IMG/VR virus record: IMGVR_UViG_3300022910_000009
Span: 1-44,269 of that record
Origin: a virus
DNA length: 44,269 nucleotides
Reading direction: 5' to 3' (one strand)
The number at the start of each line of letters is the position of its first letter. The stretch's first letter is position 1. Shown here in pieces: positions 1-44,269 of this stretch. The notes below the pieces were generated by a model. It was not told the origin of the DNA. It did no database searches and saw only the letters and a program-made list of their open reading frames with translations. Both the position numbers and the translations under genes were made by a program.

Positions 1-40
1 CCGTCCCCGTCCCCGTACCCGTCCCCGTCCCCGTCCCCGG
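1..40. repeat. GGGGAC/GTCCCC hexamer tandem repeat at the window end
   Basis: The first 40 bases are repeats of CCGTCC/CCCGTC with one CCGTACCC variant, and the last 22 bases of the window (44248-44269) are the same kind of sequence. Each 6-bp unit encodes Gly-Asp on the minus strand, so gain or loss of units keeps the frame. Such repeats commonly break or collapse short-read assemblies, which probably explains why the window was cut here. Confidence 0.8.
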
Positions 41-254
41 ACAGCGCCTTCAACGCCGCCGTATTCAGCTCCGGAAATGTGGCGCCGCGTGAGACGCCGA
101 GGGCGTCGGTAATCCAGGCGCGCCAATCCTCACGCTCACACGCGGCCAGTGTCGACGCGGCAATGGGCTTGCCATCGGCCCATTCGATGGCCTCAGCGCA
201 CGCGCCCAGGTGAAGCAGCAACACGCACAGCGGCGGCAAGACAGAGCGCTTCAC
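1..254 (-). CDS. Small phage protein with Gly-Asp repeat tail (crosses the circular junction)
   Basis: Starts at GTG 254-252, overlapping the stop of the upstream gene by 4 nt (GTGA). It reads leftward off the window end and, if the sequence is circular, continues at 44269 to a TGA at 44226-44224, giving 99 residues. The N-terminal half (LGACAEAIEWADGK, then CEREDWRAW) matches a widespread phage hypothetical family with a Cys-Glu-x-x-Asp-Trp core; its function is unknown. The C-terminal part is a run of Gly-Asp dipeptides with occasional Tyr or Ser, encoded by a GGGGAC hexamer repeat. 254 plus 46 nt is an exact multiple of three and ends in another 4-nt overlap candidate, which supports circularity. 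Repeat length may vary or be mis-assembled. Confidence 0.7.
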   Translation of the reverse strand, partial: MKRSVLPPLCVLLLHLGACAEAIEWADGKPIAASTLAACEREDWRAWITDALGVSRGATFPELNTAALKALSGDGDGDGYGDGD

Positions 255-553
255 GCCCAGGGCCCTTTTTCCCAAGCCGCAGCAGCATCGGCCGTCACCT
301 CGAGCACCGCAGTGACGTTCCGCAGCTCGCAATCCACCGCCGGCCCGACTCGGCAACCGCTGGTCGGACCATTCGCCGCGAGACCCATGAACCCTTTGCA
401 GTCAGCCGACCAATACAGGCAGTTGCGTGAGCGCGTCAGCTTTACGGTCGCCCCAGTTGTCTTGGTCGCGTAGCCAAAGAAGACCCCGCGGTGTGCGGTG
501 GTAACGATGACAGGGCGAGCGGCGGGTTTCTTGACAGTTTTCTTGATTGGCAT
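251..553 (-). CDS. DUF6948-like phage protein
   Basis: 100 residues starting at ATG 553-551, with an AGGAG Shine-Dalgarno 7 nt upstream. After a basic, Lys/Pro/Ala-rich N-terminus it has the recognisable family core VTTAHRGVFFGYA, then a RNCLYWS stretch and GFMGLAANGP followed by GCRVGPAV. This pattern is typical of a small phage family (DUF6948, assigned from memory of the pattern) with unknown function. It is followed by the GD-repeat gene with a 4-nt overlap and preceded by a tRNA-like element. Confidence 0.8.
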   Translation of the reverse strand: MPIKKTVKKPAARPVIVTTAHRGVFFGYATKTTGATVKLTRSRNCLYWSADCKGFMGLAANGPTSGCRVGPAVDCELRNVTAVLEVTADAAAAWEKGPWA

Positions 554-581
554 GTGAATCTCCTAGGGCTTCATTGCCCGG

Positions 582-654
582 TGGAGCCCACTGGAATCGA
601 ACCAGCGAGGCGCGCTAAAGGAACCACCCGAATGCGCGCCCGACCTACGGCCCC
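582..654 (-). ncRNA. tRNA-like element with good acceptor and T arms only
   Basis: On the minus strand 654 to 582 is 73 nt. GGGGCCG at 654-648 pairs 6 of 7 with GGGCTCC at 589-583, TA follows at positions 8-9, and there is a T arm CTGG-TTCGATT-CCAG. An A discriminator is followed by CC. The length equals a normal tRNA, but no canonical D arm or 7-nt anticodon loop can be drawn. Instead a strong stem GGCGCGC/GCGCGCC encloses an 18-nt loop. It fills the gap between two leftward genes. It may be a degenerate tRNA, a tRNA mimic or a tRNA 3'-end remnant; no anticodon can be called. Confidence 0.35.
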
Positions 655-659
655 TAGAA

Positions 660-905
660 TCAGTCGCGCTGCTCTTCGGGTGGCAGCGCGCGGTTGCGTT
701 CCTCGAATAGGTCACACGAGCTCATGTGCTGCCCGTCGTGACCGCATCCCAGATCGCATCCGTTTTCCGGACATGGGCCGCCAACAATCGCGTGATTACG
801 GTCTGCGATAAACCGCCGCAGCCCTTCTGCCCAGTCACACTCTCCAGTGTGACCTGACGCCAGCGCACATTCGGCACTACCGCAAAAGCGTCCACATGTG
901 CTCAC
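660..905 (-). CDS. Cys/His-rich small phage protein
   Basis: 81 residues starting at GTG 905-903 with GGGAGG 6 nt upstream. It contains two copies of a C-x-C-x-G-H-x-G pattern (CGSAECALASGHTGECD near the N-terminus, then GCDLGCGHDGQH), typical of small phage Zn-binding proteins of unknown function. The same pattern recurs in the large Cys-rich protein at 34099-35628, which suggests exchange of a module within this genome. The stop lies 5 nt from the tRNA-like element. Confidence 0.65.
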   Translation of the reverse strand: MSTCGRFCGSAECALASGHTGECDWAEGLRRFIADRNHAIVGGPCPENGCDLGCGHDGQHMSSCDLFEERNRALPPEEQRD

Positions 906-967
906 AGCAGCCTCCCGGCAATCAGCACGAATGCCAGCAGCGCGATGAGCACCATCGCGTCAGACAC
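902..967 (-). CDS. Possible 21-residue hydrophobic micro-protein
   Basis: GTG 967-965 opens a 21-codon frame whose product is almost entirely hydrophobic after four residues (MSDAMVLIALLAFVLIAG). Its TGA overlaps the GTG of the next gene in GTGA style. It would form one membrane helix. Similar overlapping membrane micro-ORFs exist at 8817 and 9539, which makes it plausible, but the ribosome site is weak. Confidence 0.3.
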   Translation of the reverse strand: MSDAMVLIALLAFVLIAGRLL

Positions 968-1150
968 TGGGACCCCAGACTACAGCGTTCATTCGCTCGA
1001 CTCCTTTCGGATTGGACAGGCATCGACCAGAGCCGATGCGGTGAGGGTAGTGGTAGCTCGGACAAGTGCAGGTCAGGTTCCGCGGGTTGTCGCTACGCCG
1101 GCAGAGTGGACGGCCGCGGCGGCAATTGGGGCGCCGGCAGTAACAGCCAA

Positions 1151-1366
1151 CTACTCGCGACACGCTGCCTCCAGTTCAACCAGGACGGCGTCGAGTCGGT
1201 CGAGCGCGCCACGGATATGCTTTGGCGAATTGCCAACAGCAAAGCGATCCTGATTGTCGAACAGCTCCTCGCGAACCCGCGTCGCCCACTGCCTCGCGCT
1301 CAGTGCTAGCTCCTCACGCTTTGGCTTCTGCAGCTCCAACTGGCCACCAGGGAACGCGAAGCTCAC
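1151..1366 (-). CDS. Hypothetical helical protein
   Basis: 71 residues starting at GTG 1366-1364, which overlaps the stop of the upstream gene by 4 nt. The sequence is charged and mostly helical (RQWATRVREELFDNQDRF, then a Leu/Glu-rich end). No family is recognised. It belongs to the small leftward operon starting at the promoter near 1754. Confidence 0.6.
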   Translation of the reverse strand: MSFAFPGGQLELQKPKREELALSARQWATRVREELFDNQDRFAVGNSPKHIRGALDRLDAVLVELEAACRE

Positions 1367-1533
1367 GTCGCCACCTTCTTGCGTGTCTGCCCGTCCGACT
1401 TGGACATCTCACGCATGTAGCCAGCGTGCCACCACTCCGATGACTTCGTTTCGCCATACAGTGGCGCGAGCCCGAGGCAAGCACGTAGGGCGTCAACGAA
1501 AGTCGCGTGGTCCGATGCGATGTACTTGCTCAT
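1363..1533 (-). CDS. Small hypothetical phage protein
   Basis: 56 residues starting at ATG 1533-1531. This start is chosen because it overlaps the stop of the upstream small gene (ATGA), although the frame stays open far upstream. The product begins MSKYIASDHATFVDALRAC and has a WWHAGYMREMSK segment near its end. It has no recognised domain. It is coupled on both sides by 4-nt overlaps. Confidence 0.6.
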   Translation of the reverse strand: MSKYIASDHATFVDALRACLGLAPLYGETKSSEWWHAGYMREMSKSDGQTRKKVAT

Positions 1534-1706
1534 CGGGGCCACACTTCCGAGCCGCTCGGCTGATTCAGCTGGTCGAACTCCGACCGCATTGATTCGTGGG
1601 TGGAGTTTTCTAGCTCGTGGAGCTCGTCGGCGAGCGACATCTCGCACGGGTAGCAGAGCCCGCTTTCGAGCTCGTGACATTGGCAATGATGGGTTGAAAG
1701 CGTCAT
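1530..1706 (-). CDS. Small Cys-rich protein, first gene after promoter cassette 1
   Basis: 58 residues starting at ATG 1706-1704, preceded by GAGGAACCACC. The N-terminus carries a CxC-x7-CxxC-like cluster (CQCHELESGLCYPC), probably a small metal site, followed by an acidic helix. It ends in an ATGA overlap with the next gene. It is first in a leftward unit with a sigma-70-like promoter 21-48 nt upstream. Its function is unknown. Confidence 0.65.
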   Translation of the reverse strand: MTLSTHHCQCHELESGLCYPCEMSLADELHELENSTHESMRSEFDQLNQPSGSEVWPR

Positions 1707-1726
1707 GGTGGTTCCTCGTTATCAAC

Positions 1727-1754
1727 AGGATAGTCTCTGTCAAGTGAACGTCAA
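1727..1754 (-). promoter_or_regulatory. Leftward promoter cassette 1
   Basis: TTGACG at 1754-1749 and TATCCT at 1732-1727 are separated by 16 bp. A second TTGAC lies inside the spacer 11 bp from the first, as in the two sister cassettes at 2441 and 2754. A DnaA-box-like TTATCAACA (1719-1727, plus strand) abuts the -10. The leader ends in GAGGAACCACC-ATG. Confidence 0.65.
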
Positions 1755-1757
1755 GTA

Positions 1758-2009
1758 CTAATCGCAGCACCAGACGTTGCCGGTTACCTGGCGACCTTCG
1801 GTCCAGTCCGGGCCAGCGCAGTGGTCTGGCATGGGGTTCGTTTGCGCCACGTCGGAACAGACGACCGCAGCCGATTGGCGCGGGCAGAGCTGTAGTCGCA
1901 CCTTCTCGGACTCGACCCTGCAGCCGCTGCCCAGCGGCTCGACTTGGCCAGCGCATGCGGTCAGGAGCAGGGCTGCAACAAGGGCGCGTATCACGCCGCC
2001 GAGGTTCAT
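1758..2009 (-). CDS. Small Cys-rich lipoprotein
   Basis: 83 residues from ATG 2009-2007, which overlaps the upstream stop (ATGA); a GTG two codons earlier is an alternative. The N-terminus is a lipoprotein signal: an Arg, a hydrophobic run, and the lipobox LLTAC. The mature part has six further Cys residues and no recognised family. It is co-transcribed with the exported protein at 2006-2416. Both may act in the host envelope, for example in superinfection exclusion, but that is only inference. Confidence 0.65.
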   Translation of the reverse strand: MNLGGVIRALVAALLLTACAGQVEPLGSGCRVESEKVRLQLCPRQSAAVVCSDVAQTNPMPDHCAGPDWTEGRQVTGNVWCCD

Positions 2010-2416
2010 TGGCACACCGAAACGTCGGTGGTGGCGTCGTAGTAGCCGTTAGGGCAGCGCGCGGCCCACTCAGCCGCGTCCTGTCGGTCAATCTCATGCT
2101 CGGACGGCGTAGCCACGCCCTCGTAGAGCCAGCTGTCGCCATCGTGGTCGAACGCAATCAGCTCGTTCAGCGACACGTCTGTCGACGCAACCAAGTGCGC
2201 GCGCCATGCCGTGTACTCGCAATTGGCCTTCACGCGCTCGTAGGTGGCGTCTGGCAGGCCATCGCCCATGGCCTTGGCGCGCTGATAGGCGCCCTCCGCC
2301 AGGTCATGGCACAGCTGCGCAGGCTCCTCGTACTCAGCCGCCGCACACACGCAAGGCAGCGACAGCAGAGCAGCCAGAAGGCTCGTGGATACTGCGAATC
2401 GTCCTAGTTTGGTCAT
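2006..2416 (-). CDS. Exported protein with Sec signal peptide
   Basis: 136 residues starting at ATG 2416-2414 after an AAAGGG leader. Residues 1-26 form a Sec signal peptide (basic start, hydrophobic core, small residues before AAAEYEE). The mature region contains several Cys and a C-terminal CPNGYYDATTDVSVC segment, consistent with disulfides in the periplasm. The family is not recognised. It is first in a two-gene unit with the lipoprotein, downstream of promoter cassette 2. Confidence 0.7.
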   Translation of the reverse strand: MTKLGRFAVSTSLLAALLSLPCVCAAAEYEEPAQLCHDLAEGAYQRAKAMGDGLPDATYERVKANCEYTAWRAHLVASTDVSLNELIAFDHDGDSWLYEGVATPSEHEIDRQDAAEWAARCPNGYYDATTDVSVCQ

Positions 2417-2440
2417 TGGTGGTTCCCTTTCGACTCGTTC

Positions 2441-2469
2441 AATCTAGCGCACTGTCAGGCGGACGTCAA
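2441..2469 (-). promoter_or_regulatory. Leftward promoter cassette 2
   Basis: TTGACG at 2469-2464 and TAGATT at 2446-2441 with a 17-bp spacer. The spacer contains CCTGAC, 11 bp from the -35 TTGAC. A DnaA-box-like TAATCCACA (TGTGGATTA on the plus strand, 2476-2484) sits 6 bp upstream of the -35. The leader to ATG 2416 carries TCGAAAGGGAACC. Confidence 0.75.
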
Positions 2470-2481
2470 GCGCTCTGTGGA

Positions 2482-2730
2482 TTAAACTTCGAGCGCCTCG
2501 ACCAAAGCGAGCTCGCGCACGCAACGGTCAATCACGTCCGCTTGCGGCGCCGCCGCATCACCTGGCAGCCCATCAGTGCAGAGTTCGCGCACCGCCTGAG
2601 CGAACGCTGCCAGCGCGGTCGTGGTGTAGCCAAACCGTTCCAGGAACGAGCGAGCCTCGGCGACATCTCGCGCATGGAACTCGCAGCTCAGAATCTCGTG
2701 GGCTTGCTCGGCTTGTGCTTCTTTGGTCAT
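2482..2730 (-). CDS. Hypothetical soluble helical protein
   Basis: 82 residues from ATG 2730-2728, chosen because GAAAGGAA lies 6 nt upstream; a longer frame to 2751 lacks a ribosome site. The sequence is helical and acidic with three Cys. No domain is recognised. It is the only gene of the unit driven by promoter cassette 3. Confidence 0.65.
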   Translation of the reverse strand: MTKEAQAEQAHEILSCEFHARDVAEARSFLERFGYTTTALAAFAQAVRELCTDGLPGDAAAPQADVIDRCVRELALVEALEV

Positions 2731-2753
2731 GTGGGTTCCTTTCGACACCACTC

Positions 2754-2782
2754 AATCTAGCTCCACGTCAGGCCAACGTCAA
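2754..2782 (-). promoter_or_regulatory. Leftward promoter cassette 3
   Basis: TTGACG at 2782-2777 and TAGATT at 2759-2754 with a 17-bp spacer. A second TGACGT lies in the spacer 11 bp from the first. A DnaA-box-like TTATCAACA (TGTTGATAA on the plus strand, 2789-2797) is 6 bp upstream of the -35. The leader to ATG 2730 contains GTCGAAAGGAACCCAC. Confidence 0.75.
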
Positions 2783-3377
2783 GCCTCTTGTTGATAAAAC
2801 GACCGATTGCTTTACGTGAACTGGCGGCTACACACTCGGTTGATACCGTGAACGGGTGTTCACACGACTGTTCGGCGCGCGCGTTGCACTGTTCGTGTGG
2901 CCGTACAATCGTGAGGGGTCTCCAAGAGGCGTTGTCGCTGTCGACGGATAGGGCTGTGGTGTCGTTAGGCTTTAGCCCAATCCCCACTCCAGAACCCCGG
3001 TTAGGATAGACTGGACACCGGTAAGGTAGACAGGACTGGTGGCGGTGGACTCTCCGCCGTCGAAGCCGGGCGACTGCCACTGCTGCGCAGTGGGGTGAAA
3101 AGCAGGCCCCCGCCCTCACGCCTTCTCACGGATGCCACTGCTCATGCGCTCACCCCTAAACGCACGGGAATTCTGCGTATTCGTAGCCCTGTGCCTGCGC
3201 CGCTCACCACCTGTTCAGCCTGAACATCCGCGCAGCGCCACCTCTCCGCGCACAGGCGATTGGACCCCACCCCAGGGGGAGAGGGGGTAGGAGGGAGAGG
3301 GGGGCCACCTCCACCCCCATTTTTTACTACGGCACTTTGCTACTGTGCTCTGCTACGCTGCTGTGCTACTGTGCTCT
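2783..3377. other. Non-coding divergent control region
   Basis: No convincing gene lies between the leftward promoter at 2782 and the rightward gene at 3378. The stretch holds a perfect dyad (GTGAAC at 2848-2853, GTTCAC at 2858-2863), imperfect direct repeats beginning GGTTAGGATAGACTGGA (2999-3015) and GGTAAGGTAGACAGGA (from 3020), a G-rich intrinsic terminator ending at 3325, and a 13-bp repeat GCTACTGTGCTCT present at 3339-3351 and 3365-3377. An untranslated RNA upstream of the terminator is possible. Confidence 0.6.
3283..3325 (+). terminator. Strong rightward intrinsic terminator
   Basis: GGGGGT (3283-3288) pairs with ACCCCC (3313-3318), and GGAGG (3290-3294) pairs with CCTCC (3308-3312). 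This gives an 11-bp stem with a single bulged A and a 13-nt loop. It is followed by A and six T (3320-3325). The same strand could instead form a G-quadruplex, since four runs of three or more G occur in 3275-3304. It stops rightward transcription just before the gene at 3378. Confidence 0.75.
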
Positions 3378-3752
3378 ATGGCCTCGAAGAAACCAATGAC
3401 ACCGCTCCGGGCGCTCGGGCTGTACTGGTCGAGCGCTGTGCTGAGACTCCTGTCGGCCGCCGAGTCGATGAGCTTCAGCGAATTGTTCCGCGGAACGCGC
3501 GCTGGCCCGTCAACCTTGACCGCCACCATGCGGAGCCTGGAGGAGGCTGGGCTGGTAAGCCACGACCCATTCGAGTCCAGATACGCCATCACGCCCAAGG
3601 GGGCGAGGGGGCTCTGGGTGGCGCAGCAACTGAGCGAGGTTGACGGGTCGGCGCCTGGGCCTGGTTCGGTCGGCGGAGAGAGGCGGGCGCCGAAGCCTGG
3701 CGAACGGTTCGTCGAAGGGGCGGCTGCACGACCGAAAGCGTGGGGCCTATGA
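3378..3752 (+). CDS. Winged-helix transcriptional regulator
   Basis: 124 residues from ATG 3378. Residues about 20-80 form a winged-helix pattern: a recognition-helix region with FSELFRGTRAGPSTLTATM-like spacing, LEEAGLVS, and the wing ending in YAITPKGARGLW, as in MarR/HxlR-type regulators. The C-terminal 40 residues are Gly/Pro/Arg-rich and probably disordered. TACTGT lies 5 nt before the ATG and no Shine-Dalgarno is seen, so the mRNA may be leaderless. It is coupled to the next gene by ATGA and is a candidate control gene of the adjacent region. Confidence 0.7.
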   Translation: MASKKPMTPLRALGLYWSSAVLRLLSAAESMSFSELFRGTRAGPSTLTATMRSLEEAGLVSHDPFESRYAITPKGARGLWVAQQLSEVDGSAPGPGSVGGERRAPKPGERFVEGAAARPKAWGL

Positions 3753-3943
3753 GAGGCCTCACCCCGAAGGAGCGCTCGTTGTTGGTCGCACCCAATGGCT
3801 TCGTCGCCAAGGACCAGTCTGAATTCGATGCGCTCGACAAGCTGTTTGAGTCCGGGCGAGTGCTGAGCCTTGAGCGAGGCGACTGGACGGTCTCTGAGCT
3901 AGGCCGCCTTGCCCTTCGCGTCTGCCCGGTGGACGAGCCATAA
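3749..3943 (+). CDS. Small winged-helix-like protein
   Basis: 64 residues from ATG 3749, overlapping the previous stop (ATGA). The C-terminal WTVSELGRLALRV resembles the last helix of small phage winged-helix proteins, and the middle is a helix-turn-helix-like LDKLFESGRVL. It may partner the upstream regulator. The assignment rests on short pattern similarity. Confidence 0.5.
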   Translation: MRGLTPKERSLLVAPNGFVAKDQSEFDALDKLFESGRVLSLERGDWTVSELGRLALRVCPVDEP

Positions 3944-3967
3944 TTTTCAGCACCAACCAGCAGCGTA

Positions 3968-4000
3968 TTACATTGTAACGCACGTCAAGCGTGCTAAGGT
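3968..4000 (+). promoter_or_regulatory. Operator-like palindrome and promoter before 4007
   Basis: TTACA-T-TGTAA at 3968-3978 is an 11-bp palindrome. TTGTAA (3973-3978) and TAAGGT (3995-4000) are spaced 16 bp and could be -35 and -10. The ATG at 4007 is 6 nt after the -10, which suggests a leaderless transcript. The flank CACGTCAAGCG is repeated in inverted orientation at 5366-5384. Confidence 0.5.
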
Positions 4001-4006
4001 AAGCGC

Positions 4007-4276
4007 ATGGGAATTTCTGTAGCAATGGAGCAGTCGGCGCTTTCGCCGCAAGAGTTCAAGGTGATGGTCAACGAGGGAGCGAAGCATACGCTTGGAGCCC
4101 TGTCTGACTTCTGCGACCAGGATGCGATGCCGCAGCTGGTTATTTTGGAGATTTGCCGGCGCCATTTAGTCGCCGTTATCGAGCACGGGTTGTCGCAAGA
4201 CCCGATTGCGCTCGCAAAGTTCCACGCCGACATAGAGGCGCAGTTCGCTCAGCTGAAGCCGGTGCATGCGTCATGA
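4007..4276 (+). CDS. Hypothetical protein, first of a rightward operon
   Basis: 89 residues from ATG 4007. It is a mostly helical, mildly acidic protein (PQEFKVMVNEGAKHTLGAL, then LVILEICRRHLVAVIEHGL) with no recognised family. It begins an operon of about ten small genes joined by 4-nt overlaps. No Shine-Dalgarno precedes it, and a -10-like TAAGGT lies 6 nt upstream. Confidence 0.6.
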   Translation: MGISVAMEQSALSPQEFKVMVNEGAKHTLGALSDFCDQDAMPQLVILEICRRHLVAVIEHGLSQDPIALAKFHADIEAQFAQLKPVHAS

Positions 4277-4653
4277 GTAAAGCCCCCCGATACGACTTCA
4301 AGGTTCCACGCAAGGGTGGGTTCATGTGGGCCAGCGAAACCGACCTCGAGTCGCTCAAGTTCTGGCACAGCAAGTTCTCCGTCAGCTCGAGCCCGCAGTA
4401 CGCCGAGAGGGACCAGGCCAAGGCCAAGAAGCTCTCGTACTGGGTGGCGTACCGCGAGGCCGACCCTTACAGCCGATGGAAGGGTACGCGCGGGAACGCG
4501 GAGTGCGTGGCGAACCAACCGTCGAACAAGCCGACCATTTTTCCGTGGGATGGCTTCCAATCCACCCCGAGTCCGCCGCCCGAGCAGGACCCGGGCGACA
4601 ACAAGGGTGATGCGTGGGAAGGGGGCGACAATGGCGAAATTCCGAACTGGTAG
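4273..4653 (+). CDS. Hypothetical phage protein
   Basis: 126 residues from ATG 4273, which overlaps the previous stop (ATGA). The sequence has many aromatic and basic residues in its first two thirds (GGFMWASETDLESLKFW, KKLSYWVAYREADPYSRW). It ends in a Pro/Gly/Asp-rich low-complexity tail. No domain is recognised. The next gene starts inside its last 23 nt. Confidence 0.6.
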   Translation: MSKAPRYDFKVPRKGGFMWASETDLESLKFWHSKFSVSSSPQYAERDQAKAKKLSYWVAYREADPYSRWKGTRGNAECVANQPSNKPTIFPWDGFQSTPSPPPEQDPGDNKGDAWEGGDNGEIPNW

Positions 4654-4837
4654 GATTTGGCGACTGGGCGAGAAGGAGCTTACGGCGCGCAAGTACTTCG
4701 CGCCTGCTGAGTTAGAGCTCCACGACGCGCGCGAGGATGAGGAGCCGACAGCCTTTGCCCGCGAGCGCTACCGGCTGGGCATTACCGCTAAGCAGCTCAC
4801 ATCGCTCGCTTGGCATGAACACTGGGGGCGACCGTGA
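4631..4837 (+). CDS. Small hypothetical protein
   Basis: 68 residues from ATG 4631, within the end of the upstream gene. It is basic at the N-terminus and charged helical afterwards (RKYFAPAELELHDARED). It has no recognised domain. It overlaps the following GTG start by 4 nt. Confidence 0.5.
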   Translation: MAKFRTGRIWRLGEKELTARKYFAPAELELHDAREDEEPTAFARERYRLGITAKQLTSLAWHEHWGRP

Positions 4838-5196
4838 TTTTCCCAGGCATCACCCTGGCCGCAAAGGAGCAGTTGCAGCGTGACATCGAGAAGGCCTGGG
4901 CGGAGCGCGCGGCCGAGTGTACGCCCAGCGTCTGGACGAAGGAACGCGCCGGGTTCAGCTGGCAAGCGCGGCCGGCGTTCTTCTCGGTCTTCTGGAAAGC
5001 CTCGCTCCTTTTTAGCCTCCTACTCGTCGGGTGCTCCTTCGAAGCCCGTCAGGGCTGTCCTACCTGCGAGGAGGCAGAGAACGCCGCGGAGTGCGCCGAG
5101 CGTGGCGGGCAGGGGCTCGAGGCGGGGGCTGGTCCGGGGTGCTTTTGCCAGCCCTCAGCGCTGGACGTGGCGCGAGAGCTAGGATGCCAGCTATGA
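4834..5196 (+). CDS. Membrane-anchored Cys-rich protein with an internal lipobox-like segment
   Basis: 120 residues from GTG 4834 (GTGA overlap). Residues 1-50 are a soluble helical part, residues about 52-66 are a hydrophobic run ending LLLVGC that looks like a lipoprotein signal, and the rest has eight Cys residues (CPTCEEAENAAEC, then CFC). A lipobox this far inside a protein is odd. There is no in-frame ATG or GTG just before it, so this could be a fusion of a soluble gene and a former lipoprotein gene, or a single-pass membrane protein. Confidence 0.55.
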   Translation: MIFPGITLAAKEQLQRDIEKAWAERAAECTPSVWTKERAGFSWQARPAFFSVFWKASLLFSLLLVGCSFEARQGCPTCEEAENAAECAERGGQGLEAGAGPGCFCQPSALDVARELGCQL

Positions 5197-5378
5197 AACA
5201 TCCCCATTTTTGCGACTGCGACAGCTGCCTGAACCTCGGCGGTGGCGTTCACTACGACGGGGCCGGCGTGTCGCGCACAGTTTCGGCGCTTCCGGTCGCC
5301 TTCGCACTCGAACACGAGCTCGCTCAGCGCCGTGCCTACGCACGGAAACGCAGACTAGCGCGGCCGCTTGACGTGTGA
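5193..5378 (+). CDS. Small CxCxxC metal-binding protein
   Basis: 61 residues from ATG 5193 (ATGA overlap with the previous stop). The N-terminus HFCDCDSCLN has three closely spaced Cys that could bind Zn. The C-terminus is strongly basic (RRAYARKRRLAR), consistent with nucleic-acid binding. Its function is unknown. Confidence 0.6.
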   Translation: MKHPHFCDCDSCLNLGGGVHYDGAGVSRTVSALPVAFALEHELAQRRAYARKRRLARPLDV

Positions 5379-5393
5379 TACAATGCGTTACGC
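5366..5393. promoter_or_regulatory. Operator-like repeat element, inverted copy of the one at 3970
   Basis: Read on the minus strand, 5384-5366 matches 3971-3990 at almost every position: CATTGTA, then CACGTCAAGCG. It overlaps the end of the gene at 5193 and lies before the gene at 5449. A short CCGC-GAC-GCGG hairpin with five T follows at 5420-5435 and may act as a weak attenuator. Confidence 0.45.
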
Positions 5394-5448
5394 TCGGTGC
5401 CATGGTGCGCGGAGAGATTCCGCGACGCGGTTTTTGAGTCTGTCCGAC

Positions 5449-5658
5449 ATGAAACAGCCCGAGCGTCTTCCAATGAACACCCGAGCCGCACGAGTAGCTG
5501 AACTTCGAGACGCCGAGCTGGCGTTTTGGCGGTCGCTCGTGCACGAGGAGTCGAAACCGATGCCAGAGTTGTGGGTGGTCGATGCCGAGCTCGCCTCACT
5601 CGAGGCGGCGGTGTGCGCGTTCCTGTTCATCGGGCGCGGTATTGTGGGCCGGGCGTGA
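5449..5658 (+). CDS. Hypothetical helical protein
   Basis: 69 residues from ATG 5449; ATG 5473 and an upstream ATG at 5383 are alternatives, and none has a strong ribosome site. The product has an amphipathic helix (RAARVAELRDAELAFW) and a hydrophobic C-terminal segment (AAVCAFLFIGRGIVG) that may touch the membrane. Its stop overlaps the next GTG. Confidence 0.5.
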   Translation: MKQPERLPMNTRAARVAELRDAELAFWRSLVHEESKPMPELWVVDAELASLEAAVCAFLFIGRGIVGRA

Positions 5659-5849
5659 GGATAGGTGGATTCGATTTCGTCTGCTCGTGCGGGCGGCAGC
5701 ACCTGGTGTCATTTAAGGACTTCATGGTGTGTAGCCACTGTGGTGAGGCTTGGCGCAGAGAATATTTTTCGAATAGCGTCAGCGTTTGGGGGGTTGCCGC
5801 ACCAAGCGCCAGACACCAGGCGCTGCGCAGCGGGGCGTTGGCCAGATGA
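5655..5849 (+). CDS. Small zinc-ribbon protein
   Basis: 64 residues from GTG 5655 (GTGA overlap). Cys residues at 10, 12, 26 and 29 (CSC, then CSHCGEAWR) form a compact ribbon expected to bind Zn. The C-terminal half is unstructured. Such proteins are frequent in phage accessory regions and usually have no assigned function. Confidence 0.6.
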   Translation: MRIGGFDFVCSCGRQHLVSFKDFMVCSHCGEAWRREYFSNSVSVWGVAAPSARHQALRSGALAR

Positions 5850-6136
5850 TTCTCGAATACGAGCCCTTCAAGCCGCCTGGCGCGCCGAACGCCTACGAGC
5901 TGCGCATCTTGCAGGACATCGTGGCCCTTACGGCCGAACTGGGTGCGCCACCGCATTTGTCGCGCGTGGGGCGCGACATTGGAGTCACCAAGCAGGGTGT
6001 GTATCATTGGGTGAAGAAGATGCGCCAAAAGGGATTGCTCGAAGAATCCCCTGTGCCGGGCTCGAAGCAAGGGCTCGTGCTCACCCACAACGGCCTGCTC
6101 GCGGTAGCCACCGCCATGGGCGCGGAGCTCGAATGA
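5846..6136 (+). CDS. Winged-helix DNA-binding protein (LexA-like N-domain type)
   Basis: 96 residues from ATG 5846 (ATGA overlap). Residues about 20-80 read as a winged helix: helix 1 ELRILQDIVALTAELG, helices 2-3 LSRVGRDIGVTKQGVYHWVKKM, QKGLLEE, and a wing ending in LTHNGLLAVA. There is no protease or ligand domain, so it would act as a small repressor or activator. It lies in the early rightward cluster, fitting a control role. Confidence 0.7.
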   Translation: MILEYEPFKPPGAPNAYELRILQDIVALTAELGAPPHLSRVGRDIGVTKQGVYHWVKKMRQKGLLEESPVPGSKQGLVLTHNGLLAVATAMGAELE

Positions 6137-6336
6137 AAATCGACGGGTGGGAATGCAAAGAGCTGTGGCCTGGAGAAGAGTGGGCAATGCGTGAAGCGTC
6201 TAGGAAAAACGTAACCGTACAGGCAAACCGCGACGGATTGGAAATCGAGGAGAGCTACTCGGGATTCAGCGGGGCTAGTGGGCGCGTTGACATCCCGGCC
6301 AACGTTATCGTCTGGCTGGCCGCCGGTATCCGCTAA
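6133..6336 (+). CDS. Hypothetical small protein
   Basis: 67 residues from ATG 6133 (ATGA overlap). It starts MKIDGWECKELWPGEEW and ends with IPANVIVWLAAGIR. It is probably alpha/beta, with no recognised family. It is the last gene of this rightward cluster and meets the leftward cluster tail to tail with a 4-nt overlap of stop codons. Confidence 0.6.
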   Translation: MKIDGWECKELWPGEEWAMREASRKNVTVQANRDGLEIEESYSGFSGASGRVDIPANVIVWLAAGIR

Positions 6337-6578
6337 CGCTTCGCCTTGAGCCGCCGCTCACCAATCTCCGCGTAGCGCAGCTCGAGCAGCCGCTTGGCCT
6401 CCTCGAGAGTGAAGCGGTAGCGCGGAATGTACCAGCTTCCACCGCTGTTCAGCTCCTTAGGCAGCGGGCCGTCCAGGCCGGCGCGCTTGAGCAGCGCTCG
6501 CCACTGGTTGTACTTCGGCTCGCCAATGAACTCGCGCACCGAGCGCGGCGCTATCACGCCGATGCTCTTCCAGGCCAT
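6333..6578 (-). CDS. Hypothetical phage protein, possibly DNA-binding
   Basis: 81 residues from ATG 6578-6576, with a TGATG overlap with the upstream gene. Segments such as REFIGEPKYNQWRALLKRAG and YRFTLEEAKRLLELRYAEIGERR are helical and basic. They resemble small DNA-binding or excisionase-sized proteins, but no specific family is recognised. Confidence 0.6.
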   Translation of the reverse strand: MAWKSIGVIAPRSVREFIGEPKYNQWRALLKRAGLDGPLPKELNSGGSWYIPRYRFTLEEAKRLLELRYAEIGERRLKAKR

Positions 6579-6778
6579 CAGCGCAACAGGTAGGACCCGG
6601 CGCGGCGCTTAGCCTTTTTCGGGCTGGATATGCACCGTACGCGCCGCCACGCATCGCTCGGCAAGGCGGCTACGGAGAACCGTATGGCTATCGAACGCGA
6701 GCGGAACCGCTGAGGAAGCCAAACCCACGTGCGCCCATCTGTGCTGGTTTGCACACCCCACTCCTCTCGCTGCTTCAA
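6578..6778 (-). CDS. Small basic hypothetical protein
   Basis: 66 residues starting at TTG 6778-6776, overlapping the upstream stop by 4 nt (TTGA). The start is unusual, but overlap architecture is the rule in this genome. The WGVQTSTDGRTWVW beginning followed by FRSRSIAIRF resembles small phage proteins with a beta-hairpin and helix. The end is strongly basic. Confidence 0.55.
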   Translation of the reverse strand: MKQREEWGVQTSTDGRTWVWLPQRFRSRSIAIRFSVAALPSDAWRRVRCISSPKKAKRRAGSYLLR

Positions 6779-7020
6779 GATGCGACCTGCCTGTATGGAT
6801 TTTTTACTGCCTCCGAAGTGTCGTCAATTTCGAAGTAGCCATCTCGTGATCCGGCAGCATATCCGTCGTCCCACGCCTTGGCTCGTGCGGCCCTGAGGCA
6901 GTCAATCATGCAATCCGCGCAGTCGGCGTCGTTCCCGCACGTTCCGCGCACGGCATCGCCGTGCCTGCCAGGCTCTGCAAGAGCGCGAGAGCAACAAGGG
7001 CAAAGGGCCGGTTCGTCCAT
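6775..7020 (-). CDS. Cys-rich small protein, first of the short leftward operon
   Basis: 81 residues from ATG 7020-7018. The N-terminal half has a CPCC motif and further Cys (CGNDADCADCMIDC), likely a metal site, followed by a helix with GYAAGSRDGY. The palindrome TTACA-G-TGTAA ends 4 nt before the ATG. TACACT on this strand lies 7 nt before the ATG, so the message may be leaderless and directly operator-controlled. Confidence 0.65.
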   Translation of the reverse strand: MDEPALCPCCSRALAEPGRHGDAVRGTCGNDADCADCMIDCLRAARAKAWDDGYAAGSRDGYFEIDDTSEAVKNPYRQVAS

Positions 7021-7023
7021 GTC

Positions 7024-7034
7024 TTACAGTGTAA
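7024..7034. promoter_or_regulatory. Perfect TTACAGTGTAA palindrome (operator candidate)
   Basis: This 11-bp odd-centred palindrome is identical to the site at 43927-43937 between erf and the RHH gene. Here it overlaps the -10-like TACACT of the leftward gene starting at 7020, so a bound protein would block initiation. Confidence 0.55.
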
Positions 7035-7427
7035 CACGCCCGAGCTGCGAACACACGCCTTCGCGACCTCACAGACTCAGAAAGCGTCTGCTCCGCAGAC
7101 CGGAGATGCCTACCGCCCGAGAGCGCGTCTGCTTGGCAGCAGACCGAAGAAGCTAAAGCTCCCGAGCTCGTTTCGTATTCAGCTCTTTCTTCGAAAGACC
7201 TGACAGAGAAGACGCGCGCGAGCGGCGTACATTACAGTGACACAATAGTCAATCAAAATCGTCACAGGTAACAACGGCGCAGCATCAAAACGGCCTCATT
7301 TCTCATCGGAGCTGTGACCATATGAGAGGGGCATTTTCGAATTTGAGATTAAAGTGCCGTGGCAATTTTGAATGTCACGCCTACATGTAGGTAACCGCTG
7401 CGCAAAGGCGCCAGTGGCAGAAGTGTA

Positions 7428-7456
7428 TTGCACTGTAACGCGCGTTCAGGTACAAT
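7428..7456 (+). promoter_or_regulatory. Promoter with operator-like -35 before the packaging operon
   Basis: TTGCAC (7428-7433) and TACAAT (7451-7456) are spaced exactly 17 bp. The -35 lies inside TTGCA-C-TGTAA (7428-7438), a near-copy of the operator palindrome. ATG 7462 is 5 nt after the -10, so transcription should begin at or next to the start codon. This is the best-looking promoter for the long rightward unit. Confidence 0.65.
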
Positions 7457-7461
7457 TCCGC

Positions 7462-7737
7462 ATGCCTGTTCGAGACCTCGGCGTGTCCCCGATGTACGTG
7501 GACCGCGCCTTCAAGAAGCTCGAAGAGTCGGTCATGAGTCCGGACGACCCGCGCGGGTTCCTGGGCGACATGTTTCGTGGCCGACGCGTGCAGCTGGAGG
7601 ACCTGGCGGCAATTCAGGCGCACCGTCCGCTGAAGCCGCCCCCGAAGGGCGTGTGGTTCAACTTCGCGAGCCCGATGTGCCGCGCCGTGTTGTTCGAGCG
7701 CGCGCAGGCCGAGGAGAATAGGCGCGGGAACCGGTGA
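7462..7737 (+). CDS. Hypothetical protein, first of the rightward packaging unit
   Basis: 91 residues from ATG 7462, apparently leaderless. The sequence has a helical first half (MYVDRAFKKLEESVM) and a segment PLKPPPKGVWFNFASPMC. No family is recognised. It is coupled by GTGA overlap to the RusA-like gene, so it may act in recombination or DNA processing. Confidence 0.6.
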   Translation: MPVRDLGVSPMYVDRAFKKLEESVMSPDDPRGFLGDMFRGRRVQLEDLAAIQAHRPLKPPPKGVWFNFASPMCRAVLFERAQAEENRRGNR

Positions 7738-8174
7738 TTTTGTGGCTTCCTGGCCGATTTCCTGGTCTCAACGACCTGTTGGGAGCGAAATCCAGCCAAA
7801 AGGGCAATTGGAACGCCTATGCGGACCTCAAGCGTCGGCACTACGGTCAGATAAAGCTGCTCTGCCAGGCGAAAAGGGTCGAGCCGGTGGGCCCCGGCTA
7901 CTTCACGTTCTTGTTCATCGAATCGGACCGCCGCCGGGACCCGGACAACATCGCAGCTGGCGGAATCAAGCTGATTTTCGACAGTTTGGTGGGCGCCGAC
8001 GTGATGAAGGGCGATTCGTGGGCCCACGTGCTCGGTTTCGTCGCGTACTGGCAGGTGGGGGCGCGCCCTGGATGCCTCGTGAATTTCACACCAGACGGAC
8101 TGGTGGAAAAAGGAGCAATGTTGCTCAAGCTGGAAAGAGAGATTGGAAAAGATGCGCACAAAGAAGACCGGTAG
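7734..8174 (+). CDS. rusA: RusA-like Holliday junction resolvase
   Basis: 146 residues from GTG 7734 (GTGA overlap). The core ESDRRRDPDN (residues 63-72) followed by IKLIFDSL (79-85) and KGDSW (92-96) matches the RusA family. In that family Asp residues in the DPDN block and downstream bind metal and cut four-way junctions as a homodimer; D69, D71, D83 and D94 are candidates. The length is typical (about 120-150). It probably resolves recombination intermediates and branched concatemers before packaging, working with the Erf/helicase set transcribed from the other arm. Confidence 0.85.
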   Translation: MILWLPGRFPGLNDLLGAKSSQKGNWNAYADLKRRHYGQIKLLCQAKRVEPVGPGYFTFLFIESDRRRDPDNIAAGGIKLIFDSLVGADVMKGDSWAHVLGFVAYWQVGARPGCLVNFTPDGLVEKGAMLLKLEREIGKDAHKEDR

Positions 8175-8340
8175 TGACCGCGAATTGTCGATCATGCAGT
8201 CGTTCTCGAACACCCTGAAGCAGTTGCCGCCGGATAGCCGCAACCGCATCGTTGCCTGGGTGTCAGCCCAGGATTGGGCCGACGAGAAACTGCAACCGGC
8301 CGCTGACCCGCGCCAAACCACAATTCCCGCGCTAAGCTGA
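8152..8340 (+). CDS. Small phage protein (LPPDSRNRIVAWV family)
   Basis: 62 residues from ATG 8152, with AGAGAG upstream, starting inside the rusA gene end. The core LKQLPPDSRNRIVAWVSAQ is a short helical motif seen in many small phage proteins. Its function is not known. Confidence 0.6.
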   Translation: MRTKKTGSDRELSIMQSFSNTLKQLPPDSRNRIVAWVSAQDWADEKLQPAADPRQTTIPALS

Positions 8341-8346
8341 GGCGTA

Positions 8347-8820
8347 ATGGCCGAACGCAAGCCAACGACGGACGGTAAGCAGGTGACCAATGCACCCGTG
8401 CAGTCGTCCGTCCTGGCCGCGCCCGGCTCGAGCGCCATCGACCGCAAGCGCGACCAGCACGAACAGCTGGTCGGCCTGCGGGACGAGCTGTTTCGCGAGT
8501 CGATGGGCGTGCTCCGCGACGCGATGCGCTTCCGGGACATCGACCCGTCGTTGCAGCGCGAGCTCGACCCGGCTTTCGAGGCGATGGAGAAAGAGCTCGG
8601 CCAATCCGGTGCTCAACGAGCGCACCGCGTGGCGGTGCTGGCGAGCCTGCCCAGTGGCGACGCGCCCATCGGCCTCAAGCTGGCGGCTAACGTCGCGGTC
8701 GGCATCATGAAGGCGAACGCCACGGAGAAGGGCGGGTCGCGAATTTTGAACGTGAGCAAGGTAATTTTGTCAGCGAACGCTCTCCCGGAATTTGAAGAGC
8801 GGGAAGTGGAGAGCGAATGA
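8347..8820 (+). CDS. Hypothetical protein; candidate small terminase subunit
   Basis: 157 residues from ATG 8347. It is predominantly helical and charged (DQHEQLVGLRDELFRESM, DPAFEAMEKELGQSG), with a more hydrophobic C-terminal helix. No small-terminase signature is certain. The suggestion rests on size, helical content and position upstream of terL with only small genes between. It could instead be another packaging accessory protein. Confidence 0.5.
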   Translation: MAERKPTTDGKQVTNAPVQSSVLAAPGSSAIDRKRDQHEQLVGLRDELFRESMGVLRDAMRFRDIDPSLQRELDPAFEAMEKELGQSGAQRAHRVAVLASLPSGDAPIGLKLAANVAVGIMKANATEKGGSRILNVSKVILSANALPEFEEREVESE

Positions 8821-8903
8821 ACGGAGACTTCGTGGCGAGCGTTCTCTTGGGCGCGTTCGTATGCGTCTACATCGTGCTGCTTTTTTGGAAGCCATCGCTA
8901 TGA
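8817..8903 (+). CDS. 28-residue single-span membrane micro-protein
   Basis: ATG 8817 overlaps the upstream stop (ATGA), and its own TGA at 8901-8903 overlaps the next ATG at 8900. After six residues the product is one hydrophobic helix (SVLLGAFVCVYIVLLFW) ending KPSL. Tight overlaps on both sides argue that it is translated. Its role is unknown; small phage membrane proteins can be holin-like or host-envelope modifiers. Confidence 0.55.
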   Translation: MNGDFVASVLLGAFVCVYIVLLFWKPSL

Positions 8904-9319
8904 CTTTCGGCCCCGAATCGCCAGTCGCGCACAACGACCCGAAGCCAGCTGACCGCGTGTACTACCGGCACCTGGAGACGGGCGACCGCGGTTACATGGT
9001 CGAGCGCGGCGGCAAGCCGGCAATCAAGTGGGACCGCCCATTCGCTGGCGACGTGTCGCTCGACGTGACGAGGTGGAAGAAAGAAGAAGACGCGGTTCCG
9101 CTGTTCAGCGCGCACCAGATTGCGATGGTCGCGTTCGCGGCCGACAAGGAATGCTGCCGCGCGCTCGGGCAAGTCGACATCGCCCAGCGCCAGTGGCTCG
9201 ACCTTGCGGAGAAGCAGCGGCGCGACTGGATGAAGGACGGACCGAAGGTGAAACTGGGGCCGAGGCGCGAGCTGTACGAGGCGGTGCTGAAGGCTCTTGG
9301 TGGTGGAAATGGCGCGTAA
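8900..9319 (+). CDS. Hypothetical phage protein
   Basis: 139 residues from ATG 8900 (ATGA overlap). The N-terminal half is beta-rich (RVYYRHLETGDRGYMVERGG). The C-terminal half resembles a recurring phage segment with FAADKECCRALGQ followed by RQWLDLAEKQRRDWMKDGP. The family function is unknown. It is located between the TerS candidate and terL. Confidence 0.6.
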   Translation: MTFGPESPVAHNDPKPADRVYYRHLETGDRGYMVERGGKPAIKWDRPFAGDVSLDVTRWKKEEDAVPLFSAHQIAMVAFAADKECCRALGQVDIAQRQWLDLAEKQRRDWMKDGPKVKLGPRRELYEAVLKALGGGNGA

Positions 9320-9542
9320 GCAACTCACGACACGGCCGCTAGAGCAGGAGACGCTACTGTCGTCGATGCAGCGCGAGGTAATCCCCTATCTGCGAGAGCA
9401 GGGGGCGCTGGTCGCGGCACTGGCGCCGCCCACGCCGCCGAGTATCACCGGTTCTCGCGGTGGCGCCACGGTTGCGGTGCTGACTGCGCTGCTAGCGATT
9501 TGCGAGAAGGCCGGCATCCTCACGGACAACACGACGCCATGA
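9309..9542 (+). CDS. Small phage protein of the pre-terminase region
   Basis: 77 residues from ATG 9309, overlapping the end of the previous gene. The C-terminal part (SRGGATVAVLTALLAICEKAGILTDNTT) matches a pattern common in small phage proteins near structural genes. The function is unknown. Its stop overlaps the next ATG (ATGA). Confidence 0.6.
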   Translation: MARKQLTTRPLEQETLLSSMQREVIPYLREQGALVAALAPPTPPSITGSRGGATVAVLTALLAICEKAGILTDNTTP

Positions 9543-9637
9543 GCGTGATGGTATTCTGGCTAACTCTGGCGCGCGGACTGTGTGTGCTGTGGCTACTCGG
9601 GTGCCTTATCGTATGGCTCATCAGGGAGTCACGGTGA
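9539..9637 (+). CDS. 32-residue single-span membrane micro-protein
   Basis: ATG 9539 overlaps the upstream stop, and its TGA (9635-9637) overlaps the GTG of terL. The product is a hydrophobic helix rich in Leu, Trp and Val (GLCVLWLLGCLIVWLIR) with a short polar tail. It is the second such micro-gene in 800 bp, placed exactly so that terL is translationally coupled to it. Confidence 0.55.
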   Translation: MSVMVFWLTLARGLCVLWLLGCLIVWLIRESR

Positions 9638-11154
9638 GCGAGGTCCTCTACCAGCCGTCGCCATGGCAGCAGCGGTTCCACGACACCGCGCGCATGGGCA
9701 TAGACGAAGTGCTGGGAGCGGGGGCGGCCGGACCGGGCAAAACTTTTTGTCTGCTCATGGACATCGTCGACCAAATCACCATCGAGCACGAGCGCTGCGC
9801 GAACCGCAAGCACAAGCACTGGCACGAGTGGGGAACGTCGACCGGCTGGGCGTTGCACTTGAGACGCACGGTGAAGATGCTCGAGCACACCATCACGCTC
9901 AGCCACAGGATGTTCAAGGCCATCGACCCGGGCGCGACGTGGAATGAGAACAAGACGACCTGGACGTTCTCCAGTGGTTTCAAGTACCAATTCGGTCACT
10001 GTAAGGACCCGCACGACTACGAGCAGTACATGTCGTTCGAGTTCAGCGCCATCTACGTGGATGAGCTGACTGGACTCGAAGAAGAGCAGTATGACCAGGT
10101 GACCACGCGGCTTCGCTCGACTGACCCTGTGCTGCGCCTGATGCTCAGAATTCGAGCAATGAGCAACCCGCTCATGCGGCACGAAGGCGAAGCGTTCACG
10201 GTGAAGGACCCGAATTGGGTCCGGCGACGCTTCGTGGACCCCGAGCCGAAGGGCAACGTGGTACTGAAGCGCAAGCTCGTACGTGCCGATGGCACTGTGG
10301 CTTGGCACAAGTGGTGTTACATGCCCGCCAAGCTGCACGACAATCCAAACAAGGAGTACGTCGCGCAGTACGAGCTCCAGCTGCTAAAGCAGCCGGCCCA
10401 CATCCGCGCAGCGCTGCTAGACGGCGACTGGTACGTGACCGCCGGCTCGTTCTTCGCCGAGTACTGGAATCGCAGTATCCACGTAGTCAAGCCGTTCAAG
10501 GTACCGACTGGGTGGCGCGTGTTCCGATCGATGGATTGGGGTTTCAAGGCGCCAGGCTGCCTGCATTGGTACGCGCTCGACGACGAAGACACCCTGTACT
10601 GCATCAAAGAGCTGCGCTTCCAGGGGAAGACAGTGGCTGAGGTGGCGACGATGGTCGAAGTAATCGAAACGTCACTCGGTCTCTGGGATGAGCGCACAAA
10701 GAGCTCGCGAATCACTGGCCCGGCCGATACCCAGATTTGGGAGCAGCGCGGCCTTGGCGGGAAGTGCATGGCCGACATCTTCGCCGACAACGGCGTGCCG
10801 TGGACCAAGGCAGACAAGAAGAGTCGGCAAACGAACGCGCAGCACGTCATCAAGCGTCTAGTCGACCACGACGACCAAACGAAGGTGCCCGGACTGGTTT
10901 TCTTCGAGTCATGCGATTGGATTATCAAGACGCTCCCGGCAATCCAGACCAGTTCACAGAACAGTGAAGAGCCAGCGGACGGGGGCGACGACCATGCCGC
11001 GGACGCTTTGTTCTATTCCGCGGCCTACGCTTCGCGGGGCAAATCTGCTATTCCTCCAGTTCGACCGCTCAAATCCGAGTGGGACGATGAAGAAGAGATG
11101 CCGAAAGACCGGGCGCGCGCTGGGCGGCTTGGCTACGGTCAGGAGCTTTGCTGA
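9634..11154 (+). CDS. terL: Terminase large subunit
   Basis: 506 residues from GTG 9634, chosen for the 4-nt overlap; the frame is open to 9580. The ATPase domain has a Walker A GAGAAGPGKT (28-37) and a Walker B IYVDE (140-144). The RNase-H-like nuclease domain has D301 in SMDWGF and the acidic pair GDDHAADAL near 451-459. It pumps DNA through the portal and cuts concatemers. The length is normal for the family. It directly precedes the portal with a TGATG junction. Confidence 0.95.
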   Translation: MSEVLYQPSPWQQRFHDTARMGIDEVLGAGAAGPGKTFCLLMDIVDQITIEHERCANRKHKHWHEWGTSTGWALHLRRTVKMLEHTITLSHRMFKAIDPGATWNENKTTWTFSSGFKYQFGHCKDPHDYEQYMSFEFSAIYVDELTGLEEEQYDQVTTRLRSTDPVLRLMLRIRAMSNPLMRHEGEAFTVKDPNWVRRRFVDPEPKGNVVLKRKLVRADGTVAWHKWCYMPAKLHDNPNKEYVAQYELQLLKQPAHIRAALLDGDWYVTAGSFFAEYWNRSIHVVKPFKVPTGWRVFRSMDWGFKAPGCLHWYALDDEDTLYCIKELRFQGKTVAEVATMVEVIETSLGLWDERTKSSRITGPADTQIWEQRGLGGKCMADIFADNGVPWTKADKKSRQTNAQHVIKRLVDHDDQTKVPGLVFFESCDWIIKTLPAIQTSSQNSEEPADGGDDHAADALFYSAAYASRGKSAIPPVRPLKSEWDDEEEMPKDRARAGRLGYGQELC

Positions 11155-13409
11155 TGGCTGACGAACAAGTGGACGAGGCAGAGCTGGTCGACAACACGCC
11201 GGAGGAGTCCGACGAATATTCGGTCGATGGTGAGCCAGACGAAGCCAAGTCCGACGTACTCGTGTACGACGAGGATTCGCTGAACCTGGTGCTCGACTTC
11301 GAGAAGCACCCGGATGGCGAGAAGGCCATCAAGAAGCTAGCGAACAAGATCGTCGACGAGTTCGACGACGACTTCGAGAACAGCGAGCCGCGCCGCAAGC
11401 GCATTGCTGAGGATTGGAAGCTGTTTGCTGGTGAGTTGCCGCCGAAGGAGTGGCCGTACGCGAACGCCGCCAATGCGAACGTGCCCATCATGATGGAAAA
11501 CCTGACGCGCGTCGTGTTCCGCGCAGACGGGGAGCTGTTCGGCGACAAGAGCAACGTGTTCGGCGTGAGCGCGCTCGGCGACAAGGACCAGGACCAGGCG
11601 CAGCTGCTGTCGATGCACGGCAATTGGCAGCTCCGCAACGAGATACCTGACTTCTATCGGCAGCAGAAGCGCGGACTGATGAACTACTTCACCGTGGGCG
11701 ACGTGACGTTTCACTCGTACTACGACGAACGTCTCAAGAAGAACCGCCACGAGTGCCTGACCGCCGACGAGTTCGTGACGCCGTTCACGTTCACGAGCAC
11801 GATGCCGGACTACTCCGACGCGCCGCACTACACGCGCGTCTACATGAAGTACCCGCACGAAATCGAGGCCATGCGTGGGGTGTGGTGCGACGTGGACAAG
11901 GTGCTCGGCGACGACCCGGACAACCGCCCAACGAACAACTTTGACGACGACCCGGAGCAGCTGATTGCTGTGTCGACGGCGCAGACTGTCGGCCAGGAGA
12001 TTCCGGACGAAGGCGGTCCGCGCAAGCTGCTCTGGTACGAGGGCTGGGTCGACTTGCCGAACCAGGACCGACAGCGGTTCATTCAGGCCATCGTCGACTA
12101 CGAGACGCGGCACATGTTCCGCCTCACCATCCACGAGGAGGCCACGTGGGAGGAAAAGGCGGCGTACAAGCGTCAGGTTGACGAGCTTGCGAAGTTCCGA
12201 TCGGAACAGATGGCGCACGTGCAGGCCATGCAAGAGCACGAGGCGACCATCTCCCAAATTGGCCAGGCCACCGCGCAAGGGCTTGCCGGCCCCGAGCAGA
12301 CGATGGCGGCGCTCACGGACCTGGAGCAACAAGCGCCGCAACCTCCGCTGCCGCCGACGTGGATGCATAACCCGGACGACCCGGACGAGACGCCGAAGCA
12401 GCCTGACAAGCGACCGATTCACTTGTTCGTGCACGGCGTGTGCATCGAGCCGGCGCACGGTAATATCGGCCTCGGATACGGCGGAATGCAAGCCGACCTG
12501 CAGCGCGCGGGCAACGTTGTGCTGTCGCAATTCGTCGACTCGGCGACGCTGGCAAACTGCCAAACGCTCATCACTGCTGGAAGCGTGACCTGGAATGCCG
12601 ACGGGAAGTTCAAGCTCGCACCGGGAGCGGTGAATGTAGCCACCGGTATGTCGCCGGCCGACCTAAAGGATGGCCTGATTCCGTTCAAGTTCGGCGACGC
12701 CAACGGCGCGCTGCTCCAGGTGCTCCAGTTCGTGCAGCAATGGGCAGAGAGCTCGATTCAAGGCCCCGCGGTGCTGTCGGGCGAGTCCGGCAAGTCGGGC
12801 GAGACGGCGCGCGGCATCAACGCGCGCATCGAGCAGGCCACCAAGCAGCTCAGCGTGACGACGAGCGCGTACGCATTCCAGGTGCTGACGCAGGTGTTGA
12901 AGAACAACGCCTACCTGAACAGCCGCTGGTTGCCCGATGAGCAGCTGTTCCAGATGGAAGCCAACCTCATTCCGCAAGGCATGATTCCGCCGTTCAAAAT
13001 CGGCCGGGAGATGTACGAGCGGAACTACCAGATTGAGGTGAAGGCCGACATGCGCTTCGCGACGCAAGCGCAGCGCGTGGGCGAGGCAGATGACGCGCTC
13101 AAGCTGTTCAAGGAGGTGCCGCAAATCCAGGGCAACATCGCGCTGATTTACGCCATCCTGAAGCAGTGCCTCGAAGCGCGCGGCCTGCGCAACTTGGTGC
13201 CTCTGCTCGGTCCGCCCCCACCAATCCCGCAGACCCCGCTGGGTATGCCCGCGCCGCCCCCGCCTGGCATGGCACCGCCAGGGGCCGAAGGAGCGCCGCC
13301 GGGAGCTGGAGCTCCGTCCGGCATGGTGCCGCCCGGTGGCCCGATGAAGGGTCCGCCGCCGGGGATGCCGCCTAGGCCGGCGCCGCCGATGCCAGGGAGC
13401 CCCCATTGA
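11154..13409 (+). CDS. Portal protein (large, P22 gp1-like type)
   Basis: 751 residues from ATG 11154, with AGGAG 8 nt upstream. It has an acidic N-terminus, then the conserved region EWPYANAANANVPIMMENLTR-like at about 100, followed by a long alpha/beta body and helical segments (QRVGEADDALKLFKEV). The last 70 residues are a Pro/Gly/Met-rich tail. The size and the position after terL fit a dodecameric portal with an extended C-terminus. The P22-like class is inferred from size and neighbouring gp4/gp10-like genes. Confidence 0.88.
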   Translation: MADEQVDEAELVDNTPEESDEYSVDGEPDEAKSDVLVYDEDSLNLVLDFEKHPDGEKAIKKLANKIVDEFDDDFENSEPRRKRIAEDWKLFAGELPPKEWPYANAANANVPIMMENLTRVVFRADGELFGDKSNVFGVSALGDKDQDQAQLLSMHGNWQLRNEIPDFYRQQKRGLMNYFTVGDVTFHSYYDERLKKNRHECLTADEFVTPFTFTSTMPDYSDAPHYTRVYMKYPHEIEAMRGVWCDVDKVLGDDPDNRPTNNFDDDPEQLIAVSTAQTVGQEIPDEGGPRKLLWYEGWVDLPNQDRQRFIQAIVDYETRHMFRLTIHEEATWEEKAAYKRQVDELAKFRSEQMAHVQAMQEHEATISQIGQATAQGLAGPEQTMAALTDLEQQAPQPPLPPTWMHNPDDPDETPKQPDKRPIHLFVHGVCIEPAHGNIGLGYGGMQADLQRAGNVVLSQFVDSATLANCQTLITAGSVTWNADGKFKLAPGAVNVATGMSPADLKDGLIPFKFGDANGALLQVLQFVQQWAESSIQGPAVLSGESGKSGETARGINARIEQATKQLSVTTSAYAFQVLTQVLKNNAYLNSRWLPDEQLFQMEANLIPQGMIPPFKIGREMYERNYQIEVKADMRFATQAQRVGEADDALKLFKEVPQIQGNIALIYAILKQCLEARGLRNLVPLLGPPPPIPQTPLGMPAPPPPGMAPPGAEGAPPGAGAPSGMVPPGGPMKGPPPGMPPRPAPPMPGSPH

Positions 13410-13645
13410 CCGACTACAGCGGATTCCGCAAGTCACCGGACATGACCGACTGGGCGCGGTCCGGGCAAGCGCAGCACTTCTCGAAGCAGCTCGGGCTCAA
13501 GCTGGAGAGCGCGCACGACAACCTGATTGCTACGTGTCTAAAATCGACCGACCCCAAAGTCACGGCTGCGGTAACGCAGTGGAACGAGCTACGAACCCTA
13601 GCGGAGTACTTCATGAACTCCAGAAAAGACCGGATAGATGAGTGA
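13406..13645 (+). CDS. Small hypothetical virion-region protein
   Basis: 79 residues starting at TTG 13406, overlapping the portal stop (TTGA). It is polar and helical (AQHFSKQLGLKLESAHDNL, QWNELRTLAEYFM) with no recognised family. It overlaps the start of the next gene by 8 nt. It could be a head assembly cofactor. Confidence 0.6.
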   Translation: MTDYSGFRKSPDMTDWARSGQAQHFSKQLGLKLESAHDNLIATCLKSTDPKVTAAVTQWNELRTLAEYFMNSRKDRIDE

Positions 13646-14285
13646 GTTTCAAGCGGTAGACCGCAACGGAGTGGCGGTGGCGCAGATTGCCGATAGTGCT
13701 CGGCTCGACGACCGCGACCGCGAAATCGCAGAACGCCGCACGCGCATGATTCAGGCGCGTATGTCAGCGAAGGGGGCACTCGGCTTGCCGGCACTGTTGG
13801 ATGCTCGCCGATTGGAGTACGGCATCACCGACGCAGCGTTTGACCGCCAAGCCGTATTCGACCGGGTTTTCGTCTGGCAAATCGCCATGCAAAAGGGCGA
13901 CAAGTACGCTGGCAGCTCGATTCATATGCCGGAGTCGGTGCAGCAGAAAGAGAAGAACAAGGCGCCGCAGGGCATCATCGTGAGCGCGGGTCTGAAGGCT
14001 CTCGACCAGCTGCGCTCGCACGGCGTGGACCTCGGGCACCGCGTGCTGTTCGCGCACACCGCGCCCTACCATATCCGCTACGACGTAATCGACGGCCAGG
14101 ACCATCACCTCATCATCTTGCTAGCCGGCGACATTATCGGTAGCGAGGACTTGGCAACGAACCTGAAGAGTCGCGAGGTGCGCTACCTGGCGCGTCGCAC
14201 CGAAACCGCTGTCGAGCACACGTTCATCGACGGCAGCGGGAACCCTTGGCTGCCGGCTGACGCCTGGCGCGCGGAGAACGAATAA
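13638..14285 (+). CDS. GroES-like co-chaperonin-fold protein
   Basis: 215 residues from ATG 13638. After a helical N-terminal extension of about 70 residues, the order of motifs follows GroES: FDRVFVW (74-80), a loop with GDKYAGSSIHMPES (87-100) in the position of the mobile loop, APQGIIVSAG (109-118), DLGHRVLF (131-138) and LLAGDIIGSEDL (161-172). GroES and phage T4 gp31 cap the GroEL chamber to fold capsid proteins. The location between portal and scaffold fits folding of the capsid. Residues 173-215 are an extra C-terminal part. The assignment is by pattern only. Confidence 0.6.
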   Translation: MSEFQAVDRNGVAVAQIADSARLDDRDREIAERRTRMIQARMSAKGALGLPALLDARRLEYGITDAAFDRQAVFDRVFVWQIAMQKGDKYAGSSIHMPESVQQKEKNKAPQGIIVSAGLKALDQLRSHGVDLGHRVLFAHTAPYHIRYDVIDGQDHHLIILLAGDIIGSEDLATNLKSREVRYLARRTETAVEHTFIDGSGNPWLPADAWRAENE

Positions 14286-15181
14286 TGGCTGGCCTGGACG
14301 ACACCGAGCAAGAGCAAGAATCCGTAAGCAATCACCTCGGCAAGTTGCGTGAGCGCATGGGCGCCGCGCGCGCCGCCGAGGAAGAGTCGGACGAGGTTTC
14401 GACCGACGCCCCGGAGCCCGAAGAGGAGGACGAGGAAGAGTCCGAAGTCGCGCCTACTCGTCGCGAGAAGCGAGCGAACCGGCAGACCGCACGTGAGCGC
14501 GCGGCGGCGGCAGAGGCCGAAGCTAAGGTCCTCCGGGAGCAGCTCGACCGGGTACGAACACCAGAGCGCCAACAGCAGGGCCCGCAGTCTGCCGTTGTAG
14601 ACGTGGACCGGAAAATCCGCGCGACCTACGCGGAGCTCGAGCGTCTGGAAAGCGAGTACGTCGCCGCGCAGCAGAACAAGACGCTGACCCCGGAGCGCGA
14701 ACGCGAGATGCGCGACCGGGCGCAAGAACTCGAAATCCAGAAAATGGAGCTCGCCGCCGAGCGCCGTGAAGTCCAGACAGCCCCGCAGCGTCGCCAGAAG
14801 GAGTTGTGGGAGCAGCTCGCTCGCGACAACGCCGACGTGTACGACAACCCACGCGCGCGCCAGTACGCGCAGGGCCGCGCGGTGCAGCTCATTGCCATGG
14901 GCGAGAAGGACTCGAAAGAGCTCCACGACCGGGTGATGGCGGAGGCTCGCCAGGTCGTGCTCGGGGTCAAGCCAAGGCCGGACGCCATCGACCGACAGCG
15001 CGCCACCGGTCTCAGCGCCGGGCCGCGCGTCGCGCCTTCGACGCAGCGCTCCACGATTTCGATGCCGAAAGGCAGCCACTACTACAAGATGGCGGTAGCG
15101 CTCTACCCCGACCTGGAGCCCAACCAAGCCTGCCAAAAGTGGGCTCAGGGCCCAGGAAAGCGACTGCTAGCATCGCGTTGA
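14285..15181 (+). CDS. Scaffolding protein
   Basis: 298 residues from ATG 14285, overlapping the previous TAA by one base. It is highly acidic near residues 35-55, then a long charged coiled coil (residues about 60-240) rich in Glu, Arg and Gln. The C-terminal segment is basic (GSHYYKMAVALYPDLEPN). This composition and the position just before the capsid operon are typical of phage scaffolds, whose basic C-terminus binds the coat protein. Confidence 0.8.
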   Translation: MAGLDDTEQEQESVSNHLGKLRERMGAARAAEEESDEVSTDAPEPEEEDEEESEVAPTRREKRANRQTARERAAAAEAEAKVLREQLDRVRTPERQQQGPQSAVVDVDRKIRATYAELERLESEYVAAQQNKTLTPEREREMRDRAQELEIQKMELAAERREVQTAPQRRQKELWEQLARDNADVYDNPRARQYAQGRAVQLIAMGEKDSKELHDRVMAEARQVVLGVKPRPDAIDRQRATGLSAGPRVAPSTQRSTISMPKGSHYYKMAVALYPDLEPNQACQKWAQGPGKRLLASR

Positions 15182-15191
15182 CGAAATTCGG

Positions 15192-15219
15192 TTGACGCTG
15201 GCGTGGCGTTCTGTATGCT
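15192..15219 (+). promoter_or_regulatory. Capsid operon promoter inside a large inverted repeat
   Basis: TTGACG (15192-15197) and TATGCT (15214-15219) with a 16-bp spacer. The spacer contains the left arm of an inverted repeat: CGCTGG + CGTGGCG (15196-15208) pairs with CGCCACG (15231-15237) and CCAGCG (15243-15248), with a 5-nt bulge. The -10 falls in the loop. The dyad may be an operator, or a hairpin that stops read-through from the scaffold gene; no T-tract follows. Confidence 0.6.
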
Positions 15220-15288
15220 TCATGCATCGGCGCCACGCTTAGCCAGCGGGCGTCTTGACGGCTCCGGCGAACCCAACGCCGTTGTCTG

Positions 15289-15338
15289 AAGCTCCAGGGA
15301 GACCCCACCGGTCGGCAAGGTGGAGAAACCAGGAGCTT
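15289..15338 (+). promoter_or_regulatory. Leader hairpin that can hide the ribosome site of the 15341 gene
   Basis: AAGCTCC (15289-15295) pairs with GGAGCTT (15332-15338), and CCACC/GGTGG can form an inner stem. The outer stem covers the AGGAG Shine-Dalgarno (15331-15335) of the GTG at 15341. The transcript from 15192 would therefore have a leader of about 120 nt able to switch translation of the capsid operon. Confidence 0.5.
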
Positions 15339-15340
15339 TC

Positions 15341-15829
15341 GTGTCGTCAACGTCTCAGCCCATCGTCAAATCGTCCCGTGGACCTGCAGTGCGGAAAGAC
15401 CCGCCACAGCGCCCGGTTGACCGTAGCCTCCAGCAAGGAGCAATCAAGAACGCCGACCCAGCGAAGCACTACGTCTGGGCGTACAAGGTCGGTCTTGGTG
15501 GTGTGGGGTACTACGAGAACCTTGGCTACGATGTAGAAATCAAGCGCCCGGGTGGCGTCCACTGCGTCTCGCTCCGCAAGGGGCAGGTTGGCGAGGGGAA
15601 CCCCATCGAGTGGCAAGACAACGTGCTCATGTCGATCGACAAGTCGGCGCTCGCTGAGCAAGAGGCTGCGGCCCAGCTCGAGGTCGACGCGCTCGAGCGC
15701 AGAATCCTTTCGCCCGGAGGCGTCGTCGATGGCCTGCGGGGCATCAGCGGTACGCGCGCCCGGGACAATTCCGCGGCCATTTCAATGGTGAACGAGACTA
15801 CCGAGAACACCACGTTGCTCGGTAGCTGA
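15341..15829 (+). CDS. Virion-region hypothetical protein, first gene of the capsid operon
   Basis: 162 residues from GTG 15341, chosen for AGGAG with 5-nt spacing; an upstream GTG at 15320 lacks one. It contains KHYVWAYKVGLGGVGYYENLGYDVE and a WQDNVLMSIDK segment, a pattern seen in small proteins encoded next to phage capsid genes. The C-terminus is Ser/Thr-rich. The function is unknown; a head accessory role is likely from position. Confidence 0.65.
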   Translation: MSSTSQPIVKSSRGPAVRKDPPQRPVDRSLQQGAIKNADPAKHYVWAYKVGLGGVGYYENLGYDVEIKRPGGVHCVSLRKGQVGEGNPIEWQDNVLMSIDKSALAEQEAAAQLEVDALERRILSPGGVVDGLRGISGTRARDNSAAISMVNETTENTTLLGS

Positions 15830-15838
15830 GGGAAAATC

Positions 15839-16504
15839 ATGGCTGATAACGTCAAGCAATACGGGATTCGCTGGGCCACTGGCTACAATCGCAATTCGGC
15901 GCCGGTGGCGGTGGAGATGGCGGTTGCTTCGGCGGCAAACTTCACGGTGTCGGGCTTCGGCACGAACGTGAACTTGAATGCCGGCGACCCGGTGAAAATC
16001 AACAACGACGGCACCGTGTCGCTCTGCGGCGGCAACGAGAACGGACAAACCTCGCAATCGATGTGGGGTGTCGTGGTTGGCATGGGTGGCCAAGGGTACT
16101 TCAACGGCACCCGCATGGTCCGCTCGCCGTTCCTGCCTTCGGGTGTCACGTACGGCACCAGCATCGACCGCCAAAGCAAGGTCCTGGTTGCGCCGGTCTC
16201 CCAGGGCTTCTGGGAAATCGATGTCGACGACATCGTGACCGCGACGACTTACCTCGGCTACCAGGCCTTCATCGGTGAGAACTGTGACCACCGCTTGGCC
16301 GCGGCCGTGGCGAGCGCTCCGCTGCTCACTGCGAACCCGGTGCTGAACATCGCGTCGCACAACCCGGCGACGGCGGGACTCACGTTCCGCATCGTTGGCG
16401 TGTCGCAGAACTTCGCGAACCAAGACTACACGGGCCAATGGGTGAAGCTCATCGTGAGCATCAACGACGGCGCCGAGCCCTTCTTCACCAACGTCGGAAC
16501 CTGA
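15839..16504 (+). CDS. Capsid-associated protein, candidate head decoration protein
   Basis: 221 residues from ATG 15839. It is beta-rich with many Gly, Asn and Thr (VNLNAGDPVKINNDGTVSL, a GWGVVVGMGGQGYF-like region, AEPFFTNVGT). There are no membrane segments or catalytic motifs. The size, composition and location two genes before the major capsid protein suggest a decoration or stabilising protein. Confidence 0.55.
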   Translation: MADNVKQYGIRWATGYNRNSAPVAVEMAVASAANFTVSGFGTNVNLNAGDPVKINNDGTVSLCGGNENGQTSQSMWGVVVGMGGQGYFNGTRMVRSPFLPSGVTYGTSIDRQSKVLVAPVSQGFWEIDVDDIVTATTYLGYQAFIGENCDHRLAAAVASAPLLTANPVLNIASHNPATAGLTFRIVGVSQNFANQDYTGQWVKLIVSINDGAEPFFTNVGT

Positions 16505-16683
16505 TGTTCGGCAAGAAGAACAAGCCAGACGTGGAGGCGCTGGAAACGGCGCCCGCGTCACCCGCTACACCCGACGCGGCGCTGTCGCTCGTCGAGGAGA
16601 ATCCGGCCCCGAGCACCAGCTCCGCGCCGGAAGGCAAGCAACCCCCACGCCCTCGGCGCGTAGCGCCAGCCCCGGAGAACTGA
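16504..16683 (+). CDS. Small Pro/Ala/Ser-rich protein
   Basis: 59 residues from ATG 16504 (TGATG overlap). It starts MFGKKNKPDVEALE and continues as low-complexity Pro, Ala, Ser and Glu, presumably disordered. It ends 3 nt before the capsid gene. It may be a virion linker or assembly peptide; no function is recognised. Confidence 0.55.
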   Translation: MFGKKNKPDVEALETAPASPATPDAALSLVEENPAPSTSSAPEGKQPPRPRRVAPAPEN

Positions 16684-16686
16684 GCC

Positions 16687-17604
16687 ATGCCCGCAGGCAT
16701 CCCCGTTTTTACCAGCACGATTGCAGATGGTCTGAAATTGACGCTCGACGAAGTGGTCGACGATAACCTGACCGACTACAAGAAAAAGCTGCTCATGCCC
16801 AAGTGGATGAAGCAGACGAACATGGAAGACAACTACGAGGACGACCTGGAAATGGCCGGCCCCGGGTTGGCAGCGGAGAAGGCGGAAGGCGCCGAGATGC
16901 AGGCCGGCGGCATCCAGGAAGGTGCGCTGACCCGCTACATCGCCCGCACGTTCGCGCTGAAGCTCATCGTCACGGAAGAGGCCGCGGAAGACTCCAAGTA
17001 CCCGGCCATCATCCAAGCCGGCGCTCGCCTCCCGCGCGCGCTGTACAAGACGGTGGACATCGACGCGACCAACATCCTCCAGCGTGCGACCAATGCGTTG
17101 TACGTCGGTGGAGACGGTCAGCCCCTGGCGAGCGCGACGCACACGCTGCCAGGCGGCGGGACGTTCTCCAATCTCATGGCGGTCCCCATGAGCCCGAGCC
17201 GCATCGCTGTCGCCACCGCGCGCACGCAGATGAGCAAGTTCCCTGGCCACGACGGCATCATCGAAGGTGTCGAGCCGGTCGCCAACCTCTGCCCGCAAGA
17301 GCAGTGGTACATTTGGGACGGCTTGAACATGTCGGAGAAGGACCCCACCCCGGGCGCCTTCAACGAAATCAACGTCGTCAAGAACATGGGCCTCAAGACG
17401 GTGCCCATCAAATACTGGACGAGCTCGACGACCAACTGGGCGCTCTTGTCGGACGCCGACAACGGCTTCAAGTGGAAGTGGCGCAAGAAGCCGAATACTC
17501 GCAGCTGGGTCGACAACGACCAACTGCTGCTCAAGTACGGCATCTTCGCGCGTTGGGCGCGCGGCTGGTCCGACCCCCGCTGCTGCTTGTTCGTGAATGC
17601 GTGA
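16687..17604 (+). CDS. Major capsid protein (HK97-type)
   Basis: 305 residues from ATG 16687. Segments typical of HK97-fold coat proteins include an N-terminal helix region (TLDEVVDDNLTDYKKKL), the spine and E-loop region (ALTRYIARTFALKLIVTEEAAED), an A-domain portion with SPSRIAVATART, and a conserved end GFKWKWRKKPNTRSW followed by LLLKYGIFARWARG. It forms the icosahedral shell. It is preceded by scaffold and head accessory genes. Confidence 0.85.
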   Translation: MPAGIPVFTSTIADGLKLTLDEVVDDNLTDYKKKLLMPKWMKQTNMEDNYEDDLEMAGPGLAAEKAEGAEMQAGGIQEGALTRYIARTFALKLIVTEEAAEDSKYPAIIQAGARLPRALYKTVDIDATNILQRATNALYVGGDGQPLASATHTLPGGGTFSNLMAVPMSPSRIAVATARTQMSKFPGHDGIIEGVEPVANLCPQEQWYIWDGLNMSEKDPTPGAFNEINVVKNMGLKTVPIKYWTSSTTNWALLSDADNGFKWKWRKKPNTRSWVDNDQLLLKYGIFARWARGWSDPRCCLFVNA

Positions 17605-17615
17605 AGGAGTAGAAA

Positions 17616-18566
17616 ATGCCCGGACCTTCCCTACAAGACGCGCAACAGATTTACTCGAACGCTGGTCTGCGAACGCAGTACGGCGTCATCCTGCCGCCGG
17701 GCGCCCGCGTGGCCGCATTCGTGCGCTCTACTGGGCTCCAGAGCGGCGACGACGCCTTCCTCGCTACGAACCTAGTGCCGACGTTGGCGCAGGGGTTGGC
17801 ACGGGTCCGTCCTGGCCTCGGAGACTTCGTTGTTTGCCTGCCTGGGCACGTGGAGAGCGTTGTTGACGCGACGACGTTCTCTTCGGCGCTGGTCTCCGGG
17901 ACCAAGATTATCGGCGTGGGTAAAGGCTCCAACCAGCCGCTGTTCAACTTCACCACAGCCGGCGCTCGCTGGGTGGTCGGCGTCACGGATGTGCTGATCG
18001 CCGGATTGCATATCACGACATCCGGCGCTGTCACGAACGCGACAGGCATCAGTGTTACTGCGAATGACTTCGCCTTCCTGTTCAACGATGTTGAGCTGAA
18101 CACGACGCTTGGTAGCTTCAGCATCTTTATCGGCATATCAGGCACAGCATCGCGATTCGATGTCAGCGGGAACGTGGTGCGTGGGCCGTCCGTAGGCACA
18201 ACCGGAACGGCTGTTCAGCTGTCGTCGTCAGGAAGCGACGGCAGGGTTGCGGACAACGAGATGATTTGCTCATGCTCTAGCGCGAACGGAATCATCAATG
18301 TCACGGGTGCCGGAACCGGTCTGAAGATTTTGCGCAACGTGCTCAGCAACATTTCGGCCGCTTGCGTTTCGGCGATTACCCTGGCGAACGTCGCTATTAC
18401 GGGCCAGTGCGCGTACAACTCGATTGGCGTACTCAGCACCGGGGCCAGCGTATCTGGCACGACCGGGATTACCATCGGCGCAGCGGTTGTTATGTCGTTC
18501 TTCCAGAACTTCATCACGAACGACCCGCTGACGAGCGGCAAGCTGCTGCCAACCCTGGATACGTGA
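17616..18566 (+). CDS. Beta-helix virion protein A (paralogue of 19352)
   Basis: 316 residues from ATG 17616, after GAAGGAGTAGAAA. From residue about 60 on it is made of short repeating beta segments (NATGISVTANDFAFLFNDVEL, NEMICSCSSANGIINVT), the pattern of a right-handed parallel beta-helix. The segment FVVCLPGHVESVV corresponds to FIVFLPGHSETLT in the protein at 19352, so the two are related. It may be a head fibre, spike or receptor-binding protein. It lies between the capsid and the gp4-like gene. Confidence 0.7.
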   Translation: MPGPSLQDAQQIYSNAGLRTQYGVILPPGARVAAFVRSTGLQSGDDAFLATNLVPTLAQGLARVRPGLGDFVVCLPGHVESVVDATTFSSALVSGTKIIGVGKGSNQPLFNFTTAGARWVVGVTDVLIAGLHITTSGAVTNATGISVTANDFAFLFNDVELNTTLGSFSIFIGISGTASRFDVSGNVVRGPSVGTTGTAVQLSSSGSDGRVADNEMICSCSSANGIINVTGAGTGLKILRNVLSNISAACVSAITLANVAITGQCAYNSIGVLSTGASVSGTTGITIGAAVVMSFFQNFITNDPLTSGKLLPTLDT

Positions 18567-18574
18567 TAGCGCCG

Positions 18575-18606
18575 GGCTCCAGGCGGGTCTGGTGCCCTTT
18601 GGAGCC
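18575..18606 (+). promoter_or_regulatory. Hairpin covering the ribosome site of the gp4-like gene
   Basis: GGCTCCA (18575-18581) pairs with TGGAGCC (18600-18606). The right arm contains the GGAG Shine-Dalgarno (18601-18604) for ATG 18609. This resembles the leader hairpin at 15289 and could reduce translation of the tail genes relative to the capsid. Confidence 0.5.
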
Positions 18607-18608
18607 TA

Positions 18609-19355
18609 ATGCCTCTAGCACAGACAGAAGCCAGCACCGACACATATGTCCCGGCGATAGACGACATCGTTGCGATGAGCTATCGCCGCGCTGGCATGCT
18701 GAACGTTCAGCAATCGCCGACAACGACACAGGGAGCCGTGGCGCGCCAGGTGCTCAGTGTGCTGGTCACCGCGCTCGAAGCGGAGGGCATCGCTATGCGG
18801 GCGGTGCAACCCGGTTACGTGCCGCTGGTGGAGGGGCAGAACCTATACACGTTGCCCGAGACGGTCATCGACTGTGTGGGGAATGGCGCCTACATCGACC
18901 CGACCGTGAGCCAGGTGCCGTTCCAGGCGTCGAGTGAGACGCCGGTCATTAAAACAGACCGGGACACCTACCAGGGTTTGAGCTCGAAGTCGGCACAGTC
19001 GCGCCCGACGCTCTACTACTTTGCGCGCAACGCGCCGCTGTCGACGCTGTATGTCTGGCCAACGCCGAGCGCATCGGAGACTGGTGGCCAGATTCGCTTC
19101 CAGTACCACCAGCTGCGCCCGGACGTGACCGATGGCACCAAAACGATGCCGTTCGAGCGCTACTGGGACGAGTACTTTGTCTACGCGCTGGCGGGGCGGC
19201 TAGCGCTCGACAACTCAATGAGCCTGGACCGCGTCGGCTATCTCGACCAAATGGCCGCGGCGAAAAAGGCAGACGCCAAGGGCTACTCGAAGCAGAATGT
19301 CACCATGCAGGCCAGCATCGACCACATGACTGGCTGGAACAGGTATCGACGATGA
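18609..19355 (+). CDS. Head-tail adaptor / tail accessory factor, P22 gp4-like
   Basis: 248 residues from ATG 18609. The N-terminal helices (IDDIVAMSYRRAGML), the segment NLYTLPETVIDCVGNGAYI, RPTLYYFARN, LYVWPTPS and the late ERYWDEYFVYALAGRLAL follow the pattern of P22 gp4-type adaptor proteins, which bind the portal ring after DNA packaging. It is about 80 residues longer than P22 gp4 as I recall it. It sits between two beta-helix genes. Confidence 0.8.
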   Translation: MPLAQTEASTDTYVPAIDDIVAMSYRRAGMLNVQQSPTTTQGAVARQVLSVLVTALEAEGIAMRAVQPGYVPLVEGQNLYTLPETVIDCVGNGAYIDPTVSQVPFQASSETPVIKTDRDTYQGLSSKSAQSRPTLYYFARNAPLSTLYVWPTPSASETGGQIRFQYHQLRPDVTDGTKTMPFERYWDEYFVYALAGRLALDNSMSLDRVGYLDQMAAAKKADAKGYSKQNVTMQASIDHMTGWNRYRR

Positions 19356-20173
19356 CGGTGCAATTCTACCCGAACGGCATCGGTGGCACGGCCCCCGGTG
19401 ATTCTCTCGACCTGGCGCGCCCGCTGCAGACGACGGGCAATGTCTGGTACGTGAGCTCGCTCATTGGCTTCGACGCCGCTTCGCCGGCTGGGCAGAATAG
19501 AGAGAAGCCGCTCGCTACGCTGGCGCAGGCCGTGACCAACTCAGCGAGCGATGACTTCATTGTGTTCCTGCCGGGGCACAGCGAGACGCTGACGGCGGCG
19601 CAATCCATTGCGAAGCGACTGACGCTCATTGGCGAGGGCACCACATCCGGAAAGCCGTCTGTGAGCTTCCGCACCAACGCAGCGGTGTCGGCACTCTTCA
19701 CGCTGAGCGGCACGAACATCGAGCTGCGAAATATCTACTTTCCAGAGGCGCAGCAGACCAACAGCCTAGTCAAGATTCAGTGGACGGGGCAGTTTGGGCG
19801 CGTCGTCGGCTGCTACTTCGAGCTGGGAGCCAAGGACACAGCCGGCGCGCTGCAGCTCAATGGCAGCGACCAACTGCGAGTCGACGGGTCGACGTTTATC
19901 TCTACCGCGACGCTGGTGACGGCGCAGCCCGGGTACGCCATCAAGAGCGCCAGCGCGCTAGTGGACCTGGAGATATCGAACACGGTGTTTTCGGCCGGCA
20001 CAGTCGGGTTCTCCAACTTTGCCGCCGTCGACCTCACTTTCAACCCCGCCACCCGATGTCGCATCACCGGGCTGAGCCTGTTGCTCGGCGCAGACGTGGC
20101 GATGGGAGCATCCGCCACCGGGTACGTGAATGTGCAGCTTTCCACTGGAGGCTCCAGGGTAACCTGGTCGTGA
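19352..20173 (+). CDS. Beta-helix virion protein B (paralogue of 17616)
   Basis: 273 residues from ATG 19352 (ATGA overlap with the gp4-like gene). After a 40-residue N-terminus it has NVWYVSSLIGFDAASPAG, ATLAQAVTNSASDDFIVFLPGHSETLT and regular short strands typical of a parallel beta-helix. The LPGH-x-E block is shared with the 17616 protein. It may form a spike or fibre on the head or tail. No catalytic residues can be named. Confidence 0.7.
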   Translation: MTVQFYPNGIGGTAPGDSLDLARPLQTTGNVWYVSSLIGFDAASPAGQNREKPLATLAQAVTNSASDDFIVFLPGHSETLTAAQSIAKRLTLIGEGTTSGKPSVSFRTNAAVSALFTLSGTNIELRNIYFPEAQQTNSLVKIQWTGQFGRVVGCYFELGAKDTAGALQLNGSDQLRVDGSTFISTATLVTAQPGYAIKSASALVDLEISNTVFSAGTVGFSNFAAVDLTFNPATRCRITGLSLLLGADVAMGASATGYVNVQLSTGGSRVTWS

Positions 20174-20176
20174 GCC

Positions 20177-21838
20177 ATGCACCTAGTAGCTAGCCTGGTA
20201 GGTGGCGTGCGCGGGGCGGAGAACGGGTCCGTATCGTTCCTGCTGCGCGGCACAACGACGGTATCGACGTACTACTCTGACTTCGAAGCGACCCAGCAAT
20301 TCCCAGGCGCCTCGGTGCCACTGGATTCGAATGGCTCACTTGTCGCTTATGTCGCAGCACTCGTCGACGTTCTCGTGTACGACTCGCTCGGTGTGCTTGT
20401 GCGCGAGTTCGTGGCCGGTGCCGAGGATGCCGCCATTGAGGTCATCTCACCGAGCTTCACCGGCGTCGATTACACGAGCGGTGCCACGGGAACGCAGAAG
20501 CCGACCAACCTGGAGAAGGTGCTCGACTCGTGGTTCACTAGCGCCGGGGCTCCGGACTTCAAGGTGCTCTTCAATGGCGTGGCGACCTCGCTGCAGCTGG
20601 CCTTCTCCACGACGTTCTTCAACGTACGGAACTACGGAGCGGTAGGCAATGGCGTTGCTGATGACGGGGCGGCAATCAGCAGCGCACAGGCGGCTGCCAC
20701 GGCGGCTGGCGGCGGCACGGTGTTCTTCCCGCCAGGCACCTATCGCATCACGACAGCGCTGCCACTAGCCGCCAACGTGGCTTGGCTAGGTAGCGGAGGC
20801 CAGTCGTCTAAGCTTGCCGTCGACAGCGCTGTCGGGGCTGGAGCGGTGACGCTTCCGGGTAACCCGGCTGGTAGCATGTCGTCAATCAGCCAGCTCTGGA
20901 TAAAGGCAATCAATGGGGCAAATCCCGGTACGCTGGTCACGTACAGCGCGGCGAGTTCCGGCGAGTACCATTTCACCGACTGCCTCCTTGGGAACGACCT
21001 GATATGCAACAGTTCGTTGTATGCCGGCGCCGGTGGCACGGCCGCGCTGAAGTCCGTTTTCACCCGTTGCTACCTCAAGCTCACTGCTGGGCTTTCGCAA
21101 CTCATCATTAGCGATGGTGCGGCGAGGCTGGAGGTGCGCGACTGTGACCTCATCAACGCCAATGCGGTCGGCGCCACGATGGTGGATTGCGCAGACAACG
21201 GGTTATTCGAAGGCAATCGCTTCGATTGGTCGGCGGCCGCGGCGGGGCCCGGTATTCGCTACATCCAGATAGCGCCGACAGCAGCGACGGTAGCGATCTT
21301 TGGCAACGTATTCGTGGCTAATTTTGTGATGGCATGCACAGCCATCTTCAACACGCTCGCCGCGCCATTTCGCGACTGCGTGGAATACGGGAACACTTTC
21401 GGCAACATGGCGTCTTCCGCGCCTGGCTGCGCTGCCTACGGCTACACGACAGACGGTTACGCGGCGCTCGGCGCGGCCATGCAGTACAACGGGCACCAGA
21501 CTCGCCTAGCACGCACGGAGCTGCTTCCTGGCGTGGTCGCGGCGGCCGTTACGGTGGACCCGAAGCAGTACGGCTCGTCCACTGTTTCGCGCACCGGCGG
21601 CGTGAATCTGACGGTAAATGCAAGCAAAGGCTCCCTTGGTGACAGGTGGACGCTGCACGTCATCAACACGAGCGGCGGAGCCATCACCGTCATCGGCGGG
21701 ACGAATATCATATTTGACCCGGGCGTGGCGCCATTGCCAGTGAACAACAACGGGTTCGCCGAGGTGACGCTGCAGTGGCTACCTACCGCGGGTTCGGTAG
21801 GCAACTGGTACCAGATAGCGAAAGCTGTGCTGTCGTAA
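20177..21838 (+). CDS. Tailspike with anchor domain and pectate-lyase-like beta-helix
   Basis: 553 residues from ATG 20177. Residues 1-145 match a common phage anchor domain (LVASLVGGVRGAENG, RGTTTVSTYYSDFE, LVDVLVYDSLGVLVREFVAG). Residues from about 148 start the pectate-lyase-like region with FFNVRNYGAVGNGVADDGA and GGGTVFFPPGTYRI, followed by beta-helix coils to about 430. The last 100 residues form a beta-rich trimer tip. It probably binds and cleaves a surface glycan. Confidence 0.85.
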   Translation: MHLVASLVGGVRGAENGSVSFLLRGTTTVSTYYSDFEATQQFPGASVPLDSNGSLVAYVAALVDVLVYDSLGVLVREFVAGAEDAAIEVISPSFTGVDYTSGATGTQKPTNLEKVLDSWFTSAGAPDFKVLFNGVATSLQLAFSTTFFNVRNYGAVGNGVADDGAAISSAQAAATAAGGGTVFFPPGTYRITTALPLAANVAWLGSGGQSSKLAVDSAVGAGAVTLPGNPAGSMSSISQLWIKAINGANPGTLVTYSAASSGEYHFTDCLLGNDLICNSSLYAGAGGTAALKSVFTRCYLKLTAGLSQLIISDGAARLEVRDCDLINANAVGATMVDCADNGLFEGNRFDWSAAAAGPGIRYIQIAPTAATVAIFGNVFVANFVMACTAIFNTLAAPFRDCVEYGNTFGNMASSAPGCAAYGYTTDGYAALGAAMQYNGHQTRLARTELLPGVVAAAVTVDPKQYGSSTVSRTGGVNLTVNASKGSLGDRWTLHVINTSGGAITVIGGTNIIFDPGVAPLPVNNNGFAEVTLQWLPTAGSVGNWYQIAKAVLS

Positions 21839-23328
21839 TGCCCAGCGCTCCGGTGCCGTTTATCAACCAGCAGGCCACCGGCCAAGAGTCGCTGTCCGGT
21901 GCGCCTGGCGTGGCGGTGAACGTGATGGTTGACCAGTCTGGCTGCATCCGACGGCGCCCTGGGCTCCAGGCTGCACCCGGGTTTACGTCCGACGTTGTGG
22001 ACGCTACCGGGCTGACTGGACTCTACTCGACTGTAGGCGGAGCGCTGTATGCAGTGGGGGGCACACCGTTCTTTCGGCAGCTCTACCAGATAGGGCCTGC
22101 GGGCGCGACGCTGCTCGGCGCTCCGGCGTCGGACGGGACACTGGCCGGGAGCGGGCGCCCGATATTCGCAGAGACGCAACTGCTGCTCGCCATTGCCGGC
22201 GGGGACGCGATGGAGAAAATTGTGCTGAGCACGGGCGTAGCTGCGCGGCTCGGTGGTACGCCGCCGCGAGCATCGCATGTCGCGGCAAACTCGTCACGCC
22301 TGCTAGGCAACATCGCTACCATCAGCTCGACCGTGGACCTCGATAAGTCGGTTGTGCGCTTCAGCGCCATCGCCAACGGGAACACGACCTACGCCAACCT
22401 CGAGGTGTGGACGGAAGGGGTGGTGTTCGGTGGCGCTGGGCACTTCTCTGCCGAGGCTAACCCTGACCCTGTGGTGGCGGTCTACGAGAATACGAACGAG
22501 GTGTTCTGCTTCGGCACGAAGTCACTCCAGGTGTTCGCTCCGGATGGTTTCGTCAGCGATACTGGTATCCCAGCTGGGTGGTCGCCATCGGTGACGCGAG
22601 AACTTGGGTGCTCTGCGCCGTACAGCATCATCAAGGTCAACCAGCAGTTCGCGTGGCTCGACGACTTGCGGCGCATTACGCTCAGCGATGCGCGAAGCGA
22701 GTCCGTCATCAGCGACCCCATCAAACGTGACCTGGACGACATCGGCACCGTATCGGATTGCTTCGGCTACCGAGTCACCACTGGCCCGTTGGATGCCATG
22801 GTTTGGAGCTTTCCGACAGACGGGCGCACGTTCGCCTTCCAACGCGGTGGCGGCTGGTCGGAGTGGCTCGGGTGGAGCGGGGGCAACTGGAGCCCATTTA
22901 CCATCACCTCGTCGAGTATCTCCCCAACGAGCCACGATGTCCTGGCGGGCACGGCCGACGGGCGAGTCGGGCGCTTCAGCTTGGACGCCCAGGACGACCT
23001 CGGGGCGCCCATCAATCTTCGCGTGGATACGGGCTACATCAATCGCGGGACTGACGAGCAGAAGCACTGTCGGCGGCTGTATGTCGCGCTGCGGCGCGGC
23101 GCGGGCGCCGCTTCTGGCACCAAAGCCCTCATCAGCTGGCGAGACCAGCCTGGTCCGTTCGAGCCGCCTCTCGAAGTGGAGCTCGGCCCGCTTGGCGACA
23201 CGGAAATTGTGGTACAGTTGACCTCGCTAGGTGTGTACCGGCGCCGGCAGTGGCGCTTTGAATATTCTGGCGCGGAAGACCTGGCACTGGTCGGCGTGAC
23301 CGAAGAGTTTGACATCCTGAAGGACTGA
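21838..23328 (+). CDS. Tail needle-hub / DNA stabilisation protein, P22 gp10-like
   Basis: 496 residues from ATG 21838, sharing one base with the upstream TAA. The N-terminal VPFINQQATGQESLSG and IRRRPGLQAAPGF, regular beta-blade segments (NEVFCFGTKSLQVFAPDGF, WSEWLGWSGGNW) and the beta-rich end resemble P22 gp10-family hub proteins. These complete the tail tube and seal the packaged DNA. The position after tailspike and gp4-like genes agrees. Confidence 0.8.
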   Translation: MPSAPVPFINQQATGQESLSGAPGVAVNVMVDQSGCIRRRPGLQAAPGFTSDVVDATGLTGLYSTVGGALYAVGGTPFFRQLYQIGPAGATLLGAPASDGTLAGSGRPIFAETQLLLAIAGGDAMEKIVLSTGVAARLGGTPPRASHVAANSSRLLGNIATISSTVDLDKSVVRFSAIANGNTTYANLEVWTEGVVFGGAGHFSAEANPDPVVAVYENTNEVFCFGTKSLQVFAPDGFVSDTGIPAGWSPSVTRELGCSAPYSIIKVNQQFAWLDDLRRITLSDARSESVISDPIKRDLDDIGTVSDCFGYRVTTGPLDAMVWSFPTDGRTFAFQRGGGWSEWLGWSGGNWSPFTITSSSISPTSHDVLAGTADGRVGRFSLDAQDDLGAPINLRVDTGYINRGTDEQKHCRRLYVALRRGAGAASGTKALISWRDQPGPFEPPLEVELGPLGDTEIVVQLTSLGVYRRRQWRFEYSGAEDLALVGVTEEFDILKD

Positions 23329-23336
23329 GAAATCCC

Positions 23337-23798
23337 ATGAGCAGACTGAGTGGAACGGCGACGGGCGCGGCGAGCGGAGCGGCTACTGGCGCAGCACTCG
23401 GGCCATGGGGCGCTGCGGCGGGCGGCGTCGTGGGCGGCCTGCTCGGCTATTTCGGTAGCGGAGACGATGGTGCGCAGAAGGATGCTCAGGAAGCAAAGCT
23501 CGCGGCCGGGCGCGAGGCGGCGGCGGACTACATGGCGTATCGCGACACGGTGAACCAGGCGCACATGAAGGCGATGGCCAACCAGCAGAGCTTCTTCGAC
23601 ACCAACAGCAGCATGCTGAATTCGATGAACGGCGGCCAGGGTGCGCCGGATGTTGCGGGTGGCGTGTATGAGTCTCCGATCCAGGCCGAGGGCATGAAGA
23701 AGGTGGCGATCGCTAGCACGGCCCCCAATTACCAAGGGCAGCCAATGCCGACGCAGAACGCGCCGCAACAGCTGAGCTATGTCCCGAGGGGACAGTAA
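23337..23798 (+). CDS. Small ejection protein with glycine zipper (gp7-like)
   Basis: 153 residues from ATG 23337. Residues 5-40 are a Gly/Ala zipper (TGAASGAATGAALGPWGAAAGG) that could insert in membranes. They are followed by a helical Ala/Gln-rich part. Its place at the head of the internal-protein cluster suggests that it is a short ejection protein that primes the channel, as P22 gp7 does. The sequence alone does not prove homology. Confidence 0.65.
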   Translation: MSRLSGTATGAASGAATGAALGPWGAAAGGVVGGLLGYFGSGDDGAQKDAQEAKLAAGREAAADYMAYRDTVNQAHMKAMANQQSFFDTNSSMLNSMNGGQGAPDVAGGVYESPIQAEGMKKVAIASTAPNYQGQPMPTQNAPQQLSYVPRGQ

Positions 23799-24928
23799 TG
23801 CCAGCCAACGACATCGCCGGCCAAGTCAGCGGCGGCACCACAGCCACCGGCCCACTGGACTTCCGCCCGCCGCAACAGCCGCCTGCGGCACAGGGTGGCC
23901 AGCAGTACGACGCGGACGGGTATCCGCTACCGAACGCCGACCAAATCAAGGCCGCGCAGTACTCCTACAGCTTCGATGCGAACGGGCAGAAGACGGCCAC
24001 TGGAACGGTCGCATACGACCCGAGCATGCAGCCGCCGTCTCCGGATAGCGACAACCCGTTCCAGCCGGGTAGTAGCCAGGCCATGGCGTGGGTCAACCAC
24101 AACGCCAAGAAGAAGCAGAACCAGGCGAACAAGGAAGCCTGGCAGAAGCAGCACGAATCGCAGCGGCAGCAACAACCGGCAGCGGCTGCGCCAGCGCAAA
24201 GCTCCGCTGCCGCAACGCCATTTCAGTCGAGCGGCGTGGACCTGACCCAGCAGGGTAAGGGGGAATCGTACATCGACTCGATTCTGCAGCATTACGGCGA
24301 GGCAGGTGTCCCGCAGGTTGGCAACGAGAGCAAGAACACGCTCGAGTCGTTCCGCAGCTCACAGCCGGCCGACATGTCACCGTACTACGACTACGCAAGC
24401 AAGCTGGCGTCGTCCAAAATCGACAATGCGATGGCCGCGCGCGGGTCGTACGGTTCGAGTAATGCTACCGGCCAGATTGGCGCGGCAGAAGTGGCGCTCC
24501 GAGCACAGGAGGCTCGGGACAATGCCCAGTACGGGCTATCCCGATTCGCCCAGGAAGGCTCGCTCGCGGGCGCGGCTGACCAGCAGGGTAACGTCGCCAA
24601 CGGTATTCAGTACCAGTGGACGAAGGGTCTCGGAGACATGGCGATGAACGACCAACAGGCCGGACAGGACCGCAACCAAAACCTCTGGAACAACAACTTC
24701 CAGCTCGCCGCGGCGAAGGCTGGCGTGTACGGCGCCGGTGCCAGCGGCGCAATCAACGACGTGAACGCAGCTACGGACGCCGCCGAGAACGCCAAGCAGG
24801 GCAACGCGACTGACGCGCTGAGCATCGCGAACTCCAACGCGAACTCCTCGAACGCGGTGACAGCGGGGCTACTGAATTCGGCGAACACCGCAGCAAACAA
24901 CTACATCAAGTACAAGGCGAGCAACTGA
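23798..24928 (+). CDS. Internal virion (ejection) protein
   Basis: 376 residues from ATG 23798 (TAATG overlap). The first 150 residues are Gln/Pro/Ala/Ser-rich and disordered. The rest is helical, with repeated Ala, Asn and Gln (GQIGAAEVALRAQEARDNAQYGL, NSNANSSNAV). This composition is typical of podophage proteins packaged inside the head and ejected with DNA. Confidence 0.65.
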   Translation: MPANDIAGQVSGGTTATGPLDFRPPQQPPAAQGGQQYDADGYPLPNADQIKAAQYSYSFDANGQKTATGTVAYDPSMQPPSPDSDNPFQPGSSQAMAWVNHNAKKKQNQANKEAWQKQHESQRQQQPAAAAPAQSSAAATPFQSSGVDLTQQGKGESYIDSILQHYGEAGVPQVGNESKNTLESFRSSQPADMSPYYDYASKLASSKIDNAMAARGSYGSSNATGQIGAAEVALRAQEARDNAQYGLSRFAQEGSLAGAADQQGNVANGIQYQWTKGLGDMAMNDQQAGQDRNQNLWNNNFQLAAAKAGVYGAGASGAINDVNAATDAAENAKQGNATDALSIANSNANSSNAVTAGLLNSANTAANNYIKYKASN

Positions 24929-25746
24929 TGGCCGTACGTGGAATCGAACCGAGCTATTTCGCCGGCATGCCGACCGTTCAGCGCGACCCGCGCGCGGGCC
25001 AACCGGGCGAGGCCTACGCGGCAATGCCCGGGCAAGCGCTGTCTGAGGTCAATGCACTGGGTGAGCGGCGTCGCGAGAGTGACCAGAGCAACGCATTCCG
25101 CGCGCGCGAGCAGTCGCATCGTGAGCAGCAGGATGCAACGTCATCGGCTCGGGAGGACCGGCGGCTGGGCATGTACCAGCAGGGTGAGGACCGTCGTCAG
25201 TCCCAGCAGGAATTCGAGAACGACCGGCTCAAGTCGGCGGACACCAGGAAGCTTGTGCAGGCGATGCAAGCGGCGCTCGACGACGGGGAGGTTGGGATTG
25301 CCGAGGCCATCGCCGCCGAGCTCCGTGGGCGGGGCATCCAGGCCAAGCCGCTAGGGGCACAAGCCCCTGCCCAGCCAGGAGCGCCTCGTGGCCCGCAACC
25401 GGGCCCAGCTGGGGCGCCTGGCGCCGCGCGTCCCATGTCCAAGGCAGACGCCGCCACGAGCGCGCAGCTCGACGAGGCGGAGCAGCGCATCATCCCGAAG
25501 CTGCGGGGCGGTCCTACCGCTACGCCGTCCCCGCGTGCGGCAGCGCCGCGACCAAGCAATCAGGACGTGGCGCTATCCAACCAGCTCGACCAAATCGACA
25601 AACAGTATTCGGCAGGCCTTGGCGTGCAGCCCGGCAACCCGAAGCCGCTGCTACCGGGCGGCCGGCGGAGCCCGCTGCGCTCGCGCGCCATCGAGGCGGA
25701 CCAGTTGCTAAGTGCGGATGACCCGCTGAACCGAATCGTCCAATGA
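24928..25746 (+). CDS. Internal virion protein with coiled coil
   Basis: 272 residues from ATG 24928 (TGATG overlap). Residues about 35-110 are a charged helical stretch rich in Arg, Glu, Gln and Ser. Residues 135-175 are Pro/Gly/Ala-rich, and a second helical and Pro-rich part follows. No domain is recognised. The gene order places it in the ejection-protein cluster. Confidence 0.6.
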   Translation: MAVRGIEPSYFAGMPTVQRDPRAGQPGEAYAAMPGQALSEVNALGERRRESDQSNAFRAREQSHREQQDATSSAREDRRLGMYQQGEDRRQSQQEFENDRLKSADTRKLVQAMQAALDDGEVGIAEAIAAELRGRGIQAKPLGAQAPAQPGAPRGPQPGPAGAPGAARPMSKADAATSAQLDEAEQRIIPKLRGGPTATPSPRAAAPRPSNQDVALSNQLDQIDKQYSAGLGVQPGNPKPLLPGGRRSPLRSRAIEADQLLSADDPLNRIVQ

Positions 25747-26858
25747 CCGACCAAGGCCCCCGCTCGCTCCTACCAGGCGTCGCGATGCGCCCGCGTGCCC
25801 CGTATGGCATGACGCCAGGGGTGCGCGCGGTGCTGCCCGGCATCAACGACATGTCGGCTACGGCGTGGAACAAGCCGCCAGAGCCGGACAAGATTGACCT
25901 GGACGTACCGATGGCGAACCCGCCGGAGCCCGCGCAGCCGCAAGCCGATGAGCCGCAGGGCTACGAACTCACTATGCCGGATGGGAGCACGGTCCACTTG
26001 CGCTCGCAGGCCCACAAGCAGCGTGACGCGGAACAGGTGAAGGCGCTCGGCGACGCCCTGCTAAACCACGCGGTGTCCGATGAGGAGAAGGCCGTGGCGC
26101 AGCGAGCCATCGAGTGGGGCATGGCCCAGGTCGGCCAAGCGGACATCGGCTCGATTCGCAAGGACATGACCCACTACTGGGACGTTGGCTCCGGCGGCAT
26201 CCTGAAGACCGACCTGCAGGCCATGAAGTCCAAGGCAAACCGCGGCGGCAAGGGCGGAGTTCCGAACGCCGTTGGCGAAAATGGCATGCCGCTCCCGACC
26301 ACGAAGTTCGGCCACGCGCTCGACAAGGACCTCAACGACCGCGTGAGCCAAGTCATCCAGCAAGAGCGCATGGGCGGGAAGTACATGGCTCTGTCGGATG
26401 CCGAGAATACGCTCGGGCAAATGGAGGACGCGCTCAACTCCGGCAACTCGATGAGCGAGCGCGTGGCTGTACAGCAGCAGCTGCTAGCGCTCACCGGCAA
26501 GGCATCGCGCGAGTCGGAGCAAGCCGCTATCACTGGCGCCGCCGGCAAGTGGGAGGAGCTCAGGAACAAGTTGAGCCTTTGGACCAGTGCCGACCCAAAT
26601 CTGTCGCGTGCGTATGTATCCAAGTTCAAAGGCATGATTGCCACGCAACGCTCGTCGATTGCGAAGCTCAAGCAGCAGCTCGCGGTACAGGCGGCTACGC
26701 GCATGCGTGAGCAAGCCAGCGGTTACCCGCCGGACGTGTCGTCGCATGCGGCTGACATTGTTTACGGCTCGCTCTCGGGCAACTTTCGCGGAGGTAGCTA
26801 CGAACCGCCAGCGCCGGCAGTGACCAGCGCCCATGACCCGTACTCGGGGCTCGACTGA
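25743..26858 (+). CDS. Internal virion protein
   Basis: 371 residues from ATG 25743 (ATGA overlap). The first 90 residues are Pro-rich, then a long helical protein follows (EEKAVAQRAIEWGMAQVGQ, DAENTLGQMEDALNSGNSM). No catalytic motif is seen. It is joined by overlaps to its neighbours. It is probably an ejection protein that forms part of the trans-envelope channel. Confidence 0.6.
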   Translation: MTDQGPRSLLPGVAMRPRAPYGMTPGVRAVLPGINDMSATAWNKPPEPDKIDLDVPMANPPEPAQPQADEPQGYELTMPDGSTVHLRSQAHKQRDAEQVKALGDALLNHAVSDEEKAVAQRAIEWGMAQVGQADIGSIRKDMTHYWDVGSGGILKTDLQAMKSKANRGGKGGVPNAVGENGMPLPTTKFGHALDKDLNDRVSQVIQQERMGGKYMALSDAENTLGQMEDALNSGNSMSERVAVQQQLLALTGKASRESEQAAITGAAGKWEELRNKLSLWTSADPNLSRAYVSKFKGMIATQRSSIAKLKQQLAVQAATRMREQASGYPPDVSSHAADIVYGSLSGNFRGGSYEPPAPAVTSAHDPYSGLD

Positions 26859-29800
26859 TGTACACGGCGGAGCAATACGCGCGCGCCAAGGCGGCCCTCA
26901 ACGACCCCGACCTAGAGAAGAAGGTGGGGGCGGAGCGCATGGGCAAGTGGGCGCGAAACGTGGCCGAGTACGAGACGGCCCAAGGCGCGCCAGGAGGCCC
27001 CGGGTTGTCCGAGCAGGATGTGGCTCGACTGGAGACCCCGCTAGCTATTGGTGGCGCGTTGCCTAACGAGAGCATCGCGCCGGACTACCAGTACCATCCC
27101 CCGGAGGATTTCGATGAGAAGCTGCCGAACGCGACCAAGCGAAAGCGGTACTCGGCGCCACCGGAGTACGTCACCAAGCAGCCCGGGAAGGCTCTGGCGC
27201 AGCTAGCGAAGAATCGCCTTACGGACCCGCTGAACGGCTCGAATGGCGCGATGTACTTCGAGCCTTCCGAGAAGCAGTTCGCGGCGGACATGGGGGAGTA
27301 CCTCAAAGCCAAGGGCGTAGAGCCGGGCAGCGAGGACTATCGCCTGGCGTTCGCCGACTACAAGGACCGCAAATGGGAGCAGGCCTACAAGCAAGCCGAG
27401 GCGACGGATAGCCCGCTGCTGCGAGTGGCGTACGTGCCAGAGAACGCGAACGGCTGGACGAAGCTGCAAGCGTACCTGGCGGACAAGACGGACGCGGCGA
27501 GCGCATTCGCGCAAGGATTCGCCAGTGGCGGAACGCTGGGCATGACGCGCGCGCTGCACTCGGACGCCGATCGCGAACAGCTAGCGCGACACCCTATCGC
27601 TGAGACGCTTGGAGAGTTCGGTGGCGCCGTGACACCCGGCGGCTTAGCGAGCAAGTTGACCGGAACCGTGGGCCGTGGCGCGGCCAGGCTCGGGCCAGTC
27701 GGGGCCGCGGCGGTGGCGGGGGGTGTAGCCGCCCCGCTCGACGTTGCAGCCCATGCTGGCGCGGAGGAGCTGTCCAATAGGCTGCATGGCCGTCCGGTAG
27801 ACCAGGACGCGAAGGGCCAGTTTGCTAGCAAGCTGCTCGGGAGCGCTCTGCTCGGGACGGGTATGGGTGTCGTCGGTGAGTACCTGGCATCCGGAGCGCA
27901 GGGTTACCGTGAGCACGTGCGCTCGCCGCTGAGCAAGTTCGGAACGGAGCTAACGAACGCCGAGTCGACCGGCACCGCCACGGACGCACTCAGCGGCTTG
28001 AAGCCATCGAGCGACGTGCAGAAGTACCTCGATAAGGCCCGCGGACCGGTGCCTGGTGAAGACCGACCATTGCCCTCCGGGAGCGCAGTGGAGTACGCGG
28101 CAGGAGACGTGCGCGGGCCCGTAGTGGCGCAGCAGAGTCTGGAGCACACCGCGGCGCTCCAGCGAATGGAGCGCGAGAGCGGGCGCATGTACCAGGGTGA
28201 CGCGGGTCTGCGCCAGCCAAAGCCGATGGGCGAGCTCGTGCGGACCTTGCGAGAACACATCCTCGAGCGTAGTCAGCCGGAGGCGGCTAGCGAGTTCCTG
28301 CCGGCGCCAGGACAATCGCTCGGAGCCAGGAACAACGCCCAGCTCATCGACTTCGCACGAAAGCTCGTGCGCCCGCGCTTGGCCCTCGATGTGGACGCCG
28401 CGAAGGAGGCGGCGCGCACAGGTGGCCAAGTGGTGAGCCTGGAGGACGCCGAGCGGATGGGCTTTGCGGTGAAGGGGCTCGAGAACGAGGCGAATCCCGC
28501 TACCGGCGTACCGCACAACGCGCCGACACTGAGCGGTGACTCGTTCCCCTGGTTCCCGCAGGCGAACCCGGTAGAGGTGCTGCCGAAGTACACGAAGGAG
28601 CAACTTGCGGCGCACGCTGATGAACTCGTTGGCTACCCAGCGGCGACGCCCGAGCAGGCAGCCGCGCTGAACAAGTGGTCTTTCGGTCACGACGAGGCCA
28701 TCCGCGGTGTGCAACGGGGCGACCCGGACGCCGCCATCATCCAGAAGCGGCTCGAAGCCTACGGCGGCCCGGTCGACAAACTGGGCGTTCCACACGAGCA
28801 GCACCTGGCGGAAGCCAAGGAAGCGGCGCGGCACATCGGCGAGTACCTGGCGGCCACGCCTCCGTCGTCCAAGCTCCCATTCGTTTACCGTGGGCTCGTG
28901 CTATCGCGCGAGGAAGCCAAGAAATTCCTGCAGCGCGGAGAATTCGACCTCGGCAACTCTGCCAGCTCTGTGTCCGCCGACCCCGCAGTGGCACGCTCTT
29001 TCGTCGCTCGCAACGTGAAGCCTGGAGACGTGGGCATCACCCTGAAGCTCGAGCACAACGGGGCCCGCGACATCAGCCCCTACGCGGCCGACCGAGTGAA
29101 GATTGAGAAAGAGCTGCTGATGCCCGGTGGCAGCAAGTTCTCGGCGGTGAACCGCTTTGAGGACGCCTCCAATCCTGGCCACTACATCGTAGTGGGCAAA
29201 CAGGCCCCGCCGGAGGGTGACCTAGGCGCCACGCGCCCGGAGATTGAACCGCCGGCAGTGGAGGTCCCGCCCGGCCATTCACCAAAGACGTTCCGCGTCA
29301 TTCTGGAGCCACGTGCCTACGACGCCATGAAAATGGAGGCGCAAATCAAAGCCATCGACCAGGCCGGTAAGGCAGGTACAGAGGCCAAGGTGGACCCGGT
29401 GTGGCCCGAGCTCATGCGCGCGGCGCGCGTGGACCGCGAGCAGTTCGGCAAGGCGTGGTCGGGGCTCAAGAACATCCACCATGAAGAGCTCACGGCGCTC
29501 GAGCAGCGCGCGGCGCACGCCGGCATCACCGAGAGCAAGCCGTATGACCAGATGAGCGGCAACGCCCAGAAGACGGCGAACGCCGCGCTCACGAACTACG
29601 GTGTGGCGCCACAAGAGACCAACAAGGCACTTGGTGAGCTGGCGGACAACGCTGGCGTTCGGCAGAACCTGGAGACGCTCCGCGGCACGCGCGCCTACTC
29701 CGCACTCAAGGAAAAAGCCACGCCAGCGCTCAATGAGAGCATCACGACCGGCGGCGCCTTTACGCGCTTGGGCGGCTTGTTGCCAGGCGCCAGGCTCCGT

Positions 29801-30067
29801 GGCGACGCTGTGGCGCGCTCGGTGGCTCGAGGCCCTGAGGGAGATGCGCTGTTCGTCAGGAAATTCAACACCGGCCTGATGAACGAGCCGCTCGGGCGCG
29901 AGGTGGCGCCGTCTGGCCCGTTCGGCAACCTGCTGTCGATGGGGCGCGGAGCGCTGGGCATCAAGACGGGTTCGGTGTACGATTCATACTCCGAGCGAAC
30001 TGGCCCTGGCAGTTCCCTGTCACCGGAAGAGAAAGCAAAGCTGCAACAGCTATTGGAGTCGCAATGA
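26858..30067 (+). CDS. Giant ejection protein carrying an ADP-ribosyltransferase-like domain
   Basis: 1069 residues from ATG 26858. Residues 1-210 are a charged helical domain, and 215-345 contain Gly/Ala-rich hydrophobic segments (LGPVGAAAVAGGVAAP, LLGTGMGVVGEYLASG) that could enter membranes. Residues about 600-785 follow the R-S-E class of ADP-ribosyltransferases: YRG with R678, a Ser-rich SASSVSADPAVARSF block (701-715) and the EKE motif at 750-752 (IEKELLMPGGSKF). The C-terminal 280 residues are helical. Phage T4 Alt is a known precedent for an ejected ADP-ribosyltransferase. The host target is unknown. Confidence 0.7.
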   Translation: MYTAEQYARAKAALNDPDLEKKVGAERMGKWARNVAEYETAQGAPGGPGLSEQDVARLETPLAIGGALPNESIAPDYQYHPPEDFDEKLPNATKRKRYSAPPEYVTKQPGKALAQLAKNRLTDPLNGSNGAMYFEPSEKQFAADMGEYLKAKGVEPGSEDYRLAFADYKDRKWEQAYKQAEATDSPLLRVAYVPENANGWTKLQAYLADKTDAASAFAQGFASGGTLGMTRALHSDADREQLARHPIAETLGEFGGAVTPGGLASKLTGTVGRGAARLGPVGAAAVAGGVAAPLDVAAHAGAEELSNRLHGRPVDQDAKGQFASKLLGSALLGTGMGVVGEYLASGAQGYREHVRSPLSKFGTELTNAESTGTATDALSGLKPSSDVQKYLDKARGPVPGEDRPLPSGSAVEYAAGDVRGPVVAQQSLEHTAALQRMERESGRMYQGDAGLRQPKPMGELVRTLREHILERSQPEAASEFLPAPGQSLGARNNAQLIDFARKLVRPRLALDVDAAKEAARTGGQVVSLEDAERMGFAVKGLENEANPATGVPHNAPTLSGDSFPWFPQANPVEVLPKYTKEQLAAHADELVGYPAATPEQAAALNKWSFGHDEAIRGVQRGDPDAAIIQKRLEAYGGPVDKLGVPHEQHLAEAKEAARHIGEYLAATPPSSKLPFVYRGLVLSREEAKKFLQRGEFDLGNSASSVSADPAVARSFVARNVKPGDVGITLKLEHNGARDISPYAADRVKIEKELLMPGGSKFSAVNRFEDASNPGHYIVVGKQAPPEGDLGATRPEIEPPAVEVPPGHSPKTFRVILEPRAYDAMKMEAQIKAIDQAGKAGTEAKVDPVWPELMRAARVDREQFGKAWSGLKNIHHEELTALEQRAAHAGITESKPYDQMSGNAQKTANAALTNYGVAPQETNKALGELADNAGVRQNLETLRGTRAYSALKEKATPALNESITTGGAFTRLGGLLPGARLRGDAVARSVARGPEGDALFVRKFNTGLMNEPLGREVAPSGPFGNLLSMGRGALGIKTGSVYDSYSERTGPGSSLSPEEKAKLQQLLESQ

Positions 30068-30462
30068 GCGCAGACACCACAATCGTCAAGTATATCGGCG
30101 CGGCGCTGCCTGCCAACGGGCAGGTCGTGAGCATTTTCGACACGACTGTTGCCTTTCCAAGCGCGCAGTACTTGGCCATGAACAAGATGAAGCGGCTTCA
30201 GGTCGACCTGTTCAACGACCAGGCGGGCACATATTTCTGGTACAAGTCGCAGACGCGCAACACGAACCCCGGCGCGACTCCTGTTTGGCAAGTGATCGGA
30301 ACCAAGGCGATTGCCATCCCGGCGGCGAACACGACTAACACCGATGACTTCCTGATCGAGGAGTACTCGGACTGGAAGCTCGAGTGGACCAACGGTGCAA
30401 CCCCGCAAACAAAGTTCATTGTCGACTTGGCCCTTAGCGGGGAGCGCGTGAAGTCGACGTAG
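30064..30462 (+). CDS. Small beta-rich virion-region protein
   Basis: 132 residues from ATG 30064 (ATGA overlap). It is beta-rich without Cys (QVVSIFDTTVAFPSAQYLAM, TYFWYKSQTRNTNPG, DWKLEWTNGATPQTKF). No family is named. It follows the ejection genes and precedes the esterase, so it could be a tail or appendage protein. Confidence 0.6.
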   Translation: MSADTTIVKYIGAALPANGQVVSIFDTTVAFPSAQYLAMNKMKRLQVDLFNDQAGTYFWYKSQTRNTNPGATPVWQVIGTKAIAIPAANTTNTDDFLIEEYSDWKLEWTNGATPQTKFIVDLALSGERVKST

Positions 30463-30475
30463 AGGAGCGAGGAGC

Positions 30476-30781
30476 ATGTCCGGTATCACGCCGAATCATT
30501 GGCCCAATGACCCACCGAGCGTTACCGACATGCAAGGCGGGACCACCACTTTGGTGTTGGGATTCAGCCCTGTAATCGTGGCCAACATTACCGCTGGATG
30601 TAGCATCGTGTGCACCTTGAGAACACCCGCTGGAGTTACGCTGACGACCGGCTATGCGGCGCCGGCTGGCTCGCGCGTGAACGGGACACCGGGCTCGTTC
30701 CGCGTCATGGCCATGCTGGCCGCTGGCACCGTGAACATTTTGGACGGTTCCACCGTCGACTGGGTCATCGCCGGTCCGTGA
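30476..30781 (+). CDS. Small beta-rich protein, possible appendage subunit
   Basis: 101 residues from ATG 30476, with GAGGAG-CGAGGAGC upstream. It is hydrophobic and beta-rich (TTTLVLGFSPVIVANITAG, VNILDGSTVDWVIAG). The composition suggests a small immunoglobulin-like or jelly-roll fold. Its stop overlaps the GTG of the SGNH protein, suggesting that the two are made together. Confidence 0.55.
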   Translation: MSGITPNHWPNDPPSVTDMQGGTTTLVLGFSPVIVANITAGCSIVCTLRTPAGVTLTTGYAAPAGSRVNGTPGSFRVMAMLAAGTVNILDGSTVDWVIAGP

Positions 30782-32154
30782 GAACCATAGGTCGCAGGTT
30801 GCCAGAGGGTCGAGGTCCGGATCGTGTGGCCTTGTGCTCGTACTGTGGAGTGCAGTGGTTCCGCTCGCAGTTGACCCGCGACGCCTCACAGAACCTTGCG
30901 TGTCCTGACTGTGCGCCGGGACTCGACATCGTGAGCCTGACAGAGGGCAACGCACGGATGATGCGCAGCCAGGCGCCGCGCTCGGTTGGGCCTTCCGATG
31001 GCAACTTCGACCAGTTCATCTGCCCGCCGTCGCCGGGGTTCGTAAACCCAAACGGGCCGCCAAAGATAGTCCCATCCTCCCTGGGATACGTCGCGACGAG
31101 ATTGGCAGTCCCGGATTCTTCCCAGGCAAACACCCAACCATGGATGGTTAGGACCGGTCACATAGCAACCGATAGCATGTCACTGATACGGCTAGCATGG
31201 GCCAATTGGTATGCACACGAGCAAATACCTGGAGCCAATATGCTGACGCTTACGGCATCCGTGGAATATCCGGCTGGCGTGTTCACGCGGGTCAAGTTCC
31301 GTGGCGGGGAGACGGGTTCTGCCAGCGCAGGGTCTACTCTGTGGTCCGATGATTTGCCGGTTAATATCCCACTTGGAGCGCGGTTTTGGACGCGAGCGTT
31401 TTTCCGAAACTCGAGCAACCTACTCGCTCTTGGTCCAAGCCTATGCAACGCCCTGTTCGGAGATGCGATTGTCCAGAATGGAACCGACCAGACCATGGGC
31501 GGAACGATAGTATCGAACGCGAACTTCCTGATGCCGCCGTGCGCCATTGTTGGCGCGACTTCAAAGCGCAGCGTTGTCATTATCGGGGACAGTCGCACGG
31601 CGGGGGTCGGTGACAATTTCCAGGCCGCCAATGGCGGGTGGGGTGAGATGAGGAGCGGCTTAGCTCAGTATGCAGGCGTCAACTGCGGCATCAGCGGTAC
31701 TAGCGCCGCACAGTACCTTGCGTCAGCTGGGCCACTACGCGCGGAGCTAATCGGTTACTGCACGGATGTTGTCGATGCTTACGGCGTGAACGACATATTC
31801 GTTTTCGGCCGGTCAAACGCGCAGCTGAAAGCAGACCAGGCCGCTATCCGCGCGCTCTACCCGACGAAGCGATTCTTTGTGACTACGCTCGACCCAGAGA
31901 CCACCAGTACTGACAACTGGGCGACGCTTGTAAATCAGACGCCGAGAGCGCAAGAGGCCGTGCGGGTGGCGTACAACACCGATGTCAGAGCGAATGCTCT
32001 GGGGTCCACTGGTTTCTTCGAATGCGCCGCTGTGTCGGAGTCTTCGCTCAACTCGGGCCTATTCAAGGTCGATGGGACCGCTTTCAAGTATACCGCCGAC
32101 GGTACGCACCAGAGCTCGTTCTGCTACCGGCTCTACAGCTTCGCGCTGCCGTAA
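30778..32154 (+). CDS. SGNH-type esterase with N-terminal zinc ribbon
   Basis: 458 residues from GTG 30778 (GTGA overlap). Residues 20-45 hold CSYC and CPDC, a zinc ribbon. Residues about 70-260 are beta-rich and may be a carbohydrate-binding part. The SGNH catalytic set follows: block I IIGDSRTAG with S272, block II NCGISGTS, block III YGVNDI with N338, and block V DGTH with D441 and H444. Such enzymes deacylate surface polysaccharides, so a tail enzyme that removes O-acetyl groups from host glycan is likely. Confidence 0.75.
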   Translation: MRTIGRRLPEGRGPDRVALCSYCGVQWFRSQLTRDASQNLACPDCAPGLDIVSLTEGNARMMRSQAPRSVGPSDGNFDQFICPPSPGFVNPNGPPKIVPSSLGYVATRLAVPDSSQANTQPWMVRTGHIATDSMSLIRLAWANWYAHEQIPGANMLTLTASVEYPAGVFTRVKFRGGETGSASAGSTLWSDDLPVNIPLGARFWTRAFFRNSSNLLALGPSLCNALFGDAIVQNGTDQTMGGTIVSNANFLMPPCAIVGATSKRSVVIIGDSRTAGVGDNFQAANGGWGEMRSGLAQYAGVNCGISGTSAAQYLASAGPLRAELIGYCTDVVDAYGVNDIFVFGRSNAQLKADQAAIRALYPTKRFFVTTLDPETTSTDNWATLVNQTPRAQEAVRVAYNTDVRANALGSTGFFECAAVSESSLNSGLFKVDGTAFKYTADGTHQSSFCYRLYSFALP

Positions 32155-32187
32155 TTGGGCTGGACACCCAGCCAGCAATCCGACAAA

Positions 32188-32418
32188 ATGAAAGCCAACA
32201 TGACGCCTCTCTCGCCGAAAACAAAGCAAGCCCTGTCAGCCCTGGGGGTAAGCCTGGTTGGCGCCCTACTCACGTGGGGCAATCAATACCTGCACCTGCT
32301 GCCAGGCGCGTGGGGCGTGCTGGGTAGCCTGGTGCTGACTGGCGTTGCGCATTTCGTGCCGGCGCTGGGAACCGAACAGGCGACGGTGGAGAAAATCATC
32401 GAACGGGAGGCCAAGTGA
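32188..32418 (+). CDS. Holin-like protein with two membrane spans
   Basis: 76 residues from ATG 32188; ATG 32200 is an alternative. Two hydrophobic segments at about 17-35 and 40-58 are separated by a short turn (YLHLLPGAW), with a charged C-terminus. This is the layout of class II holins. It heads the lysis genes and overlaps the GTG of the lipoprotein gene. Confidence 0.7.
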   Translation: MKANMTPLSPKTKQALSALGVSLVGALLTWGNQYLHLLPGAWGVLGSLVLTGVAHFVPALGTEQATVEKIIEREAK

Positions 32419-32618
32419 GCCACCGTGCCCGACGCTGCACCCTCGCGGCTCTGGCCACTGCGCTGGCAACTGGTGGCGCTGCTCTGGCTGGTTGCGGCGC
32501 TCAGAGCCAGCAGGAGCTCGAAAGGGCGAACGCGGCCGTGATGGCGAAGGTGAACGCCTACTGCGACGGGCGCCAGAAGGCGATTGAGGCGCTGGGCGAG
32601 GCGGGGGCTGGCCAGTGA
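32415..32618 (+). CDS. Small lysis-region lipoprotein (Rz1/spanin-like candidate)
   Basis: 67 residues from GTG 32415. A basic start and hydrophobic run end in the lipobox ALAGC with C27, followed by a helical mature part of about 40 residues. In the lysis cassette such lipoproteins often serve as the outer-membrane spanin. No inner-membrane spanin with an N-terminal anchor is evident, so the role is tentative. Confidence 0.6.
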   Translation: MSHRARRCTLAALATALATGGAALAGCGAQSQQELERANAAVMAKVNAYCDGRQKAIEALGEAGAGQ

Positions 32619-32782
32619 TGCTGGAGGCATCCGAAGCCAAGCGCCGCGCGCTAGAGGTCATCCAGGAGACAGGATGGACTGGCATCGAGTTGATTACTTG
32701 TGAGACTTGCCGTGACAACGACGGATGCGAATTCGCTTTCGACCCGTACAACACGAACGGCGACTGCCTGGAGTCGAAGTGA
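32618..32782 (+). CDS. 54-residue Cys-containing protein
   Basis: ATG 32618 overlaps the previous stop (TGATG), and its TGA overlaps the GTG of the endolysin gene. The N-terminus is a helix (SEAKRRALEVIQETGW), and the rest has CETC, then two further Cys, likely a Zn site. Tight coupling on both sides supports translation. Its function is unknown. Confidence 0.55.
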   Translation: MLEASEAKRRALEVIQETGWTGIELITCETCRDNDGCEFAFDPYNTNGDCLESK

Positions 32783-33462
32783 CCCGCCAAGCCGTCGTCA
32801 ACGCCGCAATCGCCGAGATTGGCCCGGACCGGCACGACCGGCGCATTGCCTACTGGGAGTCGGCGCTCGGCTACGAAATCCACCACTTTGAGGAAATCAG
32901 CAAGCTCGCTTGGTGCGGCGGTTTCGTGCTGTACTGCCTCCACACCGCGGGGCTCGCGCTCGACGTGCGCTGGCGCATCGGAGCCGGGTTCCTGCTCCAG
33001 AAGCCCCATCCGTTGCGCCCCGTGAAGGTCCCGCTGCCTGGCGACATAGGCTACCTGGACAAGCCCTTCCAGCATCACTTCGTTGTCGAGTCAGTCGACG
33101 ACGCCGGTATGGTCCACTCGGTCGACGGCAATCAGCCGGACGTGCGCCGCAAGTCCCGGTCAATTCACACGCCTACCCTGACCTTTTACTCGATAGCTCC
33201 GTTTCTCCCGGTCGAGCTCCCATCGCCGAGCCAGCCGCCGCCCGCGCCGCGCAAGGGTTTCGCGACGCCTGCCGAGGTACAGCACGCTCTCAATGGGCTT
33301 ATCATGAAGCACCTAGACGCGACGCCGCCTACGCTGCTCACGGTCGACGGCATCATCGGCCCGAAGTCGACGGCGGCGCTTCAGTGGGCGCAGCGCATCC
33401 TTGGCGTGCCGGTCACCGGCAACCCTGACGCGGCAACGTGTTTCAAACTGGGACTGTCATGA
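32779..33462 (+). CDS. Endolysin: CHAP-like amidase plus peptidoglycan-binding domain
   Basis: 227 residues from GTG 32779 (GTGA overlap); the frame is open to 32725 but the overlap favours this start. Residues 1-145 resemble CHAP/NlpC-type cysteine amidases: C46 in AWCGGFVLY, a PLPGDIGYL turn, and H99/H100 in QHHFVVES before DGNQ (116-119). Residues about 170-227 fit a PG_binding_1 domain (TVDGIIGPKSTAALQWAQ). It would cleave peptidoglycan after holin opening. Confidence 0.75.
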   Translation: MTRQAVVNAAIAEIGPDRHDRRIAYWESALGYEIHHFEEISKLAWCGGFVLYCLHTAGLALDVRWRIGAGFLLQKPHPLRPVKVPLPGDIGYLDKPFQHHFVVESVDDAGMVHSVDGNQPDVRRKSRSIHTPTLTFYSIAPFLPVELPSPSQPPPAPRKGFATPAEVQHALNGLIMKHLDATPPTLLTVDGIIGPKSTAALQWAQRILGVPVTGNPDAATCFKLGLS

Positions 33463-33469
33463 GGGCAAA

Positions 33470-33808
33470 ATGGGCACCATGGGGACGTTCGAATCAGGCA
33501 AGCCACCCGAGGAGCGCCCAGTCGTGAGCGACACGGCGCTATCGGATGCGATCGCGGCGCTCGCGAAGTCGCAGCTGCTCACGGTCGACGTGTTGCGTCA
33601 GACGCAGGCAACAACGGAAGCGATGGCGCGCACACTGGGGCGAATTTGCGACCAGAACGCCGAGATTCTGAAGCAGGTTGAGGCGTCGAATAGTCGCCAT
33701 GCGGACAGCGAACGAAGCATCCGCGTGGTAAGGTCAGAGCTGGAAGATGTCAAACGCCGGTTCGCGCCCATTGAGGAAGCTCATCGGAAGGCCGCAACAG
33801 GCAGATAG
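33470..33808 (+). CDS. Coiled-coil protein of the lysis region
   Basis: 112 residues from ATG 33470, with GAGGGC upstream. It is almost entirely helical with heptad-like spacing (ALSDAIAALAKSQLLTVDVL, RSIRVVRSELEDVKRRF). There is no signal peptide or membrane span. Its function is unknown; it may interact with the adjacent tail-anchored protein. Confidence 0.55.
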   Translation: MGTMGTFESGKPPEERPVVSDTALSDAIAALAKSQLLTVDVLRQTQATTEAMARTLGRICDQNAEILKQVEASNSRHADSERSIRVVRSELEDVKRRFAPIEEAHRKAATGR

Positions 33809-33812
33809 GCGT

Positions 33813-34133
33813 GTGAGCCTCGACCCTCTCGAGGAAGCTTGGGAGGCGGCGCGCGATGCGCGAGACATCATCCGAGACAAGCAGCGGCGCGAGGCCCGCG
33901 AGCTGAGTTCGTACACTGACGAGGAGGTGAGTACCGCGCGACACAACCTCCCCGACCAGCACATTCACGTGCACGTCAACCAGAGCAGCCCCGAGATTGA
34001 GGTCGAGACCAGTCTCGAGATTGGCCCGCTGAAAGCCAAGGGGCTGCCACGCTGGGCAAGCGCCGCCATCATTGGCGTTGGCATTGTTGCTGCTGTGGCT
34101 ACCGCGATTGCGAGCCATTTGGCGGCGAAGTAA
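33813..34133 (+). CDS. Tail-anchored membrane protein of the lysis region
   Basis: 106 residues from GTG 33813, 4 nt after the previous stop; an in-frame ATG at 33747 inside the previous gene is an alternative. The N-terminal 40 residues are a charged helix (EEAWEAARDARDIIRDKQRR), followed by HIHVHVNQ. The last 25 residues are one membrane span (AAIIGVGIVAAVATAIASHL). It may regulate lysis. Its end overlaps the leftward gene by 35 bp. Confidence 0.55.
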   Translation: MSLDPLEEAWEAARDARDIIRDKQRREARELSSYTDEEVSTARHNLPDQHIHVHVNQSSPEIEVETSLEIGPLKAKGLPRWASAAIIGVGIVAAVATAIASHLAAK

Positions 34134-35628
34134 CCCCGCTCTCGCCGACTGGTGGCGGGTCGCTTACGTGGGTGAACTCTTGCAGGAATCGCCACAGCAA
34201 GTCGGTGCCAAACACTTCTCCCTTGCCATAGGCGATAATGCGCTCTCCGGGTGCGCCCTTGTCCCTGACCGGGCCGATACCCTCCACGTGCACCTCGATG
34301 GCATCCCGAATGCGTCGCCACTTGCTGTCCACCATAATCTCCCTCACCGGCTCAGGCTGGCTCTGGTCGAGAGCGGAGAGGGCTTCGCGAAGGGTCGTGT
34401 ACGGTCTAGCCACGCAGTCGCGCCATAGCCCGGATACTTCCCGCGCAGCCGCCACCACCGCCTCCCGCTTCGCAAGCTCGGCCCGCAACTCCGACACGAG
34501 GCGTTCGGATTCGGTGAGCTTGGCTAACGTCTCCGGGTGTTGGGTCACGTAACAGGATAGGTCATGGGCTGCTCGATATTCGGCCGCGGCACTGTTTTGC
34601 AATGCTCGATTAAACAGCAGCGCCTGCCGACTCGCTTCCGTCAGCTCTGTCTCCAGCCTCCCATTCTCCGCCTTGACCCGCAGCAGTTCCGCTGTCGCCT
34701 CGTCAAGCGCCAGGCATCGCCCGCACGACTCGCCACCGATGCCATCGTGAGCCTCATGTGGCGCGAGACAGCGGGCGCAAGGTGTGAGCTTCGGCCCATC
34801 GCGGAATGGGCACAGCCGCTCGTGAGGCATCGACGGGTCCGATGCGCGGTTGCACCTGCATGCCGCGCAGTTCGCTGGGTGGTACGGGTTGAGCGGAGCC
34901 GGTAGTTCGGCCCAATTCGGGTCATCTCGGTAGTTCATGGCGCACTCAAATCCGTCGCACCACGCGGTCTCCGGGCTGTGGTCATAGTCCAGCGGCATCG
35001 TGGCTAGCGTGGGATTGTCGTCACGAGCCAATTCGTGCGCCCCGTCGTCGTGGCCCCGCTCGCGGTCGCACACCAGTCGCGCGCCGCACATGTCGACCGG
35101 CAGGTCGTCGTCGTCACTGGGTGGTGACTCCCGAAGGAGCCCCGTATCCGGCACAGCCGGGGCCACGCTGCTGACAAGACGCTCGCTCGCTTCGGTGTCG
35201 CCGGAACGGTCAGGAACAGCGACGTGACCAGCGCAAACGCTGCCGGAGTCTTTAAGTGGCGGTGTCGGCGCAGTGGGGGCGGCCCCCCTAGATTGGCTAC
35301 CTAAGCACTCGCCACAGCGAAAGGACGCTGCTGTTTCGTGAGCCAGCATCCGCTTTCCACAGCCGAGGGCGCAAGTCAACCAGTTATCTGTCCCCGGGTC
35401 CATGTCGGCAGCGAACTTGCGGAACTGCGCTCGCTGTTCCTCAAAGGTGAAAGCGGATTCCATGGGCCGAGCCCTCGCAATCGGGTGCACCGATGCTTCG
35501 CGCTCGTCGAGCCTCGGCAACTGGTACCCGCAGAGGCTCGGGTGACAGGCCCGCATCAGCCTCGCAAGCTCCTCCGCAATTCGCTGGATGCCGCCGCTGA
35601 TGAGGTGGGTGGCGATGGGGTCGGTCAT
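34099..35628 (-). CDS. Large modular Cys-rich protein with coiled coil
   Basis: 509 residues from ATG 35628 (ATGA overlap). In order: a short helical N-terminus; several Cys clusters between about 85 and 310 (CALGCGKRM with CGEC, CGARLVCDRERGHDDGAH, CDGFEC, CAACRC, CARCLAPHEAH with CGRC); a coiled coil at about 315-400; and a C-terminal domain with KWRRIRDAIEVHVEG. The C-x-C-x-GH-x-G pattern also occurs in the 660-905 protein. It looks like a string of small phage Zn modules fused in one ORF. Its function is unknown. Confidence 0.6.
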   Translation of the reverse strand: MTDPIATHLISGGIQRIAEELARLMRACHPSLCGYQLPRLDEREASVHPIARARPMESAFTFEEQRAQFRKFAADMDPGTDNWLTCALGCGKRMLAHETAASFRCGECLGSQSRGAAPTAPTPPLKDSGSVCAGHVAVPDRSGDTEASERLVSSVAPAVPDTGLLRESPPSDDDDLPVDMCGARLVCDRERGHDDGAHELARDDNPTLATMPLDYDHSPETAWCDGFECAMNYRDDPNWAELPAPLNPYHPANCAACRCNRASDPSMPHERLCPFRDGPKLTPCARCLAPHEAHDGIGGESCGRCLALDEATAELLRVKAENGRLETELTEASRQALLFNRALQNSAAAEYRAAHDLSCYVTQHPETLAKLTESERLVSELRAELAKREAVVAAAREVSGLWRDCVARPYTTLREALSALDQSQPEPVREIMVDSKWRRIRDAIEVHVEGIGPVRDKGAPGERIIAYGKGEVFGTDLLWRFLQEFTHVSDPPPVGESGVTSPPNGSQSR

Positions 35629-36002
35629 GGCTCCTCGGCGACCACGGACCAGTCTTCAGCGAGCATGTCGACCTGACTCGGCACCCATCCGGGCTGACGT
35701 TTGCCCTGCGCCGTGAACAGCGCCACGCATGGCTCGAGCCCATCAATCGTCACCAGGTAGACGTGCATTCCTTTCCCGTTCCAGCCGTCGCGCCGGATAG
35801 ACCGGCCTTGCTTCAGTGATTCGATAGCCGCTCCAAATCCCATCATCGCAGACTCCTTTTCTTCGCCAAATTCAGCGCCGCACCAGCAGCATCGGTCGTG
35901 TACCCATGAGCAATTGCAGTGATGCCCGCAGTCACGATTTGAGGACTCGCACTCATGCGCAGGGCAATCTTCTCCGCATGAGAGACACTCGACCTCGGTC
36001 AC
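35625..36002 (-). CDS. tad2: Tad2-like (DUF2829) anti-Thoeris protein with Cys-rich N-terminal extension
   Basis: 125 residues from GTG 36002 (GTGA overlap). Residues 5-45 are Cys/His-rich (CLSCGEDCPAHEC, CNCSWVHDRCCWCG), likely Zn-binding. Residues 54-123 match DUF2829/Tad2: MGFGAAIESLKQG, RRDGWNGKGMHVYLV, GWVPSQVDMLAEDWSVV. Tad2 proteins bind the cyclic ADP-ribose-type signal of Thoeris and so protect the phage. A strong AAAAGGAG lies 6 nt before the internal ATG 35846-35844, so a short Tad2-only form is likely also made. Confidence 0.85.
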   Translation of the reverse strand: MTEVECLSCGEDCPAHECESSNRDCGHHCNCSWVHDRCCWCGAEFGEEKESAMMGFGAAIESLKQGRSIRRDGWNGKGMHVYLVTIDGLEPCVALFTAQGKRQPGWVPSQVDMLAEDWSVVAEEP

Positions 36003-36232
36003 CTCCCGCCTCCGGATTGCGTGTACTTGGCGCGGAAAGCTTCAGCCGATTCGGCGAGCGCGAGTAGCAACGGGGTCCCGTCGTGCGTTGCGTCTTCGAC
36101 CATCTCTTGGAACTCGTCGAGCGCAGCCAGCGCTACGGCGGCGTCGCGGGCTTCGACTGCCGCGGCCGCCTGCCCATCGTCACGCGGTCCAATTGAATCT
36201 ATGCGCACCACGAACTCCTCAGCGGTTTCCAT
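35999..36232 (-). CDS. Hypothetical acidic helical protein
   Basis: 77 residues from ATG 36232, overlapping the end of the upstream gene by 14 nt. It is Ala/Glu/Asp-rich and helical (AAAAVEARDAAVALAALDEF). No family is recognised. It lies directly upstream of the tad2 gene in the same operon. Confidence 0.55.
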   Translation of the reverse strand: METAEEFVVRIDSIGPRDDGQAAAAVEARDAAVALAALDEFQEMVEDATHDGTPLLLALAESAEAFRAKYTQSGGGR

Positions 36233-36827
36233 CGTTGCTCCTCTGTCGGTGAGCGAGGAGCGCGGCGATGCGGTCGAGCATGGCCACGAATTCTGCCCGC
36301 GAGCGGCCCAAGGGGAGCACTGCGGTTTGCAGCGCGTCCCGCAGTCGCAGTGCGTCAGCAGCCAGTTGCTCGTCGGTTACGGTGGGGGCATCGTCGCGCA
36401 GTAGCCCGCTCGTATCGTACCGCCCTTCGTGCTGGTGAAGTCGAGCCTGGAGCCTCTCCACCTCAGCATCTCGCGACGCTCGCCCTAGGTTGTAGGCCTC
36501 GATGGGCTCCACGGCTCGGGAGCGTTGGCCGCGGGCTTCAGCGCGCGCAATTGCCCTGGCGATGCTCTCCAGCATGTTGAACGCTCGGTTCAACCCTGGC
36601 CCGCGCGGACCGTCGGGCATCGTCCCAAAGCGCACCCATTCCACGCCCGCCTCGGTAAGCTCGATGGCGCCAGTTTGGACGACAACGGCAATCACTCGGT
36701 GCTCCACCGTCACTGTCACATCACTCGCGGCCTGCGACGCGATCGACGCATCATACATGGCCTCGAACTCGTCGAGCTGCTGCTCCCGCGTCACCTCTGC
36801 CGGCTGTGGCTTGGTTGAGTCGGTCAC
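36219..36827 (-). CDS. Hypothetical helical protein
   Basis: 202 residues from GTG 36827, selected because it overlaps the upstream stop (GTGA). It has an N-terminal acidic part, a beta segment (VTVTVEHRVIAVVVQTGAIEL), then helices with Arg/Glu (ARAEARGQRSRAVEPIEAY, RDAEVERLQARLHQHEG). No domain is identified. Confidence 0.55.
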   Translation of the reverse strand: MTDSTKPQPAEVTREQQLDEFEAMYDASIASQAASDVTVTVEHRVIAVVVQTGAIELTEAGVEWVRFGTMPDGPRGPGLNRAFNMLESIARAIARAEARGQRSRAVEPIEAYNLGRASRDAEVERLQARLHQHEGRYDTSGLLRDDAPTVTDEQLAADALRLRDALQTAVLPLGRSRAEFVAMLDRIAALLAHRQRSNDGNR

Positions 36828-37312
36828 TGTGTTTTCTCCAACGCGGCACACGGCGCCGGCATGTCTGGTTCAAGCATCTGGAACACGAGCAGCTTGTCCT
36901 TGCGTGTGCGCCCGACGAGCTTGAATCCCGCCTTGCGGTAGCAGCGCCCGGGGTCGCGTTTATGTCGCACCTTTCGCTCATCAACAAAGCTGACCATCCC
37001 GAGTGCCGGGACTTCTGGCCAGCGAGCTCGCGTGGCTGCGATGGCCTGCCGAATCAGGTCGCTTGCAAGCGCTGGGCTCTCGTTGCGAAACAGCGAGTTG
37101 ACCCACGCGCCAGCCCAGTCGTGCCGCACATACTCCGCAATCGGCCACGATGTCGTCCAGAGCGCGTCCGCCGATTCTGTCAGCAGCACCAGCGAACGAC
37201 CTGGCGGAACAAATTGCGGCGAGCCGACCTTGCGGCGATTGTAGTGGCGGTCAGCGAGCGGCAAAGCGCGCTTGTCGTATTTGTGGGACAGATGCCAGGC
37301 GCTCGCCATCAC
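36824..37312 (-). CDS. GNAT-like acetyltransferase-related phage protein
   Basis: 162 residues from ATG 37312, with AAGGAG 8 nt upstream; GTG 37315 is an alternative. It contains LADRHYNRRKVGSPQFVPPGR, a central ALWTTSWP, and a C-terminal block RDPGRCYRKAGFKLVGRTRKDK. This architecture is common in phages and has been compared with N-acetyltransferase folds, where the end part binds acetyl-CoA. The substrate is unknown. Confidence 0.6.
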   Translation of the reverse strand: MMASAWHLSHKYDKRALPLADRHYNRRKVGSPQFVPPGRSLVLLTESADALWTTSWPIAEYVRHDWAGAWVNSLFRNESPALASDLIRQAIAATRARWPEVPALGMVSFVDERKVRHKRDPGRCYRKAGFKLVGRTRKDKLLVFQMLEPDMPAPCAALEKTQ

Positions 37313-37322
37313 GTCGGCTCCT

Positions 37323-37607
37323 TCACGGGACGAGTCGTCGATTGCGACGCGGCGCCGAGTTGCACAGCCTCTGCACGTCAGCGGGTCGCCCAATGCGCCA
37401 TCCTGCCTTGCGCGCGGCGCGCACCAATTCTTCGGCGTTGCTGCCGACAAGTGAAGCGGCCTCGGCCTTCCTGCCGACGCCTGCAGGCACGGAAGCCAAC
37501 AGCACGACTCGATAACTACCCAGGTCGGAGCGGTCAAAGAAGCCGGTTAGCTCAGCTTCGGGGTTCTTCTTTTGAAAAGCGTTCAGCCGTTGAATTTCCT
37601 TGTTCAT
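37323..37607 (-). CDS. Hypothetical protein
   Basis: 94 residues from ATG 37607 (ATGA overlap), with AAGGAG 8 nt upstream. The sequence mixes strands and helices (AELTGFFDRSDLGSYRVVLL, EELVRAARKAGWRIG) and ends basic. It is not recognised. It sits between the methyltransferase and the GNAT-like gene. Confidence 0.55.
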   Translation of the reverse strand: MNKEIQRLNAFQKKNPEAELTGFFDRSDLGSYRVVLLASVPAGVGRKAEAASLVGSNAEELVRAARKAGWRIGRPADVQRLCNSAPRRNRRLVP

Positions 37608-38149
37608 TTCTCATCTCCTTGGGTGTGAAGCGTCGGCTCCTTCACTGCTGGTGGGGCGGGGAGCGGCGGCGCCCGGTCGAACTCGGGCTCCTTTCCCGGG
37701 TCATTCTTTCGCGCCAGCATCACCCAACAAGTTTGGGACGAGCGTTGCTGATGCGAAACTCCGTGACCAAAAAGCGGTTCCCAATACGGGGCGAGCATTG
37801 GCAATACGGCGACTAGCGTGCGCCCGTGGTCATTCCATTTGAATGCCATTAAAGCGTCAGGTGTCGTTACGCGCCATGCCTCTTTGGCCGCACCGCGGAT
37901 CAGGTGCCAGATTTGCGCATGTGTGGAGTGCCCATAATTACGCGCCATGTTCCCAGTTGCCCCATTGTTCTTGTGTGGCGGGTCGAACACTACGAGCGTG
38001 TACCCGTCGCCCACTGCCGCCGGCAACGCGCAAGCGTCAGCGACGAAGGCCGGCGCAACCTCGCTACGCACGTCGACATAGGTTGCAAACGGGTGCGCCT
38101 TGTTGAACCAGATGGCCCGATTGCCAGCTGTAAGGTCGAGAATTTTCAT
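37604..38149 (-). CDS. SAM-dependent methyltransferase with DPPH motif
   Basis: 181 residues from ATG 38149 (ATGA overlap). It begins KILDLTAGNRAIWF, the SAM-binding motif I, with an acidic strand end at YVDVRSE. The catalytic motif is VVFDPPHKN (about residues 53-61), of the D/N-P-P-x type used by amino-methyltransferases of adenine or cytosine. The Trp/Phe of usual DPPW/DPPF is His here. The C-terminal 30 residues are Pro-rich. It could methylate phage DNA or RNA against restriction. Confidence 0.75.
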   Translation of the reverse strand: MKILDLTAGNRAIWFNKAHPFATYVDVRSEVAPAFVADACALPAAVGDGYTLVVFDPPHKNNGATGNMARNYGHSTHAQIWHLIRGAAKEAWRVTTPDALMAFKWNDHGRTLVAVLPMLAPYWEPLFGHGVSHQQRSSQTCWVMLARKNDPGKEPEFDRAPPLPAPPAVKEPTLHTQGDEK

Positions 38150-38508
38150 TCAGAAGCTCGGTGAGCGTTTCGCGCTTCGACCCATTCGCCGAGCAGCTCG
38201 ACGCGGTTGCGGTTGCCGACTGTCGCGCCGACCCGATGCAGCATGAGCACCAGGTCCGCGCACGCCTCCAGTTGCGGCAGGTCTTCGCGCACGGCTCGGC
38301 TCTCTCGAATCTCCTGCAGTAGCGCGAGGACTACGGAGGGGTTGGCGGCTGCGATGAAGGCGGCGTCATCACCGTCATCAAGCGCGCTTTGCAAAGTTTC
38401 CTTCGCGTACCAGCCGTTTTCGTTGTGCGCCCATGACTCGAACGCTGCTTTCGCCAGCGCAGTTAGCTCTTCGATGTCGACTCGGGCGGGGCTTGTGGGG
38501 GTGGTCAC
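38146..38508 (-). CDS. Ead/Ea22-like protein
   Basis: 120 residues from GTG 38508 (GTGA overlap). The IEELTALAKAAFESW beginning and the block AAFIAAANPSVVLALLQEI are the pattern of the Ea22-like phage family. These are accessory proteins of unknown function in early regions. The rest is helical. Confidence 0.65.
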   Translation of the reverse strand: MTTPTSPARVDIEELTALAKAAFESWAHNENGWYAKETLQSALDDGDDAAFIAAANPSVVLALLQEIRESRAVREDLPQLEACADLVLMLHRVGATVGNRNRVELLGEWVEARNAHRASE

Positions 38509-38690
38509 GGCTTTGGCTCACACGATAAGCAGGTCGGGACGCGCGGATGGCCATCGCCTTCGCCACCCAGTGCACACTTGCAGATTGCACACCTGTCGTG
38601 CGGGTGCACGCGGCCGCTTGCTCGCTCGTGCGCCAACCAAGAGCCATTGTCCAGGTCGTCGTGTTCTCCGGAATCGGCTTCGCTCGCCAT
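38505..38690 (-). CDS. Small zinc-finger-like protein
   Basis: 61 residues from ATG 38690, immediately after the upstream TAA. An acidic N-terminus is followed by HDRCAICKCALGGEGDGHPRVPTCLSC-type spacing: CxxC, CxxC and His, likely one Zn site. Its function is unknown. Confidence 0.55.
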   Translation of the reverse strand: MASEADSGEHDDLDNGSWLAHERASGRVHPHDRCAICKCALGGEGDGHPRVPTCLSCEPKP

Positions 38691-39104
38691 TTACTTATCC
38701 TCTCCAATCCTCTTCCGATGCTCTGCACACGGGTCACTCAGCAGCTCACCGACCACGACGCATAATCCGCAGTCGATGTTCACCCACGCCTCAGAGCCGC
38801 ACGCGGGACACTGAGTCATCGTCAACGCCGCGACCTTTGCCACGTCCCGAGCGGTGACGTTTCCAATCAGGCGCGCTTCCGGCTCCCACGCCAACCCGCA
38901 CTGAAGCATTGCGACGCGCGGGTCGTAGCCGGGAGCGGCCGTGTCTTGCGGGTGCGCTCTCTCCGCCAACCTAACCACGCTCTCCACCGCCGCTAGAGCC
39001 GCTCGCCCGACGACAGAGGCTCGCTCTTCCAAGGTGTCGCCAGCGGCAGTGGGCCTCACCGCGTACGCCGTCAGTGGCTTGCCTGTACCGAAGTTGATTG
39101 CCAT
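38691..39104 (-). CDS. Hypothetical protein with C-terminal Cys cluster
   Basis: 137 residues from ATG 39104, overlapping the stop of the upstream HNH gene. The first 95 residues are helical. The last 40 carry CPACGSEAW and further Cys and His (DCGLCVV, CAEH), a probable Zn ribbon. Not recognised as a known family. Confidence 0.55.
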   Translation of the reverse strand: MAINFGTGKPLTAYAVRPTAAGDTLEERASVVGRAALAAVESVVRLAERAHPQDTAAPGYDPRVAMLQCGLAWEPEARLIGNVTARDVAKVAALTMTQCPACGSEAWVNIDCGLCVVVGELLSDPCAEHRKRIGEDK

Positions 39105-39481
39105 TAGAGAACCCCCTCAAACATGGCATGCGCCGCCAAAACCCGCTCCACCTGTTCCTCCTGAAATATTCGCCGCTCCTCGCGTGACCACCCGTCGAAC
39201 GGCCCGGAACCCTCGTGGAATGCCCGGTGGTGCGCCCAGCAGAGTGGCATCGTCTCCCGGTCGCTGGACTTCATGCCCATGCCGGCGCCTGTGGAGTGGT
39301 GCGGGTGTTGCGGTGGTGGCGACTGGCATTCTGTTACGCTCGGCGCGCAGCAGGGGAGCTGCCGAACGAATTCAAGATACTCGGGGTCACCCTCACGCTC
39401 AGCCTGTTTGGTCATCGCACGCCTCCTGATTCTGGACCGCTTCATGTACGCCGCTCGGCGCGGCATTGGACTCCGCTTCAC
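39104..39481 (-). CDS. HNH-type nuclease (Ref/DUF968-like)
   Basis: 125 residues from GTG 39481; an internal ATG at 39415 has AGGAGG 6 nt upstream and may be the main start (103 residues). The basic N-terminus (KRSRIRRRA) is typical of phage HNH proteins. The core has QLPCC, a Cys, HPHHSTGAGMGMKSSD, PLCWAHHRAFHEG: His pairs and Cys as in Ref/DUF968-like metallonucleases. It may process recombination or packaging intermediates. Confidence 0.75.
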   Translation of the reverse strand: MKRSPMPRRAAYMKRSRIRRRAMTKQAEREGDPEYLEFVRQLPCCAPSVTECQSPPPQHPHHSTGAGMGMKSSDRETMPLCWAHHRAFHEGSGPFDGWSREERRIFQEEQVERVLAAHAMFEGVL

Positions 39482-39710
39482 GCTTCCTGGCCTTTCTCAC
39501 GCCTGAGAGCACGGTGGTGTGGTTGTAGGGGGTGGGCATGTAGCGTCCGATCTCCGGGAAGCTCCAGCCGTAAGTGTCGTGCAGCAGCATCCAGAAGTAC
39601 TGGCGAGCCTGCACCGTTCGCGCCCATCGGCGGCGCTCGAACACCTCGATGGCGCCCATACCATAGCGCTCGGTGGTGGATGAGAGAGCATCATGCCAGC
39701 CGGTTCTCAC
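39399..39710 (-). CDS. Stand-alone DnaA domain-IV-like DNA-binding protein
   Basis: 103 residues from GTG 39710 (GTGA overlap). Residues 34-73 match the DnaA box-binding domain: QARQYFWMLLHDTYG, SFPEIGRY (50-57) and the signature NHTTVLSGVRKAR (63-75). The AAA+ ATPase and domain I of DnaA are absent. It would bind DnaA boxes without driving ATP-dependent opening, so it could recruit or block host DnaA. DnaA-box-like sequences occur at 1719, 2476 and 2789. It overlaps the HNH gene by 83 bp. Confidence 0.75.
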   Translation of the reverse strand: MRTGWHDALSSTTERYGMGAIEVFERRRWARTVQARQYFWMLLHDTYGWSFPEIGRYMPTPYNHTTVLSGVRKARKREAESNAAPSGVHEAVQNQEACDDQTG

Positions 39711-39943
39711 AGCTCCCGCCCCAGCCAGCCGGATCCGCCGTTTCTATCCTCGAGCTCGTCCCAGGTGAGCTCCTCGACAGTGTCTCCGTCGTCAAAGCTC
39801 CACTCGGTCACTTCGTCGCCTGGCATCAGCTTAGGCTCGGGCACATCATCCTCGCAGTGCCAGTCGAGCCACTCATCCTTTGCATGCTCTGGGCTGCAGG
39901 CAACAAACCAGTCGAACGTGTTGTCAAATCGATAGACAGGCAT
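39707..39943 (-). CDS. Small acidic phage protein
   Basis: 78 residues from ATG 39943, with GAGGAA upstream; a GTG one codon earlier is possible. It begins MPVYRFDNTFDWFVA, a recurrent phage hypothetical pattern, and is very acidic with many Trp. The acidity could suggest DNA mimicry, but this is not established. It is coupled to the helicase gene by TGATG. Confidence 0.6.
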   Translation of the reverse strand: MPVYRFDNTFDWFVACSPEHAKDEWLDWHCEDDVPEPKLMPGDEVTEWSFDDGDTVEELTWDELEDRNGGSGWLGREL

Positions 39944-41640
39944 CACGGGTTCCTCCCCAGCAGCAGCTGAAGCCGCGCATGGTCGACACGCTTCGGATTC
40001 CAGGACTGCTGTGCGATATAGGTCAACGCGCGACTCGCCGCCTCGAAGGTAACATCATTGCTCTCCACGCCGTACTTGCGCAAGTGACCGAGCTGGGCGT
40101 ACGTGGCGAGCCCCGCCTCGTGTCGGCGCGCGCGCTCCTCGAGCAGCTTCGACGCCTGGCGCTTGCTGATGCCGGCCAGCGCCTCCTTCGGCAGCTTCAT
40201 CTTCACCAGTGCCTCCATCTGCCTCTCCGTGGGCGGCTGACGCCCCCACCGCATGTCCTCGCGCGTGGTGCTGGTTACGTCGATGTCGAGCACAGCGAAC
40301 GGGTTGAACGAGCGCGCCTGGGCGGCCACACGGCTGCTGATGGCGGCGGCGATGCGCTGGAGCTCCTTGCGAGCCTCGGCTAGCATCTGCTGCGGGTTGG
40401 CGCCATTATCGAGCTTGGCTTTCTTCTTGGCGAGGTCGACCTCCTCGTCGGAGTAGTCGCCACCGAGCAAGTCCTCGGGCGTGACCAGTGCGTGTTTGGT
40501 AGCGTTGCCCACGAAATCTAAAATCAATGTCGAAGGTTTCGAACTGGCGGCAATGATGTCGCGCCGGACAGATGCGCCCTCGCGCCCCGAGACGCCCTCG
40601 ATGAGCCCGCTCAGCACGCGAGTGCCTCGGCCGACCATTTGCGCGTACAGGCTCCGAGACTTGGTAGGCCTAGCTACCGCGATGCAGCTCGCTGCGGGGC
40701 TGTCGAAGCCCTCGGTGAGAATCATGCAGTTGGCCAGACGCTTGAGGCGCCCTTCGCGGAAGTCGGCGATTATGCGGCGGCGGTCATGCGGCAACGTCTC
40801 GCCGCTAACGAAGCCAGTAGACAGCGGGTCGAGCGCATTGAACCGCTCGGCGGCGTACTCGGAGCTCTTGACACCCGGGAAGAACGCGACGGTTTGCCGG
40901 TCGGGCGCCAGTTCGAGAGTTTTCTTCACGATGCCCTCGACAGCGCGCAGCATCACCTCGTCGAGTTGCCCTTTCGCCAGGTCGCCAGCGACCGTCGCCA
41001 CGCCATCCAGGTCAATCTCGCCCAGCTCCACTTGGCAGCCAGTGAGCGGAACGAGGTAGCCTTGCTCGATGCCGTCACAGATGTCGAAGCAGTAGGCGAC
41101 GTTCTCGAACACTTTGCCGAGCGCCTTCTCGTCGCCTCGGTCTGGCGTTGCTGTCACGCCGAGCAGCTTGGCGCTGGTGAAGTAATCCAGTGGCCGGCGA
41201 TACGTCGTCGCGATTGCGTGATGGCACTCATCGAATATCACCAGACCAAAGTGGTCCTTGCCAAAGCGCTCCAGCCGCTTTGGTTGCTTGATGGTGTCGA
41301 CGGACGCGACCACCAGGCGCGAGTATAGCGCGGCATGGCGCCCCGCTTGCTCCACGTCCACCGTCTCGTTCGTCATTGCCTCCAGTCGAGCGCGCGCCTG
41401 CTCGACCAACTCCTCGCGATGGCAGAGCACGAGTACGCGACCGCTCCACTGCCGAGCAATAGCGCAGAACACGAACGTCTTGCCCAGCCCGGTCGCTAGC
41501 ACGAGCAGTTGGGACCGGTATTCCTCGAAGCCGTGCAAGATGGCGTTGCAGGCTTCGACCTGATACCAACGAGCCCCTTCCCACGGGTCGCTGATGACCG
41601 ACCGTGTGGGGGGCTGGAAGATGAGGGTGGACTGGCTCAC
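39943..41640 (-). CDS. SF2 DNA helicase (DEAD/H, ResIII-type)
   Basis: 565 residues from GTG 41640 (GTGA overlap). Motif Q-like RWYQVEACNAIL, Walker A ATGLGKT (49-55), motif II DECHH (137-141), motif III VTATPDRGD (162-170) and motif VI QMVGRGTRV are all present. The C-terminal 150 residues form an extra helical domain with QLGHLRKYGV. Phage relatives such as UvsW unwind branched DNA and help recombination-dependent replication. It follows the nuclease and Erf genes. Confidence 0.9.
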   Translation of the reverse strand: MSQSTLIFQPPTRSVISDPWEGARWYQVEACNAILHGFEEYRSQLLVLATGLGKTFVFCAIARQWSGRVLVLCHREELVEQARARLEAMTNETVDVEQAGRHAALYSRLVVASVDTIKQPKRLERFGKDHFGLVIFDECHHAIATTYRRPLDYFTSAKLLGVTATPDRGDEKALGKVFENVAYCFDICDGIEQGYLVPLTGCQVELGEIDLDGVATVAGDLAKGQLDEVMLRAVEGIVKKTLELAPDRQTVAFFPGVKSSEYAAERFNALDPLSTGFVSGETLPHDRRRIIADFREGRLKRLANCMILTEGFDSPAASCIAVARPTKSRSLYAQMVGRGTRVLSGLIEGVSGREGASVRRDIIAASSKPSTLILDFVGNATKHALVTPEDLLGGDYSDEEVDLAKKKAKLDNGANPQQMLAEARKELQRIAAAISSRVAAQARSFNPFAVLDIDVTSTTREDMRWGRQPPTERQMEALVKMKLPKEALAGISKRQASKLLEERARRHEAGLATYAQLGHLRKYGVESNDVTFEAASRALTYIAQQSWNPKRVDHARLQLLLGRNP

Positions 41641-41966
41641 AGCAGCTTCTCCCCAGGCAGCACAAAGGCTAGTGCCGCTATGTGCTCCGGCGGCTCTCGC
41701 CCCCAGTGCTCCGAGTACTCCTCGCCACAGTTCAGGCGCTCGTCGGGCCACATTTCGCCGGGTGCCAGCGTTCGCAGGTGCTCGTGAATCTTCTGGCATC
41801 GCTCACAGCGCTTCAGGCTTTCCACGCCTTCGAAGATTATTGCAATCACGTGGTAGGTGTGGCCCGGAGAGATTGTCTCTTTGCACGCGGAGCACTTGTG
41901 CGGCTTGATTGCCCGCCGCCTGGTCTCCGAATACACGGCGTACGCCTCGTCGTACTCGTGGCTCAC
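41637..41966 (-). CDS. Zn-binding phage protein
   Basis: 109 residues from ATG 41966 (ATGA-type overlap with the upstream gene). It has PHKCSACKETISPGHTYHV and CERC about 20 residues later, a treble-clef or ribbon-like Zn site common in phage proteins next to recombination genes. Function unknown. Confidence 0.65.
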   Translation of the reverse strand: MSHEYDEAYAVYSETRRRAIKPHKCSACKETISPGHTYHVIAIIFEGVESLKRCERCQKIHEHLRTLAPGEMWPDERLNCGEEYSEHWGREPPEHIAALAFVLPGEKLL

Positions 41967-42976
41967 TTCGCCTTCCCCCAGACCATCCGCGAATAGCCGT
42001 TACCGCGTTCCAAAAACTTCGTAGCCGTGGGAATCTCGGCGAACAGCTTTGCCTTGTTCAGCGCCTCAGGGGACTTGCACTGGATGAACGTGAGCACCTT
42101 GCCACTCACCGGGTGCTTCACCTGCACGCCGCGCTTCGCCGCCTCCTTGGCCAAGTCCTTGGCCTTCTCGATGAGCGGTCCGACCCGCTCGGCAAACGCG
42201 AACAGCTGTCCCAAGCGCTCGCCGTCGTCGATGGGTCCGCCATCGGCCACCGGCGCCAGCACGGTCTCCGCGAACTGCGCCGGCAACGTATATTCCGGGC
42301 AGTGGAGCTTGCCGTAACAGCTGGAACAGTGGTCGCCGAACGCCGCCTCCTCGCTGGTGTTCAGCGCGGCCGACTTGATGCGGTGGAATAGGTCGAGTTC
42401 GGTGAACGAGTCCAGCTCGTAGACCTGCTGCGACCACTGCCACTCCTCGTCCTCAATGACCCAGATGCCGGTCATGAACGCCCGGCAGCCATGCTTCTTG
42501 GCCCAGGAATAGCCATACGTGAGCAGCTGAAGAGAGTCGGGGCCCGAGCTTGCCCACCGGGTCTTCTTCAGGTCGCCGACCACCGCCACGCGCCCGATGA
42601 ACGGGTCCACGTGGTCTACAATCCAGGCGAAGTCCAGCGTGCCGCACGTCACGACCTCGCCCGACTCGGCGAACTCGCCGCTGCTGGTCAGCCCTACCGG
42701 CTGCTCTTTGACTGAGTCCTCGTACGTCAGCTCGTGGCCCAGCACCTTGACGGGCGTTGGTTTCTTCCACTGCGAGATGGTCTCCAGCTCGGCTGGCGTC
42801 AGCCTGGAGAGCTTGGCGGGTGCGTCCGGTGCGCCGGCGGCCTGAGCGTGCCAGGCACTTGAGCAAGCCGCTGCGCGACCCGCGCCGTGCGCCTCGGAGA
42901 GCTTGACGGCAAGGCCACAGAACTGCGACACGGGCAGCAGGCTAATGCGCGCACCCTGTTTGATGTAGGCGGTCAT
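41963..42976 (-). CDS. PD-(D/E)XK nuclease, DUF2800/Cas4-like exonuclease
   Basis: 337 residues from ATG 42976 (ATGA overlap). The nuclease core shows D115 in GTLDFAWIV, D135-x-K137 in VVGDLKKTR and Q150 in SLQLLTYGY. A Cys set CSSCYGKLHC (217-226) could hold an Fe-S cluster, as in Cas4/AddB-type enzymes. Paired with an Erf annealing protein, it would resect DNA ends to give single strands for annealing. Confidence 0.8.
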   Translation of the reverse strand: MTAYIKQGARISLLPVSQFCGLAVKLSEAHGAGRAAACSSAWHAQAAGAPDAPAKLSRLTPAELETISQWKKPTPVKVLGHELTYEDSVKEQPVGLTSSGEFAESGEVVTCGTLDFAWIVDHVDPFIGRVAVVGDLKKTRWASSGPDSLQLLTYGYSWAKKHGCRAFMTGIWVIEDEEWQWSQQVYELDSFTELDLFHRIKSAALNTSEEAAFGDHCSSCYGKLHCPEYTLPAQFAETVLAPVADGGPIDDGERLGQLFAFAERVGPLIEKAKDLAKEAAKRGVQVKHPVSGKVLTFIQCKSPEALNKAKLFAEIPTATKFLERGNGYSRMVWGKAK

Positions 42977-43215
42977 GGCTTCACCGGCAGCTGTGTGGCA
43001 CACCAATCAGCCACCTTTAGGATTGCTTCCGTAACCGTCGAAGCAGTGGCAGTGAAAGTCTCGACTCCGCCGGCGTTCTCTTCGTTGCGGTCACTATCGT
43101 CGCAGTGGCACAGCGAGGCGCGCCACCCACCACCCGTTGCGATGTAACGACCGATGCGGATGTCGTACTCCTCGTGGATAAGCAACCACTGCTCGATCGG
43201 CGTCGGCAGGCTCAC
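42973..43215 (-). CDS. Hypothetical protein between Erf and the nuclease
   Basis: 80 residues from GTG 43215 (GTGA overlap). The N-terminal part (IEQWLLIHEEYDIRIGRYIATGG) and a CHCDDSD stretch are followed by a helix (TEAILKVADWC). No family is recognised. It is coupled on both sides within the recombination operon. Confidence 0.6.
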   Translation of the reverse strand: MSLPTPIEQWLLIHEEYDIRIGRYIATGGGWRASLCHCDDSDRNEENAGGVETFTATASTVTEAILKVADWCATQLPVKP

Positions 43216-43907
43216 GACGCCACCACCGGGTTAGCCTGCGCCTCAAGCATCTTGACCAGCGCGTCGGCTTTCGCCTGATTCAGCGAACCCAGCATGCCGG
43301 TCCCGTGCTGGACGCTAAAGTCTTCGAGCTCGGAGCCCTTGAAGCCGATACCCTTGGCCAGTTCGCGAATACGAGCTTTGGTTGCCTCGGCAGGGGCGTC
43401 GGGCTTCGCTGGCTCGGCCGGCTTCACATCGGGTGGCGTGGCGCGAGGGCGTGGCTCGGCTTTCTTGTCGGAGCCGCTCGCTGTCAGACCGTCGTCGTCC
43501 TCGCCATCGTTCACCCCGAGCATGCTCTTTAGCTGGTAGCGCTTGACGTATGTCAGCGCGGAGCCAAGGGCTTGGACGTTGGCCCAGTTCGGCAGCAGCA
43601 CATCGACCTCGACGCGGGTCGCTCCGAGGGCAAGGATGGTAGTCACCTTGTCGCCGTCGAATGGCTGCAACAGAGCCAGGCCGTACTTGTTCAGGGCGGG
43701 CCGCACGCTCGCCAGCACCTCGGCGAGGGTGGCGTACTTGAACATGCGGTTATCGAACTTAACCTGTGCATCACGGTCCATTTCGACGAATTCAGCCTGG
43801 GCTTTGGCGAGCGCCGTGAACAGCTCGCCCACATCGCCCACATAGCGAATGGTCTCGCGAGGAGGGGCGGGAATGGTATCGGGGTGCGAATTCTCTTGGT
43901 CGTTCAT
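43212..43907 (-). CDS. erf: Erf-family single-strand annealing protein
   Basis: 231 residues from ATG 43907, with AAAAGGAACC upstream. The ERF domain spans about 20-140: FTALAKAQAEF, FKYATLAEVLASVRPALNKYG, and the signature QALGSALTYVKRYQLKSMLGV followed by an acidic loop. A Pro/Ala-rich linker leads to a helical C-terminal domain. It anneals complementary strands during recombination and circularisation. It is the first gene of the long leftward operon, with an operator-like palindrome in its promoter. Confidence 0.92.
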   Translation of the reverse strand: MNDQENSHPDTIPAPPRETIRYVGDVGELFTALAKAQAEFVEMDRDAQVKFDNRMFKYATLAEVLASVRPALNKYGLALLQPFDGDKVTTILALGATRVEVDVLLPNWANVQALGSALTYVKRYQLKSMLGVNDGEDDDGLTASGSDKKAEPRPRATPPDVKPAEPAKPDAPAEATKARIRELAKGIGFKGSELEDFSVQHGTGMLGSLNQAKADALVKMLEAQANPVVAS

Positions 43908-43926
43908 GGTGGGTTCCTTTTCTGTG

Positions 43927-43937
43927 TTACAGTGTAA
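43927..43937. promoter_or_regulatory. Perfect TTACAGTGTAA palindrome between erf and the RHH gene
   Basis: The palindrome lies in the 30-bp divergent gap. On the minus strand TACACT could be the -10 for erf, with TTGTCT 16 bp upstream as -35. On the plus strand TACAGT lies 9 nt before ATG 43943. A protein bound here would control both directions. It is identical to the site at 7024-7034. Confidence 0.6.
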
Positions 43938-43942
43938 TGCGC

Positions 43943-44203
43943 ATGGTCAGCAAGACAATCACGTTTCGGACGAAATCAACAGAGAGGCTAGCGGTGTACC
44001 GTCGAGCCTTCGAGGCTGCTCGACGGTCCAGGCCAAGCATCGATTGGAGCGACTGGCTCAGGAGCGCGTGCGACGCTCAGGCCGTCCGGGACCTTGGGCC
44101 CACGAAGGAATGCCATCAGGATGGGCTGGTGGCGTGCGGGCTGAACGTCGTGCCCCCTGGCGCGGAGCTTGAGCCTCCAGTGCGCCAGGGCGACGCGGAG
44201 TAG
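43943..44203 (+). CDS. Ribbon-helix-helix regulator
   Basis: 86 residues from ATG 43943 (ATG 43937 is an alternative overlapping the palindrome). The N-terminus MVSKTITFRTKSTERLAVYR gives the RHH beta-strand and first helix, and SIDWSDWLRSACDAQA gives the second helix. Dimers of such proteins bind short palindromes through the strand. The C-terminal 40 residues are loosely structured. There is no Shine-Dalgarno and the palindrome abuts the start, so autoregulation and a leaderless message are likely. Confidence 0.65.
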   Translation: MVSKTITFRTKSTERLAVYRRAFEAARRSRPSIDWSDWLRSACDAQAVRDLGPTKECHQDGLVACGLNVVPPGAELEPPVRQGDAE

Positions 44204-44223
44204 CTCTAGTTCGGCTAGGCCGC

Positions 44224-44269
44224 TCACGGGTGCACCAGATCTGAGGTTCCGTCCCCGGACCCGTACCCG
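44224..44269 (-). CDS. C-terminal end of the junction-crossing Gly-Asp repeat gene
   Basis: This is the last 46 nt of the gene that begins at 254. They encode Gly-Tyr-Gly-Ser-Gly-Asp-Gly followed by a short non-repetitive tail (TSDLVHP) and TGA at 44226-44224. It is coding only if the two window ends are contiguous, as the preserved frame suggests. Confidence 0.6.
   Translation of the reverse strand, partial: GYGSGDGTSDLVHP

What the first reader, a model, noticed from the sequence alone, without database searches (positions are those of the whole stretch)
26858..30067. Virion ejection protein with a built-in ADP-ribosyltransferase-like domain
Inside a 1069-residue protein of the ejection cluster, residues about 600-785 show all three marks of R-S-E ADP-ribosyltransferases in the right order: YRG (R678), the Ser-rich SASSVS strand (701-706) and EKE (750-752), followed by LLMPGGSKF. 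Hydrophobic Gly/Ala segments lie upstream. This would deliver a host-modifying enzyme with the DNA, as T4 Alt does, but in a podovirus-type channel protein.
Basis: partly seen in the sequence, partly recalled or inferred. Interest (0 to 1): 0.8.

Follow-up and report, generated by a model that had tools for sequence, protein, structure and literature searches.

The report
Phage ejection protein carrying ADP-ribosyltransferase cargo
A short-tailed phage carries, spliced into the largest of the proteins it is predicted to shoot into the cell with its DNA, an enzyme module that should modify host proteins using NAD; relatives show the module is gained and lost repeatedly in that one protein, so this looks like a swappable payload slot.

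Summary
The 1069-residue ORF (26858-30067, +) is the last and largest gene of an ejection-type cluster downstream of a P22-gp10-type neck gene. Residues 591-785 are an ADP-ribosyltransferase (ART) of the R-S-E type. No single-sequence search finds this, but an AlphaFold model of the domain matches ARTs in the PDB (Vis, HopU1, Tre1; best E 2e-7), and a nine-member phage profile finds Vis at 1.6e-13. R678, S704/S706 and E752 are the conserved columns. A strict form of the motif occurs in 7 of 20,000 shuffles.

New here: the ART is a cargo module. The closest relative (L003, 70-74% identical on both sides) lacks residues 560-783. Similar empty sites recur in other pairs. Among 50 related viruses, 9 carry an ART (7 firm, 2 provisional), always in this gene, scattered over the neck-gene tree as if at random (8 changes; random 8.5).

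Most likely mechanism (delivery inferred): the protein leaves the capsid with the DNA, forms the inner-membrane/cytoplasmic part of the channel, and its ART domain mono-ADP-ribosylates host proteins, probably on arginine, as T4 Alt does. New variant of a known kind; the recurrent slot in a podovirus channel protein is the surprising part.

The parts
26858..30067 (+). gp16-position ejection protein (1069 aa) with inserted ART domain
   Evidence: ORF; last and largest gene of the cluster after the Hc3 neck gene in relatives; one orthologue (L011) matches phrog_342 internal virion protein, E 1.2e-5
26858..28534 (+). conserved N-terminal and middle part, residues 1-559, mostly helical
   Evidence: 70% identical to L003 residues 1-563; helical in the model
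27683..27763 (+). hydrophobic Gly/Ala segment, residues about 276-302
   Evidence: Kyte-Doolittle mean above 1.2 in 19-residue windows
27821..27892 (+). hydrophobic Gly/Ala segment, residues about 322-345
28535..29206 (+). inserted segment, residues 560-783, replaced by about 30 residues in the closest relative
   Evidence: L003 aligns to 1-559 and 784-1067 with no ART between
28628..29212 (+). R-S-E ADP-ribosyltransferase domain, residues 591-785
   Evidence: AlphaFold model pLDDT 70, pTM 0.62; Foldseek PDB top hits Vis E 2e-7, HopU1, Tre1; nine-member profile to Vis E 1.6e-13
28886..28894 (+). YRG, residues 677-679 (R678)
   Evidence: alignment A8
28967..28975 (+). SVS, residues 704-706 (the STS position)
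   Evidence: S704 and S706 invariant in nine domains
29105..29113 (+). EKE, residues 750-752 (ExE)
   Evidence: E752 invariant in nine domains, E750 in five
29207..30058 (+). conserved C-terminal helical domain, residues 784-1067
   Evidence: 74% identical to L003; pLDDT mostly 84-92 over about 851-950
21838..23328 (+). neck gene Hc3, podophage gp10/stabilisation type
   Evidence: phrog_578 E 6e-21; profile to podophage stabilisation protein 9vyg 2.4e-5 and needle-head protein 7eeq 3.7e-4, P22 gp10 only 0.24
23337..23798 (+). small Gly-zipper protein, 153 aa, cluster member
   Evidence: synteny, sequence
23798..24928 (+). cluster member, 376 aa
   Evidence: synteny in relatives
24928..25746 (+). 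cluster member, 272 aa
   Evidence: synteny
25743..26858 (+). cluster member, 371 aa, gp15/gp20 position
   Evidence: synteny

Best explanation
The protein is a gp16-type ejection (pilot) protein of a short-tailed phage with an R-S-E ADP-ribosyltransferase inserted between its conserved N-terminal/middle part and its conserved C-terminal domain. It is packaged in the head, leaves with the DNA, and builds the inner-membrane/cytoplasmic end of the injection channel. The ART domain, which lies C-terminal to the hydrophobic segments and so is expected in the cytoplasm, then transfers ADP-ribose from NAD to host proteins, probably on arginine (ExE motif), within the first moments of infection. The domain is optional cargo: related phages carry it, lack it, or carry a distant version in the same gene. 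Shown by computation: ART homology and fold, catalytic residues, insertion, patchy distribution, gene order. Inferred: packaging, ejection, topology, activity, targets.
For: Fold: the domain model matches Vis 4xzk/4xzj (E 2e-7, probability 1.00), HopU1, Tre1, VahC, SpvB, and all 12 matches with E <= 0.001 are ARTs; the full-length model likewise; the viral library returns Alt, ModB and head-morphogenesis ARTs. Sequence: a nine-member profile finds Vis 1.6e-13, Tre1 2.3e-7, ExoT 8.6e-7; a profile made only from the distant phage members finds the window domain at 3.6e-4; one member reaches Pfam ART at 8.3e-5. Insert: L003 lacks this segment; similar in L027/L072, L051/L060, L095/L084, L010/L015. 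Distribution: 9 of 50 viruses, 8 changes, 7 forced by supported branches. Setting: podophage neck profile; ART found only in the last, large gene of the cluster. Background: ejection genes in an operon with a gp16-like large gene whose C-terminal part is cytoplasmic (PMC8954989); P22 ejection proteins leave the virion with DNA (PMC8402733).
Against: No match of the window protein itself to P22 or T7 gp16 or to any PHROG or PDB chain. The role as ejection protein rests on position, size, helical character and one weak orthologue hit. Domain model confidence is moderate (pLDDT 70; TM about 0.4 to Vis with high rmsd, so the lobes are not well packed); the full-length model is weak (pLDDT 63). Catalytic-site geometry was not measured. 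Two of the nine ART calls (L078 with His for Arg, L095) are provisional. No host is known.
Confidence: 0.78

Rival explanations
1. The ART fold is real but its job is inside the phage: self-modification or modification of other virion proteins during assembly or ejection, not host modification.
For: It is embedded in a structural protein; nothing here shows a host target.
Against: Close relatives have the same cluster without it (L003), so assembly does not seem to need it. Gain/loss scatter is typical of conflict genes. Known virion ARTs such as T4 Alt modify host proteins (PMC9503650).
Confidence: 0.1
2. The domain is a degenerate or non-catalytic ART used as a binding module.
For: Divergent: invisible to Pfam as a single sequence; the first Glu of ExE is lost in several distant relatives, and L078 has His for Arg.
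Against: In the window R, SxS and ExE are all intact, as in L010, L014 and L044; between window and L010 the domain is 51% identical against 35-40% elsewhere in the protein, so it is under constraint or recently exchanged.
Confidence: 0.07
3. It is an NADase or nucleic-acid ADP-ribosylating enzyme rather than a protein-arginine transferase.
For: [quoted passage not shown] the substrate cannot be read from sequence.
Against: ExE with a first Glu is the usual mark of arginine-specific members (own knowledge); the nearest solved structure is Vis, named an NAD-arginine ADP-ribosyltransferase.
Confidence: 0.2
4. The protein is not an ejection protein but another virion or tail component, or a toxin encoded in the late region.
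For: No direct sequence match to characterised ejection proteins.
Against: Gene order neck - small/medium proteins - largest protein recurs in relatives; hydrophobic segments; podophage neck type; weak phrog_342 internal virion hit of an orthologue.
Confidence: 0.1

Closest known systems
T4 Alt (head-packaged ADP-ribosyltransferase)
   Same: R-S-E ART predicted to enter the cell with the DNA and act at once; Alt proteins are among the viral fold matches
   Different: Alt is a separate internal head protein of a contractile-tailed phage; here the ART is a domain inserted in a podovirus channel protein
Vis toxin of Vibrio splendidus (PDB 4xzj/4xzk)
   Same: closest solved structure by fold and by profile; YRG, STS, ExE order
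   Different: a bacterial ART without virion parts; 16-17% identity
Polyvalent proteins of phages and plasmids (PMC5512222)
   Same: ART in a large virion protein likely injected with DNA
   Different: those carry H-Y-D type ARTs and several unlike domains; [quoted passage not shown] no second enzyme was found here
MuF-ART fusions (PMC9503650)
   Same: ART of the Alt/VIP2 family fused to a head protein that may be injected
   Different: the carrier is a MuF head protein; here it is an internal insert in a gp16-type protein
P22 gp16 / T7 gp16 ejection proteins (PMC8954989)
   Same: position as last and largest ejection gene, helical, hydrophobic segments, C-terminal part expected in cytoplasm
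   Different: no detectable sequence match; T7 gp16 carries an N-terminal transglycosylase, which P22 gp16 lacks; an ART is not described in either

Membership tests
ADP-ribosyltransferase superfamily, R-S-E clade | ART fold | tested here: met
   Foldseek PDB hits are ARTs, best E 2e-7, probability 1.00; moderate model confidence
ADP-ribosyltransferase superfamily, R-S-E clade | Arg in first strand, SxS in second, Glu in a later strand (ExE) | tested here: met
   R678, S704/S706, E750/E752; strands, conservation
ADP-ribosyltransferase superfamily, R-S-E clade | sequence homology to known members | tested here: met
   profile to Vis 1.6e-13, Tre1 2.3e-7, ExoT 8.6e-7; the window sequence alone gives no Pfam ART match
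ADP-ribosyltransferase superfamily, R-S-E clade | NAD-dependent transferase activity | not testable with these tools
   needs purified protein
T4 Alt family | packaged in the head and injected with the DNA | not testable with these tools
   inferred from gene context only
T4 Alt family | separate internal head protein | tested here: not met
   the ART is residues 591-785 of a 1069-aa protein with conserved flanks
Polyvalent proteins (Iyer et al. 2017) | several unlike domains with disparate activities in one polypeptide | tested here: not met
   no other domain by Pfam or PHROGs; the fold search of the full model returns ARTs
Polyvalent proteins (Iyer et al. 2017) | ART with H-Y-D active site | tested here: not met
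   R-S-E residues
gp16-type podovirus ejection protein | last, largest gene of the ejection cluster in a podovirus | tested here: met
gp16-type podovirus ejection protein | sequence or fold homology to P22/T7 gp16 | tested here: inconclusive
   none for the window protein; orthologue L011 to phrog_342 E 1.2e-5
gp16-type podovirus ejection protein | present in virion and ejected | not testable with these tools
   needs proteomics

The most novel reading that the evidence does not exclude
Podovirus gp16-type ejection proteins have a general cargo slot, before (and in one virus after) the conserved C-terminal domain, into which ART effectors are repeatedly inserted and lost; the channel protein thereby places a host-modifying enzyme at the cytoplasmic mouth of the injection channel before any phage gene is expressed, and the slot could accept other payloads.
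Probability: 0.5. Interest if true: 0.75.

Novelty: new variant of a known kind. Interest (0 to 1): 0.62.

Why it matters
A published survey counted ARTs in only 3% of siphoviruses and podoviruses and tied virion-delivered ARTs mainly to contractile-tailed phages (PMC9503650). Here an uncultured podovirus lineage carries them in about one in six members examined, inside a protein thought to form the DNA channel. If delivery is confirmed, sister pairs with and without the module make it directly testable what an injected ART buys a phage, and they map an insertion point that an ejection protein tolerates.

Tried and rejected
Single-sequence searches of the protein against Pfam, PHROGs, PDB, phage records and viral contigs gave nothing; a designed TIM-barrel hit at E 0.046 and Obscurin/calmodulin hits were judged chance. 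Searches with the ART domain and with the neck gene in bacterial genomes found no relatives, so no host can be named. A profile of the C-terminal domain could not be used for a collection scan. I considered that L003 and others simply lost alignment in a variable region; rejected because both flanks align at 70-74% and the 224 missing residues are replaced by about 30. I looked for other enzymes in long gp16-like relatives without an ART (L063, L064, L065, L089, L104, L113): Pfam found none of note, so the claim of a general payload slot rests on ARTs alone. GC and third-position GC of the insert do not differ from the rest of the gene (0.653/0.80 against 0.66/0.795), so there is no sign of recent foreign origin.

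Full report
What is there. The window is a virus record of 44,269 bases. On the + strand it has terminase (9580-11154), a portal-like protein (11148-13409), a capsid gene (16687-17604), a P22-type neck gene Hc3 (21775 or 21838 to 23328) and then a run of tightly packed genes starting at 23337, 23798, 24928, 25743 and 26858, followed by 30064. The Hc3 profile matches solved podophage stabilisation and needle-head proteins (E 2.4e-5 and 3.7e-4; P22 gp10 itself only 0.24). The 1069-residue protein is the last and largest of this run. In the literature, podovirus ejection proteins are encoded in a small operon with the large gp16-like gene last, whose C-terminal part is thought to reach the cytoplasm (PMC8954989), and P22 ejection proteins leave the virion with the DNA (PMC8402733).

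Is the ART real. The window protein alone matches nothing in Pfam, PHROGs or (significantly) PDB. I found relatives through the neck gene and compared the ejection genes. Three domains at first (window, L010, L014) gave an alignment with the whole R-S-E set conserved. AlphaFold on that alignment gave a moderate model (pLDDT 70, pTM 0.62). Foldseek against the PDB returned 12 matches with E <= 0.001, all ADP-ribosyltransferases or the XopAI effector of the same fold group: Vis, HopU1, Tre1, VahC, XopAI, ExoT, SpvB. Against viral models it returned T4-type Alt and ModB proteins and head-morphogenesis proteins. Further loci gave nine domains; their profile finds Vis by sequence at 1.6e-13, Tre1 at 2.3e-7 and ExoT at 8.6e-7. 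Because that profile contains clearer ARTs than the window's, I checked the link the other way: a profile of the distant members only finds the window domain at 3.6e-4, L044 at 7.6e-6 and L014 at 1.9e-5, and no ORF outside this gene among 5,699 ORFs scored below E = 1. In the full-length model the rest of the protein is mostly helical and the ART is the main beta-rich globule; the full model also matches ARTs first.

It is an insert. The closest relative with the gene, L003, aligns at 70% over residues 1-559 and 74% over 784-1067, with about 30 residues in place of 560-783. Similar gaps are seen for L027 against L072, L051 against L060, L095 against L084, and L010 against L015. In L055 an ART 54% identical to that of L027 lies after, not before, a stretch matching the C-terminal domain, which points to movement of the module. 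Window and L010 are 51% identical in the ART but 35% and 40% in the flanks. On a tree of the neck protein from 50 viruses, the 9 ART carriers need 8 changes, about as many as random labels (8.5), and 7 are forced by well supported branches. Two of the nine (L078, L095) are provisional: profiles that leave them out score them only at about E 0.1, and L078 has His for the catalytic Arg. In every case the ART lies in the large last gene of the cluster.

How it most likely works. Shown by computation: fold, catalytic residues, insertion, gene order. Inferred: the protein is packaged, ejected, and spans the inner membrane with its hydrophobic Gly/Ala segments (276-302, 322-345), which would leave residues beyond them, including the ART, in the cytoplasm. 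ExE suggests transfer to arginine. Relatives without the domain suggest it is not needed to build the channel. The timing, before phage gene expression, is what T4 Alt uses to modify RNA polymerase (PMC9503650), but no target is known here.

Comparison. It works like T4 Alt but is built differently. It does not meet the definition of polyvalent proteins, which combine several unlike domains and carry H-Y-D ARTs; [quoted passage not shown] It resembles MuF-ART fusions in principle (PMC9503650) but uses a different carrier. Searches of the paper library for an ART in a podovirus ejection or internal virion protein found no precedent; the library lacks most subscription journals, so this absence is weak evidence. 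I rate the finding a new variant of a known kind, with the recurrent slot the most interesting part.

Noticed in passing
L055:15707-18655: ART module at residues 733-890, downstream of a stretch matching the C-terminal domain, although 54% identical to the L027 ART that lies upstream of it: the module seems to change place within the gene.
   Followed up: partly
window 30610-32154; L009:4661-4960, L010:6124-6426, L015:5812-6765: Residues about 57-155 of the ORF that also encodes an SGNH-type esterase (a CxxC-containing stretch) match a separate small ORF between the capsid gene and the 18609 gene in several relatives: a possible domain shuffle or gene remnant.
   Followed up: no
window 17616-18566 and 19352-20173: Two genes that look like distant paralogues (the L002 and L010 copies of the first also match the second).
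   Followed up: no
L043 (Planktothrix phage PaV-LD) 4461-6236: A hypothetical protein near virion genes weakly matches the ART segment of L027 (tblastn E 0.01); possibly another virion-linked ART.
   Followed up: no
window 43212-43907 (-), 39943-41799 (-): ERF-type recombinase and a helicase in the leftward region; no integrase was seen among the ORFs tested, so lifestyle is open.
   Followed up: no
L078:16705-19290: ART-like domain with His in place of the catalytic Arg (YHG) but SLS and ERE kept, possibly a different activity.
   Followed up: no
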